A stretch of 64,000 bases of DNA from Herpetosiphon aurantiacus DSM 785. GTDB taxonomy: Bacteria; Chloroflexota; Chloroflexia; Chloroflexales; Herpetosiphonaceae. Below the pieces are notes generated by a model, which saw only the letters and a list, made by a program, of their open reading frames with translations, made no database searches and was not told the DNA's origin. The stretch is taken from NCBI GenBank assembly GCA_000018565.1, contig CP000875.1, positions 2,557,199 to 2,621,198 of the forward strand, written 5' to 3'. Positions 1 through 64,000 of this stretch are shown here, in pieces (within the stretch, counting starts at the first letter, position 1; every line of letters starts with the position of its first letter). Both the position numbers and the translations under genes were made by a program.

Positions 1-594
1 CTGATTGGCATCACCCCTGATGGCCAGCGCGAAGTGATCGCCTTCACGACGGGCGAGCGTGAAAACCAAGGCGCGTGGGAAAGTCTGCTGGCGGACATCA
101 AGGATCGCGGGGTCGAGACCGTTGATTTGTGGATTACCGATGGGCATCAGGCCATGCTGAACGCGATTGCGGCGAAGTTTCCTGCATCGCAGCGTCAGCG
201 CTGTGTCGTCCACAAAATGAGCAACATCGAAAGCCACGTTCCCGAAAAATACCGCGATGCACTGCACGCGGAACTGCGGACGATTTTCTATCAGCCCGAC
301 CGAGCGCAGGCCGACCAAGCTGCCGCAGCGTTTATGGCGAAATACGAGCGCCAATACCCGTCGGCGATCCGCTGCATGCAGCGTGACTGGGAAGCCTGCT
401 TGACGTTTTATGCCTATCCTGAGGGGCATTGGGTGAACATTCGCACGTCAAATATCATTGAACGGACATTCGAGGAGGTCAAGAAGCGCAGCAAAAAAAT
501 GGCGACGGCGTTTCGGAATGAAGGCAGTTGTTTATTGCTGTTTTATGCCGTTGTTCGAACACTTCAGCTTCGGAAAATTCGCATGCCTGGCTAA
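1..594 (+). CDS. IS256-family transposase, 3' part (5' end outside window)
   Basis: The reading frame is open from base 1, so the gene starts upstream of the window and only about the last 197 residues are seen. The text matches the C-terminal half of IS256/Mutator-type DDE transposases, which cut and paste their element. A 'WITDGHQAM' block carries one catalytic Asp, and the last catalytic Glu lies in 'SNIIERTFEEVKKRS', followed by the usual basic helix. The first catalytic Asp would be just upstream. The end of this gene overlaps antisense with the tail of the IS91-type transposase, so two elements appear to abut near 595-610. No terminal inverted repeat was identified by eye. Family assignment is fairly secure; whether the full gene is intact cannot be judged. 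Confidence 0.8.
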   Translation: MIGITPDGQREVIAFTTGERENQGAWESLLADIKDRGVETVDLWITDGHQAMLNAIAAKFPASQRQRCVVHKMSNIESHVPEKYRDALHAELRTIFYQPDRAQADQAAAAFMAKYERQYPSAIRCMQRDWEACLTFYAYPEGHWVNIRTSNIIERTFEEVKKRSKKMATAFRNEGSCLLLFYAVVRTLQLRKIRMPG

Positions 595-1677
595 TTTGAT
601 TTTGCACACTTCTTGACAAACCACCGGAAGTTCTTGGCGTCGCATCACAGCACCGCACTGCGGGCACAGCGGTGCTTCCTGCAGGCAATGAATGACGGGT
701 GGCTGACTGAACTCCTGTCCACGGGAGAGCATCAATTGGGCGCGGATGCGGCGGAGGAACGCCCGCTTGGCGGGACAAAACAAGCCAAAATAACGCACTT
801 TGACAAAGCCTTTTGGCAAGACGTGTTGAAGAAATTGCTCGAGAAATGTCAGTGCCGAGAGGGTTTTGGTACAGGTCTGGTGCGTCTGCCCATTGGTGTA
901 GCGAAAGGTCACGTTATCATGATCCATGCTGAGGAGCCGATTGTTGCTCAAGGCCACCCGGAAGATGTACGGTGCCAAGTATTTCAAGGCTGTTTCACCG
1001 GTGCCAACTGGGCGACAATCGACGACCCATGGGCGCTGCCAGATCGCCGAATCACGGGTCGTGCCGCCCGGAAGTTGGCCGATGGCAGCACGCAGTTTGC
1101 CGCGAAATAGCAGCGCTAAGGGCCGCACGGGGAGCAGGAACCCTGGGGCAGGCTGGCAGATGGTGCCATCGGGGGTACGGACAACAGCCGGAATGAGATA
1201 GTGGATATGCGGATGGTAGCGCAGGTCGCGCGTCCAGGTTTGCAGGATGCCCAGCATCCCCAATTGCCCGCCGAGCAGCCGAGGATCGTGGGCTAGCTGC
1301 TGGAGTGCCGCAGCTGAGGCCCGAAAGAAACAATCATAGACCTGGCGCTGATTGGCCGCCGCAAACGCCCGGAGTTCCGCCGGCAAGGTAAACGTGACGA
1401 GAAAGTAGGGGACGGGCAGCAGCAGCGCCTGTTGCTTGGCCAACCAGGTTTGGCCAGCATCGTGTTGGCAGGTGGGACAATGTCGGTTCCGACATGAATG
1501 GTAGCTGTAGCGGGCTATGTGACAGTGGGGGCAGATGAACACCTGACCGCCTAGGTGCTCCGTCCGACATGCATCCAGGGCATGGAGCACCCGGCGTTGG
1601 TCAGGACTGATCGGCGCTGGCGGGGTGGCCCAATAGGCCGGACCATAGCGCTGGACAATGGCGTTGAGCGTGATCAT
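532..1677 (-). CDS. IS91-family (Y2, HUH) transposase
   Basis: A 381-residue protein of the IS91/IS801 rolling-circle transposase family. The N-terminus has the zinc-binding cysteine block ('FICPHCH', 'CRNRHCPTCQ'). The middle carries the metal-binding HUH motif 'YHPHIHYLIPA', and the catalytic tyrosine pair is seen in 'KYLAPYIFR'. Length is normal for the family. The last ~25 residues are read from the antisense of the neighbouring IS256 transposase end, so the natural C-terminus may have been lost or extended at the junction near 600. It lies directly downstream of a tyrosine recombinase gene on the same strand (1683-2549), a pairing often seen in this type of element. Start at 1677 is the first ATG of the frame; no strong ribosome site is evident. 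Oligonucleotide ends (oriIS/terIS) were not recognised. Confidence 0.85.
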   Translation of the reverse strand: MITLNAIVQRYGPAYWATPPAPISPDQRRVLHALDACRTEHLGGQVFICPHCHIARYSYHSCRNRHCPTCQHDAGQTWLAKQQALLLPVPYFLVTFTLPAELRAFAAANQRQVYDCFFRASAAALQQLAHDPRLLGGQLGMLGILQTWTRDLRYHPHIHYLIPAVVRTPDGTICQPAPGFLLPVRPLALLFRGKLRAAIGQLPGGTTRDSAIWQRPWVVDCRPVGTGETALKYLAPYIFRVALSNNRLLSMDHDNVTFRYTNGQTHQTCTKTLSALTFLEQFLQHVLPKGFVKVRYFGLFCPAKRAFLRRIRAQLMLSRGQEFSQPPVIHCLQEAPLCPQCGAVMRRQELPVVCQEVCKIKLARHANFPKLKCSNNGIKQQ

Positions 1678-1682
1678 ACGAG

Positions 1683-2549
1683 CTACTCAAACAAGCGCTG
1701 GCTGGTAGTGCAGGCAATCGCTTCCGCGTGCTGGCTAACGTGCGTGTACAAGGCGGTCGTCACGGGTGAACGATGGCCCAACCAGAGCTGAATAATGCGC
1801 AGATTGACACCCGCTTCGAGGAGGTGGGTGGCCCACGAATGGCGTAAGGTATGGACGGTGGCGTGTTGCTGAATTCCACAGGTGGCAACCGACAGCCCAA
1901 AGGCGCGGCAGAGACCAGTGCGGTTCATGGGGTGATCTGCTGTTGGCGAGGGATCGGCTTGGCGGGGCCAGCGTGCGGGAAACAGTCAGATCGGATGCCG
2001 ATGAGTTCGCCAATGCACGCGAAGCACCTGGAGAGCGGATGCGGGCAAGGGAACATCACGATCTTTGTTGCCTTTTCCCGCCCGAATATGGAGCACCATG
2101 CGGGCGCTATCGATCTGGGACACGCGGAGCTGGAGTCCTTCTTGGAGCCGCAAGCCACAGGCATAGATGATGGCCAAACAGACCCGATATTGGTCAACCT
2201 TGATCTGGACCAAGATGCGCCGAATATCCTCAGGGCAGAGCACAACAGGGAGCTTGTGTTCTTTGGGGGCACGGATTAACTCCAAGCTGGGAAGGGTACG
2301 CTGAAGCGTCTGTTCATAGAGGAATTTGAGCGCACACAGCGTCCGAATAATGGTACTGCGTGAGCGGTGTTGCTCGTGGCGTAAATACAAGAAATAGTGT
2401 CGGAGATCGGTATCGGTGAGCTGATCCGGCGAACGACCAAAGGAGCGTGCAATCAAGCCGATGGTGTACAAGTAGGATTGTTGGGTGGCGCGGGATAAGC
2501 CGCGCAACTGCATATCTTCGGTCATCCGGCGGCGAAGTGCAGTTGTCAT
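1683..2549 (-). pseudogene. Tyrosine recombinase/integrase with one in-frame stop
   Basis: Integrase of the phage/XerD-like tyrosine recombinase family. The N-terminal SAM-like core-binding domain begins 'MTTALRRRMTEDMQLRGLS', preceded by AGGAGG at good spacing, so 2549 is preferred over the upstream ATG at 2636. The catalytic domain has the first Arg in 'YACGLRLQEG', then '[10 protein letters not shown]' (HxxR), 'LGH' and the nucleophile Tyr in 'TTALYTHVS'. A TGA at 1986-1988 interrupts the frame exactly where family members usually have Trp ('HPI[stop]LFPARWP'). The frame then continues uninterrupted to 1683. A single TGG-to-TGA change explains the break, so this is a very recent pseudogene, a sequencing error or a readthrough case. 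Its partner is the IS91-type transposase immediately downstream. Confidence 0.85.
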
Positions 2550-2782
2550 GGAGCACCTCCTGTTGGTTGTTCCTACCCTACAGGAGGAAGTGTGCCACCA
2601 ATACCAATGATGGACCATCGTGGAATGCTGGGGCACACCCTGCGCGGAGCGCTTCGTTCAATGGGCATTTTGTCGCGAATGTTTGATCTTGACGCGCCTG
2701 CGTCACCCTCCAACGAGCAAAAAATAGCCATACAAACGACGTTTTACTTGCAACAGAATGGTGTGCTTGCTGCATCATCGTC

Positions 2783-2821
2783 GATGCGGCCCGTTTAGTG
2801 GTAATCCTTACCATACCTCAC
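2783..2821. repeat. Relic of the MITE-like repeat seen intact at 17262-17378
   Basis: About 39 bp here match the right end of the short inverted-repeat element at 17262-17378: both read GCGNCCCGTTT, then GTGG, then AATCCTTACCAT.CCTCAC. The left end of the element is not visible upstream, so this is a solo end. It directly abuts the IS1182-type transposase relic, which suggests that the MITE was mobilised by, or derived from, a related element. Confidence 0.6.
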
Positions 2822-2980
2822 GTAGGCCTGCGGCGAACGCGCTTTATTGGGCTGGAGAAAACCCATCTTCAGCATGTCTTGAGTGCGGTGGCATTAAATG
2901 TTATTCGCATCGGCGCGTGGCTCGATCAGCCGCGCCAAACACCGCCGCGTCGGAGCGCCCTGTCGCGGCTCGTGGCATGA
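2798..2980 (+). pseudogene. C-terminal relic of an IS1182-family transposase
   Basis: About 55 residues of coding text ('RRTRFIGLEKTHLQHV', then 'SAVALNVIRIGAWL') match the extreme C-terminus of IS1182/IS4-like DDE transposases. The same block occurs as 'SRYGGMAKTRLQHV..ACALNLLRSVAWV' near the end of the intact element at 5714-7620. No catalytic part is present upstream; the remainder has been lost. The fragment does not derive from the intact copy, since the two differ at many positions. The following stretch to 3250 contains no recognisable gene. Confidence 0.7.
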
Positions 2981-3251
2981 GGTTGAGAGTTCGCCAGCAG
3001 CATCCTATGGCGCACGCGCCATCCCATCAGATAGTAACTGTATTGCGTCTCATCCCTGTGCTATTGTTAATCCACGGTGTGGTGTGACGACCGTTGACTC
3101 AATGGTGCACTTGCCCGTCCAGCAGTATGGTCTCAGAGGTTTCGCGAAGCCAGCAGTGGTGACGCTTCGGCGATCCCGTTTAGGAGAATGCAGACAACGT
3201 ACCCTCTGCCCACACCGTGGATGACCACTCCTTAACCATAAGGATGATGTG

Positions 3252-4594
3252 ATGCCTGCGAAACGTCCACAACCACAGAATGATCCACTTCCGCCAGCAC
3301 TTCAGCATATCAATCTGAATGCCGCCGCGATTGATATTGGTGCTACCGCCCACTTTGTAGCCGTTCCTATGGGCCGTGATCCGGTATCGGTGCGAGAATT
3401 TTCCACCTTTACCGCTGATCTCCATCACCTTGCCGACTGGCTGGTACAGTGCGGTGTCGATACCGTTGTCATGGAATCAACCGGGGTCTATTGGGTTCCC
3501 CTCTTTGAACTGCTGGAACAACGGGGCTTTACGGTGTTGCTCGTGGATGCCTATAAAGTCAAGAACGTCAGTGGCCGCAAATCCGATGTCTTGGACTGCC
3601 AATGGTTACAACAGTTGCACACCTATGGCTTACTCCAAGGGGCATTTCGTCCAGCAGATACCATTGTCGTCTTGCGCAGCTATCTTCGTCAGCGAGCGCT
3701 CCTCATTCAGGGTCTCAGTCGTCACATCCAGCATATCCAGAAGGCGCTCCAGCTTATGAACATCCTCTTACACCATGTGGTAACCGATATCACGGGACTG
3801 ACTGGCATGACCATTATTCGCGCGATTCTGGCAGGTGAACGCGATCCACAGATCTTGGCCCAGCATCGAGACCCGCGTTGCAAAAATAGTGTCGATGTCA
3901 TTGCCAAAAGTCTCGTGGGAACGTATCGACCTGAGCATCTGTTTGCCCTTCAACAAGCGGTTGCGCTGTATGATGCCTATCGAAACCATCTTGCGGCCTG
4001 CGATGACCAGATCGAACAGTATCTTGTCAGCTTGACACCGATAACAAACGACCTCCCCCCACCCACCACCAGCCACGTTTCGATGGACGCACAATCTTGT
4101 ATCAATTGACCGGTGTCGATCTTACGCAAATTGATGGTATTGAAGCGAGCACAGCGCTGACACTCATCAGTGAGATCGGCACCAATATGAGCCGATTTCC
4201 CACGGCTAACCAGTTTGCCTCATGGCTCGGGCTGTGTCCTGGGACGAAGGTGTCTGGGGGACGAGTACTTTCCAGTAAAACAAAATTCACAACGAACCGC
4301 GCGGCCATGGCGTTGCGGATGGCCGCCGCTAGTTTACATCGCAGTCAGAGTGCCCTTGGTGCCTACTATCGACGAATGGCAGCCCGCATAGGGAAACCCC
4401 AAGCGGTAACGGCAACCGCACATAAATTGGCACGGATTGTCTATAGCATGCTCAAGCATGGGACGGCCTACGTGGATACGGGTCACGATGCGTACGAACA
4501 ACGCTACCGTGATCGCGTTATCCGAAACCTCACCCAACGCGCAAAAGCCTTGGGCTTGGAGTTGGTTCCTGCGACGATCACGCCAGTTACTTAG
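3252..4594 (+). pseudogene. IS110-family transposase with frameshift
   Basis: The N-terminal DEDD (RuvC-like) domain is clear: 'AAIDIGATAHFVAVP', 'VVMESTGVYWVP', 'VNDA'-like 'LLVDAYKVKNVSGRKSDVLD'. The C-terminal Transposase_20 domain is also clear: 'LTGVDLTQIDGIEAS', 'FASWLGLCPGTKVSGG', 'TAHKLARIVYSMLKHG'. The two halves are in different frames. Reading backwards, the C-terminal frame matches the family up to 'HHQPRFDGRT', so the shift must lie in the C6 run at 4055-4060; one additional C would rebuild a single protein of about 447 residues. A homopolymer indel is therefore the likely cause, either real inactivation or a base-calling error. Start is taken as the ATG at 3252, after AAGGA; GTG at 3249 is possible. 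IS110 elements have no long inverted repeats, and none are seen. Confidence 0.85.
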
Positions 4595-4681
4595 GAGAGT
4601 CAATTTTGGGTTTAACCCTTGAAATGCTCCCGCTAGTCCTTGGGGTGATTTAATTCCAGTATCTTATACGATGGTGGATTA

Positions 4682-4728
4682 AATAAAAACACGTCCGATT
4701 GATTAGTCGAGTAATCAATCGGACGTGT
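4682..4728 (-). terminator. Intrinsic terminator of the XRE/membrane-protein operon
   Basis: A perfect 17-bp stem (arms 4689-4705 and 4712-4728) encloses a 6-nt loop, and on the minus strand it is followed by a T-rich run (GTTTTTATTT). It sits 18 bp after the XRE gene stop at 4746, so it should end transcription of that leftward operon. The plus-strand side has no U-tract, so it is probably one-directional. Confidence 0.85.
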
Positions 4729-4745
4729 GTATCGTGCAAAAAACG

Positions 4746-5000
4746 CTACTGTGCTTGTGGTTGGATAAAAGCATCGTGGATTTCAATCGTCCTATCAACC
4801 TGAAACACCTGCTCGAGCGGCGTACCAAAAAGCAGCGCAATCCGAAATGCCAATTCAAGGGATGGGTAATATCGGCCCTGTTCGAGGGCAATCACGGTTT
4901 GGCGGGTAATCCCGACATGATCGGCGAGCGCTTGTTGCGTCATCCCATGGGCCTCAACGCGCAGGTGGCGAATCCGGTTGTGAATCATGAGTTTAGCCAT
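4746..5000 (-). CDS. XRE-family transcriptional regulator (small Cro/CI-type)
   Basis: About 84 residues forming a compact helix-turn-helix protein: 'RIRHLRVEAHGMTQQALADH' begins helix 1 and 2, and 'VGITRQTVIALEQGRYYPSL' is the recognition helix region, followed by 'ELAFRIALLFGTPLEQVFQ'. The preferred start is ATG at 5000, which overlaps the stop of the upstream membrane protein gene, so the two are translationally coupled. Small regulators of this type typically pair with a membrane protein in a two-gene autoregulated operon. The operator is probably the palindrome overlapping the promoter at 5521-5546. A strong terminator follows. The target beyond its own operon cannot be told. Confidence 0.88.
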   Translation of the reverse strand: MAKLMIHNRIRHLRVEAHGMTQQALADHVGITRQTVIALEQGRYYPSLELAFRIALLFGTPLEQVFQVDRTIEIHDAFIQPQAQ

Positions 5001-5475
5001 GCGTGAGTTTCCGATAGCTAACCACAATGCTGGCGTAATACACGCAGTTGGCAAGCACAAAACTCGCAAACAGCCAGTGAATTGCGGTTAATACTTGCGT
5101 TATCGGCAAGCGGAATTCGGCCAAATTATTTGATGGACCACCTGCCGCCACGCCCCAAACCGGCACAAAGACCATCGCCAGTAAACACCAGGTGAGCACT
5201 GCAAATGCCAGCACAAAGCCTGCGCGTTTCGCCGCTCGCAATTCGATCAGCTGATCAAGTTCATCAATTGGCGGCGTTGTACCACGTTTACGAATCAATG
5301 TGCTGCTGATGGCATTGATACTATGAAAGCCCATCAAAATCAGCACTAATGCGATCACCGCTACCACCAAGATGCCAAAAGCCAACGGGTATCGCAAGAC
5401 GACCACAAAGTAGGGTGTAAATACCAAGCCAACCGCCAACAAGCTTGCCCACGCACTTTTTTCATGAAAACTCAT
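4993..5475 (-). CDS. Small four-helix membrane protein paired with the XRE regulator
   Basis: About 160 residues. Four hydrophobic stretches are visible: around 'LLAVGLVFTPYFVVVL', 'LAFGILVVAVIALVLILMGF', 'AGFVLAFAVLTWCLLAMVFV' and 'HWLFASFVLANCVYYASIVV'. A charged cytoplasmic loop ('KRGTTPPIDELDQLIELRAAKR') separates the second and third. The start at 5475 follows GAGGATCTCGTG; the longer frame upstream is disregarded because it would run through the promoter. It is the first gene of a two-gene operon whose 3' end overlaps the XRE gene. Function is unknown; proteins of this size beside XRE regulators often act as membrane sensors or modulators, but nothing in the sequence proves it. Confidence 0.8.
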   Translation of the reverse strand: MSFHEKSAWASLLAVGLVFTPYFVVVLRYPLAFGILVVAVIALVLILMGFHSINAISSTLIRKRGTTPPIDELDQLIELRAAKRAGFVLAFAVLTWCLLAMVFVPVWGVAAGGPSNNLAEFRLPITQVLTAIHWLFASFVLANCVYYASIVVSYRKLTHG

Positions 5476-5506
5476 CACGAGATCCTCATCTAATAGGCTG
5501 AAATGT

Positions 5507-5546
5507 ACTATATACCAGACAAAATGTAATGTCAAGCATACATTTT
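5507..5546 (-). promoter_or_regulatory. Sigma-70-type promoter with overlapping palindromic operator
   Basis: On the minus strand TTGACA (5535-5530) and TATAGT (5512-5507) are separated by exactly 17 bp, close to a perfect vegetative promoter, 31 bp upstream of the membrane protein start. A perfect inverted repeat, AAAATGTA (5521-5528) and TACATTTT (5539-5546), spans the -35 box and part of the spacer. That placement would block RNA polymerase, so it is the likely autoregulatory operator for the XRE protein encoded in the same operon. Confidence 0.75.
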
Positions 5547-5713
5547 GATGTGGGCAGTGATGATCAACAATGCCGCAAATCCTGGCATACGGGCCAGCGA
5601 CATGGGGTAAATCCACCATTTGTATCAGAAATCTTGCCTTCTCCCTATTAGGCCCATGACCAACATTGACACTGGTGGCGAATTCCCTATGGGTGCCTGT
5701 GGGTGCATTGTAT

Positions 5714-7620
5714 GGTATCAGTGTACGATTGATAGTGCTGGCGAACCCTGTTTGTGCAGCACTGGGCTGAAACGAACCAACGATCATTGGTGGCTATGGA
5801 GCCGTGTCTGTTCACGTATCTGAGACAGAGCAGGCGGTGGACGGAGGGCCACAAAGCGCGACGTTTGGGTTTGGTGACGCGACCCACCGGTCACCCATGC
5901 CACACTCCTCAGCAGATTCAGCGCACACGCGGTCAGCACATGCTGGAGTCGCGTTTTCGCCATCCCACCATAGCGACTCTGCCGCATCCCACAGACTCGG
6001 GTTGCTTGCGACATTAGTCCCTCGACTCCCGCCCGTTTTGCATACTGCCGTTTGAAGGCATCGGTTGTTTGGGCGTGCCGCCGCTGCTGAAGGACTTCAT
6101 GCTGTTCTCGGGGGCGGAGCGAAAGGCCTCGTGCTGCGGTTGCCGTATGCGTACACTGTGTTCGGACTGGACACGCTCGGCAGTCACGCGGTCGAAACGT
6201 CACGCGAATGGCAGGATTCCCGTGTCGATCCTGATGCGAAATCCATTTGGTACTTGCGTGTCCTTGGGGACAAATGACCACCTTCGCGTCCCAATCGACC
6301 TGAAATCGCGTGATATCGAAGGCGGTCGGGTCTTTCGCTTGCCAGGCACTATCGCGAGCAATTGGCCCGCACAGTGTAATCCCATAGGTGGACTGGCTGG
6401 TGAGCATCGCTGCTGCATCGGTATAGCCCGTATCAACAAGATGGGTGCTGGGAAGGAGATCATGGCGAGCAAGGCCCTCATGAATCTGGTCTAAGACTTC
6501 ACCATCACGAATCGTGGATGGCGTGGTAAGCACATGCGTGATGAGGCAGGGCAGATCAGCATCGAAGGTTTCAGTCAGATGCACTTTGTATCCCGTCCAT
6601 TCCATATTGCGTTTCGTGCTGTACTGCGCATCGCGATCATAGGGCGAATGAATGCGCATCCTGCTCGGTGGCATATCAGCCACTTCACGCCAGCGAACTG
6701 GTCCATTGGGGGCATGGTATTGTTGCCACCAAACGCGACGAAGGATGCATACGGCGGGATGAACGTGCAGTTCACGCGGGGCAGTCGGTGCCGCAAGGAG
6801 GGTGAGGAGTTCAAACCCATCGGCTCCAATCTGCTCGGCAAGACGTTGACGGTCGGCGGCTGCCTTCGGAAAGCGATATGCATCAGCACGTGGCCCATAG
6901 CGATCAAACCACGGCGGTGGAATCTGGCAGCGGACCCATGCGGGAGCCACGGTTGCGAGCGCATTGAGGGTGGCACGCATCGTTTCGCCAAGACATTCAA
7001 TGCGACTCAGGCCACGAACTGCCGCGAGGACATGGGTCGAATCGGTGCGTTGTTGCCCGCGTGTTCGCAGTAATCCGTAATCGCGAAGGCGCTCCAGCAG
7101 GGTTTCAAAGAGGATAGACGCACCATCTCCCGCCACAAGCCGGGCGCGGAACTCGCTGAGGACGGAGGCATCAAAGCCACGATCAGCAAGCGGAAGGCCC
7201 AAGACATATTTCCAATCAATGCGCATCCGCACGGCATCGGCGGCTTGGCGATCGGGGAGATCTTCCATGAACTGGAGGATGGTGACCATGGCGAGTCGTG
7301 CTGGCGCGAGGGCCGGTTGACCAGTATGGGAAAAGAGCGTGCTGAATTGCTGATTGTCAAACAGCATGCCAAAGTGATCACGGAGGTGCATGAGTCGGTT
7401 GCCATGTGGAGCAATGGCGTGTGCCAATTCAACGGTGTCCTCAGGAATGGGATAGTCACCAAACAACGCCGCACGCATGGTCATGGATTCGGCTCCCTTT
7501 CGCACCGGTGGTGCATCCATCAACAGAGCAGATTCCATGATAGCCGAAGATCGCGGGCAAGAGACCGTACTGCACCGCACAAACAGGGTTCGCCAGCACT
7601 ATCAATCGTACACTGATACC
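5714..7620. mobile_element. Intact IS1182-family insertion sequence
   Basis: The element is 1,907 bp and bounded by 44-bp perfect terminal inverted repeats, 5714-5757 and 7577-7620 (outer ends read GGTATCAGTGTACGATTG). It contains one transposase gene on the minus strand. The perfect repeats and the uninterrupted transposase frame point to a recent or still active insertion. No clear target duplication was seen at the flanks (GTAT on the left, CGGA on the right). The element lies between the XRE operon and a small unknown gene whose promoter region it may have displaced. Confidence 0.9.
5784..7484 (-). CDS. IS1182-family transposase
   Basis: About 566 residues from ATG at 7484, which follows AAAGGGAGC; two earlier in-frame ATGs lie within or near the terminal repeat. 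The N-terminal part ('LMHLRDHFGMLFDNQQFSTLF', 'ALAPARLAMVTILQFMEDLPDRQAADAV') matches the DUF772-type domain of IS1182. The catalytic domain has 'LLRTRGQQRTDSTHVLA' (Asp), 'HLVDTGYTD' (Asp) and a C-terminal Glu region, 'RAGVEGLMSQATRVCGMRQSRYGG'. A CxxC-containing insertion ('CRACPVRTQC') is also typical. The frame is complete, so the transposase is likely functional. It should mobilise its own 44-bp ends and perhaps related relics such as that at 2798-2980. Confidence 0.92.
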   Translation of the reverse strand: MTMRAALFGDYPIPEDTVELAHAIAPHGNRLMHLRDHFGMLFDNQQFSTLFSHTGQPALAPARLAMVTILQFMEDLPDRQAADAVRMRIDWKYVLGLPLADRGFDASVLSEFRARLVAGDGASILFETLLERLRDYGLLRTRGQQRTDSTHVLAAVRGLSRIECLGETMRATLNALATVAPAWVRCQIPPPWFDRYGPRADAYRFPKAAADRQRLAEQIGADGFELLTLLAAPTAPRELHVHPAVCILRRVWWQQYHAPNGPVRWREVADMPPSRMRIHSPYDRDAQYSTKRNMEWTGYKVHLTETFDADLPCLITHVLTTPSTIRDGEVLDQIHEGLARHDLLPSTHLVDTGYTDAAAMLTSQSTYGITLCGPIARDSAWQAKDPTAFDITRFQVDWDAKVVICPQGHASTKWISHQDRHGNPAIRVTFRPRDCRACPVRTQCTHTATAARGLSLRPREQHEVLQQRRHAQTTDAFKRQYAKRAGVEGLMSQATRVCGMRQSRYGGMAKTRLQHVLTACALNLLRSVAWVTGGSRHQTQTSRFVALRPPPALSQIREQTRLHSHQ

Positions 7621-7662
7621 CGGATGTGGCTCTGGATAGGATGAACCTAAAAGGAGACACAG

Positions 7663-7893
7663 ATGCAGAAAGCAGACGCATTGGCGCAGATTGAGGCGAT
7701 CATTGATGACCTGTCGAATGGCGAGTTATTCGATGCCGTGGGCGAGGATGGGTTTTTGCTGCTCCGCGAGGCATTGGAAGTCGTGCAGTTGGCGCTCCAA
7801 GGCAAGATATTCCCAACCGAGGCAAATCAACGACGGCTGATGACCATCATTAATCAGCAGTTGGCCAACCCGCCGGATGAACACCGGAATTAA
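7663..7893 (+). CDS. Small acidic protein of unknown function (76 aa)
   Basis: Starts at ATG 7663 after a strong AAAAGGAGA ribosome site. The product is acidic, leucine-rich and apparently all helical ('DALAQIEAIIDDLSNGELFDAV', 'LREALEVVQLALQGKIFP'). No cysteine, signal or membrane segment is seen, and I recognise no family. The IS1182 element ends only 42 bp upstream, so the native promoter of this gene may have been removed; the CRISPR array lies 180 bp downstream. Coding status is supported by the ribosome site and the absence of a better frame. Confidence 0.55.
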   Translation: MQKADALAQIEAIIDDLSNGELFDAVGEDGFLLLREALEVVQLALQGKIFPTEANQRRLMTIINQQLANPPDEHRN

Positions 7894-8076
7894 TGAATAG
7901 GTGAGGAGGGAGGATCTGGAATTGACAGGCTTGGTACAATGAGCACAGATCAAGAGTCAATCGTTTATGATTGACATAAAAATATTACTGGTGTCCAATT
8001 TCGTATGCGATGGCTCATGATGATGCGCGGATCGTGCTCGTCGAGCAGGCTCATTTGCAAAAGTGGACACAGAGGG

Positions 8077-8335
8077 CTTGGAATGGCCTTAATCCTTTGG
8101 CAGGGATTTAAACGAGTTATAATCTCAACCATCACCTTACTAAAGGCTACCTTGGAATGGCCTTAATCCTTTGGCAGGGATTTAAACGCATGTGCCGCCA
8201 TTGATCGAAACCTGGCCGGAACTTGGAATGGCCTTAATCCTTTGGCAGGGATTTAAACATTTCTTGCTTGATTACTTCAGTCAAATCTGGATTATTTGCT
8301 TGGAATGGCCTTAAGCCTTTGGCAGGGATTCATAC
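8077..8335 (+). CRISPR. Short CRISPR array, 4 repeats and 3 spacers, no cas genes
   Basis: Four 37-bp repeats start at 8077, 8151, 8222 and 8299; they begin CTTGGAATGGCCTTAATCC and end GGCAGGGATTTAAAC. The first three are identical. The fourth differs at several positions (TTAAGCC, TTCATAC), as expected of the repeat farthest from the leader. Spacers are 37, 34 and 40 bp (8114-8150, 8188-8221, 8259-8298). The AAAC 3' end and the decayed last repeat both say that transcription runs rightwards from a leader at about 7894-8076. That leader holds an inverted repeat GTCAATC/GATTGAC (7956-7975). An intrinsic terminator follows at 8345-8373. No cas gene occurs anywhere in the window, so the array must use Cas proteins encoded elsewhere or be a remnant. 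Repeat length would fit a type I or III system. Confidence 0.92.
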
Positions 8336-8344
8336 CTCGGCTCA

Positions 8345-8373
8345 ACCAGCACGCACCACGGTGCTGGTTTTTT
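8345..8373 (+). terminator. Intrinsic terminator after the CRISPR array
   Basis: Stem ACCAGCAC (8345-8352) and GTGCTGGT (8361-8368) with an 8-nt loop, followed by a run of T (8368-8373). It lies 10 bp beyond the last CRISPR repeat and supports rightward transcription of the array. It is also the left end of an intergenic cassette repeated at 10499-10628. Confidence 0.8.
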
Positions 8374-8414
8374 GTGTCCACTATCGCTCAAGATACTGGA
8401 AAATAATCTACCAC

Positions 8415-8444
8415 TTGTCGAAACCACAAGCCATGGCGTATCAT
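8415..8444 (+). promoter_or_regulatory. Putative promoter of the 8479 and LRR genes
   Basis: TTGTCG (8415-8420) and TATCAT (8439-8444) are 18 bp apart, 34 bp before the start codon at 8479. The same two boxes with the same spacing are kept in the second cassette copy (10570-10575 and 10594-10599), although the spacer between them has changed. That conservation is the main evidence. Confidence 0.55.
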
Positions 8445-8478
8445 CAGCCCAGCAGTAGCACACGACGAGGACAGCATC

Positions 8479-8805
8479 ATGGCCGATGGTAGACAGAAGA
8501 ACGGCGGCAAACGAATCGGCGCAGGTCGCAAGCACAGCTTAAATCCCGTGGCAGCGGTGCGCTTGCGTGATCCCGACCTTCAGGCCAAGCTCGCCGCCGT
8601 GACCCGCCACGAGCGCGAAGTCTCACACGACGAGAGCATCAGCCAAGAACAGCTGGTTGCGATGCTGATTGACGAAGCGCACCGCGAAATGCTGGCGTTT
8701 CATGCCGCACCCACAGCAACGATTGATTCGACGAATAATCAATTCACCACCCTTGCCATGAGGGACGTAACGGCAAGATGGGCGAAGGAAGAAGGCCCAC
8801 GATGA
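8479..8805 (+). CDS. Unknown protein with GGKRIGAGRK N-terminus (108 aa)
   Basis: The N-terminus 'KNGGKRIGAGRKHSL' resembles the short glycine/arginine motif found at the start of many plasmid- and phage-borne DNA-associated proteins. The rest is charged and helical ('LQAKLAAVTRHEREVSHDES', 'LVAMLIDEAHREMLAF'). No catalytic motif is visible. It begins after a duplicated promoter cassette and its stop overlaps the ATG of the LRR gene (ATGA at 8802-8805), so the two are probably translated together. It may be a partner or regulator of the LRR protein; this is inference only. Confidence 0.6.
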   Translation: MADGRQKNGGKRIGAGRKHSLNPVAAVRLRDPDLQAKLAAVTRHEREVSHDESISQEQLVAMLIDEAHREMLAFHAAPTATIDSTNNQFTTLAMRDVTARWAKEEGPR

Positions 8806-10481
8806 TGCCGTCTTCGTTTGATCCGTTCGATGGTCGCCTGTATCCACGGCGTACCCCATCCCAGACCATGCTTGAGTATCAGCATTTAGATCTTGCGGTT
8901 GTGCCATCGCCGCTGTGCCCGCAGCGTCCGATTACCTCTCTTGATCTTTCCCATAATCCGCTGGTCACATGGCCGAGCGAAACGGCTGCATTGCCATCCC
9001 TCACCCGATTAAATCTTGCCCATACCACGCTCACTCAGCTTCCCGACCATCTTCGCGCGTGTACGCAGCTGGAAGAACTCTATCTGTCAGGGTGTCCGCT
9101 GGAATGTCTGCCGTCGTGGCTTAGCGAACTTCCCCACCTGCGCGTGCTTGATCTGTCGCATACGCGCCTCACCATGGTGCCTGATGTCGTGCGTTCGCTG
9201 CCATCCCTCCAGGTGCTCAGTCTTTCCGGGCTTCCCCTTGCAGCCCTGCCGCCGTGGCTCGATGCGTGCGCCCTCCACATGCTGTTCCTGCGGTCATTGA
9301 CGGCATGTGACTTAAGCAGGGTGCGGGCTTGTTCGACGCTCGAATACCTTGATCTCGGACACCTGGACTTGACCCAGGTTCCCGACTGGATTCAGGGATT
9401 ACCCCGATTACAGCAGCTGGATCTCTCGGACAATCCGATCACGGAGCTTCCCGCGTGGGTTGGCGATCTGCCGCTCACGACGCTCCATCTTGCCCAGACG
9501 CGACTTCAGCACCGTCCCGATTGGGAGGCATGGACGATGCTGCGTGACCTGAACCTCAGCGGAATGACCCATGATCCTGCCGTCTTTGCGGGGGCATTTC
9601 CCGCATCCTTGACAAGCCTGAAGCTGTACGACACGGCCTTAACCGCAATCCCTCCCTTCGTTCGCAACCTCCAGCATCTTGAAACGCTCCGGTTTGACAA
9701 CAATGCATCCTTGTCGCTTCCAGCATGGCTCCTGGAGGAGTGCCCATTAAAAACGCTCGAACTGATCAACACCCACATCACCGAAATTGCCCCGGTCGCG
9801 CAGCCCATCGCCTTAGAACACCTGATCATCACGGCTGGCCGTCTGCCCACGTGGCCGACGCTCCTTGACTATACGCCACACCTGCGGACACTCGATTTGT
9901 CGGAAACGCGGATCGTCGATGCCACCTGTCCATCGCCGTGTGTGCTTCCCCGATTAGTAACGCTCGATCTTCAAGGCGATGCGATCGCGCAGCTGCTCCC
10001 GCAGCTGGTCGTTCCCATGCTGCAACGATTGACCATCGCCAACTGTTGGGACGCAGACCTAACCGCCGTGCTTCAGCAGGTCGGTCAGGTGAAGAATCTT
10101 GCCATCTTAAACTGTTCAGGGACGGTACCGGAGGGGCTGCGATCATGGACCCACCTCCAAACACTGAATATGGGTCATAATGGGTTGCGTGAGCTACCAC
10201 GTTGGATCAGCGAATTGGAACACCTTGAATCGCTCAACCTCGCCTATAATGATCTTGCACGACTCCCGCTCGCCGTGCGGGAGCTTTCGCAGCTACATAC
10301 GCTCGATATCACGGCGAATCCGCTGCGGAGCTTTCCTGATTGGCTCCATACCATGCCACAGCTGCATGCTATCGAGTTTCAATTTCCACCGGATGACCTC
10401 ACCCTGCATGATCATCAATTGCAATTTCTGGCCGCTGGAGTGCGCTGCAATGTCCGTTCACCGCGACCACGGAAAGCTTAA
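8802..10481 (+). CDS. Leucine-rich-repeat protein (about 559 aa)
   Basis: Nearly the whole protein consists of bacterial-type leucine-rich repeats of about 22-23 residues, e.g. 'LTRLNLAHTTLTQLPDHL', 'LEELYLSGCPLECLPSWL', 'LRVLDLSHTRLTMVPDVV', 'LESLNLAYNDLARLPLAV'; roughly twenty can be counted between residues ~25 and ~540. Such repeats fold into a curved binding surface. There is no signal peptide, membrane segment, kinase, Roc-GTPase or ligase domain, so the protein is probably cytoplasmic and binds a protein partner. Start is placed at ATG 8802, after GAAGGAAGAAGG and overlapping the previous stop; an in-frame ATG at 8778 is possible. The neighbours give no firm clue to its target. Confidence 0.9.
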   Translation: MMPSSFDPFDGRLYPRRTPSQTMLEYQHLDLAVVPSPLCPQRPITSLDLSHNPLVTWPSETAALPSLTRLNLAHTTLTQLPDHLRACTQLEELYLSGCPLECLPSWLSELPHLRVLDLSHTRLTMVPDVVRSLPSLQVLSLSGLPLAALPPWLDACALHMLFLRSLTACDLSRVRACSTLEYLDLGHLDLTQVPDWIQGLPRLQQLDLSDNPITELPAWVGDLPLTTLHLAQTRLQHRPDWEAWTMLRDLNLSGMTHDPAVFAGAFPASLTSLKLYDTALTAIPPFVRNLQHLETLRFDNNASLSLPAWLLEECPLKTLELINTHITEIAPVAQPIALEHLIITAGRLPTWPTLLDYTPHLRTLDLSETRIVDATCPSPCVLPRLVTLDLQGDAIAQLLPQLVVPMLQRLTIANCWDADLTAVLQQVGQVKNLAILNCSGTVPEGLRSWTHLQTLNMGHNGLRELPRWISELEHLESLNLAYNDLARLPLAVRELSQLHTLDITANPLRSFPDWLHTMPQLHAIEFQFPPDDLTLHDHQLQFLAAGVRCNVRSPRPRKA

Positions 10482-10498
10482 GCGATGCGCCAAACGAA

Positions 10499-10631
10499 AC
10501 CAGCGCTCACGACGGTACTGGTTTTCTTGTGTCCAGTATCCTTCACAAGCATGGAAACCAATCCACCCCTTGTCGAAACAGGCCGCCATGGCGTATCATC
10601 AGGCCCAATCGAGGGATGATAGAGGTGATGG
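10499..10631 (+). repeat. Intergenic cassette, copy 2 (weak hairpin plus promoter)
   Basis: Second copy of the cassette at 8345-8481. It has a weaker hairpin (ACCAG 10499-10503 with CTGGT 10518-10522, then TTTTC). The promoter-like boxes TTGTCG (10570-10575) and TATCAT (10594-10599) are kept at 18-bp spacing. It separates the LRR gene from the gene at 10632. Confidence 0.62.
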
Positions 10632-11054
10632 ATGAATCAGGACATTCTTGCGCAAACCCTGCTGGTAATTCAGGCGGAACGCATCCATGGCGGTTTCAAT
10701 ACAAGCAGTGCGTGGGTTGATCGGCTGGTCGCTGATGCAGGCGAGGAGCAGCTAGCCGAGCGACTCGATGCCGCTATTGGTGACACCTGGCCATGGGAAG
10801 TCGTGGCGGATTTATTTGGGTTGCTTACCTGGCAAACGAGCGACAATGGGGCAGACCTGTCCGACACAACCGATGACTGGTTGCGTGAGGGCACGAACCT
10901 GCGTCGTATTCAGATTGCCCTTCATGGGGAAGCCTATCCGTTTCACGATCGCGCTGAAATGGTTCAGGTGCTGGAAGGCATTGCTCAGCGTTTCCCCGAG
11001 GTGGCTGATCGTTGCGAGGAATTAATCACCAGCCGTAACCGCATGAAGGACTGA
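10632..11054 (+). CDS. Unknown acidic protein (140 aa)
   Basis: Begins at ATG 10632 after AGAGGTG. The product is acidic and largely helical, with 'SAWVDRLVADAGEEQLAERL', 'WPWEVVADLFGLLTW' and 'MVQVLEGIAQRFPEVADRCEEL'. No known domain is recognised; no signal or membrane segment is present. It is the second gene fed by the duplicated promoter cassette. Together with 8479 and the LRR gene it may form one accessory unit. The size and charge would suit an immunity or antitoxin-like role, but nothing specific supports that. Confidence 0.6.
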   Translation: MNQDILAQTLLVIQAERIHGGFNTSSAWVDRLVADAGEEQLAERLDAAIGDTWPWEVVADLFGLLTWQTSDNGADLSDTTDDWLREGTNLRRIQIALHGEAYPFHDRAEMVQVLEGIAQRFPEVADRCEELITSRNRMKD

Positions 11055-11059
11055 ACCGC

Positions 11060-11308
11060 GCGATTCACACGCCTTCTGCTGCCCTGCCTAGACTCGAAGA
11101 AGATAGCGGCGGAGCCTACGCCTATGCGCAAAAACTGGCCCGATCACGGCGGGCCAAGGCGGCGGCGAAGAAACGTGCAAAAAACGCCGGAGGAACGGGC
11201 AAGGGGAAGAAAAAGCGCTCGACGAGCGTGCGGAAATTCAGTCAGGCGACCATCAATCGACGCTTGGCGGCGTTTTGTGCTGGCGATCCGTTTTACGCGA
11301 GCGCGTGA
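11060..11308 (+). other. Possible relic coding segment, lysine/arginine-rich
   Basis: A frame ending at TGA 11306-11308 reads 'LPRLEEDSGGAYAYAQKLAR', then a strongly basic stretch rich in Lys and Ala, then 'FSQATINRRLAAFCAGDPFY'. It has no start codon with a ribosome site. It looks like the C-terminal end of a lost DNA-binding protein rather than a gene. No family was recognised. Confidence 0.3.
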
Positions 11309-11462
11309 TTGATTCTGCGAGGAATCAATTCGGGGTCAGTCTTGGCTATGCAGGGGATGTGAGCGCGGCAGCCCAGCTGGTGTGCTGAATGTGCATTGTA
11401 TGGCTATTTTATTCTGTCCTATGTCTTGCAAGACATTAGAAATATTTATTGAAAGAATGGGA

Positions 11463-11773
11463 TTAACCTTTGCGCGGTCGGCCTCGGCGTACCACAATTC
11501 CCGCAGCGGCGCGTTCCGCCTGCTTGGCTTTTCGCTTGGCTGCCTTCTGTTCACGATCAGCAGCCAAGCGTGCATCGATTTGGCATGCCTCGGAACATAA
11601 CCACGAAGGTGTTGCTGGTGCTTGAGTTCGTCAATCTCTTCGCTGATGTTTTCACCATGGAAGGACTGGTCGTGGAGCCGCTGGGGTGCCTTCCCTGTAC
11701 CCGTGTACCGCAAGCACCCGCGACCTTTTCCAGGGTCGTTTGAAACCTTGGCCTCGAACATGCTATAGTCCAT
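11463..11773 (-). pseudogene. Frameshifted gene of unknown family with basic C-terminus
   Basis: The first frame runs from ATG 11773 ('MDYSMFEAKVSNDPGKGRG' ... 'ISEEIDELKHQQHLRGYV') and then loses coding character. A second frame picks up near 11600 with 'EACQIDARLAADREQKAAKR' and continues through 'AAAGIVVRRGRPRKG' to a stop at 11463. The join makes a sensible protein, so a single indel near 11590-11605 probably broke the gene. The basic tail resembles an AT-hook-like 'RGRPRK' end. Function is unknown. Confidence 0.45.
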
Positions 11774-12016
11774 GGTGATGGACTGGCGTTTTCACAGCGC
11801 CCGTCCAGCCTTCCTTAGTCCGGTCATTCTGCTCCTGGCGGCCGTTGGTCGCGCACCGCACCGGACTCTCGTACCCCTGATGTGATACACCATCCTGTGC
11901 AGGCCCTGTTTCGGAGCGGCGTGTTCGCCATGCTGTTCGGGGTCGCGCATTCGCTCATCGCGCTGCGGTGCGTGGGCCGACCGTGATTCTGATCGCGCCT
12001 GGTACCAGAACTGGGT

Positions 12017-12118
12017 ATGAACAGCATATTTGCGGCCTTCACAGGGCTGATCCTGCTTGTGCTGGCGATCATCGGCATCCAAAACCCAAGCCTGATCACC
12101 ATCCGTTTTCTGGGTTAG
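12017..12118 (+). pseudogene. Truncated LapA-like (DUF1049) membrane peptide
   Basis: Thirty-three residues: one hydrophobic helix ('IFAAFTGLILLVLAIIGIQN') followed by 'PSLITIRFLG' and a stop. This is the start of the LapA/DUF1049 domain, which in full proteins continues with a second helix. Either it is a decayed gene or a minimal variant. The preceding 200 bp contain further broken coding text on the same strand, consistent with gene decay. Confidence 0.45.
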
Positions 12119-12149
12119 CACAGCTAAAGATCAAAAGAAGGGAGTACGG

Positions 12150-12725
12150 ATGCCACAACCTACCATTGCGGTCGTCAACAGCGATCCCGCCCTGCTGGCG
12201 CTGCTTGATGAGCTGCTCACCGAGACCGACTATACGGTTACAACCTACCTAACTGAGGCCACAACCTATCCGGCGCTGCAGAAGCTCCAGCCGGACCAGA
12301 TCATCCTAGACGTAGGGATGCAGGCCGCCGCTGCCGGCTGGCCGTTGCTCAAGCTCTTGCAGTTTGATCCCTCCACGATGCACATTCCGGTGCTGGTGTC
12401 CATGGTCGATCACCAGTTTGTGCGTGACAAAGCGGATTTCCTCGCAACCAAAGGTTATCACGTGCTGGAACTGCCAGCCAGCTTCGCGACCCTGGCCACT
12501 GTCGTCCGCGCCATCCTTGAGCCGGAGATGAGCGACCCACCTGCTCCCAGTGGGAGCGACCTGCCAGCTCAAGGATGGCGCGGACGTGGGCGGAGTACGA
12601 CATTGACGCTACATCGCAGCATTGTCGGCGGGTTTATGAACACCGTCCGTTTCTTTCCGATACGTGTCATGGGTATTGGCATCATCTTTGCCCTAGGAGG
12701 GCTGGCGGCCGTCGGGGGCCGGTAG
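12150..12725 (+). CDS. Receiver-domain protein with an aberrant C-terminal extension
   Basis: Residues 1-125 form a CheY-like receiver domain: 'IAVVNSDPALLALLDELL' carries the acidic pocket region, 'PDQIILDVGMQ' the phospho-acceptor Asp (about residue 54), and 'PVLVSMVDHQ' the switch strand. The second acidic-pocket residue is Asn-Ser-Asp rather than Asp-Asp. There is no DNA-binding output domain. After residue ~130 the text becomes unrelated and ends in a hydrophobic stretch ('VMGIGIIFALGGLAAVGG'). The switch coincides with a 19-bp inverted duplication (12504-12522 and 12567-12585). The true protein probably ended near there and the tail is likely read-in from neighbouring relic DNA. GGGAG precedes the start at 12150. 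Confidence 0.65.
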   Translation: MPQPTIAVVNSDPALLALLDELLTETDYTVTTYLTEATTYPALQKLQPDQIILDVGMQAAAAGWPLLKLLQFDPSTMHIPVLVSMVDHQFVRDKADFLATKGYHVLELPASFATLATVVRAILEPEMSDPPAPSGSDLPAQGWRGRGRSTTLTLHRSIVGGFMNTVRFFPIRVMGIGIIFALGGLAAVGGR

Positions 12726-12876
12726 CGTTGTTTGCGCTGGCGGCTGGGTGAAAGTCCGACGCGGGAAGCGCATTTACGGCGTTCATCGTTAACGAGTTAA
12801 GGTGAATTTGTACACGCCTTCGCTGCACCCATGGGCGCTTTTGTACGGAGAGCAGCGGTATGCCAAGGAGCATTCT

Positions 12877-13635
12877 ATGAACCAGTATGACTTTCGTGGA
12901 AAAGTGGCGCTTGTCACCGGCGGCGCCTCGGGGATTGGTGCGGCGTGCGTGCATACCTTTGCGCGTGGCGGCGCGAAGGTCGCGATTGTTGATCGCAATC
13001 AGGATCTGGGCGCACAAACCGTGGCGGCGGTCCGCGAGGCCGGCGGCGATGCGATCTTTCTCCCGGTGGATGTCGCCCAATCAGGGGCCGTTGAGGCGAT
13101 GGTTACCGACACCATCACGGCCTTTGGACAGCTGGATATTGCGGTCAATAATGCCGGGATCGGCGGCGAGTCTAATCCTACCGGCACCTACAGCATTGAA
13201 GGTTGGCAGACGGTCATTGATGTGAACCTCAACGGTGTCTTCTATTGCATGCGCTACGAAATTCCAGCCATGCTGGCGCAGGGCGGCGGCGTGATCGTGA
13301 ATATGGCCTCGATCCTAGGGACTGTCGGATTTGCGTCCTCCCCAGCCTATGTCGCCGCCAAGCACGCGGTGGTTGGTCTCACCAAGGCCGCCGCCCTGGA
13401 CTATGGGCGCCAAGGGCTGCGGATCAACTCGGTCGGGCCGGGCTTTATCAAAACACCACTGCTTGACGGTGGCCTGGACGATCAGACCCAAACCTATCTG
13501 AGCGGGCTCCACGCCGTCGGACGCATGGGCGAGTCAGCGGAAGTCGCGGCGCTGGTCGCCTTTCTCTGCTCCGCTGAGGCCTCATTCCTGACGGGTGGCT
13601 ATTATCTGGTCGATGGTGGATACACGGCGCAATAA
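12877..13635 (+). CDS. SDR-family NAD(P)-dependent oxidoreductase
   Basis: A complete classical short-chain dehydrogenase/reductase of about 252 residues. The cofactor loop is '[13 protein letters not shown]', the strand-2 acidic residue in 'VAIVDRNQ' favours NAD(H), and 'NNAGIGG' is the structural motif. The catalytic residues are the Ser of 'VNMASILG' and the Tyr/Lys of 'PAYVAAKHA'. '[11 protein letters not shown]' (a variant of the usual NPG) and a C-terminal '[14 protein letters not shown]' complete the fold. Start is ATG 12877 after AAGGAG; the frame is open farther upstream but without a ribosome site. The substrate cannot be read from the sequence. It is the best preserved gene in a stretch of decayed ones. 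Confidence 0.92.
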
Positions 13636-13694
13636 TGCCGTGTATCCACCATCCCATCCATGGTCACCGGGCACGTGCGACGAAAGGAACGAGC

Positions 13695-13985
13695 ATGAGC
13701 ATGGTCAAGCAGCATCGGGAACCCCATCGAACCCAGTCTATCGGCTGGCTGCGGGCTGCGGTCTTAGGGGCAAACGATGGGATTGTCTCAACCGCCAGCC
13801 TCCTGGTTGGAATTGCCGCATCGAACGCATCCCAGTAGGCGGTAGTCGTGGCCGGTATCGCCGGATTGGTTGCTGGCGCAATGTCAATGGCCGCTGGCGA
13901 GTATGTGTCCCACTCCCCTGGGAGGGCCGCTGGAGTCGCTACGAGCTTCGTGACGGGATGTGCGTTCCGATCAAGGGCGAGGTAG
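13695..13985 (+). pseudogene. VIT1/CCC1-type Fe/Mn transporter, N-terminal relic
   Basis: Starts '[20 protein letters not shown]' and continues '[20 protein letters not shown]', the conserved first helix of the VIT1/CCC1 family, which exports iron or manganese into a compartment or out of the cell. A TAG stop at 13836-13838 interrupts; past it the same frame reads 'AVVVAGIAGLVAGAMSMAAG' and 'EYVS', the expected second helix and metal-binding start, and then homology is lost. So it has both a nonsense codon and a C-terminal truncation. GAAAGGAACGAG precedes the start. Confidence 0.75.
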
Positions 13986-14250
13986 CGTGGATGCTTCCCG
14001 CCGGGCCGTGGCCCTACTGGCGCGGCCACATCACCAGCATCGCCTATACGTTCGCGTCATGACTCACCCTTGCCACACGACGTTAAAAACCTGGATCGCA
14101 TACACCCACCGCAGCTGCCACTTTAGTGGATCGTACAATCAGATGGGTGCATGATCATTGGTGCACCATCCACCGAACCCAACGTGAACCCCTATAGGCA
14201 GCGCGTACCCCATCAACCATAGACCGCTCTCGCGGTTCAGAAAGGACACA

Positions 14251-14454
14251 ATGCACAACAAAGACCACCCCTCGAAGGTGGACGCAGGTGATACCACGGT
14301 AGGGAGATCGTCTCCCATTGCTATCGGAGTTCTTATCGCTATTGGAGCCGGATTGGGCATCGTCGTCGGGCTGCTGCTCGATGATCTGGTGCTCGGGATG
14401 CTGTATGGTGCTGGGCTAGGCACAGTGGTTGGCGCAGTCCGTGAAACCCTATAG
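14251..14454 (+). CDS. Small glycine-rich membrane protein (67 aa)
   Basis: Begins at ATG 14251 after AGAAAGGA. A short polar head is followed by one long or two short hydrophobic helices rich in glycine ('PIAIGVLIAIGAGLGIVVGL' and 'VLGMLYGAGLGTVVGAV'), resembling glycine-zipper membrane proteins. No enzymatic motif is present. The surrounding DNA is decayed, so this may be a survivor or itself a remnant of a longer gene. Confidence 0.5.
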   Translation: MHNKDHPSKVDAGDTTVGRSSPIAIGVLIAIGAGLGIVVGLLLDDLVLGMLYGAGLGTVVGAVRETL

Positions 14455-14519
14455 CGTTCCGTCGATGGAACGACACCGCCCCACACAGGTGCCCATGGGC
14501 ACCCCGGTAGCGTGCGCTG

Positions 14520-14850
14520 GCTCCTGGCTGCAGCTGCGCCGGGACATCCTCCCGCGCGTACCGCCTCGTGATGTCCTGATCCCTGGTCTGCTGCGCGGGA
14601 TTGTCTTTGGCCTGGACTCATGCGTCACATTGCTGGCTCTGTGGTTCCGCCCAGCCTGGTCATGGGGCACGGTACTGACCTGCTTCACCGGTGCGCTGGT
14701 CCTGGAGCGCAGTGCTTGCCATCGGCGTTGGCCTGGTGAGCTGGATCATGCTGCTGGTGCGCGGGGTGGACTAGCTCCAGGTCGTGTATGGCGGTCTGTG
14801 GGTGCTCATCGTGGTGCTGGAGTTCCAGCCATGCCTGCGTCGGTATCTTG
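14520..14850 (+). pseudogene. Decayed multi-helix membrane protein gene
   Basis: One frame gives 'RRDILPRVPPRDVLIPGLLR' followed by hydrophobic text ('LLALWFRPAWSWGTVLTCFTG'); then coding character shifts to another frame ('LAIGVGLVSWIMLLVRGV'), meets a TAG near 14774 and resumes 'VVYGGLWVLIVVLEF'. At least one frameshift and one stop are needed to explain this. The family is uncertain; an HdeD/DUF308-like membrane protein is one possibility. Confidence 0.4.
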
Positions 14851-14937
14851 CGCTGAGCAGCCGTTCGTGATCGACACCCATGTGCGACAGCCCTCGCGTG
14901 CTTTGGCACGCCCGCACCTGCATGCCAAAGGAGCACC

Positions 14938-15567
14938 ATGAGGAAGCATTCGTCACCCATCCCACCGCCTGAAAACCTCCCTACCGCATACCAGGAAGTG
15001 CTATCGTGGAACGTGAGCACACGTCCGCGCCGTGTCCTCCTCGCCCACACCCTTGCAGTGCTCAGCTTTTGCCTCTTTGGGGTGCTCTTTGCCTTTGGGG
15101 CGGTCAGCGTGGGCAAGCAGCCGCTATCCGGATCCTTCGCACTCGGTCTGCGCGAAGCTGTCGCGCTCATGGTGGGGATGCTGCTGACCCTTATGCTGCA
15201 TGAGCTTATCCATGGCGTGGCGATGCAGCTGTACGGCGCACACCCCCGCTATGGCATCCTGTGGAGACGAATGATGCTTTATGCCACCGATCCGGCGTAT
15301 GCGCATCCACGCAACCGCTATATCGTCATCGCGCTTGCGCCCTTCGTCTGCATCAGCACGCTGGTTGTGCTGGCGATGTGGGCCTTTGCTGGAACCGCCT
15401 GGGTGCCGCTCCTGGCGATCTGCGGTGTCATCAATGCCAGCGGAGCAGCTGGCGATATGTGGATGACCCTGATCGTGCTGCGGTATCCGCCTAGCGCGTA
15501 TATTGTGGATGAACGTGATGGCATACGGGTGTTTTGCCAAAGCACAGTGGGGATGGATACACCATAA
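14938..15567 (+). CDS. DUF3267-type putative zinc metalloprotease (209 aa)
   Basis: The sequence contains 'LMLHELIHGVAMQLYGAHPR', the HExxH-type zinc site characteristic of DUF3267 membrane proteases, related to site-2-type proteases. Four hydrophobic segments are visible: 'LLAHTLAVLSFCLFGVLFAF', 'REAVALMVGMLLTLML', 'YIVIALAPFVCISTLVVLAM' and 'WVPLLAICGVINASGAAGD'; the last includes the 'NxSGAAGDMW' block where the third zinc ligand is expected. The start at 14938 follows AAAGGAG. It seems intact amid decayed neighbours. The substrate is unknown. Confidence 0.78.
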   Translation: MRKHSSPIPPPENLPTAYQEVLSWNVSTRPRRVLLAHTLAVLSFCLFGVLFAFGAVSVGKQPLSGSFALGLREAVALMVGMLLTLMLHELIHGVAMQLYGAHPRYGILWRRMMLYATDPAYAHPRNRYIVIALAPFVCISTLVVLAMWAFAGTAWVPLLAICGVINASGAAGDMWMTLIVLRYPPSAYIVDERDGIRVFCQSTVGMDTP

Positions 15568-16008
15568 ACCCGCGAGCCACCACGTTGGGTTGCGTGATGC
15601 CACCGCAGGAAGTGCCGCTGAATCAGAGACGGCGGACGAGAACCAGCGTCGCCCGGAACATGGAGACCACAAAAAAGTCGGGGTCATGCGCCTCAAGGGG
15701 TGGCGGTTCCCGCTGCGGACGCATCGGCCAGATATTTGTAGAGCGTCGGCTTGGAAATCCCGAGCATCCGGGAGAGCATGAAAAAGTCGGGGGCATGAAA
15801 TGGACTGCACTGGCGAACAGCAGCACACGGTGGTGCCGATCAGCCGACTGAAGCCGAAGCACCCGTAGCGGGAGCTGTTAGCCCCTGAGACCGCTGCCCC
15901 CGGGTTTTTAGCGCTCTCCTAAATCCTTGCCAACCAATACGCCCGCCAACGTGCGCAAGGGCATAAACACGGAGGTCACGCGCTTGGTGAAGTTGCCTGT
16001 TTTTTGTT
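15568..16008. other. Intergenic stretch with mobile-element debris
   Basis: No intact gene. It contains two or three copies of a short motif, (G)GAG..CNCAAAAAAGTCGGGGTCA: near 15663-15690 (forward), a partial copy at 15776-15796, and a reversed copy near 15898-15925. It also contains the C-terminus of a resolvase. These look like ends and scraps of one transposon family that also left traces at 29894-30047 and 31117-31150. Confidence 0.5.
15693..15779 (-). pseudogene. C-terminal HTH of a serine recombinase (resolvase/invertase) relic
   Basis: Twenty-eight residues, 'MLSRMLGISKPTLYKYLAD' plus a short tail, match the C-terminal helix-turn-helix of Hin/Tn3-type serine recombinases. The catalytic domain is absent, so this is a fragment. 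It lies between copies of a short repeat that may be the ends of the element that carried it. Confidence 0.6.
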
Positions 16009-16009
16009 T

Positions 16010-16030
16010 TATTGATATATTGTATCAATA
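16010..16030. promoter_or_regulatory. Zur-type operator 1
   Basis: Perfect inverted repeat TATTGATA (16010-16017) and TATCAATA (16023-16030) around a 5-bp centre, 33 bp before the COG0523 GTPase start. The 8+5+8 layout and sequence match three further sites in the window, all beside zinc-type genes, which makes a Zur box the most economical reading. Confidence 0.75.
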
Positions 16031-16063
16031 AGAATTCGCATTGGAACCATAAGGAGCATCCCG

Positions 16064-17257
16064 ATGGCGAAACTTCCCGTTACTGTGCTTTCTGGGTTTC
16101 TTGGTGCCGGTAAGACAACCGTCTTGAATCATGTCCTAACCAATCGTGCAGGCCTCCGCGTCGCCGTGATTGTAAACGATATGAGTGAGATCAATATTGA
16201 TGCCCAATTGATCACCGAAGGGACGGCCCAGCTCAGTCGCACGAAGGAAGCCTTGGTCGAACTGTCAAACGGCTGTATTTGTTGTACCCTACGCGATGAT
16301 CTGCTACGCGAAGTCGCTCGTTTGGCACGCGATGGGCGCTTCGATTATCTGTTGATTGAATCAACTGGCATTTCAGAGCCATTACCGGTCGCGATGACCT
16401 TTAGCTTTGAGACCCCTGATGGGATTGACCGCCTCGTCGATATCGCTCAGTTGGATACCATGGTAACGGTTGTTGATGCCCATACATGGCTTGCTGACTA
16501 TCGTGCTGGTCAGGCGTTGCATACGTTGGATATGGGAATCAGTCCTGCTGATCACCGCACCATTGCCGATCTGCTTATTGACCAAGTTGAGTTTGCCAAT
16601 GTTATTGTGCTGAACAAGATCGATTTAGTTGATACGCGGCAACTTCATGAACTCGAAGGGGTCTTGCATACCTTGAACCCGGATGCGCGAGTTCTGCATG
16701 CAACCAATGGTGTCATTGAACCAACAGCGATTCTCCATACCGGATTATTTGACATGGAGCGTGCGCAACAATCCGCTGGCTGGATCAAAGAGCTGAATGG
16801 TGAGCATACCCCCGAAACCGAAGCGTATGGAATTGGCAGTGTTGTGTTTCGCGCACGGCGACCGTTTCATCCGCAACGGCTATTGAGCGTGCTCACCGGA
16901 CCAGAACTCCAACCCGTCCTGCGTTCGAAAGGGGTCTTGTGGCTTGCGTCACGCCATGATCACGGGTTGCGGTGGTCGTTAGCGGGGAAGATTGCCCGGG
17001 TTTCAGACAGTGGTGCGTGGCTTGCCGCGACTCCTGACGATACGTGGCCACAAAACGATCAAGTAGGCATATACATCGAACGGTATTGGCAAGAACCGTT
17101 TGGTGATCGCCGCCAAGAGTTAGTGTTTATTGGCATTGATATGCCACATGAGCAATTGGTCGCAAAACTCGAACACGCGTTATTAACCGACCAAGAACTT
17201 GCGGCTGGCCCGCCGCTGTGGAAGCGATTTGAAGATCTGTTTCCGCATTTTAACTGA
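16064..17257 (+). CDS. COG0523/CobW-family GTPase, putative zinc metallochaperone (397 aa)
   Basis: A G3E-family GTPase. The P-loop is 'LSGFLGAGKTTVLNH', the metal-binding CxCC motif is 'NGCICCTLRDDLL', Walker B/switch is 'YLLIESTGIS', and base specificity is 'VLNKIDL'. The C-terminal CobW domain ('YGIGSVVFRARRPFHPQRL', 'LWLASRHDHGLRWSLAG') is complete. The length of nearly 400 residues and the C-terminal architecture match the ZigA/YciC-like branch, which hands zinc to client proteins when zinc is scarce, rather than CobW of cobalamin synthesis. AAGGAG precedes the ATG. A Zur-type palindrome lies just upstream. A second, shorter family member is encoded at 24994-26016. The client protein is not identifiable. 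Confidence 0.9.
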   Translation: MAKLPVTVLSGFLGAGKTTVLNHVLTNRAGLRVAVIVNDMSEINIDAQLITEGTAQLSRTKEALVELSNGCICCTLRDDLLREVARLARDGRFDYLLIESTGISEPLPVAMTFSFETPDGIDRLVDIAQLDTMVTVVDAHTWLADYRAGQALHTLDMGISPADHRTIADLLIDQVEFANVIVLNKIDLVDTRQLHELEGVLHTLNPDARVLHATNGVIEPTAILHTGLFDMERAQQSAGWIKELNGEHTPETEAYGIGSVVFRARRPFHPQRLLSVLTGPELQPVLRSKGVLWLASRHDHGLRWSLAGKIARVSDSGAWLAATPDDTWPQNDQVGIYIERYWQEPFGDRRQELVFIGIDMPHEQLVAKLEHALLTDQELAAGPPLWKRFEDLFPHFN

Positions 17258-17261
17258 TCCA

Positions 17262-17378
17262 GAGGCATGGTAAGGATGCACGATAAACGGTCCACTGCCA
17301 AAATCACGACGCTCTTGACTCTAGGCTGGACGAAATTCGCTGCCGCGACCCGTTTGGTGGGAATCCTTACCATGCCTC
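17262..17378. repeat. Intact MITE-like element, 117 bp
   Basis: The element has 16-bp perfect terminal inverted repeats, GAGGCATGGTAAGGAT (17262-17277) and its complement (17363-17378), and no coding capacity. Related solo ends occur at 2783-2821 (right end) and 35246-35292 (left end, GAGGCATGGGAAGGATG...), so it is a dispersed family. It sits immediately after the COG0523 GTPase stop and may also work as a transcript end. Confidence 0.7.
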
Positions 17379-17712
17379 ACATAGATCCTTACTCCTCCCA
17401 GGATGTGCGGATGCGCGGCGTATGCTCTGACAATCAAGCACGAGCCGTCGTCCGCTTGGAACCCTTCTGTCCCAACCCTGTTGCGTCATTGGGGGTGATG
17501 CCGGGTCAGTGATGGAGTTGGCACATCGTTCGTAACCTATGGCAACGCGATGCATGACCGGCACTGCGTTCGATCCATCGAGAAGTCTGCCGGGTCTTAG
17601 TACTATCGGGAGTGCATGAAGCGCCTCCTTGAAGGAGGCGCTTGGGTCGTGTGAGCAGTGCGAAGCCACAGTCAATCAGCATGGGTAATTCATCAGCATA
17701 GAGGAGGTTGCG
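17379..17712. other. Intergenic region with one hairpin
   Basis: No coding text recognised. A GC-rich hairpin (arms 17619-17630 and 17632-17643, containing GCGCCTCCTT) could end transcripts, although no T-run follows on the plus strand. The rest shows nothing that I can name. Confidence 0.5.
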
Positions 17713-18339
17713 ATGACGAGCACCGAACCAAGACCCATCATTCCTTCGATTATGCTCCGGCGGCTCGCGCCCGAGGATACATGGGCTGTGCATCAATTAT
17801 TTGCAGCGCTCCATACCTATAATGCGTCACTCGATGCACGCTTTCGTTTAGCCGATGCATGGCCGCAGGTATTAGATGAGTATCTGCAGCATGTGTGTGA
17901 TCATCCGCATCGACTCACACTTTTAGCATGGGCTGAGGCCGAACCCGTTGGCTTATTAATGCTCGATGGTCATACCGACTCACCACTGTTTCAGCATCGA
18001 CAATGGGCGGAGTTGGTTGCACTGTATATTGTCCCTGCCCACCGTGGGAGCGGTTTGGCAGCACGAATGGTTGCTGCTGGAGCCGCATGGGCTCAAGACC
18101 ATGGCTATGATCGCGTCCAGTTGTATGTGACCCGCTCAAATGTCTCAGCCCGCCAATTTTATGCCCGCCGTGGTTTTACTCCAGTGCAGGAGGTTTGGCG
18201 ATTGGACGTAGCTCCTCGCCATCGTTTGGCACCCCATGACCCGGATTGTGAGGCGATCTATGCCCAGGGGCATCATTTGCTCTCAACCCATCAGCATGGG
18301 ATCGGTGAGGGACACGACGACCTCGGTTCAGTGCGATAA
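17713..18339 (+). CDS. GNAT-family N-acetyltransferase
   Basis: A 208-residue single-domain acetyltransferase. The acetyl-CoA binding motif A is 'LYIVPAHRGSGLAARMVAAG' (R-G-S-G-L/A pattern), and motif B is 'NVSARQFYARRGFTPVQEVW'. The N-terminal 'IMLRRLAPEDTWAVHQLFAA' is typical for the family. An AGGAGG site precedes ATG 17713. It sits between the COG0523 GTPase and the znu-type operon, but no Zur-type palindrome precedes it, so its connection to zinc may be only positional. The histidine-rich C-terminal tail ('HHLLSTHQHG') is unusual. The substrate is unknown. Confidence 0.85.
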   Translation: MTSTEPRPIIPSIMLRRLAPEDTWAVHQLFAALHTYNASLDARFRLADAWPQVLDEYLQHVCDHPHRLTLLAWAEAEPVGLLMLDGHTDSPLFQHRQWAELVALYIVPAHRGSGLAARMVAAGAAWAQDHGYDRVQLYVTRSNVSARQFYARRGFTPVQEVWRLDVAPRHRLAPHDPDCEAIYAQGHHLLSTHQHGIGEGHDDLGSVR

Positions 18340-18410
18340 ACTGCGCTGGAGGTCTCCGATAATCGTGGTGAATGTGACATGCCGAACGACTTGTTTTTTT
18401 GAATTATTTT

Positions 18411-18431
18411 TAATGATACAAAATATCATTA
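18411..18431. promoter_or_regulatory. Zur-type operator 2
   Basis: Perfect inverted repeat TAATGATA (18411-18418) and TATCATTA (18424-18431) around CAAAA, 74 bp before the start of the zinc-binding lipoprotein gene. Same 8+5+8 form as the sites at 16010, 26309 and 26835. Confidence 0.8.
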
Positions 18432-18505
18432 TTTGAGCATCGTTGATTACTATGGATTTGGCTGGATCGTGTTTCACTGCGGCGTTTACTTAGAAGGGAT
18501 CGATT

Positions 18506-19483
18506 ATGACATGGTTAAAACGTGGGTTCTTGGTGATTATCAGTTTGCTGTGTATGGCATGTGGTCAATCGACGGCCACGATCGTTCCCCCACCGATGGA
18601 TACCAACACCAGCAATAAACCAGTGATTATTGCGACAACAACGCAGATTGAAGATATTTTGAGTGTGATTGGCGGTGATCGGATCAGCGTGGTGGGCTTG
18701 GTTCCACGCAATGGTGACCCACACGAGTTTGAACCAACTCCAGCCGATGTCCAGCGGGTTGCGACCGCACAAGCCGTTTTTATGAATGGGGCAGGCTTTG
18801 AAGGATGGATCGATGAATTAATTCGGAACGCTGGCGGTCAGCGGCCCGTGGTTGATCTCTCGGTTGGTATTCCGCTTGGCACGATTGCGAGCGGGTTTGC
18901 AGAAAGTGGCGAAACCGATCCGCACATTTGGATGAACCCCCAACACATGCTCATTATGGTGGATACGATGGTGACCAACCTTATTCAGCTTGATCCGGCT
19001 GGCGCAACGACCTTCAATGCGAATGCAACAGCCTATAAACAGGAGTTAATCGCCCTTGATGCCTATGCCGAAAAAGAACTTGCGGCCATTCCGGCCAATC
19101 GCCGCAAGTTGGTAACGGCCCATGATGCGATGGGGTATTTTGCCGCTCGCTATAACTTTGACATTGTTGGCGCGGTGATTCCGAGTGCGACGACCGAGGC
19201 GGCAGAAACCTCCGCGCAGGATCTTGCAACCCTCATTGATGCGATCAAGGCCGCAGGGGTGCCCGTTATCTTTGCCGAAGTGTCGAATAACCCGAAGTTT
19301 ATTGAACAAGTTGCCCGCGAAGCGCATGTGCGTGTCGATACCTTATACGTTGATTCGCTTGGTGAAAAAGGCTCAGATGCAGGTACGTACCTTGATTTTT
19401 TTCGTACTGACGTGCAAAAAATTGTTCAAGCCCTTAAATTCGTACTGACGTGCAAAAAATTGTTCAAGCCCTTAAATAGGTGA
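18506..19483 (+). CDS. znuA: Zinc/manganese ABC importer, substrate-binding lipoprotein
   Basis: A cluster A-I (ZnuA/PsaA-type) solute-binding protein of 325 residues. The lipoprotein signal is 'FLVIISLLCMACGQS', with Cys about residue 19 as anchor. Metal ligands are seen as 'NGDPHEFEPTPADV' and 'ETDPHIWMNPQHM', a histidine in 'LVTAHDAMGYF', and a C-terminal Asp region ('YVDSLGEKGSDAGTYLDFF'). It lacks the long His-rich loop common in zinc-specific members, so manganese cannot be excluded on sequence alone; the Zur-type box favours zinc. The last 14 residues are abnormal: a 38-bp tandem duplication (19401-19476) shifted the frame past the natural end at '..KIVQALK'. It is first in an operon with the ATPase and permease. 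Confidence 0.9.
   Translation: MTWLKRGFLVIISLLCMACGQSTATIVPPPMDTNTSNKPVIIATTTQIEDILSVIGGDRISVVGLVPRNGDPHEFEPTPADVQRVATAQAVFMNGAGFEGWIDELIRNAGGQRPVVDLSVGIPLGTIASGFAESGETDPHIWMNPQHMLIMVDTMVTNLIQLDPAGATTFNANATAYKQELIALDAYAEKELAAIPANRRKLVTAHDAMGYFAARYNFDIVGAVIPSATTEAAETSAQDLATLIDAIKAAGVPVIFAEVSNNPKFIEQVAREAHVRVDTLYVDSLGEKGSDAGTYLDFFRTDVQKIVQALKFVLTCKKLFKPLNR
19401..19476 (+). repeat. 38-bp perfect tandem duplication at the end of znuA
   Basis: Bases 19401-19438 are repeated exactly at 19439-19476. Because 38 is not a multiple of three, the second copy is read in another frame and adds 'FVLTCKKLFKPLNR' to the protein. Removing one copy gives a normal end (CTT AAA TAG). The exact identity shows a very recent event. 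Confidence 0.92.
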
Positions 19484-19536
19484 TTTCAGGAAGCAACCGG
19501 CAATTCGTCAGTACGGCGGATTGGGAAAGGTGGCGT

Positions 19537-20313
19537 ATGGCGATCGTTGATCGCTCCCCATGGGCCGTGGCTGGGGAGCATGTGCAGATAGGCTATGGCA
19601 GCGGGACGCGGGTGGCTCTTGATGCTCCCAGTATTCGTTTGAAGCGCGGAACACGGACGGCCTTGATTGGCCCAAATGGGGCTGGCAAATCGACCCTGCT
19701 TAAAGCGATTGTCGGGTTACAACCCCTCACCTCTGGATCAATGACTGTGCTTGGATACCCTGTTGGTACATGTCAGCAGCGAATTGCCTATGTCCCACAA
19801 CGGCGTGATGTTGATTGGCGTTTTCCAATTACGGTGAACGATGTTGCCCTGATGGGGCGTGATGTTCATCGGCGGTGGCCGCGTCGTCCACAGCGCACCG
19901 ATTACGCGATTGTTCGGGAGGCCCTTGAAATGGTGGGCATGAACGCATGGGCACACCATCCGATTGCGGCACTTTCTGGTGGGCAACAACAACGGGTCTT
20001 TTTAGCGCGAGCATTGGCACAGCACGCTGAACTGCTCCTCCTTGATGAGCCATTTGTTGGGGTTGATACCGCGACCGAGGCGATCATTCATAGGGTGATT
20101 ACACGCCTGATTAGCACAGGGTGTACGGTGGTGGTTGCAACCCATGATTTAGCCAGTATCCAAACGCATTTCGATGCTGCAGTGCTCCTCCAACAGCGGA
20201 TTATTGCGAACGGAACACCGTTGGATGTACTCCAACCATCGTTGTTAGCTGAGGCCTATGGCGGCCCTTTAGCCCTGTTTGTGGGAAAGGACTCCCATGG
20301 ATTGGCTGATTGA
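19537..20313 (+). CDS. znuC: Zinc/manganese ABC importer, ATP-binding subunit
   Basis: About 258 residues with all ABC motifs: Walker A 'LIGPNGAGKSTLLKAIVG', Q-loop 'AYVPQRRDVDWRFPITVNDV' (typical of metal importers), signature 'ALSGGQQQRVFLARALAQ', Walker B 'LLLLDEPFVGVD' and H-loop 'VVVATHDLAS'. It should energise the permease encoded next and receive metal from the lipoprotein upstream. The preferred start is ATG 19537 after GAAAGGTGG; an upstream GTG at 19480 touches the znuA stop. The 3' end overlaps the permease start by 17 bp. Confidence 0.93.
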   Translation: MAIVDRSPWAVAGEHVQIGYGSGTRVALDAPSIRLKRGTRTALIGPNGAGKSTLLKAIVGLQPLTSGSMTVLGYPVGTCQQRIAYVPQRRDVDWRFPITVNDVALMGRDVHRRWPRRPQRTDYAIVREALEMVGMNAWAHHPIAALSGGQQQRVFLARALAQHAELLLLDEPFVGVDTATEAIIHRVITRLISTGCTVVVATHDLASIQTHFDAAVLLQQRIIANGTPLDVLQPSLLAEAYGGPLALFVGKDSHGLAD

Positions 20314-21211
20314 GCCATTGCGCTATACCTTTTTCCTCCGAGGGATGGTGGTTGGCATGCTGATGGGGCTAACCTGTGGGGTGCTTGGGTGCTTTGTGGT
20401 GCTTCGTGGGATGGCCTTTATTGGCGATGCCCTTGCCCATGCCGTTTTGCCAGGGGTTGTCCTGGCGTATATGGGCGGTATCAGTATGGTTTTGGGGGCA
20501 CTTGGGGCGGGCTTGTTCGCAGCACTGCTCATCAGCTTAATTAGCCGGACTGACTATATTCGGGAAGATACGGCCATCGGGATTGTCTTTACCGGGGCCT
20601 TTGCCCTTGGGATTGTGCTGCTTAGTCGGATGCGCGGCTATGCCCGTGATCTCACGCACTTTCTGTTTGGCAATATTCTTGGCATTGCCCCGTCCGATCT
20701 TCTTCTTACCGGTCTTGTTACAGCCAGTGTCCTGGGTGCGATTGGCCTTTGGTATCGGCCACTGATGATTATGACCTTTGACCCGACCCATGCCAAAGCC
20801 ATTGGGTTGCGGCTTGGCCGCTGGCATGCAGGGTTGATGGTCTTGCTCGCGTTAACCATTGTATCGGGAATTCAGGCCGTTGGTGTCGTACTCGTCGCGG
20901 CCCTGCTCGTTACACCTGCGGCAACAGCGCGCCTGCTCACCAATCGGTTACCGACCATGATTGGGTTAGCCGCCCTTTTCGGAAGTAGCTCGGCCATTCT
21001 TGGATTGTATGCCTCGTATATGCTGAGTATTGCCTCGGGCGGGGTGGTTGTGTTGGCCAGTACGGGGGTATTTGCGGTTGTCTTCCTGCTAGCCCCGACG
21101 CATGGCATTGTGTCTCGTCGAATTCGGCAATGGTGGCCACGATTCACCCAAACCCCGGATGTGATAACCAATGAAGCAAACTCCGAAACCGGTATTGATC
21201 CGGGGGATTGA
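20297..21211 (+). CDS. znuB: Zinc/manganese ABC importer, permease subunit
   Basis: An ABC-3 family permease of about 304 residues with eight or nine hydrophobic helices. Characteristic text includes 'LMGLTCGVLGCFVVLRGMAF', 'IGDALAHAVLPGVVLAYM' and 'LVAALLVTPAATARLLTNRL'. Start at ATG 20297 follows GGAAAGGAC and lies inside the ATPase gene. The gene completes the znuACB-type operon that begins behind Zur-type operator 2. Thirteen bases after its stop begins the [2Fe-2S] protein gene that has been split by an IS3-type element, so that gene was probably the fourth member of the operon. Confidence 0.92.
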   Translation: MDWLIEPLRYTFFLRGMVVGMLMGLTCGVLGCFVVLRGMAFIGDALAHAVLPGVVLAYMGGISMVLGALGAGLFAALLISLISRTDYIREDTAIGIVFTGAFALGIVLLSRMRGYARDLTHFLFGNILGIAPSDLLLTGLVTASVLGAIGLWYRPLMIMTFDPTHAKAIGLRLGRWHAGLMVLLALTIVSGIQAVGVVLVAALLVTPAATARLLTNRLPTMIGLAALFGSSSAILGLYASYMLSIASGGVVVLASTGVFAVVFLLAPTHGIVSRRIRQWWPRFTQTPDVITNEANSETGIDPGD

Positions 21212-21223
21212 AAGGAACCAGCA

Positions 21224-21352
21224 ATGGCTGATACACGAAATTGGGTTGTTCGCGCGGATGGTGTCCGCATTAATGCAGGTCGCAAACGGGGGATGCTCAA
21301 TGTTTGCGCGGTTGGCTGTTGTTGCGGCCATACGAATCGCCCTCTGTGCTAA
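21224..21352 (+). pseudogene. N-terminal half of a [2Fe-2S] ferredoxin-like protein gene, cut by an IS
   Basis: ATG 21224 follows GAAAGGAACC. Forty-odd residues read to 'MLNVCAVGCCCGHTNR', which holds the first cysteine cluster of thioredoxin-like [2Fe-2S] proteins annotated as CobN-like ferredoxins. The frame then enters the left end of the IS3-type element and stops at 21352. The missing C-terminal half lies at 22898-23287. The pair were one gene, fourth in the znu-type operon. Confidence 0.8.
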
Positions 21353-21409
21353 CATGGGTGAGACAGATCTGAGATTATGATCTTAAGTCGAGGGCCGCAA
21401 GGAGTTCCC

Positions 21410-21826
21410 ATGGCCAGCAAAAAAACAACGCCCGACCAATCGACCCATGACCCCGAAGTGCGGCCCAAAGCGGCTCGTACCCACTGGAGTGCCCGCGACC
21501 GTCTGCGCATTCTGGCCGCTGCCGATGCGTGCGCCCCCGGCGAACTTGGTGCCTTGATGCGCCGCGAGGGGATTTACTCCTCGCACCTCGCCCGCTGGCG
21601 ACGACAACGCGCCGAGGGCGAACTCGCCGCACTCACGCCCAAACGCAAGGCCGCACCCACGCCCGAAGCCCAGCGCCAGACCGCCGAACTGGCTCGCCTT
21701 CGCCGCGAAAACCAGCGGCTTCAGGCCAAATTGGCCCAAGCCGAGGTGATCATCGATGTGCAAAAAAAGCTTGCAACCCTGTTGGGGATCACGCTCCCAG
21801 CGCCGCCGACCGACGCGCAGGATTAA
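21410..21826 (+). CDS. IS3-family OrfA (helix-turn-helix)
   Basis: About 138 residues from ATG 21410, after AAGGAG. The N-terminal helix-turn-helix ('RTHWSARDRLRILAAADAC', 'EGIYSSHLARWRRQ') binds the element ends. A leucine-zipper-like coil ('RQTAELARLRRENQRLQAKL') allows dimerisation. It ends next to orfB, which lies in another frame, so the active OrfAB transposase is presumably made by programmed frameshifting near 21760-21826, where an A6 run (GTGCAAAAAAGC, about 21760-21765) is a candidate slip site. Confidence 0.88.
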   Translation: MASKKTTPDQSTHDPEVRPKAARTHWSARDRLRILAAADACAPGELGALMRREGIYSSHLARWRRQRAEGELAALTPKRKAAPTPEAQRQTAELARLRRENQRLQAKLAQAEVIIDVQKKLATLLGITLPAPPTDAQD

Positions 21827-21834
21827 TCATCGCC

Positions 21835-22839
21835 GTGGCTGATCTAGCTCCCACGGTGGGCATTGCCGCTGCCTGTCGGGTACTCGGTGTCCCGCGCAGC
21901 GCCGTCTATCGTGCGGCCCCGCCTGCTCCCGCAGCGGTTCCGCGTCGTCGGCCTGCCCGTGCGCTCACGCCCAATGAGGTCGCCCACATTCGCACGGTGC
22001 TCAACAGTGACCGCTTTGCCGACTGCACGCCGCGCCAGATCTACGCCACCTTGCTTGATGAGGGAACCTACCTGTGCCATTGGCGCACGATGTACCGGAT
22101 CTTGGCCGCCCATCGCGAAGTCCGGGAACGCCGCAACCAGCTGCGGCATCCGACCTATGCTGCGCCGGAATTGTTGGCCACGGGGCCAAACCAGCTCTGG
22201 AGTTGGGATATCACGAAGTTCAAAGGGCCAACCACGTGGTCGTATTTCTATGCGTATGTGATTTTGGATGTGTTCAGCCGCTGCATTGTGGGCTGGATGG
22301 TGATGGAGCGCGAATCGGCGGCGTTGGCCGAACAGTGTATCGCCGAAACCTATCACCGCGAGGGCATTCAGCCGAACCAACGCACCCTGCACGCCGACAA
22401 TGGCAGTGCCATGACCGCCAAGCCGGTGGCCCAATTGCTCGCCGATTTAGGCGTGACCAAAACCCATAGTCGTCCGCATGTCTCGAACGACAATCCGTAC
22501 TCGGAAGCCCAGTTCAAGACGACCAAATATCGGCCTGATTTTCCCGATCGGTTTGGCAGTCTTATCGATGCGCGGGCGTGGATGCGGGCGTTTGTGCAGT
22601 GGTACAACCACGACCATTGCCACAGTGGGATTGGCTTGCTGCCGCCAGCGGTGGTGCATCATGGGCAGGCCAGCGCCATGACAACGGCGCGGCAGCAGGT
22701 GCTGGCGACGGCCTATGCGGCCCACCCCGAACGCTTTGTGCGGGGAACACCACGCCCACCGCGTGTGCCGCAGGCCGTGTGGATTAACCGCCCAGCTGGG
22801 CCAGCTGATCCGTCGATCACAGCGGCGTTGCGCGAATAG
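21835..22839 (+). CDS. IS3-family OrfB transposase (DDE integrase core)
   Basis: About 334 residues. It carries the HTH_21 region ('VADLAPTVGIAAACRVLGVP'), then the rve catalytic core with Asp in 'LWSWDITKFKG', Asp in 'LHADNGSAMT' and Glu in 'DNPYSEAQFKTTKY', and the C-terminal 'WYNHDHCHSGIGLLPPA'. All three catalytic residues are present. The start is approximate: GTG 21835 if made alone, otherwise joined to OrfA by frameshift. The open frame extends farther upstream but that text is antiphase to OrfA and not family-like. Confidence 0.9.
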   Translation: MADLAPTVGIAAACRVLGVPRSAVYRAAPPAPAAVPRRRPARALTPNEVAHIRTVLNSDRFADCTPRQIYATLLDEGTYLCHWRTMYRILAAHREVRERRNQLRHPTYAAPELLATGPNQLWSWDITKFKGPTTWSYFYAYVILDVFSRCIVGWMVMERESAALAEQCIAETYHREGIQPNQRTLHADNGSAMTAKPVAQLLADLGVTKTHSRPHVSNDNPYSEAQFKTTKYRPDFPDRFGSLIDARAWMRAFVQWYNHDHCHSGIGLLPPAVVHHGQASAMTTARQQVLATAYAAHPERFVRGTPRPPRVPQAVWINRPAGPADPSITAALRE

Positions 22840-22897
22840 CCACCTTCTTTAATAGTCCGTTTACTCCGTTGTCATCTGTTTCACCGTGCTTGACACA

Positions 22898-23287
22898 TTC
22901 CGTCGCGGCTTTGCACCCGTCTGGACAGCGGTGTACCAAACGGAATGGGAACGGCGCTGCATCCGGAATAGTGTCCATTTACAAATCGGGGGCTGTCTCG
23001 GCCCATGCCAATTGGCAAATGTTGCCATGTTGCCCTTTGATGGCACGGCGATCTGGTTTCACTCGCTTAATGAGCAGGCATTAATTATTGCTATCTTTGA
23101 TTATATTGATTTAATGATCGCTGCGGATGCGTATCTGCCACCTCCCGATGTCTTGCGTGCCTACGTCTTCAATGGCTTTGCTTGGCCAGCAGAAGATGGC
23201 TCAGCGACCGACGTGCAGCACGAGCCTGTGTTGAAATCACTGACGATTTCCCTCGAAAGCGGTAGTTATCTAGCCAAACAGGAGTGA
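22898..23287 (+). pseudogene. C-terminal half of the split [2Fe-2S] protein gene
   Basis: Downstream of the IS end the frame reads 'FRRGFAPVWTAVYQTEWERR', 'SVHLQIGGCLGPCQLANVAM', 'IWFHSLNEQALIIAIFDYID' and 'AADAYLPPP'. This is the second half of the CobN-like ferredoxin family, with the second cysteine pair in 'GCLGPC'. Together with 21224-21352 it would give a protein of about 170 residues with a Cys-x4-Cys-Cys-Cys / Cys-x3-Cys cluster. Its stop touches the following methyltransferase gene. It has no start or ribosome site of its own, so it is likely silent. Confidence 0.8.
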
Positions 23288-23289
23288 TC

Positions 23290-23937
23290 ATGACGAGTAT
23301 CGATGGACAGCCAGGATTTTTCATTGATGGTGAAATGGCACAGGCATACCGTCGTGATCTTGAGCCAGTTATGGGGTCGCTGGCCTCATATCAAACGATT
23401 ATTGACTTGGGGGCAGGAACAGGGGTTTTTAGTCAATTTCTGGCCGCTGCTGGCGGGTATGTGATTGGGGTTGATCGGAACCAGCCATCCGTTCAACAGG
23501 CAGGGCTGCGTGTTCCTCATGGGCACTTTGTCGTTGCTGATATTGAAGACCAAGGATTACCGCAATCCTTGCCATTCGTGGAACATCGCGCTGATCTCGT
23601 GACAGCCCGCTACGCGATCCACGAACTCGCTGACCCGATTACCACCTTCCGTCTGTGGAGCCAGTTGATTCATCCCCGCGGAAGCATGCTCCTGATTGAA
23701 AATTGCTGGCAGCGCCGTGACTGGGGGTGGAGTCCTTGGGGCCAGCAGTCAGATACACTACCGCTCGCATGTACCCAAACATGGGCAACCGCCGTGTATT
23801 GTTTGCGCTGGGCAGGCTGGGATGTCGTCCATTGTGGGTGGATGGATGCCGTGAATGCCCATCACACCACGCGACTGATTGCTGGGTTTCGGTTATATAT
23901 GATCCTTGCCCGTCCCCCACGTGCTTCAATGCTTTAA
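23290..23937 (+). CDS. Class I SAM-dependent methyltransferase
   Basis: About 215 residues. Motif I is 'TIIDLGAGTGVFSQFLAAAG', followed by 'YVIGVDRNQPSVQQA' (ribose-binding acidic residue) and 'HFVVADIEDQG' (adenine contact). The later 'SQLIHPRGSMLLIENCWQRR' strand is typical of small-molecule methyltransferases. ATG 23290 follows AGGAG and lies two bases after the stop of the split [2Fe-2S] gene, so it was last in the znu-type operon before the IS inserted. Polar effects of the IS could now reduce its expression. The substrate is unknown; a weak hairpin (23940-23957) follows. Confidence 0.85.
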   Translation: MTSIDGQPGFFIDGEMAQAYRRDLEPVMGSLASYQTIIDLGAGTGVFSQFLAAAGGYVIGVDRNQPSVQQAGLRVPHGHFVVADIEDQGLPQSLPFVEHRADLVTARYAIHELADPITTFRLWSQLIHPRGSMLLIENCWQRRDWGWSPWGQQSDTLPLACTQTWATAVYCLRWAGWDVVHCGWMDAVNAHHTTRLIAGFRLYMILARPPRASML

Positions 23938-23994
23938 AGGAGCCGCCGCTGCGGCTCGTTCATGGGCACGCAGCGGCGATAGCGGTGGACAATC

Positions 23995-24324
23995 TTAGGC
24001 GCTTACCACTGTGACAGGGCCATGGTCATCGCAGTGATCGCCGTGGCGATGATGCAACCGTCCCTCATATAGATAATCAACATGATCGCCATGGGGAATC
24101 ATCTCATGACCACAATCATCATGGGTGCATGCACAGGCAACAGGAGCGCAGGCTGCGGGATTGGTGGCACTAATCGCGATGACGTGATCATCATAGTGGC
24201 CCTCATGTTCGGCGTGTAAATGGCCATTATGGACATAATCAATGTGATCATCATGGTGGATGCGGGTGTGGCCGCAGTGCGCACTATGGATATGCGCATG
24301 AGGTTCGTGGATTTGATGGTCCAT
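23995..24324 (-). CDS. Histidine-rich metal-binding protein with internal duplication (109 aa)
   Basis: About a quarter of residues are histidine. Two related repeats are visible: 'CGHTRIHHDDHIDYVHNGHL' then 'HAEHEGHYDDH' (residues ~17-47), and 'CGHEMIPHGDHVDYLYEGRL' then 'HHRHGDHCDDH' (~71-101), separated by an alanine/cysteine-rich linker 'AACAPVACAC'. Similar short proteins near metal transporters are thought to buffer zinc or nickel. AGGGAGG precedes the ATG at 24324. No signal peptide is seen, so it is probably cytoplasmic. No Zur-type palindrome was found upstream, which would fit a buffer made when zinc is ample, but that is inference. Confidence 0.82.
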   Translation of the reverse strand: MDHQIHEPHAHIHSAHCGHTRIHHDDHIDYVHNGHLHAEHEGHYDDHVIAISATNPAACAPVACACTHDDCGHEMIPHGDHVDYLYEGRLHHRHGDHCDDHGPVTVVSA

Positions 24325-24526
24325 GGATACAGCCTCCCTATAAGCATGATCATGGCACTGACTCTAGCACTATTGGTAGCGCACGTCAAGAACCATGGCC
24401 TATCCATGAGCCTCAGGAGTAACACCCCATCCTTCCTATCATTGGACAGGCCATGATCGAAACGGGTGGAGCTATCCATGCCTATCGGTCAATGACGACC
24501 ACCACATCACACCCCCGCAATATTCA

Positions 24527-24997
24527 TCACTGAACGACGCATTCATGCTGACATTGTTTGCATAAGCCGAAGAATTCAAGGACATGGCCTTGAATGGCAA
24601 AATCGGTGCCTGCGATCATGCGCTCAAGACTCTGATCAATGGTACATGCTTGCACAATACGTGTCATCCCACAACCGATGCACAGCAGGTGATGATGGTG
24701 TCCTGGTCCAATACGGATATAGGCATGCTGACGGGGATCGGAATGAAGTCGCGTGATCCAGCCTGCTCCACGCAGCCATTCGATCATGCGATAACTCGTG
24801 GCACGACTGCTCCGTGCAAGGTCAGCGACGAGATCTTCAGCCGTAAATGGAACGGACCGAGCAGCGATCCATGCCACGATAGCCCGACGTGGTGGAGTCC
24901 ATCGCAGATGCGCCTGACGAAAGCTTTGTTCCACGCCAACCAGCCAGTGTTCCGCCACACCCGTTGTTAGGTGATGCTGCATGAACATGTCCCTCAT
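24527..24997 (-). CDS. zur: Fur-family regulator, probable Zur
   Basis: About 156 residues. The winged-helix region is 'WTPPRRAIVAWIAARSVPFTAEDLVADL', with 'SRATSYRMIEWLRGAGW' as recognition helix. The dimerisation domain carries metal ligands: 'GPGHHHHLLCIGCG' and a C-terminal 'CKQCQHEC', the two CxxC pairs of the structural zinc site. ATG 24997 overlaps the stop of the upstream COG0523 gene (ATGA); alternative starts at 24988 and 24982 follow GAGGGA and are equally possible. Gene order (FmdB-like, COG0523, Fur-type) and the Zur-type palindrome before the operon argue for a zinc sensor with autoregulation rather than an iron or peroxide sensor. It should bind the four palindromes listed here. 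Confidence 0.85.
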   Translation of the reverse strand: MRDMFMQHHLTTGVAEHWLVGVEQSFRQAHLRWTPPRRAIVAWIAARSVPFTAEDLVADLARSSRATSYRMIEWLRGAGWITRLHSDPRQHAYIRIGPGHHHHLLCIGCGMTRIVQACTIDQSLERMIAGTDFAIQGHVLEFFGLCKQCQHECVVQ

Positions 24998-26016
24998 GGA
25001 GCCTGATCTGGGTGCGACCATGCATTGGCGCTTGGGCGTTGATCGCACAGTTCGTGATCACCTGATGCCAAACAGGCATGAAATTGCTGGCGTAGGGCCA
25101 CGACATCAAAACGCTTGCGCTGGCCAATCACCACGAGTTGGCTGTAGGGGCTGGTTAGCCCCCAAGGTGTACTCAGCTGCACACTCGCGCGGTTGCCCAC
25201 AACCTGAACAATCGCTTGGCGGTCCGGTGCTTCGGCTAAAGCGACAATCCCTTTGGCGCGAAAAATGGAAGGTGGTAAGTGGTGCAAGGCATGTTGCAGG
25301 CGGCGCAGATGAAATGGTTGCGTGGTTTGATAGTGCCAGGTTTGCCATTCGTGATCGTGATGATGCGTATGCGGTTCAGGGACTTCCTGATTCGGCAGCA
25401 ACGCAATACGATAGATGCCGCTTCCCAGAAGCACCTGAACAGGAACATCGCCGTACTCCGCAGCCACAATGCGTGCACGAGGTACGATGGACTGAATCCA
25501 CGTCATCACCGCGTGAATGTGGAGAGGAGGAACTAAATCGATTTTATTGATCACCACCATATCGGCAGCAGCAATTTGATCAACGACCTGCATTACCTGT
25601 TCTCGTTGTTCGTAAATGCGCTCAGCATCAACGACCGCCACAATGGCATCAAGGGTAATGTGCGGGCGTAACGCGGGCGAACGGAAGGTCCATGCGATCG
25701 CCAGAGGGTCAGAGATACCACTCGCTTCCACAATAATAGCATCAGGCCGCTCTGCACGATCAAGCAATGCGAGCGTCGCAGTCAATAAATCTTCGCGAAT
25801 CGTACAACAAATACAGCCATTCGCCAGATTTACAATGTCGTTGCGTTCAATACCAACGACCAACTGCGCATCGATATTAATCGCGCCAAAATCGTTGACG
25901 AGCACGGCGATTTTGCGACCATGGGCCTCACGCAACAAGCGATTCAAGACGGTTGTTTTCCCTGCACCTAAAAAGCCAGTCAAAATCGTCATCGGAATGG
26001 CTGGTGCTTCGCTCAT
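24994..26016 (-). CDS. COG0523/CobW-family GTPase, putative zinc metallochaperone (340 aa)
   Basis: Second G3E GTPase in the window. P-loop 'LTGFLGAGKTTVLNRL', CxCC motif 'NGCICCTIREDLL', 'IIVEASGISDP' and 'VINKIDLV' are intact. A histidine run, 'PHTHHHDHEWQTWHY', precedes the C-terminal domain and can bind metal. Start is ATG 26016 after AAGGAG. It is the middle gene of a three-gene operon (FmdB-like, this GTPase, Fur-type regulator), with its stop overlapping the regulator start. It resembles the zinc-starvation induced chaperones found next to zur in many bacteria. It is shorter than the 397-residue paralogue at 16064 and may serve a different client. Confidence 0.9.
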   Translation of the reverse strand: MSEAPAIPMTILTGFLGAGKTTVLNRLLREAHGRKIAVLVNDFGAINIDAQLVVGIERNDIVNLANGCICCTIREDLLTATLALLDRAERPDAIIVEASGISDPLAIAWTFRSPALRPHITLDAIVAVVDAERIYEQREQVMQVVDQIAAADMVVINKIDLVPPLHIHAVMTWIQSIVPRARIVAAEYGDVPVQVLLGSGIYRIALLPNQEVPEPHTHHHDHEWQTWHYQTTQPFHLRRLQHALHHLPPSIFRAKGIVALAEAPDRQAIVQVVGNRASVQLSTPWGLTSPYSQLVVIGQRKRFDVVALRQQFHACLASGDHELCDQRPSANAWSHPDQAP

Positions 26017-26054
26017 AGAAACTCCTTCAAAACAGCGCGTCATACTGCTCCTCG

Positions 26055-26285
26055 CTACGGATAAGGCCGACAACACGCACATGATGGGTGATGATCCTTG
26101 TCTCCCGTGGATGGTGTGCGGAGTTCTGGTGACGGTTGATTGCGCCAGAGATGGAAGGACGTGATGTCGCGCACACCAAACTCATGACAGACCGGGCAAA
26201 CGAACGGCATATCGGCCTCACGCTGTGGGCGTAATTCCTCAATTTCGATCGCGCATTGCGGACAGCTATAGACATAGAGGGGCAT
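26055..26285 (-). CDS. FmdB-family zinc-ribbon protein with extra C-terminal cysteines (76 aa)
   Basis: The N-terminus 'MPLYVYSCPQCAIEIEELRP' followed by 'FVCPVCHEFGVRDI' is the FmdB-type zinc ribbon (two CxxC pairs). Unusually, the C-terminus adds 'DHHPSCACCRPYP', a second potential metal site. The gene starts at 26285, 24 bp after the Zur-type palindrome at 26309-26329, so it is the first gene of the autoregulated operon. The ribosome site is weak. Function is unproven; a small zinc-binding partner of the GTPase is plausible. Confidence 0.75.
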   Translation of the reverse strand: MPLYVYSCPQCAIEIEELRPQREADMPFVCPVCHEFGVRDITSFHLWRNQPSPELRTPSTGDKDHHPSCACCRPYP

Positions 26286-26308
26286 AGGAAACCTTATACT
26301 GGACACTT

Positions 26309-26329
26309 TATTGATACAATATATCATTA
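26309..26329. promoter_or_regulatory. Zur-type operator 3
   Basis: TATTGATA (26309-26316), CAATA, TATCATTA (26322-26329): one mismatch between arms. It lies 24 bp before the FmdB-like gene on the minus strand and would control the operon that contains the Fur-family gene itself. Confidence 0.8.
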
Positions 26330-26629
26330 TGAGGACAGAAAGACAAATCGCTCCCTCCCAGCTATCGCAATTGAACGATTGGGTTGTTGCGTTGAGTATC
26401 ATGCGAACACCCGTGAAGCAACGCCACCATTCTTCGAGAGTTTCCAGACTAGCATGAAGCAAGGATACTGCAGTATTGATAGGTATCTCCGATGCGGGCT
26501 GCTTTTGACCAAATGGACATGCGATCATTCGTTGAATCACCATGGCGGTGGTGATCAAGCAGCAGGCGTTTGACCCAACGCACCTCCACACGACGGTGCG
26601 GTGATGCAGGCTCGCTCGTCTATGAGGGA

Positions 26630-26686
26630 GAGCATCAATCGGTGAGACGCGACACGGCGGCGTGCGCGTCTCACCGATTGATGCTC
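26630..26686. repeat. 22-bp perfect hairpin with 13-nt loop
   Basis: Arms 26630-26651 and 26665-26686 are perfectly complementary (GAGCATCAATCGGTGAGACG at the left); within the loop CACG and CGTG can pair again. It lies between divergent operons, in a 340-bp stretch with no gene. There is no T-run. A hairpin of the same architecture, 20-bp arms with a 13-nt loop but a different sequence, occurs at 30248-30300, so the two flank the flavoprotein/FeoB-like unit. Confidence 0.85.
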
Positions 26687-26834
26687 GGCTGTTTTATGAA
26701 TGCTACTTGACAATCATCACGGTATCTCCATTGCCCGCTTTAACGGCTATTACCGAAGGTGCGCGTTCAAGATCGGCGTTTGACCACCGAATTCGTGCAA
26801 AGGTACCTGCGCTCAACATTGACAACTACCTCTT

Positions 26835-26855
26835 TAATGATACTATGTATCATCT
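26835..26855. promoter_or_regulatory. Zur-type operator 4
   Basis: TAATGATA (26835-26842), CTATG, TATCATCT (26848-26855): the outer two bases of the right arm are changed, the core TGATA-N5-TATCA is perfect. It lies 65 bp before the flavoprotein start on the plus strand. Confidence 0.68.
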
Positions 26856-26919
26856 AATAAGAATACGTTGGTGGTTGGTCACTCTCTCGCCACCAGCGGA
26901 CACCAGTGAGAACCGTGTG

Positions 26920-28041
26920 ATGCAGAGCTATGATGTCCTTGTGGTTGGGGCTGGCGCGGCAGGCGTTGGCATCGGCTGCGCACTCCAAGAACTGACCCTT
27001 ACTCCCAACCAGTGGCTGATCATTGATCGCACAGCGGTCGGGAGTTCGTTTCGCCATTGGCCATGTGAAATGCGCCTGATTACCCCATCGTTCCCTGGCA
27101 ATGACTTTGGTGTCATTGATCTTAATGCCGTCACCCCGCACACATCACCCGCCCTGAGCCTAGCGGCCGAGCACCCGAGCGGCCCGGACTACGCACGCTA
27201 TCTGTGCAGCCTTGCCGAGCATTTCGAGCTACCCATCCGCACTGATGTCTCGGTGACGGCGGTTGAACCGGCTGATGATGGGTTCATTGTCCGCACCACC
27301 AGCGAGCCGCTCCACGCACGGCTGGTCATCTGGGCGGCGGGCGAGTTTCAGTACCCGCGCACAACGGGCTTTTGCGGTGCGGAGCAGTGTCTCCTGGCGA
27401 GCACCGTCAGCTCTTGGAACCATATTATGGGGACTGATCCCATCATCATCGGCGGTTATGAAAGTGGGATGGATGCCGCCATTCATCTCGCCCGGCGCGG
27501 CATGGCGGTACGCGTGATCGATGCCGGTACGCCCTGGGATACCATTGACACGGATCCCAGCCGCACGCTGTCGCCTTATACCCAAGAGCGACTGCGTGCG
27601 TTGCCCAACGGTGCGCTCACCTTGATTGGCGAGACGCGCGTCGAGCGCGTCGTGACCGTTGCTGAGGGCTATTACGTATTCACCAATCACCATCCTGTGC
27701 CTTTGTTCTCAGCAATGGCACCCATTCTCGCAACAGGGTTTGCGGGCAGCCTGTCTTCGCCTGCTATCGCCCCCTTGTTTGCTCGACGAGACGATGGATA
27801 TGTAGTCCTTACCACGGAGGATGAATCCACCATCACGCCAGGACTGTTCGTCGTCGGGCCGAATGTACGTCACGATGATCTCATTTTCTGCTTTATCTAC
27901 AAGTTCCGTCAGCGCTTTGCTGTGGTGGCGCGGGCGATTGGGCAGCGCCTGGGACTACCAACCGATGGGCTGGACTGGTACCGCGAGCGCGGCATGTTTC
28001 TCGATGATCTGTCCTGCTGCGATACCACGTGTGCCTGCTAG
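26920..28041 (+). CDS. FAD-dependent oxidoreductase (flavoprotein monooxygenase/thioredoxin-reductase fold)
   Basis: About 373 residues from ATG 26920. The FAD-binding Rossmann motif is 'YDVLVVGAGAAGVGIG' at the N-terminus, with 'LIIDRTAVGSSFRHWP' (the F/W-containing loop of YpdA/monooxygenase-like proteins). A second dinucleotide motif is degenerate, 'PIIIGGYESGMDAAIHLARR', and 'FVVGPNVRHDDLIFCFIYKF' ends the fold. The C-terminus is cysteine-rich, 'LDDLSCCDTTCAC', a possible metal or redox site. The preceding frame is open for 86 codons but is not family-like and contains operator 4. Close spacing (14 bp) to the FeoB-like gene and a shared Zur-type box suggest that the two act together. The substrate is unknown. 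Confidence 0.8.
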   Translation: MQSYDVLVVGAGAAGVGIGCALQELTLTPNQWLIIDRTAVGSSFRHWPCEMRLITPSFPGNDFGVIDLNAVTPHTSPALSLAAEHPSGPDYARYLCSLAEHFELPIRTDVSVTAVEPADDGFIVRTTSEPLHARLVIWAAGEFQYPRTTGFCGAEQCLLASTVSSWNHIMGTDPIIIGGYESGMDAAIHLARRGMAVRVIDAGTPWDTIDTDPSRTLSPYTQERLRALPNGALTLIGETRVERVVTVAEGYYVFTNHHPVPLFSAMAPILATGFAGSLSSPAIAPLFARRDDGYVVLTTEDESTITPGLFVVGPNVRHDDLIFCFIYKFRQRFAVVARAIGQRLGLPTDGLDWYRERGMFLDDLSCCDTTCAC

Positions 28042-28055
28042 AAGAGGACCATACG

Positions 28056-29687
28056 ATGACCACAGCCGCCATTGTCGTGATTGGCAAAGAGAATGTCGGT
28101 AAATCGCTGGTGATCCGTGCATTGACCGGCGCTCCGGTCACCAGCATGAACATGCGCGGATCAACCGTTGCCTGCGAGACGTATATCGGCACGCAACACA
28201 CCTTTATCGATACACCCGGCATCCATCGCGCCACCGATTTGGCACAGACTGCCGAGGTGTTGGCGCAGGTGACGGCGAGTGATGCCGTCTTGCTGGTCGC
28301 CCAGGCCACGCATGCCGATGATGATCTCCGCGACCTCCTGCCATTGGCAGCTGGTAAGCGTGGCGTGGTGGCCCTCACCTTCTGGGACAAGTTGCCAGAC
28401 CGACCGCAGGCCATGCGCATGGTCGAGCGCCTACGTGTGGCCACGGGGATGGCGTGTATTCCCCTCGATGCACGCGCGATCCCGGCGGTGGATGCCACGC
28501 GCTTGGTCACGGCGCTCACCAATCCACCGCCCCTCGTCCCGCTGCCGAGCGGGTTTCGTACGGGCTGGCGGATTGACGCACCCGAACAGCTGCTGGGACA
28601 CCGACATCTGGGACCCGCACTGGGGCTGCTGCTCCTGCTCCTGCCTGCACTACTCGCCGTTTGGTGTGCCACGCGTCTCGCCGGACTCGCCGATCCACTG
28701 ATCCAGCAGGCGCTCGGCCCAGTGGTCACCTGGGGCACGACACTGCCCTCTCTGCTGGGCAGCACCTTGACGGGTCGCTACGGCATCCTCACCATGGGCG
28801 TGTTGCTGGTGGTCTGGGCACTGCCGACGATTCTTATCTACGCCCTGCTGCTGGCCATGTATAAAACCTCTGGACTATTGGAACGCATCACCAGTGCCGT
28901 CCATCCACTGACGCGCCCAATCGGGCTGAGCGGACGCGATCTCGTGCGGGTCGTCATGGGGTTCGGCTGCAACGTGCCGGCGATTATCAACACCCGAGCG
29001 TGTTCGACCTGCTCCCGAGCAACCTGCATGTCGATCATTGCCTTTGGATCAGCCTGTTCATATCAGTTCAGCGCGACGCTGGCCGTCTTTGCCGCCGCCG
29101 GTCGCTCCCAGCTCATCTGGCCCTATCTGGCCTATCTCACCATGACCACCTTGATCTACGCCCGGCTGATTGCGCCGCCCGCCGCCCGCGCGGCCCACAA
29201 CCCATTGGTGCTGGAGCAGCGCGTGTTTTTGCAATGGCCGCAGCCACAGGCGGTTTGGGCCGAGGTTCGCAGTACGCTCGGGCAGTTCGCCCGGCAAGCC
29301 GTGCCAATCTTCGTGCTGATCACGCTGGTGGCGAGCGTGCTAGAGTGGCTCGGCGCTCTCGCAGTAGCGGAACAGGCGCTGACACCCCTGATGAGCCTGT
29401 TTAACCTGCCAGCCCATACGGCACTTGCCGTGGTAATGGGCAGCATCCGCAAGGATGGCCTGGTGTTGTTTGCTGAAGGCGGCCTGGCGCAGCAACTGTC
29501 GTCCATCCAACTGCTAACGGGTGTCTACTTGGCCGGCGTGCTGCTTCCCTGCTTCGTGACGGTGCTGACGATTGCCCGCGAGCAGTCTTGGCGCTTTGCT
29601 GTCCGCCTAGTCCTGCGCCAGGCCGCCGCTGCCGCTGTTTTTGCCCTGCTGCTGGCCTGGGTTGGTCATTGGATGCATGGCGCATAA
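28056..29687 (+). CDS. FeoB-like GTPase/permease, possible zinc-regulated metal transporter
   Basis: About 543 residues from ATG 28056 after AAGAGGACC. Residues 1-165 form a small GTPase domain: G1 'VIGKENVGKSLVIRAL', G2-like 'GSTVACET', G3 'FIDTPGI'. The G4 motif is not NxxD but 'LTFWDKLPD', so base recognition is altered. The membrane part has the FeoB Gate repeats: 'MGFGCNVPAIINTRACSTCS' and later 'GSIRKDGLVLFAEGGLAQQL', with about eight helices. The first Gate is followed by an unusual cysteine cluster (CSTCSRATC). Canonical FeoB is longer and is partnered by FeoA, which is absent here. With a Zur-type box upstream, a metal other than ferrous iron is plausible. It is cotranscribed with the flavoprotein. 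Confidence 0.85.
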   Translation: MTTAAIVVIGKENVGKSLVIRALTGAPVTSMNMRGSTVACETYIGTQHTFIDTPGIHRATDLAQTAEVLAQVTASDAVLLVAQATHADDDLRDLLPLAAGKRGVVALTFWDKLPDRPQAMRMVERLRVATGMACIPLDARAIPAVDATRLVTALTNPPPLVPLPSGFRTGWRIDAPEQLLGHRHLGPALGLLLLLLPALLAVWCATRLAGLADPLIQQALGPVVTWGTTLPSLLGSTLTGRYGILTMGVLLVVWALPTILIYALLLAMYKTSGLLERITSAVHPLTRPIGLSGRDLVRVVMGFGCNVPAIINTRACSTCSRATCMSIIAFGSACSYQFSATLAVFAAAGRSQLIWPYLAYLTMTTLIYARLIAPPAARAAHNPLVLEQRVFLQWPQPQAVWAEVRSTLGQFARQAVPIFVLITLVASVLEWLGALAVAEQALTPLMSLFNLPAHTALAVVMGSIRKDGLVLFAEGGLAQQLSSIQLLTGVYLAGVLLPCFVTVLTIAREQSWRFAVRLVLRQAAAAAVFALLLAWVGHWMHGA

Positions 29688-29817
29688 CACAGGAGCCTCC
29701 ATAGATCGGGAGGGAACGGATTCCCTCGAAAATACGCATTCTGTCGGATCAGCACACATCAACGACCAGACAGGGCAGAAGACACACAAATTTAACGGCC
29801 ACCAGCACAATCAATAG
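29677..29817 (+). CDS. Possible small His/Asn/Gln-rich peptide (46 aa)
   Basis: An ATG inside the last codons of the FeoB-like gene (29677) opens 46 codons: 'MAHNTGASIDREGTDSLENT', ending 'THKFNGHQHNQ'. The end is rich in His and Asn, which could bind metal, and it overlaps the transporter stop. There is no separate ribosome site; translation would depend on coupling. This may be chance. Confidence 0.25.
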   Translation: MAHNTGASIDREGTDSLENTHSVGSAHINDQTGQKTHKFNGHQHNQ

Positions 29818-29893
29818 CAGCTAGGAAGAAGGTGAGGCGAATCTACGCAGCACGATACCGCCCCATGGGACGTTCAAGCAAGCCAGCAGGATG

Positions 29894-30047
29894 GAGAGCG
29901 CAAAAAACTCGGGGGCAGCGGTCGCAAGGACGGATGGCTCTCGCTCCGGGTGGTTCAGTTCCCAACGCTCAACCATTCGGCTGGTTTGCACTGCCGTGTG
30001 CTGCTATTCACTAGGGCGTTTCATGACCCCGACTTTTTTGCGCTCTC
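29894..30047. repeat. MITE-like element of the GAGAGCGCAAAAAAGTCGGGG family
   Basis: A 154-bp stretch is bounded by inverted ends GAGAGCGCAAAAAACTCGGG (29894-29913) and CGACTTTTTTGCGCTCTC (30030-30047). No gene is present inside. Variants of the same end occur at 15663-15690, 15776-15796, 15898-15925 and 31117-31150. Some of these flank a resolvase fragment, so the family may be non-autonomous derivatives of a transposon that carried a serine recombinase. Confidence 0.6.
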
Positions 30048-30247
30048 GAAGCGTTGGACTACACCGTCCAGATCACCGATCCTGCCCAGCGCCTTCCCGC
30101 CTAAAACGGGGTCGTCCCACCTTCTCTGACCAGCTGCCCTTGATCGCGCGAGTGGCCGTTAAACTGGTCGTTGATGCGTGCTGATCTCATAGGATGGGTA
30201 TTTTCGAGGAAATTGTTTCCCTCTCCCAGAGAGGGATGGACGCACAT

Positions 30248-30300
30248 GACCCTTGCCACCATGGCAATGTGCCTGGCGCGTTGCCATGGTGGCAAGGGTC
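30248..30300. repeat. 20-bp perfect hairpin with 13-nt loop
   Basis: Arms 30248-30267 (GACCCTTGCCACCATGGCAA) and 30281-30300 are exact complements. It ends 20 bp before a methyltransferase start codon. No T-run follows, so a simple terminator is unlikely; it may be a protein-binding palindrome or an element end. Compare 26630-26686. Confidence 0.85.
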
Positions 30301-30320
30301 GTGTAGTATAGGCTACTAGG

Positions 30321-31013
30321 ATGTCACACAGTGAATTTCAGAGGGATCCCTTAACGATGATTGATGAATATAGCGCACGCGCACGCCAAAGTGTTGCCGG
30401 GCGTGATGCTTCGCTGTTGATTGGGCGGGCGTTGTTTGAAAATACCCTTGGGGCACACGCAAAAATCCTTGTGGTTGGCGCTGGGTGGGGCGACGAAATT
30501 GCAGCACTCGCCACGGCAAACCCCGGGTGGCAGTTTGTGGGCGTTGATGTGTCCGAAGACATGCTGCGCCTTGCCCGTTCGCGTTTTGCCACCGCGCCAT
30601 TACCAAACACCATTGCGTTACATCACACCGATGTCCGCGATTTGGATGATGAGAACTTTGACGCGGCAACATGTATTTTGACGCTCCATTTTATTGCAGA
30701 CGACGGCGCAAAGCTGGCAATGTTGCAGGCTATTCACCAACGCCTGAAGCCAGGCGGACCATTCTTTGTGGTTGACGGGATACGTGACCTGGACGACGCA
30801 GCATTCCAAGAGCATGTGGCGGCATGGAAACGGCATGCGCTCAACAATGGCATGCCGGGTGAGATGGTGGAACCCATGGTCGCGAATACCATAACGTTAC
30901 CTTTAGTGTCAGAGCAACGCGAAGTGGAGCTTTTGCACGAAGCCGGTTTTGGAAAGATACGAAAAGTGTATCAAGGGCTTCACGTTAACGGATGGCTGGC
31001 CGTGGGTACATAG
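30321..31013 (+). CDS. Class I SAM-dependent methyltransferase
   Basis: A 230-residue protein. Motif I 'ILVVGAGWGDEIAALATA', acidic ribose-binding residue in 'FVGVDVSEDMLRLARSRF', then 'HHTDVRDLDDENFDAATCIL' and 'ALHQRLKPGG'-like 'AIHQRLKPGGPFFVVDGI', all typical of the UbiE/CmoA-like superfamily. The C-terminal 'EQREVELLHEAGFGKIRKVY' is the usual last strand. The start codon lies directly after a long hairpin. Substrate and pathway are unknown, and no neighbour gives a clue. Confidence 0.85.
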   Translation: MSHSEFQRDPLTMIDEYSARARQSVAGRDASLLIGRALFENTLGAHAKILVVGAGWGDEIAALATANPGWQFVGVDVSEDMLRLARSRFATAPLPNTIALHHTDVRDLDDENFDAATCILTLHFIADDGAKLAMLQAIHQRLKPGGPFFVVDGIRDLDDAAFQEHVAAWKRHALNNGMPGEMVEPMVANTITLPLVSEQREVELLHEAGFGKIRKVYQGLHVNGWLAVGT

Positions 31014-31228
31014 CCGAACGGCCAGCCTATGAACGGCCTTGAGGGGGAGGGAGGAAACTCCGCAACGACATCGTATCCCTATGTCTGTTGTGCTGTTCAA
31101 TCACATCGTGACCTAGGTGGAGACCACAAAAAAGCGGGGGTCGTGGTGGGGCATCAGGGGCCGACTTATTTAGTAAGTTAGCCCTTGATTAAGAACACCA
31201 TCCTCATAAACAGGATTCTGTCTTCTTT

Positions 31229-33442
31229 CTACCCCAGCCGTTTCAACTGGTCATTGACCCACCCCTGACTTTTTATAATTGTTGTAATTAGCCAAAGATT
31301 ATTTTCTGATAAGAGATTTATAAGACAAAATGAATACAAAGTCATATCATGAGTTTTACTCTGAAACCATTCCTTATGGATAATCGAGAGAATTTTTTCA
31401 GCTGACTGAATCACTGGGGCCATAGTTATAAAAGTATTGATTCGCATTCGATCATCAGGGATCGTGGCGGCAATGGAGAGTGCACGGTCGATATCTCCAC
31501 TGGCAACGGCGGTTTCGGCAATTGTTGCGAGGATTCCTGTGCGATCATTATTTTCAATAGTGGCAGCAATGGAGAGCGCACGGTCGATATCCCCACTGGT
31601 AGCGATGGCTTCGGCAATTTTTTTGAGAGCATAGCTACGGGAATTATCATTTTCAATGGTGGCAGCGATGGAGAGTGCACGGTCGATATTCCCACTGGTG
31701 GCGATGGCTTCGGCAATTGCTGTGAGAGCATAGCTACGGGAATTATCATTTTCAATGGTGGCAGCAATGGAGAGTGCACGGTCGATATCCCCGCTGGTAG
31801 CGATAGTTTCGGCAATTTTTTTGAGAGCATAGCTACGGGAATTATCATTTTCAATGGTGGCAGCGATGGAGAGTGCACGGTCGATATTCCCACTGGTGGC
31901 GATGGCTTCGGCAATTGCTGTGAGAGCATAGCTACGGGAATTATCATTTTCAATGGTGGCAGCAATGGAGAGTGCACGGTCGATATCTCCACTAGTAGCG
32001 GCGGTTCTGGCAATTTTTTTAAGGATTCCTGTGCGATCATTATTTTCAATGGCGGCAGTAATGGAGAGTGCACGGTCGATATTCCCACTGGTAGCGGTAG
32101 TTTCGGCAATTGTTGCGAGGGTATCAGTATGATGACGTGAAAGTTGGCTGACTGATTGTTGTATTCGGTTTAATATTATGTTATAGTTTTTTGTATCACA
32201 CTGAGCCAACATTTTACACCAAAGAGTGATCTGCTGTTCTGGATCAGAAAGCAATTGAATACGCTCTAGAGCTTCTTGTGTACGCCCAAGGATCACCAAA
32301 ACCTCAAACGCATTATCTGGCCACTGATCAACACGGCTGGTTAAGCTCGTCCGCAGCAAACTATACTTCCACAGGCGGGGCAAATTTTGGATATGTTCCT
32401 CGGTTGATTGACCTGCCTTAATCACACTCTCTCGCCCGCGATCCAAATCCAAGGCATAGAGCCGGGTACTCGGATCAAATCGGGTTTTCTGTTCCCCATA
32501 ATCGCCCGCATCCAAGACCTGCCAGAGTGTAGGCCAGTTCTCTGCCCCTGAGAGATGGGTGATGTAATGATGTCGCGCATAGACCCGCCGTGCCTGCTCA
32601 ATGGGATCGCGATCATCGGACCAAATCGCATCCACATCCTTCGCACACCAGTTGGACAACTCTTGATGCCAGCGTTTGACGTCACGATCATTGAACACCG
32701 ATGCCGCCAAATAGTCACGAAACAGCAGGTGATGTAAGGCAACCTGGTGATCAATACCTTGGCTGACCAACCCACCTAAAACCAACACTGCATCCTGCAT
32801 GGTGTCGTGGTCATGTCCCAGCAGATCGCCCAACACATCCAGTCGCAATGGTTCTTGGGCGACGAGCAAGAGCGCCAGCATGGGCTTCCACACCGTATCC
32901 CACTTGGAGAGGGGCACGCGTTTAATCCGTTCCAGCGTAATCCCAAACAAATTTTGTGGATTCTGCTCAATCTGTTTGATGAGACTGGTCGCATCGACCA
33001 CCGACGCATCCTGCATCGTATCCGCCGCTAAATGGACAAATAATGCATTGCCCTTCAGCGCCGTATACAGGTCATGGAATAGGCCATCTGCCATGCCAGG
33101 CTGGACCGATCGCCAGAGCGACAGTGCATCGGTTTCACTCAGTGGTGGCAGATCGTAATCGACCCGATGCAGAATCTCCAGCGGTTTCAAGGTCTCATCA
33201 GGCCGTGAGCCAAGCACGATCACCATGCCTTGGGGCGGCTGTGGTGGCAAGAATGATAAATCCCGCGAGCCGTCAATTTCTGGCTGGAGTTGATCGAGGC
33301 CATCCAGATAGATGGTCTCGTGAATCCCCTGTTTCGAGAGTTCATCAAGAATCCGCGCAAATTCCCCCTTCATCGCCGGATAGCTTTCTTCGGGAAAATA
33401 GGACACGGTGAGATGATGCTTGAGAATCAGCTGCGCCACCAC
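31229..33442 (-). CDS. NACHT/STAND-like ATPase, C-terminal part with tandem helical repeats (737 aa)
   Basis: This frame continues the ATPase begun at 33442-34182. Near its start 'HETIYLDGLDQLQPE' is the Walker B/sensor region, followed by 'MVIVLGSRPDETLKPLEILH' (sensor 1) and a winged-helix-like region ('LDVLGDLLGHDHDTMQDAVL'). From about residue 440 to 665 the protein is built of seven repeats of 32-33 residues with core 'ATSGDIDRALSIAATIEN' and 'AIAEAIATSG', forming a TPR-like solenoid. The C-terminal end is 'SQGWVNDQLKRLG'. Proteins of this build (nucleotide-binding switch plus repeat sensor) are signal-transducing STAND ATPases, many of which act in phage defence. The GTG start at 33442 overlaps the upstream stop by one base, so this is either a coupled second gene or the product of a frameshift. 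Confidence 0.78.
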   Translation of the reverse strand: MVAQLILKHHLTVSYFPEESYPAMKGEFARILDELSKQGIHETIYLDGLDQLQPEIDGSRDLSFLPPQPPQGMVIVLGSRPDETLKPLEILHRVDYDLPPLSETDALSLWRSVQPGMADGLFHDLYTALKGNALFVHLAADTMQDASVVDATSLIKQIEQNPQNLFGITLERIKRVPLSKWDTVWKPMLALLLVAQEPLRLDVLGDLLGHDHDTMQDAVLVLGGLVSQGIDHQVALHHLLFRDYLAASVFNDRDVKRWHQELSNWCAKDVDAIWSDDRDPIEQARRVYARHHYITHLSGAENWPTLWQVLDAGDYGEQKTRFDPSTRLYALDLDRGRESVIKAGQSTEEHIQNLPRLWKYSLLRTSLTSRVDQWPDNAFEVLVILGRTQEALERIQLLSDPEQQITLWCKMLAQCDTKNYNIILNRIQQSVSQLSRHHTDTLATIAETTATSGNIDRALSITAAIENNDRTGILKKIARTAATSGDIDRALSIAATIENDNSRSYALTAIAEAIATSGNIDRALSIAATIENDNSRSYALKKIAETIATSGDIDRALSIAATIENDNSRSYALTAIAEAIATSGNIDRALSIAATIENDNSRSYALKKIAEAIATSGDIDRALSIAATIENNDRTGILATIAETAVASGDIDRALSIAATIPDDRMRINTFITMAPVIQSAEKILSIIHKEWFQSKTHDMTLYSFCLINLLSENNLWLITTIIKSQGWVNDQLKRLG
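31476..32160 (-). repeat. Tandem coding repeats, seven units of 96-99 bp
   Basis: A marker, GAGAGTGCACGGTCGATAT on the plus strand, recurs at 31476, 31572, 31671, 31770, 31869, 31968 and 32064. Five units are nearly identical at DNA level. A higher-order 198-bp repeat is visible: 31671-31868 and 31869-32066 differ at few positions. All spacings are multiples of three, so copy number can change without breaking the frame. Confidence 0.92.
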
Positions 33443-34182
33443 TAGCCTAATTGATACGCGCGATCTGTCGTGAGCGCAATAAAGTGGTGCGGGGTTTGTG
33501 CAATGCCCGCCTGCTGAATCAGCTTGGCGATGCTGCTGCTCTTGCCTTCACCTGCCGCCGCCTTGATCAACACATAGCCACCCGTGGGGCGCATTGCTGC
33601 AATCTGCTTGCGGATCGCTGCTAGTTCCGCAACCCGACCGACAAAGCCCTCAAGGCGCAGATTGAGCAAGCGATCACTTTCGATTTGCTGGGCCGCATGG
33701 CGAATCCGCGCCTGTGTTTTTTCGTGCTCATGGGTTTTGAGGGCGGTGGCCAAGAGCGCATCAAAGCGGGCATCAGGAATCGGAATCGTGACGGTGATTT
33801 GCACGAGATTGCCGCCCACCTGATTCCCAATCGCCAAGTTCGCCTGGTGCGCATGGGTATCGCCGTTCATGGTGATCGTGACCGGAGCGCCGTTGAGGGT
33901 GGCAGGTCGCTGGGCAAGCGCGTGCTGAATCGCGATGGCGACGGCTGCGGGGTCGTAGGTTGGTAGCTTGTCTTGAAAGGCGGCAATCAACGCGGCCACC
34001 GGATCGGCGGGTGGTGATATGGGAAACCGCGCAAGCAAGCGGTGAAGGACCTCACGCTCAAATGGCGTGAGGCTTTCTTGCTCAATCGCTTGCATGCCCC
34101 GCGTGATCCGCTCGTGATAGGCATGGGCGGCAGGGTTCGTGCGCAGGGCTTCCAAGGCAAGATGCAGATCGAGATCATCCAT
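33442..34182 (-). CDS. NACHT/STAND-like ATPase, N-terminal part with Walker A (246 aa)
   Basis: Starts at ATG 34182 after AAAGGA. Residues 1-90 are helical ('LTPFEREVLHRLLARFPISP') and form an unrecognised N-terminal domain. 'MNGDTHAHQANLAIGNQVGG' resembles the short glycine/asparagine-rich linker ('GDxxGN') often found before the nucleotide-binding domain of STAND proteins. Residues ~190-246 begin the ATPase: 'LEGFVGRVAELAAIRKQIAA' and the P-loop 'VLIKAAAGEGKSSSIAKLIQ'. The frame stops at TAG 33444-33442, before Walker B, which is in the next frame. A P-loop alone is not a functional unit, so the two frames must work together or have been one gene. Confidence 0.78.
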   Translation of the reverse strand: MDDLDLHLALEALRTNPAAHAYHERITRGMQAIEQESLTPFEREVLHRLLARFPISPPADPVAALIAAFQDKLPTYDPAAVAIAIQHALAQRPATLNGAPVTITMNGDTHAHQANLAIGNQVGGNLVQITVTIPIPDARFDALLATALKTHEHEKTQARIRHAAQQIESDRLLNLRLEGFVGRVAELAAIRKQIAAMRPTGGYVLIKAAAGEGKSSSIAKLIQQAGIAQTPHHFIALTTDRAYQLG

Positions 34183-34389
34183 CGCGCAATCCTTTGGGCT
34201 GGCAGGCGTGTTTGTCTATCCTAGCAAAGCAATGGTTCCATGGCAAGAGATTGCTGACGGTTTTTGGTTCTTTTGCTGATGCGAGGCAGGCTCACGGTGT
34301 GGCGTAAACAGTGCTCCTTGTGACGGATAGCTGTACGGCTACGATATGCTATGCTTGGTGTGGCATCAAGACGACGAGGAGGATCAGCC

Positions 34390-35121
34390 ATGCGGACGTT
34401 TATGACGAATCTGGCGGACTTTTTGATCAGCAACGGCCTTCTTCCGCAGGCCCAAGGCTTGACGGATGCTGAGATCACCATGGTCACCGCACACGTGCCC
34501 TGCCCGATCCCTGCTGCCTATCATGCCTTTCTTCACACCTTTGGGGGTTCTGACACCAGCCGTTGGTGTGGTGGCGATGATCTCGGTATCGCTGGGGTGA
34601 TGGCTGCGCACGATGTCCATCAGCATATGATTCACGATGGGCCAATGGATTGGCTCGGTGATCCCATGGTTATCCCCATCATGCAGTATGCTGGATATAC
34701 CCTCTATTATCTCCGTGCCGATATGGGCGATGATCCACCAGTCCTGTCCGTCGTCCTTGGAGATGCACCACCGCCGATCGCGCCAACAACGGAGGACTCC
34801 GCTTTCTCACGCTGGGTACAAGATTATGCCTTGGCTTCGATCCCGAATCCGACAAGGCATAAGACCAGTCGTGCTTTGCTGGAGCAGGCATGGGAGGTTG
34901 AAGCAATCTTAGCGCATACCGTCCAGTATCGTCGTTTTCGCGACGACGTGTATCGGAACGCGACATCCCATGGAATCGTACCAACCCCACAGGCGTTTAT
35001 GCATACATGGGCGGCGATTTTTTGTCAGACCGACCTGTATCATGCCATGCGTGCGCGGAATATGCCAATCCCCTTTGGATGGGCGTATCCCCCCGCCGAG
35101 GCGGCGGATACCCACGAGTAG
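34390..35121 (+). CDS. SMI1/KNR4-family protein (243 aa)
   Basis: The region 'GLTDAEITMVTAHVPCPIPAAYHAFLHTFG' is the signature helix-strand of SMI1/KNR4 (SUKH) proteins, followed by 'DWLGDPMVIPIMQYAGYTLY' and 'VLGDAPPPIAPTTEDSAFSR', the usual sheet of the fold. In bacteria such proteins are common immunity proteins against secreted toxins. The extra C-terminal ~90 residues ('LLEQAWEVEAILAHTVQYRR') have no recognised match. ATG 34390 follows AGGAGG; the earlier ATG at 34351 lacks a site. No toxin gene is adjacent, so the immunity role is only inferred. Confidence 0.72.
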   Translation: MRTFMTNLADFLISNGLLPQAQGLTDAEITMVTAHVPCPIPAAYHAFLHTFGGSDTSRWCGGDDLGIAGVMAAHDVHQHMIHDGPMDWLGDPMVIPIMQYAGYTLYYLRADMGDDPPVLSVVLGDAPPPIAPTTEDSAFSRWVQDYALASIPNPTRHKTSRALLEQAWEVEAILAHTVQYRRFRDDVYRNATSHGIVPTPQAFMHTWAAIFCQTDLYHAMRARNMPIPFGWAYPPAEAADTHE

Positions 35122-35703
35122 GCTCGCCTGGAGCCGTGAACACGCGCTTCGGTCGTCAGGCGAATCGCGATGAGGACGCAACCCACATTTTCGTATCGTG
35201 ATAGCGCTCACCGAGTGGCATAATTGGTACTTTTGGGGTCTGATAGAGGCATGGGAAGGATGTGCGATAGAGAGACCGCTGCCAAGAAGGGCTTAACGAA
35301 CGGTTTATTCCTTAAATCAGCACGAATGGTCGCTGCACCGTTTCGGGGGAATCTGCGGTGCTGCGCGTATTAAAGATGGAGGAAGGTCGCGAGGGCGATT
35401 TAAGGCGATTCCAGCGGGCTGAACCAATCCAACCGGACGAGAAGTCGCATAGGCAGCGGCACGGGTAGTCGCACTGGTGAATGTTCACCTCGGTATCAGG
35501 GTGCATGTCCATTCGGCGAAAAACGGCCCCAGTATTAATGGTTTTAATGGTGTGGCGTTCGGTAGCACGAATCTTGGCTTGCGATGGATTGCTCAAGCGT
35601 GGGTTTCCTTCCAACAATACATGCATGCGTATGTTCAGTTTGTGGCTCGCCGCACGAATCCCATAATGGCTTTGACTAATAGTGACTCGTCAGGGAGGAA
35701 TCT
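35122..35703. other. Intergenic region with a MITE-family end
   Basis: No gene recognised. Bases 35246-35292 (GAGGCATGGGAAGGATGTGC, then GATA...GACCGCTGCCAAG) match the left end of the 117-bp element at 17262-17378; the right end is missing. Elsewhere only broken reading frames are seen. Confidence 0.5.
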
Positions 35704-36147
35704 ATGGGTTCATCCAAACAAATCTTTCTCATGCTTCCACCCCATGACCCTCTACCTTTAATAGCGGGTCTTGAAACGCTGGGCTACAAACCCGATCCAT
35801 GGAACAAAACGAGTCTCGTTGGTATGCGCCAAGCATGGGGGCAAGACGGTACCGTCGACATCTACACATCGTCCGAGACATTTGTCTGGAAAGCCGATTT
35901 TCCGGCGGTCTGTGAGCAAATTACGGCTCACGTTGGTACTGATCAATGGATGCATTATGTCATTTATTTCACCTATCATCCCCAGGCAGAAGCTGCCCTC
36001 CTGAAACTGATTGACTGGATGCATACTCAGTACCCACAGCTGACCGTGGTCACGTCACTCCATCATGTGTTCAGTCCCGATCACCTTCCCCTTAAGGATC
36101 GTGCGATGCTGTATTGGGGGAACGATCCGTGGGATGATGAGGACTGA
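35704..36147 (+). CDS. Unknown acidic cytoplasmic protein (147 aa)
   Basis: ATG 35704 follows GGGAGGAA. The product contains 'SSKQIFLMLPPHDPLPLIAG', 'VGTDQWMHYVIYFTYHPQAE' and ends with a very acidic 'YWGNDPWDDED'. There is no membrane segment or signal. The alternating strands and helices suggest a compact alpha/beta fold, and no family is recognised. It is convergent with the glycosyltransferase gene; a perfect 32-bp palindrome lies between them. Confidence 0.6.
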   Translation: MGSSKQIFLMLPPHDPLPLIAGLETLGYKPDPWNKTSLVGMRQAWGQDGTVDIYTSSETFVWKADFPAVCEQITAHVGTDQWMHYVIYFTYHPQAEAALLKLIDWMHTQYPQLTVVTSLHHVFSPDHLPLKDRAMLYWGNDPWDDED

Positions 36148-36510
36148 TCGTCTGCTCATCGCGATCCTCGCTGCCCGTGTGTCAGTGCCAGCACGATTGG
36201 TCTGCTGAATGCCAGCTTGGGAGTCGCCTGATTGCCAAGAAGCGATCGTGCTGTGGTTCCGATTGTATGGACAATGGTTCAGAGCGGCGCTGCGTTCTGC
36301 CTATTTCCTTACAACACGCCGGGGCAGCGGGGTGAAGAACATGATTAATGTATCTTAATTATAGGGGCTGATTTGTGTATCGAATATATCCAATATTGAT
36401 TATGTTCAGTCTGGGGCATACCGCACGAATAGTGTTTCCCGGGAAACACTATTCGTTCTGTAATCGATAGCTCAGCATCACCCTAGGAGGTATCGCTGCT
36501 ATCGCTGCCG
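36148..36510. other. Convergent intergenic region with a 32-bp perfect palindrome
   Basis: Between two convergent genes. Bases 36425-36456 form a perfect palindrome without a loop; each half reads ACGAATAGTGTTTCCC from its outer end, and the centre is CCCGGG. As RNA it would fold to a hairpin on either strand, suiting a two-way terminator, but neither side has a U-run. It could also be a binding site for a dimeric protein. Confidence 0.6.
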
Positions 36511-37773
36511 TTATGGAACTGGAACGAGTCGCTGCACGATCGCCACTGCCGCCGGAATCCCCCTATCGCCATCGATCTGCTGTCCCAATACGGCCGCCCG
36601 CTGCTGCATGGCAGCATCACGTACCACGCGCTCAATCGCATGGCCTAACTGCACACTGCGGAGAGATGTTCGCGCGATCGGTGGCGGCCCGACCCCTAAC
36701 TCTGCTACCCGCTTCCCCCAAAATGCCTGATCGCCCATAAACGGGACGACAATTGATGGGACACCTGCCCGCAATGCAGCGGCGGTCGTGCCCGCTCCCC
36801 CGTGATGGACAATCCCTGCTAGGTGTGGAAATAACCACGCATGTGGGATGGCCTCCAGCAGATGGACGGTCGGGGGAACATCACGCACCGTCAATCCGCC
36901 CCAGCCCGCCGCAAGAATCCCACGCTGCCCCGTTTGGGCCAGTGCCTCCAATGCCATGCGCCCCGCAGCTTCGGGATTGCGGCCACCCATACTGCCAAAC
37001 CCAAGATAGATCGGGGGGGGACCTGCCGCAAGGAACGCCACGAGATCGGCAGGGGGTATCCACCCCAGCGGTGGGTCAAGAAACCAATAGCCCGTGACGA
37101 CATGCTGCGGGGGCCAATCATTGGGGCGTGGCAGGACATGCGGACTATAGCCATACATGACAGGGATCTGCTGGCGCTCATACTGGCCAAAGGGGCCACC
37201 CAACGGTGCAGCGGGCAATCCAAGGGTCGTCCGCGTTGCTGCATCGGCGGCGTGCAAGGTTTGCCAAAACACGAGCTGCATCACGCGGAAAGAGAGGCGA
37301 TTTAGCATGCCCCCCAAGGTCGCAACGGGGATAAGCGGACTAGGAAACCGACGCGTTGGGGTAAAGGGAAAGAGATGGGCGATCAGAATCGGGATCTGTG
37401 CTGCTAATGCGGCGGTAAACGCGCCACCAAAGCCCGCCATGCCCGCAATCAACAGATCGCTCCCGTGAATGATAGTCGGAATCTGGCGGGCTTGCTGGGC
37501 GGCACGGCTGCGCATCTCGCGCTGCATCTGCCGAAGAATCGTCACGAAGTTGCCGCGCTCGAGGGTGGCACGCCATGGGGGACTATTCAGCAGCGCTTCA
37601 ATGCTCTCGCCGGTTGAGACGAAGGTTAAACCTGCATCCGTGACGAGGCCAGCGAAATTGTCACTGGCCGCAATCCGAACGGTATAGCCCGCTGCCTGTA
37701 AGCCTGCCCCAAGGGCAACATAGGGTTGGACATCGCCCCGGGTTCCCCCCGTCATGATTGTGATAGTTGGCAT
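36511..37773 (-). CDS. Macrolide/UDP-type glycosyltransferase (GT1)
   Basis: About 420 residues of the MGT/GT1 family. The N-terminal acceptor domain opens 'ITIMTGGTRGDVQPYVALGA' and contains 'GYTVRIAASDNFAGLVTDAG'. The C-terminal nucleotide-sugar domain has 'PPPIYLGFGSMGGRNPEAAG' and 'HLAGIVHHGGAGTTAAALRA' followed by 'GVPSIVVPFMGDQAFWGKRV', the donor-binding loop and the D/Q pair that contacts the sugar. Such enzymes glucosylate lipids or small molecules, often for self-protection. ATG 37773 follows GGAGG. No biosynthetic gene is adjacent, though the NRPS cluster begins 2.2 kb away; a link is possible but unsupported. Confidence 0.88.
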   Translation of the reverse strand: MPTITIMTGGTRGDVQPYVALGAGLQAAGYTVRIAASDNFAGLVTDAGLTFVSTGESIEALLNSPPWRATLERGNFVTILRQMQREMRSRAAQQARQIPTIIHGSDLLIAGMAGFGGAFTAALAAQIPILIAHLFPFTPTRRFPSPLIPVATLGGMLNRLSFRVMQLVFWQTLHAADAATRTTLGLPAAPLGGPFGQYERQQIPVMYGYSPHVLPRPNDWPPQHVVTGYWFLDPPLGWIPPADLVAFLAAGPPPIYLGFGSMGGRNPEAAGRMALEALAQTGQRGILAAGWGGLTVRDVPPTVHLLEAIPHAWLFPHLAGIVHHGGAGTTAAALRAGVPSIVVPFMGDQAFWGKRVAELGVGPPPIARTSLRSVQLGHAIERVVRDAAMQQRAAVLGQQIDGDRGIPAAVAIVQRLVPVP

Positions 37774-37971
37774 CACCGCCTCCGTATCGCTCGGGATAAA
37801 GGTATGATCTGCGACCGCCGCCACTGGGCGCTAGGATAGAACGACCCTCGCACGATTGAGCGCATGGGCATGGGCGAAGCACCGACGGAGTACGGTCGTC
37901 TCCATCGGCATCAGCATACCATGGCCCGTGCCGCTATGTCACCACCCGCACCAATCCATCTTTGACCAACT

Positions 37972-38469
37972 CTACCAGCCCTGAATCCCATTCACCTCGA
38001 CTTGGAGCCAGCCACCCCGCCCTGTGAGCGTGCCCGTGCGGCTATCCTTGATATGCGTGACCTGTGCCCCGACCTGCGTAATCAAGTCCAAATGCTGCGT
38101 AATCAGCGCTTGGTCATTGAGCGATTCCAACGGCTTGGGAATCCAGCGCGAGCCGTCGCGTTTCCAGACGAGCAGCCCGCGCCGCATCAGCGTAATGCCC
38201 ATGGCCACCTGTTCCTCAAGGGTAGGAGCCGCAGCCATCAGCGTTTCGAGCCGCGCAGGCTGACCGTTTTGGGCCTGCCAGAGTCGCAGCACATCAATCG
38301 GAATCGCATCCACGGTGGCCCGCAGCGCTTTCAAGTGGGCTTGAATCTCACTGTGTTTCAACCCTACCCAGTCCAGCCGCGCCATCGGCGTGACCCCTGA
38401 ATCGTATCGCGCACTTGGCGTGGACTTTTCCACGCCTCGACTACCAGCGGCACGGTGCTGCCTCTTCAT
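37972..38469 (-). CDS. Unknown protein (137-165 aa)
   Basis: The coherent part begins 'MARLDWVGLKHSEIQAHLKA' at ATG 38385; the frame is open to 38469 with a basic leader that may not be translated. It is helical in the first half ('LEEQVAMGITLMRRGLLVWK') and ends in strands ('GGWLQVEVNGIQGW'). No family is recognised. It lies directly beside a relic of a STAND-type C-terminus and could be an accessory gene of that lost protein. Confidence 0.5.
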   Translation of the reverse strand: MKRQHRAAGSRGVEKSTPSARYDSGVTPMARLDWVGLKHSEIQAHLKALRATVDAIPIDVLRLWQAQNGQPARLETLMAAAPTLEEQVAMGITLMRRGLLVWKRDGSRWIPKPLESLNDQALITQHLDLITQVGAQVTHIKDSRTGTLTGRGGWLQVEVNGIQGW

Positions 38470-38494
38470 GACACAAAGTACTCTCCCCTTCTTC

Positions 38495-38599
38495 TTATCC
38501 TAATCTTTTCAACTGATCATTCACCCATCCCTCTTCTTCAGGAATCTGCACCATATGGTATAGAATGGCCGTTACTTGAAGCCGATACAACCGCACCAT
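38495..38599 (-). pseudogene. C-terminal relic sharing the GWVNDQLKRLG tail of the STAND ATPase
   Basis: Thirty-four codons read 'MVRLYRLQVTAILYHMVQIP', then 'EEEGWVNDQLKRLG' and stop. The last eleven residues are identical to the end of the ATPase at 31229-33442, in different surroundings. So a second gene with the same C-terminal tail once ended here; the rest upstream to 39037 carries no clear coding text. Confidence 0.6.
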
Positions 38600-39037
38600 G
38601 ATACGCCTTTTCTTTATCATACAAATCCATGAAACCTTCGGACACGCTGTTTCAAGTCAATTATGAAGTGAAAGTATAGCATCTTGCCTAACCCGTGTCC
38701 TAGTGATCTGTGTCATCAGAATTGCCAACGGATATGCTACCGACTTGGAGGCAGTGTCAGTCTTATGCGTCTGCGATGCTCCCGCGTAGAAGGCCCAAAC
38801 CCACGATTTTATATTCGCTATGCGGCGGCCAATCGGTGGCAGGCGGCGTTTTGTACGGGAGATCTTGTTGTATGCCAGTATGTGGAGGCCTATCAAAGCC
38901 GAAAAAAACTGGTCTTGCAACGAACGACACGCAAAGCGCAGCCGACGATGTGGAGAACCAGCACCCTAACATGCACTGATGCGCATTCGCCTGATCGCCC
39001 AGCCGTTGCACCGAAGGGGAATTTACAGTACAGGACG
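38600..39037. other. Intergenic, nothing recognised
   Basis: No frame with family-like text or a ribosome site was found on either strand. It is probably the decayed remainder of the gene whose tail survives at 38495-38599. Confidence 0.4.
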
Positions 39038-39766
39038 CTATTCCGCTTCACGTTCGGACAGAGCCGACTCATAATCCACCCGATAACAGGCTAGGCTGTT
39101 GCCAGAACCTTGCCATTGGCGGCTGTGGATGAGCTTGAGCGCGATGGGTGGACGACCATTGAACAGTGGAATACCGTCGCCAGCAATGATCGGAAAGGTG
39201 GTGAGATGGAGTTCATCGATCAAGCGATGGACGAGCAAGGCATTCCACAGGACACGGCCCATGAGGATGAGCATATCTCGGCCTGGCTGCTCTTTGAGAG
39301 TTCGGATCTCATTGGGAGCATCGGCAATGGAAACGATACGCGTATTCTTCCACGGCGCGAGATCAGGCAGACGGATCGTGTCCGAAATAACCAGTTTATC
39401 GGTACGGTGGTACAGGTCGGCCAGCTCACGGCGGATCGGTGTAGCATTGGGGTCATTGGGAACACTAGTCCAGTACTGCTTGTTGCCGAGAAAGGATGTT
39501 CTCCCACTAAGAATGAGGGTGTCAGCAGCACGCAACCGTTCTGCGGCGTAGTGATCGAAGTTCTGGTCATCGACGTAGTCAGAGTGATAAAACTGAAACA
39601 GTTTGTCGATCGTTTTGTCTTTTGCCTCATAGTATCCATCCACCGTAACGATGAAGCACCCTCCTTTGGTAGCTGTAGCTTCAATCCAGCGAGCGTAGCA
39701 GTCCGCTGTGACACGGATTGTCACATGGCAGCACGATTTAAATTTTTGGGACTGGTATACAAGCAC
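39038..39766 (-). CDS. DHFR-like/RibD C-terminal domain reductase
   Basis: The text from about residue 37 matches the dihydrofolate-reductase-like family: 'FIVTVDGYYEAKD', 'LFQFYHSDYVDDQNFDHYAA', 'DTLILSGRTSFLGNKQYW', 'KLVISDTIRLPDLAPWKNTR', 'DMLILMGRVLWNALLVHRLI' and 'ELHLTTFPIIAGDGIPLFNG'. These are the NADPH-binding and core strands. The 5' end is unclear. An AAAGGAGG site lies at about 39657-39664, followed by GTGCTTCATC; a start within a few codons of that site is more likely than 39766, or the first strand has been altered by a small indel. Substrate unknown. Confidence 0.78.
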   Translation of the reverse strand: MLVYQSQKFKSCCHVTIRVTADCYARWIEATATKGGCFIVTVDGYYEAKDKTIDKLFQFYHSDYVDDQNFDHYAAERLRAADTLILSGRTSFLGNKQYWTSVPNDPNATPIRRELADLYHRTDKLVISDTIRLPDLAPWKNTRIVSIADAPNEIRTLKEQPGRDMLILMGRVLWNALLVHRLIDELHLTTFPIIAGDGIPLFNGRPPIALKLIHSRQWQGSGNSLACYRVDYESALSEREAE

Positions 39767-40009
39767 AAAAACATGGAGGTACGTCTCAACGGATGAGGTG
39801 AGTTTATTTTCATGCCTGCAGCGCCGACTGTGTTGGAGAGATTAAACCCCCATCCGTGGGCCGCCAAAGTCAGCACGGTATCATGCAGCAGACCTACGAG
39901 TCGATCGATTACCCGTCCCGTGAAAACGGCTCAACGGTGAGGTGTCCCATGGAATGGCTCACGGTATGTAAGTAGTACCCATGTTTATTGTGCAGCACGG
40001 TAGTCGTGG

Positions 40010-41788
40010 CTAAACGTGCGCATCAACACCAAGCAATAGTTTTTGATTGCTCGGCTCAGCTTGCCAAAGTTCACGCATAGCTGGCGATGTTTCGAGTAGA
40101 TCATTTAGTGGGCCTTGGGCTGCAATCTGACCAGCGTCCATAACAATTACCCAATCGGCAAGCTGAAGGACGGCGCAGCGATGCGAAACAACCAGCCATG
40201 TGGTTGGGTGCTGACGTAGGCCTTGCCACAGTTGTTGCTCAGTGGTCACATCTAAGGCACTCGAACAATCATCAACGATCATCAACTCGCTCGAACGCAC
40301 TAACATTCGCGCTAAAGCTGCTCGTTGTAGTTGACCGCCCGATAAACGCACGCCCCGTGAACCAAGTTCGGTCGCTAGGCCTGCGGGCATATGCTGTAGA
40401 TCTGGCGCTAATACACTCGTTTCAATCGCCTGTTGTAATTCATTAGCGCTCAAATTCAGCCCTAGGCTCAAATTATCGTGCAGCGAGCTGCTCAATAAGC
40501 GCGGCACTTGCGCGGTATAAGCACAATTGGGGGGAATGAGTTGCTCTGCAGGTTGTTCGATCGGCTGATTATTCCAGAGAATCGTGCCATGGGCTGGCAC
40601 TAAACCAAGCAAGGCCCGCAATACGGTGGTTTTGCCTGAGCCAACTTTGCCCGTAACTACCACAAATTGGCCACGCTCAAGCCTGAAATCAATCGCTTTG
40701 ATACCAGCTTGGCTGTTGGGGTAGCAATAGCTTAAGTTGCTTATATCAAGCCGTTGCAATGCTGGCAAGGCCTTGGCTGGGCTAAAATCCAGCTGTTGAT
40801 CGGGCGTAATCGAGCCATGTTCAACCAAAGCGCTTGGTGCTGCATCCTTTAATAGCTGTTGCATGCGCTGGAACGAAACTCCAGCCTGTTTGTAGTGGGT
40901 CAACAACAAGCCAATCAGTGAGGGCAAACGGGTAACCATTGAAAAATAATAGACAAACAGCGAGAAATCACCAACACTAAAATTGCCAGTACGCATTGCC
41001 TCGCCTGCTAGCAACAAAATCATGCCCGTGCCAAGGCTAATTGTGTTGGCGTAAACGGAGCTAAGCAAGGCCGTAAATGCCCGATCTTTGACCATAAACT
41101 GGCGACGTTGGTCGTTGAGTTGTTGAAAATGGCCGATTACCGCAGTTTCAGCATTCGCCACTTTGATCGCTTGGGTTGCCCCAAACATTTCGCCCAGAAA
41201 ATCGGAAACCTTGCTCGTTGCGGCGCGGCTGGCCTGACGATAGCGCTGAATCCGCTGATTGGCAACGGTAAAGGCCGAAACCACGATCAGCAATGGAACC
41301 AAAATAACCAAGGTTACCTGTTGATTGATTTGTAACAGGATTCCTAGCGCAATCAGGCTGAACAGCACATTACCAAATACATCAAGCAGCCAAATGCTAA
41401 AGGTCAGAATTTCCTCAACATCATCGCGAAAATTGTTGATCGCCGCACTTGATGAGGTATACAAGGCTTGGGCACCTGGCTGAGCCAAAATCCGCTTCAG
41501 CATATTTTTGCGCAACAAGCCTGCAATGTTATATTGCACCGAGATATCCATCGCGGTTCCAAGTTGGGTCAATAAACGTCGGCTAATCTCAGTGGTGATC
41601 AAGAGGGCTAAGAGCGTCCAGATGCCAAATACCGCTGGAGCCGCGCCGCTGAGTTGGTCGAAAATTGCCCGATTGATCAGGCCAGGCAGCAAGGGCGAGA
41701 TAAAAAATATGCTCCAAATCAAGACCCCAAAGCCATAGATTGCTGGCCGATAGCGGATCAAACGCAGCATTAATTGCCAAGCTTTCAT
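40010..41788 (-). CDS. ABC exporter half-transporter, subunit B (degenerate catalytic site)
   Basis: A 592-residue fusion of six transmembrane helices (1-310) and an ATPase domain. Walker A is 'VVTGKVGSGKTTVLRALLG', the signature is canonical 'VRLSGGQLQRAALARML', and Walker B is 'LMIVDDCSSALD', in which the catalytic Glu is replaced by Asp. H-loop 'WLVVSHRCAV' is present. Paired with the next gene, whose Walker B is canonical but whose signature is altered, this makes an asymmetric heterodimer with one active ATP site, like many peptide exporters. The start overlaps the stop of subunit A by four bases (ATGA). It is last in the NRPS operon and presumably exports the peptide. Confidence 0.9.
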   Translation of the reverse strand: MKAWQLMLRLIRYRPAIYGFGVLIWSIFFISPLLPGLINRAIFDQLSGAAPAVFGIWTLLALLITTEISRRLLTQLGTAMDISVQYNIAGLLRKNMLKRILAQPGAQALYTSSSAAINNFRDDVEEILTFSIWLLDVFGNVLFSLIALGILLQINQQVTLVILVPLLIVVSAFTVANQRIQRYRQASRAATSKVSDFLGEMFGATQAIKVANAETAVIGHFQQLNDQRRQFMVKDRAFTALLSSVYANTISLGTGMILLLAGEAMRTGNFSVGDFSLFVYYFSMVTRLPSLIGLLLTHYKQAGVSFQRMQQLLKDAAPSALVEHGSITPDQQLDFSPAKALPALQRLDISNLSYCYPNSQAGIKAIDFRLERGQFVVVTGKVGSGKTTVLRALLGLVPAHGTILWNNQPIEQPAEQLIPPNCAYTAQVPRLLSSSLHDNLSLGLNLSANELQQAIETSVLAPDLQHMPAGLATELGSRGVRLSGGQLQRAALARMLVRSSELMIVDDCSSALDVTTEQQLWQGLRQHPTTWLVVSHRCAVLQLADWVIVMDAGQIAAQGPLNDLLETSPAMRELWQAEPSNQKLLLGVDAHV

Positions 41789-43524
41789 GCGAACACCTCG
41801 GTTATGCCATGTTGCAACAGTTGGCTATACTGCGATTGAGGGTTTTGTAACAGTGCTTGGCGTGGGCCAAACTCACGAATTGTGCCAGCATCGAGCACTA
41901 AAATCGCATCGGCGCGTTGTAAGGTTGCCAACCGATGGGCAATGATAATTGCGGTGCGACCTGCCAACAGCCGATCTAAGGCGCGTTCGACAATCGCCTC
42001 ACTCGCTGGGTCAAGCCGTGATGAAGCCTCATCGAGGATAATTAATCGTGGGTCTTTTAGCAAAATTCGCGCAAATGCCAAGAGCTGAGCCTGACCCGCC
42101 GAAAGCCCATTTGGCTTGATCAGCGTATCGAGGCCATGTTCAAGGCTGTTAAGCCAGTTGGTGAGGCCGAGGGTTTCTAAGGCAGCCAGCAATTGCTGAT
42201 CAGCAATTCTGTGATCGAAAAAGCTCAGGTTATCGCGAACGCTGGCATGAAATAGTTGCACATCTTGGCTCACGAAGCCAATCGAGCGGCGCAAATCGGC
42301 TAAACTGGTGTTGCGAATATCGATGCCGCCTAAGCGAATTGTACCTTGATGCGGATCATACAAGCGTAACAAAAGCCGAATCAGGCTCGTTTTGCCGCTA
42401 CCAGTCCGTCCCAATACGCCTAAAATCTGGTGGGCGGGTAATTCAAACGAAAGCGCTCGCAAGACTGGCGTATCGGTGTTATAGCCAAATGAAACTTGCT
42501 CAAACCGCAGATCAAGTGCTTGTTGCGGGATTGTCGGGCCAGTGCCATCAACGATTGCTGGTCGCTGCTGGCGCAATTCATCGATGCGCAAAATGCCGGC
42601 ACTGGCTTTTTGAAACTCCTGAATTTGGCGTAAAATTTGCTCGAGCGGCGTGGTGAGCAAGCCAATATAGGCTGTGATGATATACACGCCACCAATTGTC
42701 GTTTGTTGCTGTTGATACAGGTAGATACCAATGCCCAAACCCAAACCACTGGCGATAATAAACATCGATTGGCCAGCGTTATAGAGCCAAGCGGTGGCTA
42801 GCTCAGCTTTACGAGTTTTGCGATAGAGCACGAGCATTTGGCGATAGAGCTGTTGCATCACATAATTGCGTGCGCCGCTTGAGCGAATATCTTCGGTTGC
42901 CGCCAAGCGTTCTTCTAAAAAGCCAAACAGCTCAGCACTCGCTTGGCGTGATTCGCCCCAGAGTGGTACGCCAACCCGTTGCATTTTTTGCAACAGGCTG
43001 ATCGCCGCTGCCACACAGACGATTAGCCCAACTGCAACCCGCCAATCTTCCAAGGCCAAGGCCACAATAATCCCCAGCAGCAACAAGCCATTGCCCAGCA
43101 ATTGAATAATAAACTGGGTAAAAAAGTTGGCTAAGGTCGTAACATCGCCGTCGATGCGCTCGATTAGCTCGCCTGGTGTTTTGTGATTGTGAAAACTACT
43201 ATCCAAGTGCAGACAATGGGCGGTCAAATCGGCACGTAAGGCATTCGTTGCGGTCCAGCCAATTTGCTCGCTCAGATAAACCGCACCGAGCGCTAAAAGT
43301 TGTTGTCCAAAGGCGATACCCATAAAGAGTAATGCCAGTTTGGTCAGTTGCTCCAAAGGTTGAGCAGCGAGCGCCGAATCTAAAAATCGGCGCATAATTT
43401 GCGGATTAAGCAATTGCAAGCCAATGCCCAGAAAAACCAAGCATCCTAAGCCGAGCACCCGCCCACGCTGTGGCTTGAGATAGGTTGCCAGTAAACGACG
43501 ATAACGCGCTAGCGGAAACTGCAT
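41785..43524 (-). CDS. ABC exporter half-transporter, subunit A
   Basis: About 579 residues from ATG 43524 after AAAGGAATAAGC; the upstream ATG at 43581 lies inside the aminotransferase gene. Six transmembrane helices are followed by an ATPase with Walker A 'GVLGRTGSGKTSLIRLLLR', Walker B 'RLIILDEASSRLD' (catalytic Glu present) and H-loop 'IIIAHRLATL'. Its signature is 'NGLSAGQAQLLAFARI', LSAGQ instead of LSGGQ. It forms the partner of the following half-transporter. Position directly after the aminotransferase within the NRPS operon suggests product export or self-resistance. Confidence 0.9.
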   Translation of the reverse strand: MQFPLARYRRLLATYLKPQRGRVLGLGCLVFLGIGLQLLNPQIMRRFLDSALAAQPLEQLTKLALLFMGIAFGQQLLALGAVYLSEQIGWTATNALRADLTAHCLHLDSSFHNHKTPGELIERIDGDVTTLANFFTQFIIQLLGNGLLLLGIIVALALEDWRVAVGLIVCVAAAISLLQKMQRVGVPLWGESRQASAELFGFLEERLAATEDIRSSGARNYVMQQLYRQMLVLYRKTRKAELATAWLYNAGQSMFIIASGLGLGIGIYLYQQQQTTIGGVYIITAYIGLLTTPLEQILRQIQEFQKASAGILRIDELRQQRPAIVDGTGPTIPQQALDLRFEQVSFGYNTDTPVLRALSFELPAHQILGVLGRTGSGKTSLIRLLLRLYDPHQGTIRLGGIDIRNTSLADLRRSIGFVSQDVQLFHASVRDNLSFFDHRIADQQLLAALETLGLTNWLNSLEHGLDTLIKPNGLSAGQAQLLAFARILLKDPRLIILDEASSRLDPASEAIVERALDRLLAGRTAIIIAHRLATLQRADAILVLDAGTIREFGPRQALLQNPQSQYSQLLQHGITEVFA

Positions 43525-43526
43525 GC

Positions 43527-44816
43527 TTATTCCTTTGTACTTGCCAAATAGGTTTGAATCGCCTGTTGCAGAATGGCACAACCTTGAGCGAGCAAGGCTG
43601 AATCGATGGTTAATGGCGGCATGATTTTCAGCACACTATCGCCACGACCAACCCGCTCGATAATTAACCCTTGGGCAAAACATTCTTGCATAATCGTTTT
43701 CGAAGCGGTTGGGCCAAGTTCGGCAAAATCAATCCCCCAAACCAAGCCTTTACCACGAATTGCCAAGCGCGGATCGAGCGGCACTATCTGGGTTTGCAAA
43801 AAGCTTTCGAGTTGCTGGGCAAGTGCCTGAATTGAGCTACTGAAGGCATCAGTTTGCCAATAATCGAGCGCAGCAGTTGCCCCTACAAATGCCAATTGAT
43901 TACCACGAAATGTGCCAGTATGCTCGGCTGGCTGCCATTGATCATATTCAGCCTTGATCAAGACCAGCGCCATGGGTAAGCCATAACCACTAATCGACTT
44001 GGAAAGCGTGACTAAATCGGGCACAATTCCAGCCGCCTCAAACGAGAAAAAGCTGCCAGTCCGACCACAACCAACCTGAATATCATCGCAGATCAGCACA
44101 ATGCCATGGCGATCACAGAGGTGTCGCAATCCTTGCAGCCATTCGGTTGGGGCAACGTAAATGCCGCCTTCGGCCTGAATTGTCTCTAGGATGATCGCCG
44201 CTGGTTTATCGAAGCCAGAATGGGTGTCGGTCAAGACGGTTTCGAGATAGTGCAACGAGTCGATTGCCGCTAATGGGCCACGAGGATAGGGCAAAAAGTT
44301 GGTGTGAGCCAGTGGCACACCAGCGGCAGCACGATGCTCGGCATTGCCCGTGACTGCTAACCCACCCAGCGACAAGCCATGATAGCCACCCATAAAACTG
44401 ATCACGCTCGTGCGACCCGTGACTTTTCGCGCCAGTTTTAGCGCCGCCTCGACCGCATTTGCACCAGTTGGCCCACAAAATTGAACTTTGTAGGGCAAGT
44501 TGCGTGGCGCTAAAATAACCTGATTAAACCGCTCCAAAAAGCTGCGTTTGGCACTAGTATACATATCCAAGCCATGGATAATTTGGTCGGATTCGAGGTA
44601 GTCGAGCAGGGCTTGTTTGATCTGCGGGTTATTATGGCCGTAGTTTAGCGCTCCCGCCCCAGCAAAGAAATCGATATAGGCACGTTGTTGCTCGTTATAC
44701 AGCAGCGAGCCTTGGGCTTGGCGAAACACCGTTGGAAACGAACGGCAATAGGAGCGCACATTGGATTCGTATTGGTCGAACGCGGTGGTATTGATCGTGG
44801 TTATTTCACGTTGCAT
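43527..44816 (-). CDS. Class III aminotransferase, diaminobutyrate--2-oxoglutarate type
   Basis: A 429-residue PLP enzyme close to EctB/Dat: 'YIDFFAGAGALNYGHNNPQI', 'KVQFCGPTGANAVEAALKLA', 'ISFMGGYHGLSLGGLAVTGN', 'AAIILETIQAEGGIYVAPTE', 'LICDDIQVGCGRTGSFFSFE' and the PLP lysine in 'VTLSKSISGYGLPMALVLI'. Members convert L-aspartate 4-semialdehyde to L-2,4-diaminobutyrate. No ectoine synthase or acetyltransferase follows, so the likely role is precursor supply for the NRPS, as in polymyxin-type clusters. The gene follows the TE-containing synthetase by 160 bp, has an AAGGAATATC site, and is followed after 2 bp by the exporter. Confidence 0.9.
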   Translation of the reverse strand: MQREITTINTTAFDQYESNVRSYCRSFPTVFRQAQGSLLYNEQQRAYIDFFAGAGALNYGHNNPQIKQALLDYLESDQIIHGLDMYTSAKRSFLERFNQVILAPRNLPYKVQFCGPTGANAVEAALKLARKVTGRTSVISFMGGYHGLSLGGLAVTGNAEHRAAAGVPLAHTNFLPYPRGPLAAIDSLHYLETVLTDTHSGFDKPAAIILETIQAEGGIYVAPTEWLQGLRHLCDRHGIVLICDDIQVGCGRTGSFFSFEAAGIVPDLVTLSKSISGYGLPMALVLIKAEYDQWQPAEHTGTFRGNQLAFVGATAALDYWQTDAFSSSIQALAQQLESFLQTQIVPLDPRLAIRGKGLVWGIDFAELGPTASKTIMQECFAQGLIIERVGRGDSVLKIMPPLTIDSALLAQGCAILQQAIQTYLASTKE

Positions 44817-44976
44817 TGATGATATTCCTTGTATAAGGTTATTGGCTATGGTTGATTTGGTTTAACAACTAAGAGCTATAGAAGATTGCTTGAACATACC
44901 AACAATTGTGCCGATAGCCCATAGCCATTATTGCTCTGCGTTTCTGCGTTAAAACCTCGATTGCGCATTTCCGACC

Positions 44977-47900
44977 CTATGTTCTCTGCTCTATGGCATT
45001 TGCTAAACCATGCACATGGGGCTGCCGCAGAATGCTGATATGATCGCCGCCGATTACCTGAATGTGCAGATTTGGAATGACTGCTTGCCAGCGGCGAGCT
45101 GCTGCTGGGTTGGCTTGAGCTTGCAGCAATTGAGCTTCCCCAAGATATATAGCGGGCTGATAGGCTTGTATGGCGTGGGCATGGCTGGTAAAAACCGCGT
45201 ATAAGCGTTGTGCCAGATCGAACGGCAGATCACGATCAATTAGGCCAGCCTGTTGGGCTTGTTGATAGAGCGCCGCCAATTGTTGCTCAGCAGGCAGCAC
45301 TACAATCGCGGGCCAATCGATCTGTTGCGCCGCCAATGGATCAACATCAGCAAACAGATCGGCGGCGAAGCTCTGAATCAATGGGAATGGATCAGGCGTT
45401 GGCTCGGCCAGAAAGCTATCGATCAAACTGAGCATAGATACCTGCTCGCCAGCAAGTTGCAGTTGTCGCGCCATTTCAAGCGCAACCAAACCTCCAAATG
45501 ACCAACCAGCCAAACGATATGGCCCCTGAGGTTGCAGTTGTCGCAATGCTTGGCAATAGTCTTGGGCAATTGCTTCAACCTTGGCATGGGTTGTGCCGCC
45601 GTCAATGCCAGGTGCTTGCAAGGCATACACGGGTTGTTCAGGATTAAGTGCAATTGCTAGTTCGCTATAACAGCCAACCGTGCCCGCAATTGCATGGACA
45701 CACACCAGTGGCGTGCGTGAGCCTTGGGGTTTAATAGGCACGAGTAGGTTAGGGAGCGCTGACACTGCTTGTTGCTGTTCCAATAAGGCAGCAAATTCAC
45801 GAATAGTTGGTGCTTCAAAAATCATGCGCAATGGTAAATCACGGCCATAATGCTGGCGTGTGCGTAGCATCACCCGCGTTGCTAAGAGCGAGTGGCCGCC
45901 GCTGCTGAAGAAATTGGCATCAATACTGATTACGTCAAGTTGAAGTACGTCAGCCCAAATCGCCGCGAGTTCGGCCTCGTGCTGGGTACGTGGCACAACC
46001 AGCGGTGTTTGAAAGCCAAGGTTGGCAGGATTCGGCGCTGGCAGTTGTTGACGATCAAGCTTGCCATTACGGTTACGCGGCAATTGATCTAAAACCAGAT
46101 ATTGGTTTGGCAGCATATAGCTGGGCAATCGCTGTTGGAGCGCAGGCTGCACAAGGCTGATCAAATCAGGAGTATCGGAAACCGGAACCAGATAGGCAAC
46201 TAATTGTTGCTGCCAAGGGTGCACCGCCGCCTCGCGCAACCAGCTCAATTCCGCCAAGACCGCCTCGATCTCGCCTAGTTCAATCCGATAGCCGCGCACT
46301 TTAACTTGCTGATCAGCGCGACCAATGAAGTGCAAAGCCCCATCAGCAGTTTGGCGCACCAAATCGCCAGTACGATAGAGCCGACTGCCATTATCAGCAA
46401 ATGGGTTGGGTACGAAGGCGCTGGCAGTGCGGGCTGGATCATTCAAATAGCCCCGACCAACCCCAACTCCACCGATATACAATTCGCCGACTGCGCCCAA
46501 TGGCAACAATTGCCAGTTTGGATCAAGCACAAACACCTGCATATTGGCGACAGGCTTGCCGATTGGCATGGTGCTATGGCCTTCGGTCGGAGCAGAATCA
46601 AGCCGTTGCAGGGTTACATCGTCGGCACATTCGGCAGGCCCATACGCATTCAGCAACGGAATCTGCGGATAGGTGGCAAACCATTGACGGGCCTGAACTG
46701 GTTGCAAGGCCTCGCCGGTTGGCAAAACCCAGCGCAAGCGGTGCAATAAGGCTTGTTCAGCAGGGGTTTGCAATGTTTCAAGCAAGGCTTGCAACAGGCT
46801 TGGCACCGGCTCGAAAGTTGTGACTTGCTGTTCAGCCAGAGTTTGGGCTAAGGCCAACGGGTCACGCATCGTCTGATCATCAATGATTGCCACCGTTGCG
46901 CCAACCAACAAGCCCGACAGCATCTGCCACACTGAGATATCGAAGCATTGCGAAGCGGTTTGGGCCACCACATCATGGGCTTGGATTTCCAGCACCTGAT
47001 TCATCACCAACAGATGGTTGAGCATCCCAGCCTGATCGATCATCACTCCTTTGGGTGTGCCAGTTGAGCCAGAGGTAAACAGGGTATAGGCCAATTGCTG
47101 CGGATGGGTTTGGCTTACAACAAGCTTGGTTGCTGCATCATTCCATTGTTCGATTAACTGCGGCTGATTGTGAAGCCTAAACAACGGCTGAACATGCTTA
47201 GCAAACCAACGGGCTAAATCGGGTTCGCAAATCAAGGCAGGAATCGCCAATCCCTGCAAAATCTGGGCGCTACGCTGGGCTGGCCACGCAGGGTCAAGCG
47301 GTAAATAGGCTGCCCCAGCGTAAAAAACACCCAAAACCGCAACCACAAAATCGCTGGTACGCGGCAACAAAATTGGCACGAGGGTTTCTTGCCTAACGCC
47401 ATGCTGTTGCAGTTGGGCCGCCAAAGCCATAGCTCGTTGCTGCAAAGCCTGATACGAATACTGCTGATGGGCATCGCGCACCGCAATCGCGTTGGGTGTC
47501 GCTGCCACTTGATTGGCAAAGCGTTCTAAGAAATCAGCAGGGCCAAAATCGTGCTGAGTTTGATTGCTTAGCTTGAATAAAGCCGTTTGGGCTTGCTCAT
47601 CAAATACGCTAATCGCATTAAGTGCTTGATCAGGCGCTTCGCCAACCACCCGTAATACTTGTTGATAATGCCCAAGCATGCGCTGAATCGTGGCCTGATC
47701 GTACAAATCGGTGTTGTATTCAAACCAACCTTCCAGCCCAGTTGCGGTTTCAGTCAAGGTCATGGTCAGGTCATATTTGGTACTATGCGCCTCGGTATCG
47801 AGAAAGCTCAGCTGCAAATCGGCGATCTCATAGTTGACCTTAGGCGTATTTTGCAGCACAAACATCACCTGAAACAACGAACCATAGCCTGCGCCACGGT

Positions 47901-49068
47901 CGGGCTGAAGCACCTCGACCAACTGCTCAAAGGGCAAATCTTGGTGGGCATAGGCTTCGAGCGTCGTTTCGCGCACTTGCGCCAGAAATTCGCGAAAGCT
48001 CAGCTGCGGCTGAACATCACAACGCAGCAGCAGCATATTGACGAAAAAGCCGATCAAATGCTCAATTTCAACCCGATCACGATTGGCAATTGGCGAGCCA
48101 ACCACAAACTCTTGCTGTTGGCTATAGCGAGCCAGCATCAGCTGAAATGCCGCCAATAACAGCATAAACATCGTGGCATGTTCGTTTTGGGCGAGGTGTT
48201 GCAACTGCTCCGTTAATACCTGATCAACACGAAATGGCAAGGCTGCGCCACGACCAGTCTCGTGTTTTGGGCGTGGTCGATCGGTTGGTAAGGCCAAGGT
48301 GGGCAAACGTCCAGCAAATTGGTTTTGCCAAAAGGCTAATTGCGCGGCCAAAACCTCGCCTTGCAAATATTCACGCTGCCAATAACTAAAATCGGCATAT
48401 TGCAACGCTGCTGGGGTTAAATCGAGCGCTTGACCTGCAAGCAAGGCGCTATAGCAATGGCGCAATTCCTCAATAAAAATTGCCAACGACCAGCCATCAA
48501 AAATCGCATGGTGCAAGTTGAGAATCAGCACATATTGCTGCTCGGCCAGCCAGAGCAAACGACCATACAGCAATGGGCCTTGCGCCAAATCAAAACGATG
48601 GGCACTATCGATCAGTAATTGCTGTTCGATAATTGAGCGTTGTTCAATTGATAGTTGTTCAATTGTTGATGCTTGTTCAATTGCTGCTAAATAGCGGAGA
48701 TCGACGATTGTTAAGTCAAAATCATGTTTTTCAGCAATCGCCTGAATCGGCTGATCGTTGAGCACTGGAAAGCTGGTACGCAGGCTCTCGTGGCGGGCAA
48801 TCACCGCATCAAAGCTCTGCTGCAAGTATGCGACATGCAACGGGCCGTCAATCTGCACCGCAAACAAAATATTATAGGCTGGATTGCCAGGTTCTAGCTG
48901 GTCGATAAACCACAAGCGTTCTTGGGCAAACGACAGTGGAACTGGCTGGTTGGCTGGACGAGGCTGAATTTGGTTTGGCACGGCATGATCAATGCCTGCT
49001 TCTTCAAGCAAATAGGCCAGCAACTCAAGGTCATCGGTCGAAAAGCCTTGGGGCAAGGTTTGGGTCAT
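44977..49068 (-). CDS. NRPS, terminal module C-A-PCP-TE
   Basis: A 1,363-residue synthetase. Condensation domain (~45-470): 'VPLSFAQERLWFIDQLEPGN', active site 'LNLHHAIFDGWSLAIF'. Adenylation domain (~490-1000): 'YTLFTSGSTGTPKGVMID', 'LPTGEAL', 'AYGPAECADDV', 'YRTGDLV', 'NGKLDR'. Carrier: 'FFSSGGHSLLATRVM' (Ser is the pantetheine site). Thioesterase (~1115-1360): 'YRLAGWSFGGLVALEM', His in 'VIGGDHISIL'. Pocket residues read by alignment in the head are D-I-W-E-L-T-A-D-D, identical to the A domain of the first synthetase; the acidic E and D residues would suit a basic amino acid such as diaminobutyrate. The C domain has an odd low-complexity 'STIEQLSIEQRSIIEQQ'. The start overlaps the previous stop (ATGA). 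It releases the product. Confidence 0.93.
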   Translation of the reverse strand: MTQTLPQGFSTDDLELLAYLLEEAGIDHAVPNQIQPRPANQPVPLSFAQERLWFIDQLEPGNPAYNILFAVQIDGPLHVAYLQQSFDAVIARHESLRTSFPVLNDQPIQAIAEKHDFDLTIVDLRYLAAIEQASTIEQLSIEQRSIIEQQLLIDSAHRFDLAQGPLLYGRLLWLAEQQYVLILNLHHAIFDGWSLAIFIEELRHCYSALLAGQALDLTPAALQYADFSYWQREYLQGEVLAAQLAFWQNQFAGRLPTLALPTDRPRPKHETGRGAALPFRVDQVLTEQLQHLAQNEHATMFMLLLAAFQLMLARYSQQQEFVVGSPIANRDRVEIEHLIGFFVNMLLLRCDVQPQLSFREFLAQVRETTLEAYAHQDLPFEQLVEVLQPDRGAGYGSLFQVMFVLQNTPKVNYEIADLQLSFLDTEAHSTKYDLTMTLTETATGLEGWFEYNTDLYDQATIQRMLGHYQQVLRVVGEAPDQALNAISVFDEQAQTALFKLSNQTQHDFGPADFLERFANQVAATPNAIAVRDAHQQYSYQALQQRAMALAAQLQQHGVRQETLVPILLPRTSDFVVAVLGVFYAGAAYLPLDPAWPAQRSAQILQGLAIPALICEPDLARWFAKHVQPLFRLHNQPQLIEQWNDAATKLVVSQTHPQQLAYTLFTSGSTGTPKGVMIDQAGMLNHLLVMNQVLEIQAHDVVAQTASQCFDISVWQMLSGLLVGATVAIIDDQTMRDPLALAQTLAEQQVTTFEPVPSLLQALLETLQTPAEQALLHRLRWVLPTGEALQPVQARQWFATYPQIPLLNAYGPAECADDVTLQRLDSAPTEGHSTMPIGKPVANMQVFVLDPNWQLLPLGAVGELYIGGVGVGRGYLNDPARTASAFVPNPFADNGSRLYRTGDLVRQTADGALHFIGRADQQVKVRGYRIELGEIEAVLAELSWLREAAVHPWQQQLVAYLVPVSDTPDLISLVQPALQQRLPSYMLPNQYLVLDQLPRNRNGKLDRQQLPAPNPANLGFQTPLVVPRTQHEAELAAIWADVLQLDVISIDANFFSSGGHSLLATRVMLRTRQHYGRDLPLRMIFEAPTIREFAALLEQQQAVSALPNLLVPIKPQGSRTPLVCVHAIAGTVGCYSELAIALNPEQPVYALQAPGIDGGTTHAKVEAIAQDYCQALRQLQPQGPYRLAGWSFGGLVALEMARQLQLAGEQVSMLSLIDSFLAEPTPDPFPLIQSFAADLFADVDPLAAQQIDWPAIVVLPAEQQLAALYQQAQQAGLIDRDLPFDLAQRLYAVFTSHAHAIQAYQPAIYLGEAQLLQAQANPAAARRWQAVIPNLHIQVIGGDHISILRQPHVHGLANAIEQRT

Positions 49069-52000
49069 GGTTGGCTTATCCTTCCTGCGGCCTTTTGTTG
49101 CAAGGCCTGTTTGGTGCTGGCACTCATGGTTTTGATCTGTTGCAGTGCGGTGGCAATTTTATTGATTCGCTCTGCCTGAGCTTGATTCGCCAGCAAATGC
49201 TGGCTTAATTGGGCAATCGTTGGATAATCGAACAACATTCGAATACTTGTAGTTACCTGTAAAAGCTGTTGCATGCGCGAGACAACTTGGGTGGCGTTGA
49301 GTGAATGGCCGCCCATGCGGAAGAAATCGGCATGAATATTATCAATTGACAAGCCCAAGACCTCTTGCCACATATCGGCAAGGGTTTGCTCTAGCGCTGT
49401 TTGCGGCGGGGCGGCCATTGGCTGAAGCGTGGGTAATTTGTTGGAATAGTGCTCCGCCGTCCAATGCCCAGCCAACTGAACAGCGCTAAGTGTGCTGGTA
49501 GGATGCTGCGCCATTTGGCCTAAAACCGCTTGGAAATCGGAGGCCAACGCTGCAATCGATTCAGCGACGAACAATTCGCTCGCATATTCTAGGGTCAGTT
49601 GATAGCCAGTTGCAGCGGGTTGCACCAACAGCACCAAATCGGTTTTGCTGGCCTGAATTGGCGTAGCTAGGGCTTGGGCTGGCGCACCTAAAACTAAGGG
49701 CTGACTGGGCGCGTTTTGCAACACCAACAAACTTTGAATTAGCGGAATCTGCGGTTGGTTGTTGCGCTCATGAGCCACGTTGGCCACAATCTGCTCGAAT
49801 GGCAAGGCTTGGTGTTGGTATGCTTGTAAGGCAACCATGCGGGTTTGCTGCAATAGATCAAGCCACGTTTGCTCGGCGGCGCAATGCAGGCGCAAGGGCA
49901 AGATATTAATAAAAAAGCCAACGCAACGCTCAAACGCTGCATGCTCACGGCCAGCGCTGAGCGTGCCAATCAGCAGATCGCTGCGCTGAGTGCGTTGATA
50001 GAGCACGCTCGCCCATCCCGCCAGTAACAGCATAAACAAACTAGCGTTATTGGCGTTGGCCAAGCCTTGTAATGCTTGGATAACCTGCTGATCAAGTTGA
50101 TAGGTTTGGCTGATGCCCAAGCCCTGCATGTGCGTCGAACGGGGGTAATCGGTCGCCAAAGCTGGGAGCGGATCAAGCTGGGCAAGCTGGGTTTGCCAGT
50201 AGGTTTGCAATTGGGCTAAGCACGCCGAATCAAGCTGCTGGCGCTGCCAAGCCACAAAATCAAGGTAATCGTAGGCTTGGCTTGGCAGCTGAATTGGTTG
50301 GTTTTCGAAGAAGCTTGCATACAGCTGACTTAATTCAGCCCACAGCACGCCCAACGACCAAGCATCAATAATGCTATGGTGGATAACTACCAGCATGATG
50401 GCGTGATCGTGGTGTTGCGCCAAGCCAACCCGTAACAATGGGGCTTGCGCCAAATCGAATGGCCGATCAAGCAACCTTAACAAGTATTCTAAGCTTGCCT
50501 GCGGCGCAGATTGGAGCTGCCAAACTGGCTTGAGCATGATCGTTTGTTGTGGAATACCCGCGATGAGCTGAATGCTGCTGCGTAACATTTCATGACGTTC
50601 GATCAGCCTTAGCCAGCTTTGTTCAAGCGCAACCGCATCAAGCAGAGCATCGATGCGCCATGCGTGGATGACGTTGTAGGCGGTGTTTGGGTGTAATTGC
50701 TCGGCAAACCACAGGCGTTGTTGGCCAAACGAAAGCTGATGCAATTGCGTAGTGCGCTGATAGAATTGAGGTTCAGCCTGAGCAAAGGCTTGCTGCTGCT
50801 GATCGATTAACCGCGCCCAAGCTGCCAAGGTTGGTTGCTCAAACAAGCGCGTAATCGAAAGCTGAAGCTGCCACGTCTGCTCAATTCGTTTGAGCACTTG
50901 CATCACATTGAGCGAATGACCACCAAGCTGCAAAAAATTACTCTCACGCCCAAGCTGTTCCACGCCCAAGATTTCGCGCCAGATTATCGCCAAACGCTGT
51001 TCAGTTGAGCTTTGCAATGGTTGTTTAATTGGGGCATCAGGGCATGGCAAGGCCGCTCGATCAAGCTTGCCATTGGGTGTTAATGGCAGTTCGGCCAGCT
51101 GTACCCAAAAACTTGGTAGCATATAGCTTGGCACATGGTGGGCTAAGCTAGCGCGTAAGGCTTCGCAATCGATCGGCTGATTAGCAACCAGATAGGCGGT
51201 CAACTGCGGATCATCAGCCACCAGCGTAATTGGCTGAACCACAACCGCTTGCAATGGTGCTAAGCGCAGAATCTGGGCCTCAATCTCACCAAGCTCGATC
51301 CGAAAGCCACGAATTTTGACCTGCTGATCGTTACGTCCTAGGTAACAAAGCTCGTTTGCCGCGTTCCAATGAGCCAAATCGCCAGTTTTATACATTCGTT
51401 CGCCAGGCGTGGTAGCCCACGGATTGGGCAAAAAACGTTCGGCAGTTAAATCGGGGCGTTGCAAATAGCCTTGCGCTACGCCCAGCCCAGCAATAAACAA
51501 TTCGCCAACATCCTTAGCGGCAACAGGGTGATAGTGCGCATCGAGGATAACGCAGGTCGTGCCAGTGAGCGGCTGACCAATCGCTGGCGGCCGGCTGGCA
51601 GTGCGCTCAACGAGCTGGTAGGTGGCATAGGTCGTGGCCTCGGTTGGCCCATATAAATTGAATACGCGCTGGATGTTTGGCTGTTGATAGAGTTGCTGCG
51701 CTAATCGCAAGCTCAGCGGCTCGCCGGCAAGATTCACCGTGAGCACGCTAGATGGAAGTGCCGTATGTTGCAACAACGTTTGCACCGCCGACGGCACGCT
51801 ATTGATCAAACAAATCGGATGCTGCGAGTGAAACAGCGCTGGATCAAGCAGATTTTCCACCAGCACCAACGTACCGCCACTAATCAATGGCAGAAAAATC
51901 TCGAAGATCGAAAGATCAAAGTTGATCGAGGTTGCCGCTAAAATTCCAGCGCGTTCGGCTACGCTAAACGTGGTTTCAGCCCATGCTAAAAAGGTGAGCG

Positions 52001-52505
52001 CATTGGCATGGCTAATCAGCACACCTTTGGGTTGGCCGGTTGAGCCAGAGGTATAGATGATATAAGCAGGGATTGCGCTATGATAGAAGGGTTCGCGCCA
52101 TGCCAACTCCCTCGACCAAGGCTGATCAATCAACACCCACTCAATGGTATTCAGGGGTAAAGCTGCTTGGCATGACGTTTCGCTGACGACCAGCAAGGCC
52201 TTGGCATCGGCCAGCATAAATTGCAACCGCGCGGTTGGATAGGCCGGATCAAGCGGCAGATAGGTCGCACCAGCCTTGAGAATTGCCAGCATCCACACGA
52301 TGAGCTGTGGCGTGCGGCGCAAACAAATGCCCACAACACTCGCTGGTTGTACACCAAGATGTTGCAAATAGGCCGCTGCTTGGCTAGATTGTTGCTCAAG
52401 ATCGGCAAAGGTTAATCCATAACCTGTAGGCGTTTGCACTGCCCAAGCGGCAGGCGTTTGGTTGGCTTGAGCGGTCACGAGTTGGGTAATATTTGAATAG
52501 CTCAT
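49065..52505 (-). CDS. NRPS with unusual A-PCP-C-PCP order
   Basis: A 1,146-residue synthetase that starts with adenylation rather than condensation. A domain (~10-500): 'AYIIYTSGSTGQPKGVLISH', 'NLYGPTEATTYAT', 'YKTGDLA', 'NGKLDRAALP'. PCP1: 'NFLQLGGHSLNVMQVL'. C domain: 'HQLSFGQQRLWFAEQLHPNT' with active site 'VVIHHSIIDAWSLGVL', where the usual final Gly of HHxxxDG is Ala. PCP2: 'FFRMGGHSLNATQVV'. No second A domain exists for PCP2. Pocket residues read D-L-F-N-N-A-L-T-Y, which I recall as an alanine-type code. There is no C domain between the Thr module of the preceding protein and this A domain, so the assembly order is not simply collinear. Coupled to both neighbours by ATGA overlaps. Confidence 0.92.
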   Translation of the reverse strand: MSYSNITQLVTAQANQTPAAWAVQTPTGYGLTFADLEQQSSQAAAYLQHLGVQPASVVGICLRRTPQLIVWMLAILKAGATYLPLDPAYPTARLQFMLADAKALLVVSETSCQAALPLNTIEWVLIDQPWSRELAWREPFYHSAIPAYIIYTSGSTGQPKGVLISHANALTFLAWAETTFSVAERAGILAATSINFDLSIFEIFLPLISGGTLVLVENLLDPALFHSQHPICLINSVPSAVQTLLQHTALPSSVLTVNLAGEPLSLRLAQQLYQQPNIQRVFNLYGPTEATTYATYQLVERTASRPPAIGQPLTGTTCVILDAHYHPVAAKDVGELFIAGLGVAQGYLQRPDLTAERFLPNPWATTPGERMYKTGDLAHWNAANELCYLGRNDQQVKIRGFRIELGEIEAQILRLAPLQAVVVQPITLVADDPQLTAYLVANQPIDCEALRASLAHHVPSYMLPSFWVQLAELPLTPNGKLDRAALPCPDAPIKQPLQSSTEQRLAIIWREILGVEQLGRESNFLQLGGHSLNVMQVLKRIEQTWQLQLSITRLFEQPTLAAWARLIDQQQQAFAQAEPQFYQRTTQLHQLSFGQQRLWFAEQLHPNTAYNVIHAWRIDALLDAVALEQSWLRLIERHEMLRSSIQLIAGIPQQTIMLKPVWQLQSAPQASLEYLLRLLDRPFDLAQAPLLRVGLAQHHDHAIMLVVIHHSIIDAWSLGVLWAELSQLYASFFENQPIQLPSQAYDYLDFVAWQRQQLDSACLAQLQTYWQTQLAQLDPLPALATDYPRSTHMQGLGISQTYQLDQQVIQALQGLANANNASLFMLLLAGWASVLYQRTQRSDLLIGTLSAGREHAAFERCVGFFINILPLRLHCAAEQTWLDLLQQTRMVALQAYQHQALPFEQIVANVAHERNNQPQIPLIQSLLVLQNAPSQPLVLGAPAQALATPIQASKTDLVLLVQPAATGYQLTLEYASELFVAESIAALASDFQAVLGQMAQHPTSTLSAVQLAGHWTAEHYSNKLPTLQPMAAPPQTALEQTLADMWQEVLGLSIDNIHADFFRMGGHSLNATQVVSRMQQLLQVTTSIRMLFDYPTIAQLSQHLLANQAQAERINKIATALQQIKTMSASTKQALQQKAAGRISQP

Positions 52506-55500
52506 TCGCCGACCGTCCGTTCTTGGCGCTTGGATGCTAAGGCTTGTTGGCGCTGCTCAGGTGTAGCTTGCTGGAGTTTTTGCACCAACTCGGCAATTTT
52601 GGCAGTTTGGCCAGGCTTGGGTTCTTGCTGTACTAAGGCTTGTTCAACACCGCGAATGGTTGGTTGGGCAAATAGGCTGCGCAAACTCAGATTGACCCGT
52701 AATAATTCGCGAATGCGGGTTAGCACCAAAACCGCATTCAACGAATTACCGCCAACCTCGAAAAAGTTTTGATCAATGCTGGCAATTGGTTGCTGCAAAA
52801 TCTCAAGCCAAATTGCTGCAATCAGCGCTTGAATTGGATTATTGGGGGCAATACTTGATGCTTGCTCAAGCGTTACGTCAAGTTGCGCTAATAAATGAGC
52901 ATAATCGCGTTTGCCGTTGTTGGTAAGCGGCAAGTGTTCGCACAGCAGCCAGAGATTGGGTTGCAGATAATGGGGCAGCTCGAGAGCCAGCGCTTGGCGC
53001 AATTGTTCAACGCTAAGCGCTGGCTGATTTGGCACAACCCAAACTACTAGGCGCTCGTGTTGATCAAGTTTTTGCACAAACGCCCAGCAATCAGCAACTC
53101 CTGCTTGGCGGCAAATCGCTTGTTCAAGTTCGCCTAGCTCAATCCGAAAGCCGCGCAATTTGACTTGCTGATCACTACGCCCAAGGTATTCTAGCTCGCC
53201 AAATTGATTAATCCGAGCCAAATCGCCGCTGCGGTAGAGCCGTGCCCCAGTGCTTGACCATGGATCAGGCACAAAGCGTTGGGCGGTCAACGCCGCTTGC
53301 TTGAGATAGCCCCGCGCCAAACCTGCCCCGCCCACATAGATCTCGCCGACTGCACCTTGAGGCACAAGTTGGCCGTACTGATCGAGCAGATACATGGTTA
53401 AGTCGGCGATTGGCAAGCCGATTAGGCTGGCTTTTGCCTCGATCAAGTCATTAAGCTCCAACCAACGCTCAGTCACATGCACCGTAGTTTCGGTGATGCC
53501 ATACATATTCAGCAGTTGCGGGGCGGGCGCAGGATAGGCTTGATACCAAGCGGCGAGGCTGGCCAGATCAAGCGCCTCGCCACCAAAGATAATCAAGCGC
53601 AGCGCCAAATTCGCGGCCACCGCTGGCGTGAGTTGGGGTAATAGTTGACGAAACGCCGAGGGTGTTTGATTGAGCACAGTTATCGATTCGTCTGCCAACA
53701 ATTGGCTGAACGCTTCGGGTGAGCGAGTTGTGGTACTTGGCACAACCACCAAACGTCCACCATACAGCAATGCCCCCCAAATTTCCCAAACCGAAAAATC
53801 GAATGCATATGAATGGAATAAGCTCCAAACATCATTGGCACTAGGTTTAATCGTAGCAACTGTCGCCTCGAATAAGCGCAACACGTTGGCATGGCTCAAC
53901 AACGTGCCTTTGGGTTGCCCAGTTGAGCCAGAGGTATAAATGATATAGGCAAGTTGATCGGGATGGATAGTTGGTAATTGAGTGAGTTTGGTGGTTGGAA
54001 GTTGATCAAGGTTGAGAATGGTGGTTGCTTGTGAATTAACACTGTGCAACAGACTGTTTTGAGTAACAATTAAATTAACTTGGGCATCGGCCAGCATCCA
54101 TTCGATTCGGCTGGTAGGCAACTGCGGATCGAGCGGCAGATAGGCTGCGCCAGCCTTGAGAATTCCCAAAATGCCAATAATTAATTGCGGCGAACGCTCA
54201 CACAACAAGCCGATTGGTTGTTCAGGTTGTACACCTTGGGCCAAAAGCACATAGACCAATTGATCGGCAGCTTCGGCCAATTGTTGGTAGCTGATCGCTT
54301 GCTCGGCATAACTCAAGGCAATTGCTTGGGGCGTTGCCAGCGCTTGTTGGGTAAAACGTGCAACTAAACTATTGTTGATCGGGTAAACTTGCCGATTTGA
54401 ATTTAGTAGATTGAGCACCTTATCCTGTTCAGGTTGCTGCAATAATTTCAGCTGAGCGATTGCCGTATCTGGTTCTACCAGCAACTGCGTCAAGAATTGG
54501 GCATAGTGCGCGGCAAATTGGCTGGCAAACTGCTGCGATAGCTGTTGTGGATCATAATTCAGCTCGCCCGTAATCTGACCCGCTTGCTCAAACAAGATCA
54601 GACTAAGCGGAAATTGAGGCGCTTGTTGGGCAAATGCATAGGGTTTGATTACCAGATTTGGGGCTTCAAGCTGGCCAGTTGGCATATTTTGCAGAGCAAA
54701 TAGCGCTTGAAATAGGGGTTGTTGATCGAGTTTGCGCTCAGGCTGCAAGGCCTCAACTAGCAATTCAAACGGCAATTCTTGGTGTGCATAGGCCGCCAAG
54801 CTGGTTTGGCGCACCCGCTCCAACAATTGACGAAAGCTGGGCTGGCCACTTAAATCAGCTCGTAGCACTAAACTATTGATAAAACAACCAATTAAAGGCT
54901 CAGCTTCAGGCTGCAAACGCCCAGCAATCGGCGAACCAACCGCAAAATCGTGTTGCTGCGTATAACGGCTTAACAGCGCAAAAAAGCCCGCCAACAAGCT
55001 CATAAACATGGTCGTGCCATGAGTTTGGTTTAGGTTGGTTAAGCGTTCGACCAAGGCGCGATCAAGTTGGATTGGAATGCTGGTTGACATCGTTTGGGCG
55101 GGCTTTTGGGCTTCGTAAGGCAACGCCAAATTGGGCAAATCGGCCAATTGTTGTCGCCAGTACGTCAACAATTGCGTTAACTTTGCTCCCTGCAATTGTT
55201 GGCGCTGCCAGACCGCCAAATCACGATATTGCACCGGTAAGGTTGGTAGCTGATGCGGTTGTTGGTTCAATGTTGCTCGATAGATGTGGGCTAGCTCGTT
55301 GATCATAATTCCAATCGACCAGCCATCGCTAATCCAATGGTGCTGTGTGACCAAAAGAATATGCTGTTTTTCTGCTAAGCAGACTAAAACGCAACGCAGC
55401 GATGGCGCAATCGCGAGATCGAAGGGTGCTTCAAAGGCTGCCAACAACTGCTGATAGCATTCAGCCGCAGGATCATTGGCTGAACGCAGATCATAAAAAG

Positions 55501-55939
55501 CCCAAGGTAACTGCCAATTGGCGGCGACCTGTTGCAATGGCTGGCCATCCTGCCACAGCACATGGCTCCGTAAGATTGTATGGCGTTCGATCAGTTGCTC
55601 GAAACTCTGGTGCAAGGCTGTACGATCCAACTCGCCATTGAGTTCAATTGCCGCCGGAAGATGATAAGCCGTGCTGGTGGGGGCAAATTCATGCAAAAAC
55701 CACAACCGTTGCTGGGCAAAGCTTAGCGCCACAGGTTGATCATCTTCCAGCCTTGGAATCGGCGCAAATTGATTGGGCTGAGTTCGCGCCAAAAATTGGC
55801 ATAGTTCGGCCTTATGCTGGCGTAATTGGCTTAATAGTTGCTCACTTAGTACGCCTGGTGGGGCATCGTAGCATAAGCGCTCGCCTTCAAGCCAAATCCG
55901 AATATCGGCTGCCCGTAATTGGGTCAACAATTGCCACAT
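52502..55939 (-). CDS. NRPS module with TubC docking domain, C-A-PCP (Thr predicted)
   Basis: A 1,145-residue synthetase. Residues 1-50 ('MWQLLTQLRAADIRIWLEGE', '..LRQHKAELCQFL') are a TubC-type N-terminal docking domain. C domain (~65-500): 'VALSFAQQRLWFLHEFAPTS', active site 'VTQHHWISDGWSIGIM' at ~200. A domain (~520-1020): 'AYIIYTSGSTGQPKGTLLSH', 'AFDFSVWEIWGALLYGGRLV', 'IIFGGEALDL', 'NMYGITETTVHVTERW', 'YRSGDLA'. PCP: 'FFEVGGNSLNAVLVL', with Asn before the modified Ser. Pocket residues D-F-W-N-I-G-M-V-H match the well-known threonine code. AAGGAG precedes ATG 55939; the gap from the previous synthetase is 2 bp, and the end overlaps the next gene (ATGA). The docking domain should recruit the upstream synthetase. 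Confidence 0.94.
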   Translation of the reverse strand: MWQLLTQLRAADIRIWLEGERLCYDAPPGVLSEQLLSQLRQHKAELCQFLARTQPNQFAPIPRLEDDQPVALSFAQQRLWFLHEFAPTSTAYHLPAAIELNGELDRTALHQSFEQLIERHTILRSHVLWQDGQPLQQVAANWQLPWAFYDLRSANDPAAECYQQLLAAFEAPFDLAIAPSLRCVLVCLAEKQHILLVTQHHWISDGWSIGIMINELAHIYRATLNQQPHQLPTLPVQYRDLAVWQRQQLQGAKLTQLLTYWRQQLADLPNLALPYEAQKPAQTMSTSIPIQLDRALVERLTNLNQTHGTTMFMSLLAGFFALLSRYTQQHDFAVGSPIAGRLQPEAEPLIGCFINSLVLRADLSGQPSFRQLLERVRQTSLAAYAHQELPFELLVEALQPERKLDQQPLFQALFALQNMPTGQLEAPNLVIKPYAFAQQAPQFPLSLILFEQAGQITGELNYDPQQLSQQFASQFAAHYAQFLTQLLVEPDTAIAQLKLLQQPEQDKVLNLLNSNRQVYPINNSLVARFTQQALATPQAIALSYAEQAISYQQLAEAADQLVYVLLAQGVQPEQPIGLLCERSPQLIIGILGILKAGAAYLPLDPQLPTSRIEWMLADAQVNLIVTQNSLLHSVNSQATTILNLDQLPTTKLTQLPTIHPDQLAYIIYTSGSTGQPKGTLLSHANVLRLFEATVATIKPSANDVWSLFHSYAFDFSVWEIWGALLYGGRLVVVPSTTTRSPEAFSQLLADESITVLNQTPSAFRQLLPQLTPAVAANLALRLIIFGGEALDLASLAAWYQAYPAPAPQLLNMYGITETTVHVTERWLELNDLIEAKASLIGLPIADLTMYLLDQYGQLVPQGAVGEIYVGGAGLARGYLKQAALTAQRFVPDPWSSTGARLYRSGDLARINQFGELEYLGRSDQQVKLRGFRIELGELEQAICRQAGVADCWAFVQKLDQHERLVVWVVPNQPALSVEQLRQALALELPHYLQPNLWLLCEHLPLTNNGKRDYAHLLAQLDVTLEQASSIAPNNPIQALIAAIWLEILQQPIASIDQNFFEVGGNSLNAVLVLTRIRELLRVNLSLRSLFAQPTIRGVEQALVQQEPKPGQTAKIAELVQKLQQATPEQRQQALASKRQERTVGE

Positions 55940-55941
55940 GA

Positions 55942-58900
55942 TTAAATTGCTCCTTGTTCGCGGGCTTGAGCTGGAGCTTGATTAGCCTGTTGCGCCCAGC
56001 GTAGGAGATCAAGCACATCAGCCAGTTGTTCGATTGTCGGAGCCTCAAATACGCTCCGAATTGGCAAATCGAGTTGCCAATACTGGCGAATTTGGCTGAC
56101 CAAGCGGGTTGCCAATAATGAATGACCGCCAAGTTCAAAGAAATTCTGATTAATTCCAACTTGCTCACGTTGCAAGATTGCCGCCCAAAGCTCGGCCAAT
56201 TTGGCTTGATCAGCGTTTTGGGGAGCGATAATCAGTCGTTCAGCGGTTTGCAGCTGGGGAATTGGCAAGCGCTGACGGTCTAATTTACCATTGGCATTGA
56301 GCGGCAATTGGCTCAACCAACAATAGCCACTTGGTTGCAGATAATGCGGCAACCGCGCTTGGACAAAATCACGTAGTAATTGATCGGAGACTGGTTTAGC
56401 TTTCGCCACCAGATAGGCGATCAAACGTGCTTGCTCAGCTACGCCAACCACAGCAACTGCGACCGAATGCAGCGCCGGATGCTGCAATAAACAGGCTTCG
56501 ATCTCGCCTAGCTCAATTCGGAAGCCGCGAATTTTGACTTGCTGATCGCTACGCCCCAAGAAGCTCAACACACCTGCTTGGTTGTAACGCGCTAAATCGC
56601 CAGTGCGATACATTCGCGCCCCTGGTTCGCCCCAAGGATCGGGCAAAAACAGGCTAGCGGTGCGTTGGGGATCGGCCAAATAACCCCAACCAACCGCAAT
56701 TCCAGCGATATACAACTCGCCTGCCACGCCGATCGGTACTGGCCGCAAACTGGCATCAAGTACATAAGCCCGCACATTGGCTACTGGTCGGCCAATTGGA
56801 ATGGCGTTTTGAGGTAGCTCAACAGCACTGGCAATCGGCCAAAGCGTCACATCATCGGCGCATTCAGCCGGACCATAGGCATTCAGCAAGGGAATATAAG
56901 GATAGTGGGCAAACCATTGTTGGGCTAGCTCACGCGGCAAATGTTCGCCAGTTGGCAGCACCCAACGCAAAGCAGCCAAACTTGGGGTTTGCTCAAGGCT
57001 TGCAATCGTTTCGAGTAGGGCTTGAATCAGGCTGGGCACTGGCTCGAAGATTGAAACGTTAGCCGCTGCCAATTTAGCTAACAAGGCCTGCGGATCGCGC
57101 ATCGTTTGATCATCAATGATCTGCATCCGAGCGCCAACCACGAGCGCTGTCAGCAACTGCCAAACCGAAATATCAAACGATTGGGCAGCGCTTTGGGCAA
57201 TACAATCGGTTTGGGTTAGCGCCAAACGCTCGATCATTACGTCAATATGATTCAGCATCCCTGCATGGTCGATCATCACGCCCTTGGGTGTGCCGGTCGA
57301 GCCAGAGGTAAACAGCACATAGGCTAAATCTCGATCATGGAGTTGCACAAAGTCGGATGCAGGTTGATCGTAGCCCAACGCCTGAGCCAAATCGAGTTGC
57401 TGAGGCTGCGCTTCAGCCAAGGCATCAGTCAATAACCAATCGACATGCTGAGCAAGTTGCTGTTGGCGCTGCACTGGATGCTGAGGATCAATCGGCAAAT
57501 ACACCGCGCCCAATTGCAAGATCGCCAACAACGCTGCGACAAACTGCGGGTTGCGCTCAGCTCGTAGGCCGATAATTTGCTGGCGTTGCACCCCTTGATC
57601 GCGCAAATAGCCGGCAATTGCTTGGCTCGCCTGTGCTAAATCGAAGTAACTCCAGCGTTGTTCACGCCATGCGACGGCGATGCTTGTTGGCTGAGCTGCG
57701 ACCTGCTGGTAAAAACATTCAAGCAACGAGCTGGTTTGGCGCGGTGCTGCGGTTGCGTTCCAATCAGCCAAGGCTTGGATTTCGCTGGGATGCCCAATAT
57801 TGAGCTGGCCAAGCCTTGCCTTGGGCTGCGCTAGCATTGCGGCTAAGCCTTGTTGGAGATAATCGAGCATGCGCTGGCTAGTAAGTTGGTCGATGTAGCC
57901 TTGTTGATACATCAACTTGAAGGCCAACCCATCACCTGGCACAGCAACTAAGGTCAAAGGATAGTTGGTTTGCTCGCGCGAAGGAACCAAACGTAACTCT
58001 AAATCGCCCAAACCAGTTAAATCGCTACTGCTCACCGGATAGTTTTCAAAGACCAAGATACTTTCAAACAGCGGGCTATTGCGTGGCAACTCGCTGCATG
58101 CCTGAATTTCAATGAGCGAACTGGCCTCGTAACTGCGCACAGCACTCTCTTGAGCCTGCAAGGCTTGTAGCCAATCCAACACTGGCTGCTGCAAATCCCA
58201 CTTAACTCTCGTGGGCAGCGTATTCACGAACATCCCGACAATCTGCTCAACTCCGGCCAAATCGGTTGGGCGGCCAGCCGTCGTTGTACCAAACACGATA
58301 TCAGTTTGATGACTGTAGCGTGATAAAACCAAGGCCCACGCCGCCTGCAACAGGCTATTCACGGTTAGGCCATGATCGCGGGCAAACTGTTGAAGCTGCT
58401 GAGTTATAGCAGAATCAAGCTGGAGCCAACTCGCACTATAGTGTCGTTCAGCGTGGGTCGAGCCAAACCGTTCAAGCGCCAAGCTTGTTGGAGCAGTAAA
58501 ACCGCGCAATAATTCACGCCAAAATGCTGTAGCTTGCTGATCATTATGTTGAGCCAGCCATTGAATATAGCGTTGATAAGGAATTTCTGGGGCAAGCTCC
58601 AGTGGTTGCTGATTGATTTCAGCCTGATAATAGCGAAACAAGCTATCAAGAATCAGCGGTAAGCTCCAGCCATCGATGATCAAATGATGATTCGTCCAGA
58701 TACAGCAATAGCGTTGCGGTGCACGCTCGAACAAAGCAACACGCATCAATGGCGCTTGGGTTGGCTCAAAGCCGCGTGTGCGATCAGCCTGCAAATAGGC
58801 TTCAAGCACCTGTTCTTGTTCAAGGCTATTCATGGGTAACTGTTGAAAATCGATCGTGATTACAGCTTGGCGCAGCACCAATTGCAGTGGCTCAGCTAAA

Positions 58901-60927
58901 TCTTGCCAAACAAACGCGGTTCGCAGCATTCTATAATGGCCAATTGTTCGATTCCAAGCAGCACTAAATGCCGCATGATTGAGCTGACCCGTGATTTCAA
59001 ACTGCATTTGGGTAATATAATCACCAGCGTCCGGCGCATACAAGCGATGGAACAAAATGCCCTGTTGCAGCGATGAAAGAGGGTACAATTGCTCAAACGG
59101 CGGATATATTTGCTCAATCTGGTCAAGTTGGGCTTGGGTAATTTGCGCCAAAGGAAAATCGGCAGGCGTAAAGCTTGGTTGGGTTTGTTGACAACAATGC
59201 TCAATCAACCCAACTAAATCAGCACAATATGCTTCAGCCAAGCGCTCGATTGTTGCTGCTGAATGCAGATGTTGGCTATACGACCATTCGATCTGTAATT
59301 GGCCCGCCAAAACTTGGCAGTTGATCGCTAGCAGTTGTTCACGCCGCCGCTGCGGCAACACGGCGCTTCCGGTCGATTCGGGCGCAGCACTGAATAATTT
59401 GCTTGACTGGAGCGTTTGATCAAGTTGACCAAAATAGTTAAAGCTGATCGCTGGGGTTGGCATAGCTTGCAACGCCGCATCAGCTGAGCGTAACAAGCCA
59501 TAGCCAAACCCGCGTTGGGGAACTGCACGTATCTGTTCTTTAATCTGTTTGATCAGGTTTTTGGAGCCTAGTTTTTGTGGCAGACTTAACTTTATTGGAA
59601 ACAGCGTAGTAAACCACCCAACAGTTTGCGAAAGATCGAGCGGCTGATCCAGCTCCTCGCGACCATGGCCTTCGAGTTGCAGCACCACATCGGCGTGGCC
59701 GCTCCAAGCGGTGATGGTTTGGGTCAAGGCTGCTAGCAATAGTTCGTTGATCTGGGTTTGATAGGCCTGGGATGCTTGATGAATTAAGGCTGTGGTATGG
59801 GCCTGGCTCAATTGCTTAGTGATTGTCGCAACACTCGCATAATCATTATGTCCAGTTATATCATCGACTGGCAAGGGATCAGTGCTGGTTTGGGCTAGCC
59901 AATATGCACGTTGCTGCTGCAATTCGGTGCGGTGGGCATAGCGTTCTAAAGCAATAGCCCATTGGGCAAAACCGACAGCTGGTTTGGTTAATGGCTGGTT
60001 TTGCAAGGCATGGGCGAGATCTTGAATGATAATTCGCCACGAAACCCCATCAACCACCAAGTGATGCATGACCAACAGCAAGCGGGCGGGCTGAGCATCA
60101 GGCATGGCGATGTAGGCAATTCGCCACAGTGCAGCCTTCGCCAAATCAAAGGGCCGTTGCAGTCGTTCAGTTGTAGCCTCGAAAAGCTCAGCCAGCTCCG
60201 TTGGATTGAGGTTTTGAGCATTAATTTGCTCAAATTCAACCAGTGGTGCATCAGCAGCAGCCACAAATTGTTGCCAACCATCAGCAGTACGGCGATAGCG
60301 CAAACGCAAACTGACATGTAGCTGTGCAACGTGCTCAACCGCCGATGCCACCAAATTCGAATCAATAGCCTGAGTAAATTGCAAAAAGAGTGCCTGATTA
60401 AACTGGCTGGGATCAGTAGGATCAGCGAGCAACCAGCGCTGAATTGGTGTTAGGGGAACGATCTGTCCAGCAGACAATTCGCTATGAGCAACATCTATTG
60501 TTGTGGTTTGCGCCAAGCTTGCTAGTTGGGCAATCGTTGGCTGCTCAAACAATTGGCGCGTAGTCAGCCGTATGCCAGCTCGATTAGCACGAGCAATCAC
60601 CTGAATGCTCAAAATTGAATCGCCGCCCAATTGAAAAAAGTTATCGTGAATGCCCACGCTTGGTACTTGCAAGGTTTGCTGCCAAATTGCCGCGAGCTGC
60701 TGCTCAAGCGGGTTACGTGGGGCCGTTTGGGTTTGCTGCTCATGCTGGGCTGCAAAATCGACCATTGGCAAGGCCGCACGGTCAATTTTGCCATTCGGCA
60801 AGCGCGGAATCTGTTCAAGCGGCACAAACGCCGCTGGCAGCATATAATCCGGCAGATACGCTTGCAAATACTGGCGCAACGTTTCGCTGAGCGCATCAGG
60901 CGTTATTGGCTCTAACACAGTTGGCAT
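55942..60927 (-). CDS. NRPS, 5'-truncated first module: (A-tail)-PCP-E-C-A-PCP
   Basis: A 1,661-residue synthetase that begins in the small C-terminal subdomain of an adenylation domain ('YLPDYMLPAAFVPLEQIPRL', 'NGKIDRAALP', residues ~20-55) with no A core before it. Then PCP ('FFQLGGDSILSIQVIARA', Ser ~104; GGDS is typical before epimerases), E domain (~155-600, 'LLVMHHLVVDGVSWRI' at ~288, 'LEGHGREE', 'NYFGQLD'), C domain (~625-1050, 'YPLSSLQQGILFHRLY' as in D-to-L condensation, 'NHHLIIDGWSLPLI'), A domain (~1075-1560, pocket D-I-W-E-L-T-A-D-D) and PCP ('FFELGGHSLLATRLV'). ATG 60927 has a poor ribosome site, and an in-frame stop lies about 10 codons upstream. The missing A core means that residue 1 must be loaded in trans, or the cluster is truncated. 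Confidence 0.92.
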   Translation of the reverse strand: MPTVLEPITPDALSETLRQYLQAYLPDYMLPAAFVPLEQIPRLPNGKIDRAALPMVDFAAQHEQQTQTAPRNPLEQQLAAIWQQTLQVPSVGIHDNFFQLGGDSILSIQVIARANRAGIRLTTRQLFEQPTIAQLASLAQTTTIDVAHSELSAGQIVPLTPIQRWLLADPTDPSQFNQALFLQFTQAIDSNLVASAVEHVAQLHVSLRLRYRRTADGWQQFVAAADAPLVEFEQINAQNLNPTELAELFEATTERLQRPFDLAKAALWRIAYIAMPDAQPARLLLVMHHLVVDGVSWRIIIQDLAHALQNQPLTKPAVGFAQWAIALERYAHRTELQQQRAYWLAQTSTDPLPVDDITGHNDYASVATITKQLSQAHTTALIHQASQAYQTQINELLLAALTQTITAWSGHADVVLQLEGHGREELDQPLDLSQTVGWFTTLFPIKLSLPQKLGSKNLIKQIKEQIRAVPQRGFGYGLLRSADAALQAMPTPAISFNYFGQLDQTLQSSKLFSAAPESTGSAVLPQRRREQLLAINCQVLAGQLQIEWSYSQHLHSAATIERLAEAYCADLVGLIEHCCQQTQPSFTPADFPLAQITQAQLDQIEQIYPPFEQLYPLSSLQQGILFHRLYAPDAGDYITQMQFEITGQLNHAAFSAAWNRTIGHYRMLRTAFVWQDLAEPLQLVLRQAVITIDFQQLPMNSLEQEQVLEAYLQADRTRGFEPTQAPLMRVALFERAPQRYCCIWTNHHLIIDGWSLPLILDSLFRYYQAEINQQPLELAPEIPYQRYIQWLAQHNDQQATAFWRELLRGFTAPTSLALERFGSTHAERHYSASWLQLDSAITQQLQQFARDHGLTVNSLLQAAWALVLSRYSHQTDIVFGTTTAGRPTDLAGVEQIVGMFVNTLPTRVKWDLQQPVLDWLQALQAQESAVRSYEASSLIEIQACSELPRNSPLFESILVFENYPVSSSDLTGLGDLELRLVPSREQTNYPLTLVAVPGDGLAFKLMYQQGYIDQLTSQRMLDYLQQGLAAMLAQPKARLGQLNIGHPSEIQALADWNATAAPRQTSSLLECFYQQVAAQPTSIAVAWREQRWSYFDLAQASQAIAGYLRDQGVQRQQIIGLRAERNPQFVAALLAILQLGAVYLPIDPQHPVQRQQQLAQHVDWLLTDALAEAQPQQLDLAQALGYDQPASDFVQLHDRDLAYVLFTSGSTGTPKGVMIDHAGMLNHIDVMIERLALTQTDCIAQSAAQSFDISVWQLLTALVVGARMQIIDDQTMRDPQALLAKLAAANVSIFEPVPSLIQALLETIASLEQTPSLAALRWVLPTGEHLPRELAQQWFAHYPYIPLLNAYGPAECADDVTLWPIASAVELPQNAIPIGRPVANVRAYVLDASLRPVPIGVAGELYIAGIAVGWGYLADPQRTASLFLPDPWGEPGARMYRTGDLARYNQAGVLSFLGRSDQQVKIRGFRIELGEIEACLLQHPALHSVAVAVVGVAEQARLIAYLVAKAKPVSDQLLRDFVQARLPHYLQPSGYCWLSQLPLNANGKLDRQRLPIPQLQTAERLIIAPQNADQAKLAELWAAILQREQVGINQNFFELGGHSLLATRLVSQIRQYWQLDLPIRSVFEAPTIEQLADVLDLLRWAQQANQAPAQAREQGAI

Positions 60928-61305
60928 CGCTTTCTGAAATCTATCTATGCGGGAAGCCTAGAGGGGAAGCTTCCACAAAAACACACCTCGTCCAAGCGAT
61001 TATTCTAGCGCGGCCTTGCCCAAAAATCGGTATCGAATCACGCAGCATTCATGTCAAATTCAACACCAAAATCAAGGCTTGAATGCAGTAATAAGCCCGT
61101 GATATAGTGGCTTACTCACATCACTTGGCGCTGTGGGAGTTTAGACTTGATATGTCCTATGCTATTTTGGCGTGCGTTTAAACGCTATACTATCCCATAT
61201 GGTCACTATATGATGGGGATTCGTAACCATATGGGATGCGCGGATCAGGAGTAGTAGGCTTGTTGCGATGAAGACCCATGGTTGGAGCAATAGCTTCGTG
61301 TACTA
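60928..61305. other. Region upstream of the NRPS operon with a hairpin
   Basis: No adenylation-domain text is found here, which is relevant to the truncated first synthetase. A hairpin with 12-bp perfect arms ATCCCATATGGT (61192-61203) and ACCATATGGGAT (61226-61237) and a 22-nt loop lies 70 bp beyond the lipoprotein stop. It may terminate that operon or bind a regulator. No convincing -35/-10 pair for the NRPS operon was identified. Confidence 0.5.
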
Positions 61306-61689
61306 CTACTGAATGTTAAACGCAGGAAGGGTCTTTTGGCGTGCACTAGTCGCTCCTGTGGGATCGGGAACATGGACAATGAAGACCCATTCGCCAAGCA
61401 TGTCGATATTAAGATTTGCCGTATAGCGACCGTCCCCCAACGATTCCATCGGAATCATCTGTGAGGCCATTCCCGCATGGCTCATCGTTGTTTCTAATTG
61501 GACGGCTGGGGTGGTCAGCGGTGCTCCATTATCCTGAATTGTGATGATGATTGCGTGTTGCCCCAAGGTATTCGGTGTTTGTTCGAGGTGCGCCTGTAAC
61601 ATCGGATCATCACTGCCCGCTCGGCTACATGCACTCAAACTGACCCCAAGCCATAGGAGCAGGACAATCCATTTCACTTTGATACTCAT
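61306..61689 (-). CDS. YtkA/FixH-like lipoprotein (127 aa)
   Basis: A lipoprotein signal ('WIVLLLWLGVSLSACSRAG', Cys ~21) is followed by a single beta-sandwich domain: 'HAIIITIQDNGAPLTTPAVQ', 'METTMSHAGM'-like 'LETTMSHAGMASQMIPMESL', 'DGRYTANLNIDMLGEWVFIV'. This resembles the YtkA/FixH-type domain, whose Met- and His-containing loop ('MSHAGMASQM') is often linked to copper handling. It is the last gene of an operon with a metal ABC importer and a membrane protein; its start overlaps the membrane protein stop, after GAAGGAATT. A periplasmic or outer-face metal-carrier role is plausible. Confidence 0.75.
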   Translation of the reverse strand: MSIKVKWIVLLLWLGVSLSACSRAGSDDPMLQAHLEQTPNTLGQHAIIITIQDNGAPLTTPAVQLETTMSHAGMASQMIPMESLGDGRYTANLNIDMLGEWVFIVHVPDPTGATSARQKTLPAFNIQ

Positions 61690-62690
61690 CGAGTAATTCC
61701 TTCCCCATCGGATGATGGCGTACTGTTGCTGGGATTCCAGCGGTAGTGCTTAAATTGCGATGTCATATAACCTCCACAGACAATGCAGAAGAGGATCATG
61801 GCGCGTGGAAGATCGCTATAGTCAACTGGTAAGGTGTGAGGGAGCAATGACCAAACAATGAAGAATGCCCATGTGATAACCAAGGCGAATGATGAGCCAA
61901 AATAGCCATACGCTGCTAACCCAACGCTGCCCAAAAAGAAGGCTTGATCTAGCAGGCCTCCCGTATGGGCATAGGTCATCCCAACAAAGCCGGCCAAAAC
62001 TGCCCATGTTGCTCGCTGCGTTTGCTGGTTAAGCCAATGTGTTGCCGCGAGTAATACAAGCGCGAGCGGAATTGCCATCCACAGAAGGTATCCGCTGGGC
62101 GCACCAATCGTGACGCTTAGGCTGAGCATCAGGATGAGCACCGCTGGGTAACTTGCGAGAATGATCGATTGCCACCATCGCGCATCCTGCGCTTGGATTG
62201 ACCAGCGCCGCTGGCGAATCGCCCAGAGGAGATACATGCCGATCGGAATATCAAACAGGATACAGGCATGGGGAAGCGCATGGAGATGGGTTGGTAAATC
62301 ACGTGGGATACTATCCCAGATTGGGTGAAAGAGCCATGCGCCGACCAAAAAATATGGCGAACGATAGACCCCAAGGAGCGCAAAACCGCCATAGAAGACT
62401 GTTATCCCCATTTCGAGCAACGTGCCCTGTTGGATATAGGTTGTCCCAAGCCAGACGGTAAAAATAGCCCATGCGGCCCGCTCCGCCGATGCCCCCAAGC
62501 TACGTAAGAGCATGATCAGACCAACAGCGGCTGGGAGTGCAACAATCAGCAAGCGATCAGCATGGGCGGCTACGCCAACGCCCATACTCGTTGCCAATAA
62601 GGCTATAACGATAATCAAGGTATGGATGGTTTGTTTCACACCGATAGCTCCAGTGTCGGCCTCGTCCAGCGTTGTTCCACTACTGAACAA
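61686..62690 (-). CDS. Polytopic membrane protein of unknown function (~315-334 aa)
   Basis: About nine or ten hydrophobic helices in what looks like two related halves: each half has a 'AAWAIFTVWLGTTYIQQG' / 'ATWAVLAGFVGMTYAHTG' helix followed by 'FYGGFALLGVYRSPYFLVGA' / 'FLGSVGLAAYGYFGSSFALV' and a conserved 'LFHPIWDSIP' / 'AFFIVWSLLP' turn, then 'HACILFDIPIG' / 'RAMILFCIVCG'. So it is an internal duplication. The start may be 62690 or a GTG/ATG slightly inside. It lies between a metal-binding protein gene and a YtkA-like lipoprotein gene. I do not recognise the family; a partner of the importer is an inference. Confidence 0.7.
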   Translation of the reverse strand: MFSSGTTLDEADTGAIGVKQTIHTLIIVIALLATSMGVGVAAHADRLLIVALPAAVGLIMLLRSLGASAERAAWAIFTVWLGTTYIQQGTLLEMGITVFYGGFALLGVYRSPYFLVGAWLFHPIWDSIPRDLPTHLHALPHACILFDIPIGMYLLWAIRQRRWSIQAQDARWWQSIILASYPAVLILMLSLSVTIGAPSGYLLWMAIPLALVLLAATHWLNQQTQRATWAVLAGFVGMTYAHTGGLLDQAFFLGSVGLAAYGYFGSSFALVITWAFFIVWSLLPHTLPVDYSDLPRAMILFCIVCGGYMTSQFKHYRWNPSNSTPSSDGEGITR

Positions 62691-62755
62691 GGCCGATCAT
62701 GGGAATATTTACGGATTATAGGGATTACGCCGTTCAGCACTGCGCGAGTATTGGG

Positions 62756-63571
62756 TTATGGGGTTGTGCCCAATGCCGACTTCAAGGTATCAGCATTTTT
62801 CTGAAACACCGCCAACAGATCAAGATCGGCATCAGGAAAATTGATCAAGTTGATCACGGTTGCCGTCGTTGCTTCCGCGATTGGTTGGCCGCCACCCATA
62901 TGCACATTCTCAAAGATAAAGCGTGGCTGGGCTTTGGTTAAGGTTGCCAATTCTTCCGGCGTAAGTGGCGCTGGCCCATACACACCCGCTGGCTCAAGCC
63001 CAGCAAAGCCAACCCATGGCACCACAAAGGCTTGACTCACCACAATGGGGGTTTGTGCCCCAATGGCGGTACGAACGTCTTGGGATAGACGGGTATATTC
63101 AGCATCAAAGCGCGTCAAAAAGGCTTCGGCGTGTGGCCGTGTCCCAAAGAGATCGCTTAATCGAAGCACCTCCGCCTTAATCACCGCAGGGCTGTTTTCC
63201 GTTTGGACGGTGAGTAAGCGTTCAGCACTCCCACCAACGGCCTCTTGTAAGCGTGGGGCAAACCCTTCAAAGCCTGCATAGAGGACATAATCAGCATCAG
63301 CAACCGCTTGGAGATCGGATGGCTTTGGATCGTAATCAGGTGGATGCTGGACGCTCGATGGCGCAATAATGGTAATATCTGTTGCACCTGCTGCCTTCGC
63401 AAACGCGCCAACCCAACTGGTTGACGCAACAATCTTCAGTGGTTGGGTTGCGCCAGATGGTGCACTGGTTGTCGTCGCCGATGGCGCGGTGGTGTTTGGC
63501 TGTGCAACCGTGCTGCCACAACTTGCCAACAGAAAACCGCCGGTGATTAATGAAAGCCATAATTTTCGCAT
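62756..63571 (-). CDS. Divergent metal ABC importer, substrate-binding lipoprotein
   Basis: About 271 residues from ATG 63571 after AAAGGAACC. Lipobox 'ITGGFLLASCGSTV'. The fold is that of cluster A-I metal-binding proteins: 'IAPSSVQHPPDYDPKPSDLQ' (first His), 'ADYVLYAGFEGFAPRLQEAV', 'TPIVVSQAFVVPWVGFAGLE', 'ATLTKAQPRFIFENVHMGGG' and a final Asp region. It lacks the 'DPHxW' motif of the ZnuA-type protein at 18506 and has Gln/Phe where a second His is usual, so metal choice may differ. Its start overlaps the permease stop (TAATG). It belongs to an operon reading leftward from beyond the window edge. Confidence 0.85.
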   Translation of the reverse strand: MRKLWLSLITGGFLLASCGSTVAQPNTTAPSATTTSAPSGATQPLKIVASTSWVGAFAKAAGATDITIIAPSSVQHPPDYDPKPSDLQAVADADYVLYAGFEGFAPRLQEAVGGSAERLLTVQTENSPAVIKAEVLRLSDLFGTRPHAEAFLTRFDAEYTRLSQDVRTAIGAQTPIVVSQAFVVPWVGFAGLEPAGVYGPAPLTPEELATLTKAQPRFIFENVHMGGGQPIAEATTATVINLINFPDADLDLLAVFQKNADTLKSALGTTP

Positions 63572-64000
63572 TAAACTGGTTCCTTTCGAAGATAACTGAG
63601 GATGGTTATACAGCCAACCGTGATCACCAGCATTGGCCCTGGTGGTTGATTGAACATGAGCGTTAAGCAAAACCCAACCAGATTTCCGACTACCCCAATC
63701 GCCATTGCCCACGCAATCATACTGCCGAGTGATTGACCAAGATTGCGGGCGGCAATCGCTGGAAGAATCGTAATGGCATCGACTAATAAGGCTCCGGTTA
63801 ATCGCACGGCTGCTGCAATGGAAAGCGCGATGATGATCAGTAACCCCATCGTAAGGCGATCAACGGCAATGCCGGAGCACAACGCGATTTCGCGGTCATA
63901 CAAGAGCAAGGCGATGTCGCGCCGTTGCCAGCCATAAACCCCGAGAATTCCGATACTGACCACGACAAGGACGATTAAGTCCGATTGACGGGTGGCGAGA
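63571..64000 (-). CDS. Metal ABC importer permease, C-terminal part (5' end outside window)
   Basis: The frame is open to the window edge, so only the last ~143 residues are seen. Text such as 'LATRQSDLIVLVVVSIGILG', 'LLLYDREIALCSGIAVDRLT', 'AAAVRLTGALLVDAITILPA' and 'IAARNLGQSLGSMIAWAMAI' matches the C-terminal half of ABC-3 family (ZnuB/MntB) permeases with four helices. The second metal importer operon of the window begins with or before this gene; an ATPase subunit is expected upstream, beyond base 64000. Confidence 0.85.
   Translation of the reverse strand, partial: LATRQSDLIVLVVVSIGILGVYGWQRRDIALLLYDREIALCSGIAVDRLTMGLLIIIALSIAAAVRLTGALLVDAITILPAIAARNLGQSLGSMIAWAMAIGVVGNLVGFCLTLMFNQPPGPMLVITVGCITILSYLRKEPV

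What the first reader, a model, noticed from the sequence alone, without database searches (positions are those of the whole stretch)
26835..29687. Flavoprotein plus FeoB-like transporter under a zinc-type operator: possible new zinc uptake unit
A FeoB-like GTPase/permease is normally an iron importer under Fur control with FeoA. Here it has no FeoA, a changed G4 motif (TFWDK instead of NxxD), and an extra cysteine cluster after the first Gate motif. It is preceded by a flavoprotein with a Cys-rich tail (CCDTTCAC) and by a Zur-type box. A redox partner combined with a G-protein-gated permease for zinc would be a new arrangement. The motifs are seen; the function is inferred.
Basis: partly seen in the sequence, partly recalled or inferred. 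Interest (0 to 1): 0.72.

Follow-up and report, generated by a model that had tools for sequence, protein, structure and literature searches.

The report
Zinc-regulon FeoB-like permease with flavoprotein
Next to a zinc-starvation switch, this bacterium carries a flavoprotein and a G-protein-linked membrane transporter that form a separate family from the FeoB iron importers and sit among zinc-starvation genes in many bacteria and archaea, so they are probably a zinc-uptake system that has not been described as one.

Summary
A palindrome (26838-26852), a flavoprotein gene (26920-28041) and a FeoB-like G-protein/Gate permease gene (28059-29687) form one unit; the palindrome recurs before this window's COG0523, ZnuA and zinc-ribbon/COG0523/Fur-family genes. 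The permease is not an ordinary FeoB: 25 relatives from seven phyla, including haloarchaea, form a clade (support 100) far from 54 canonical FeoBs. All 25 carry Cys315-x2-Cys318-x-Arg320 (0 of 54 canonical); G4 Asn becomes Thr/Ser, and FeoB_C and a FeoA neighbour are missing. The flavoprotein lies within 5.5 kb in 50 of 55 relatives and a COG0523 zinc GTPase in 30, against 0 and 1 of 59 canonical FeoB loci. Lineage-type Zur boxes precede the pair in nine of 15 Bacillota loci and three gammaproteobacteria; in a Pantoea plasmid the pair lies inside an island of zinc-sparing genes. Best reading: a zinc-starvation-induced inner-membrane zinc importer with a thiol-lined pore and a flavoprotein partner. 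Transport, metal and the flavoprotein's role are inferred. No report of it was found in the open papers searched.

The parts
26838..26852 (.). Zur-type operator TGATACTATGTATCA before the flavoprotein/FeoB-like pair
26920..28041 (+). CzcO-like FAD flavoprotein, 373 aa, tail CCDTTCAC
   Evidence: Pyr_redox_3 E 1e-91; PDB 3d1c E 2.9e-73 over full length; tail CCx(2-4)Cx(0-1)C in 45 of 50 neighbours of the FeoB-like family
28059..29687 (+). FeoB-like G-protein/Gate permease, 542 aa: G domain residues 1-158, permease 184-541
28968..29027 (+). clade-specific cysteine segment: codons C304 (GFGCNVPA) to C323, with C315-x2-C318-x-R320
   Evidence: C315, C318, R320 in 25/25 clade members and 0/54 canonical FeoBs
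26312..26326 (.). same operator, before the minus-strand zinc-ribbon/COG0523/Fur-family operon
26055..26286 (-). small FmdB-type zinc-ribbon protein (likely ATG at 26286)
   Evidence: TIGR02605 E 2e-7, Zn_ribbon_8
24994..26017 (-). COG0523/CobW-family GTPase
   Evidence: cobW E 4.8e-54, CobW_C E 7.6e-18; start approximate
24527..25048 (-). Fur-family regulator, likely the zinc sensor Zur
   Evidence: FUR E 1.4e-14; Zur assignment is by context
23995..24324 (-). His-rich 109-aa protein, last gene of the operon (possible metal-binding protein)
   Evidence: sequence; no family match
16013..16027 (.). same operator before a COG0523 GTPase
16064..17257 (+). COG0523 GTPase of the type found next to the pair in other genomes
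18414..18428 (.). same operator before a ZnuACB-type ABC importer
18506..21211 (+). ZnuA-, ZnuC- and ZnuB-like genes
   Evidence: ORFs, named from their sequences; homologues recur at relatives' loci

Best explanation
The pair is part of a zinc-starvation (Zur-type) regulon. The FeoB-like protein is an inner-membrane importer for zinc (or a zinc complex) of the Gate/CNT fold, with a fused G domain that gates or couples transport. Compared with FeoB it has lost the FeoB_C region and the ELPxYxxP core motif, and has gained an invariant Cys-x2-Cys-x-Arg in a helix break next to the conserved FeoB cysteines. That would give a thiol-rich pore site suited to Zn2+. The CzcO-like flavoprotein works with it, most simply by keeping the pore or its own Cys tail reduced, or by passing zinc through that tail. 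The COG0523 GTPase often encoded beside it would distribute the zinc. Shown here: gene pair, separate clade, signature residues, zinc-gene neighbourhood, Zur-type operators. Inferred: transport, direction, metal, role of GTP, role of the flavoprotein.
For: Operator shared with znu-like and COG0523 genes in this genome. Separate clade, SH-aLRT 100, even with the Cys motif left out of the tree. C315/C318/R320 25/25 vs 0/54. FeoB_C 0/25 vs 25/25. Within 5.5 kb: flavoprotein 50/55 vs 0/59, COG0523 30/55 vs 1/59 canonical FeoB loci. Zur consensus boxes in 9 of 15 Bacillota loci (p <= 0.007 against shuffles) and in Pseudoalteromonas and Erwinia; exact gamma-type box TGTTATGTTATAACA 24 bp before the flavoprotein in Pantoea soli and again before zigA. 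Islands with ThrS, CysS, HisI, FolE2, gamma-carbonic anhydrase, DksA, PyrC and QueD genes, the back-up set described for Zur regulons in PMC2770081. At least nine of 21 carriers also have a canonical FeoB over cut-off, so the clade is not simply their iron FeoB. Model pLDDT 84.7: helix breaks fall at C304, 315-319, C333 and C498. FeoB G-domain fold Z 18.9; permease matches CNT transporters Z 16.9.
Against: No transport, binding or expression data. Zur regulons also hold proteins that are not zinc importers. About half of the carriers show no canonical FeoB over cut-off, so an iron role there is not excluded. Five of 50 flavoproteins lack the full Cys tail, and the flavoprotein also exists without the permease (two Chloroflexota genomes; S. 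aureus 3d1c). One permease-only member lacks the G domain (L041/L046), so GTP coupling may not be essential. The haloarchaeal loci scanned showed no Zur-like box.
Confidence: 0.62

Rival explanations
1. A zinc-starvation-induced importer of a substitute metal (Fe2+, Mn2+ or Co2+) that feeds the zinc-sparing enzymes (for example an Fe-type gamma-carbonic anhydrase or FolE2) made by the same regulon.
For: FeoB ancestry; the pair is encoded beside zinc-sparing paralogues; gamma-carbonic anhydrases can use iron (PMC2770081).
Against: The family has dropped the FeoB_C region and the core motif proposed for Fe2+ (PMC11920956) and gained extra thiolates. It also occurs with COG0523 or znu genes where I recognised no sparing enzymes (L064, L066, L067, haloarchaea), though those stretches were not fully annotated.
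Confidence: 0.15
2. The permease moves a zinc-ligand complex or other small molecule, and the flavoprotein modifies or releases that ligand.
For: The permease fold is that of the CNT nucleoside transporters, and the flavoprotein belongs to a monooxygenase/reductase superfamily.
Against: No ligand-synthesis gene recurs beside the pair among the genes checked; the conserved pore thiols point to direct metal binding.
Confidence: 0.12
3. A zinc sensor, exporter or accessory protein rather than an importer.
For: The name CzcO comes from an association with the CzcD exporter (my recollection, not tested here).
Against: Operators are Zur-type, used for genes switched on when zinc is low; exporters are normally induced by excess zinc.
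Confidence: 0.07
4. An ordinary FeoB ferrous iron importer that happens to lie here.
For: FeoB_N and Gate domains; this genome has no other Gate protein.
Against: Outside the canonical clade, no FeoA nearby, no FeoB_C, changed G4 motif, Zur rather than Fur boxes in Bacillota.
Confidence: 0.04

Closest known systems
FeoB ferrous iron importer (TIGR00437; PF02421 + PF07670 + PF07664)
   Same: N-terminal G domain fused to two Gate repeats; conserved GFGCNVPA cysteine, C333 and C498; G-domain fold Z 18.9 to NFeoB structures
   Different: separate clade; no FeoB_C; no FeoA neighbour; G4 Thr/Ser for Asn; extra invariant CxxCxR; no ELPxYxxP motif; flavoprotein partner; Zur-type control
CzcO-like flavoprotein (COG2072-type, Pyr_redox_3), PDB 3d1c of S. 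aureus
   Same: full-length homologue, E 2.9e-73, with the same CC-x3-C-x-C tail
   Different: the solved protein is titled only a putative monooxygenase; here the gene lies directly before a FeoB-like gene
Zur-regulated COG0523 (YciC/ZigA/ZagA) clusters (PMC2770081)
   Same: same neighbours: znu, zur, FolE2, CysS, ThrS, HisI, gamma-carbonic anhydrase, DksA, PyrC, QueD
   Different: a text search of that paper (flavo, ferrous, nucleoside, permease) and of the Zur review PMC6103462 (FeoB, flavo) gave no mention of a FeoB-like permease or flavoprotein; figures and supplements were not searchable
ZnuABC and ZIP/ZupT zinc importers
   Same: zinc-starvation control
   Different: unrelated folds and energy coupling (ABC ATPase; ZIP carrier) against a G-protein-fused CNT-fold permease

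Membership tests
FeoB (iron importer) | N-terminal G domain (FeoB_N) | tested here: met
   PF02421 E 2.3e-9, over cut-off; 24 of 25 clade members match
FeoB (iron importer) | two Gate repeats | tested here: met
   PF07670, two stretches; 25 of 25 members match Gate
FeoB (iron importer) | FeoB_C domain PF07664 | tested here: not met
   0 of 25 in the clade, 25 of 25 canonical controls
FeoB (iron importer) | TIGR00437 equivalog cut-off (315.65 bits) | tested here: not met
   121.7 bits
FeoB (iron importer) | NxxD G4 motif | tested here: not met
   T or S at position 107 in 24/24 members with a G domain; N in 46/49 canonical
FeoB (iron importer) | placement inside the FeoB clade | tested here: not met
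   25 rows on one side of a branch of length 3.3, SH-aLRT 100
FeoB (iron importer) | FeoA encoded beside it | tested here: not met
   none of the FeoA matches in 20 carrier genomes lies near the FeoB-like gene
FeoB (iron importer) | Fe2+ transport | not testable with these tools
   needs transport assay
Zur regulon | Zur-type operator before the unit | tested here: met
   in this genome; lineage-specific consensus in Bacillota and gammaproteobacteria
Zur regulon | repression by zinc-bound Zur | not testable with these tools
   needs a zur mutant or DNA-binding assay
CzcO-like flavoprotein | Pyr_redox_3 family and full-length homology to 3d1c | tested here: met
zinc importer | zinc uptake activity | not testable with these tools
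   needs transport assay

The most novel reading that the evidence does not exclude
A third, phylogenetically widespread class of prokaryotic zinc importer beside ABC (Znu) and ZIP: a GTPase-fused CNT-fold permease that selects zinc with a pore CxxC and depends on a dedicated flavoprotein with a thiol tail for reduction or zinc hand-over.
Probability: 0.42. Interest if true: 0.86.

Novelty: new variant of a known kind. Interest (0 to 1): 0.73.

Why it matters
FeoB is treated as an iron importer, and members of this clade are annotated as 'nucleoside recognition domain-containing protein', 'FeoB small GTPase domain-containing protein' or 'ferrous iron transporter B'. If it is a zinc importer, a set of database annotations is wrong, metal selectivity of the FeoB fold becomes testable by residue swaps (C315/C318), and a flavoprotein is tied to metal uptake. 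The family crosses bacteria and archaea and is carried on 498 Klebsiella plasmid records, so it may bear on zinc limitation in hosts too.

Tried and rejected
Ordinary FeoB: rejected by tree, domains and context. A Fur box reading: rejected for Bacillota, where the Zur consensus scores significantly in nine of 15 loci and the Fur consensus in three, two of them overlapping the Zur site; not decidable for the Leptolyngbya and Geitlerinema loci (L048, L050), whose boxes fit both. Palindrome scan of four haloarchaeal loci: nothing found. First fold with 5 sequences was weaker (pLDDT 74) and was replaced by a 25-sequence fold. Missing GDI domain as a clade trait: not used, since FeoB_Cyto is found in only 7 of 25 canonical controls. 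Literature searches for FeoB with Zur, COG0523, CzcO or zinc uptake gave no report of this system; the library lacks most subscription papers.

Full report
WHAT IS THERE. The window lies in a 6,785,430-base genome of three contigs; size and gene content suggest Herpetosiphon aurantiacus, which I infer and did not confirm. On the plus strand are a palindrome TGATACTATGTATCA (26838-26852), a flavoprotein gene (26920-28041) and, 17 bases on, a FeoB-like gene (28059-29687). On the minus strand, divergent from them, run a small zinc-ribbon gene, a COG0523 GTPase gene, a Fur-family regulator gene and a gene for a His-rich 109-residue protein, headed by a second copy of the palindrome (26312-26326). 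Two further copies precede a second COG0523 gene (16064) and a ZnuA-CB-type operon (18506-21211). The exact pattern TGATANNNNNTATCA occurs at 20 places in the genome against 4 for the reversed pattern. Four lie in this 64-kb window, where about 0.2 would be expected, though I took the pattern from here. Independent support: one outside site precedes another COG0523 gene (C1:737912) and a tandem pair precedes a gene whose homologues sit near this pair in other genomes.

THE PERMEASE IS NOT AN ORDINARY FEOB. It has FeoB_N and two Gate repeats but falls far below the FeoB equivalog cut-off. A scan of 84,980 species genomes with a 5-row alignment returned 21 relatives at 34-54% identity and then a gap to canonical FeoBs at about 30% or less. 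In a tree of the permease region, with the cysteine motif left out, 25 relatives stand on one side of a branch of length 3.3 with support 100 and 54 canonical FeoBs on the other. Position by position, C315, C318 and R320 are in 25 of 25 and in none of 54. G4 Asn is replaced by Thr (23) or Ser (1) in all 24 members that have a G domain (Asn in 46 of 49 canonical). C304, C333 and C498 are shared by both groups. FeoB_C is found in 0 of 25 against 25 of 25 controls. The motif EL[PQ]xYxxP is in 0 of 25 against 33 of 54; in FeoB this core region has been proposed as an Fe2+-binding site (PMC11920956).

FOLD. The 25-sequence AlphaFold2 model has pLDDT 84.7 and pTM 0.81. Residues 1-169 match NFeoB structures (Z up to 18.9), and 194-536 match concentrative nucleoside transporters (Z 16.9, 295 residues, 4.6 A). 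In the model's secondary structure the helix breaks fall at 301-304, 315-319, 331-333 and 495-498, that is, at C304, at the C315/C318 motif, at C333 and at C498. Broken helices form the substrate site in the CNT fold (general knowledge), so a thiol-lined site is plausible.

PARTNER AND NEIGHBOURS. The flavoprotein is homologous over its full length to S. aureus 3d1c, including the Cys tail. Among 55 loci of the clade, a flavoprotein of this type lies within 5.5 kb in 50 (within 400 bases in 38), and a COG0523 GTPase in 30. Among 59 canonical FeoB loci from the same scan the counts are 0 and 1. The tail CCx(2-4)Cx(0-1)C is present in 45 of 50. Counts include many haloarchaea and Paenibacillaceae, so they are not independent events; the search profiles were trained partly on the clade's own loci, and some control stretches are short; but the pair recurs in seven phyla. 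In 400 Chloroflexota genomes the clade is in 4 (leaving out one weak hit, L042, that is a FeoB of the ordinary kind by its motifs) and the flavoprotein in 5, with 3 shared (hypergeometric p 4e-6). Elsewhere the clade is in 14 of 199 Paenibacillaceae, 2 of 292 cyanobacteria and 25 of 242 genomes of the haloarchaeal class.

ZINC REGULON. Erwinia sp. S63 has ThrS, gamma-carbonic anhydrase, FolE2, a Fur-family gene and CysS next to the pair; a Verrucomicrobia bin has HisI, and an Opitutales bin has CysS, COG0523, MerC and a Fur-family gene. A Pantoea soli plasmid, as annotated by its depositors, reads dihydroorotase, thrS, carbonate dehydratase, folE2, dksA, GTP-binding protein, repressor, cysS, flavoprotein, FeoB-like, hypothetical, 6-carboxytetrahydropterin synthase, zigA, repressor. 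This is most of the set of zinc-enzyme paralogues described for Zur regulons (PMC2770081). Gamma-type Zur boxes lie before the flavoprotein, zigA and dksA (8 matches against 0.06 expected). In nine of 15 Bacillota loci the upstream region holds a Bacillus Zur consensus (14-18 of 20 positions, p <= 0.007 against shuffles). The Fur consensus is not significant in most of them and reaches p < 0.05 in three, two of which overlap the Zur site.

REGULATION IN THIS GENOME. Three Fur-family genes exist. The one 1.8 kb away is the natural candidate Zur, by position only.

MECHANISM. Shown: unit, operator, clade, signature, neighbours. Inferred: zinc import under starvation, thiol-based selectivity, G-domain gating, and a role of the flavoprotein in reduction or zinc hand-over. 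A permease-only member beside COG0523 GTPases (L041/L046) shows that the G domain can be lost. The main rival is import of a substitute metal during zinc starvation.

NOVELTY. I found no description of a zinc-linked FeoB clade in the open papers searched; the Zur review PMC6103462 has no mention of FeoB. Subscription papers and supplements were not searchable. I rate it a new variant of a known kind (FeoB-type G-protein permease), with interest 0.73.

Noticed in passing
own genome C1, L238:3499-4090 minus, sites L238:4092-4106 and 4154-4168: A protein family with the motif QCWCWGxDVxxxxGNLLLEyG and no Pfam match is preceded by two tandem copies of the zinc-type box; homologues lie near the flavoprotein/FeoB-like pair in L043, L044, L046, L052, L053 and L063. 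Possibly an undescribed zinc-regulon protein.
   Followed up: partly
L046 (G271:C28), permease at L041:1486-2640 minus: A member of the clade without any G domain, flanked by COG0523 GTPase genes, with a near-palindrome TGCAAATCGTTTGCA upstream.
   Followed up: partly
plasmid collection: The FeoB-like family is on 498 Klebsiella and 20 Escherichia plasmid records; one (CP031369) is described as a virulence plasmid in PMC6780558. PMC2770081 notes a Zur-regulated cluster on pLVPK.
   Followed up: no
window 532-7580 and 21529-22839: Several transposase or integrase genes flank the zinc genes, and the FeoB-like gene is absent from five other genomes of the same genus: likely a horizontally acquired island.
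   Followed up: partly
window 43527-60927 (-): Large NRPS cluster with an aminotransferase gene of diaminobutyrate type (by eye) and, beyond it, ABC exporter genes (40010-43581); product unknown, a metallophore is conceivable.
   Followed up: no
window 62756-63712 (-): Second ZnuA-like substrate-binding protein, without an exact copy of the box.
   Followed up: no
L046:1444-2343, L047:3449-4342: Calcineurin-like phosphoesterase genes recur near the pair (Metallophos_2 in L047; L046 by eye).
   Followed up: no
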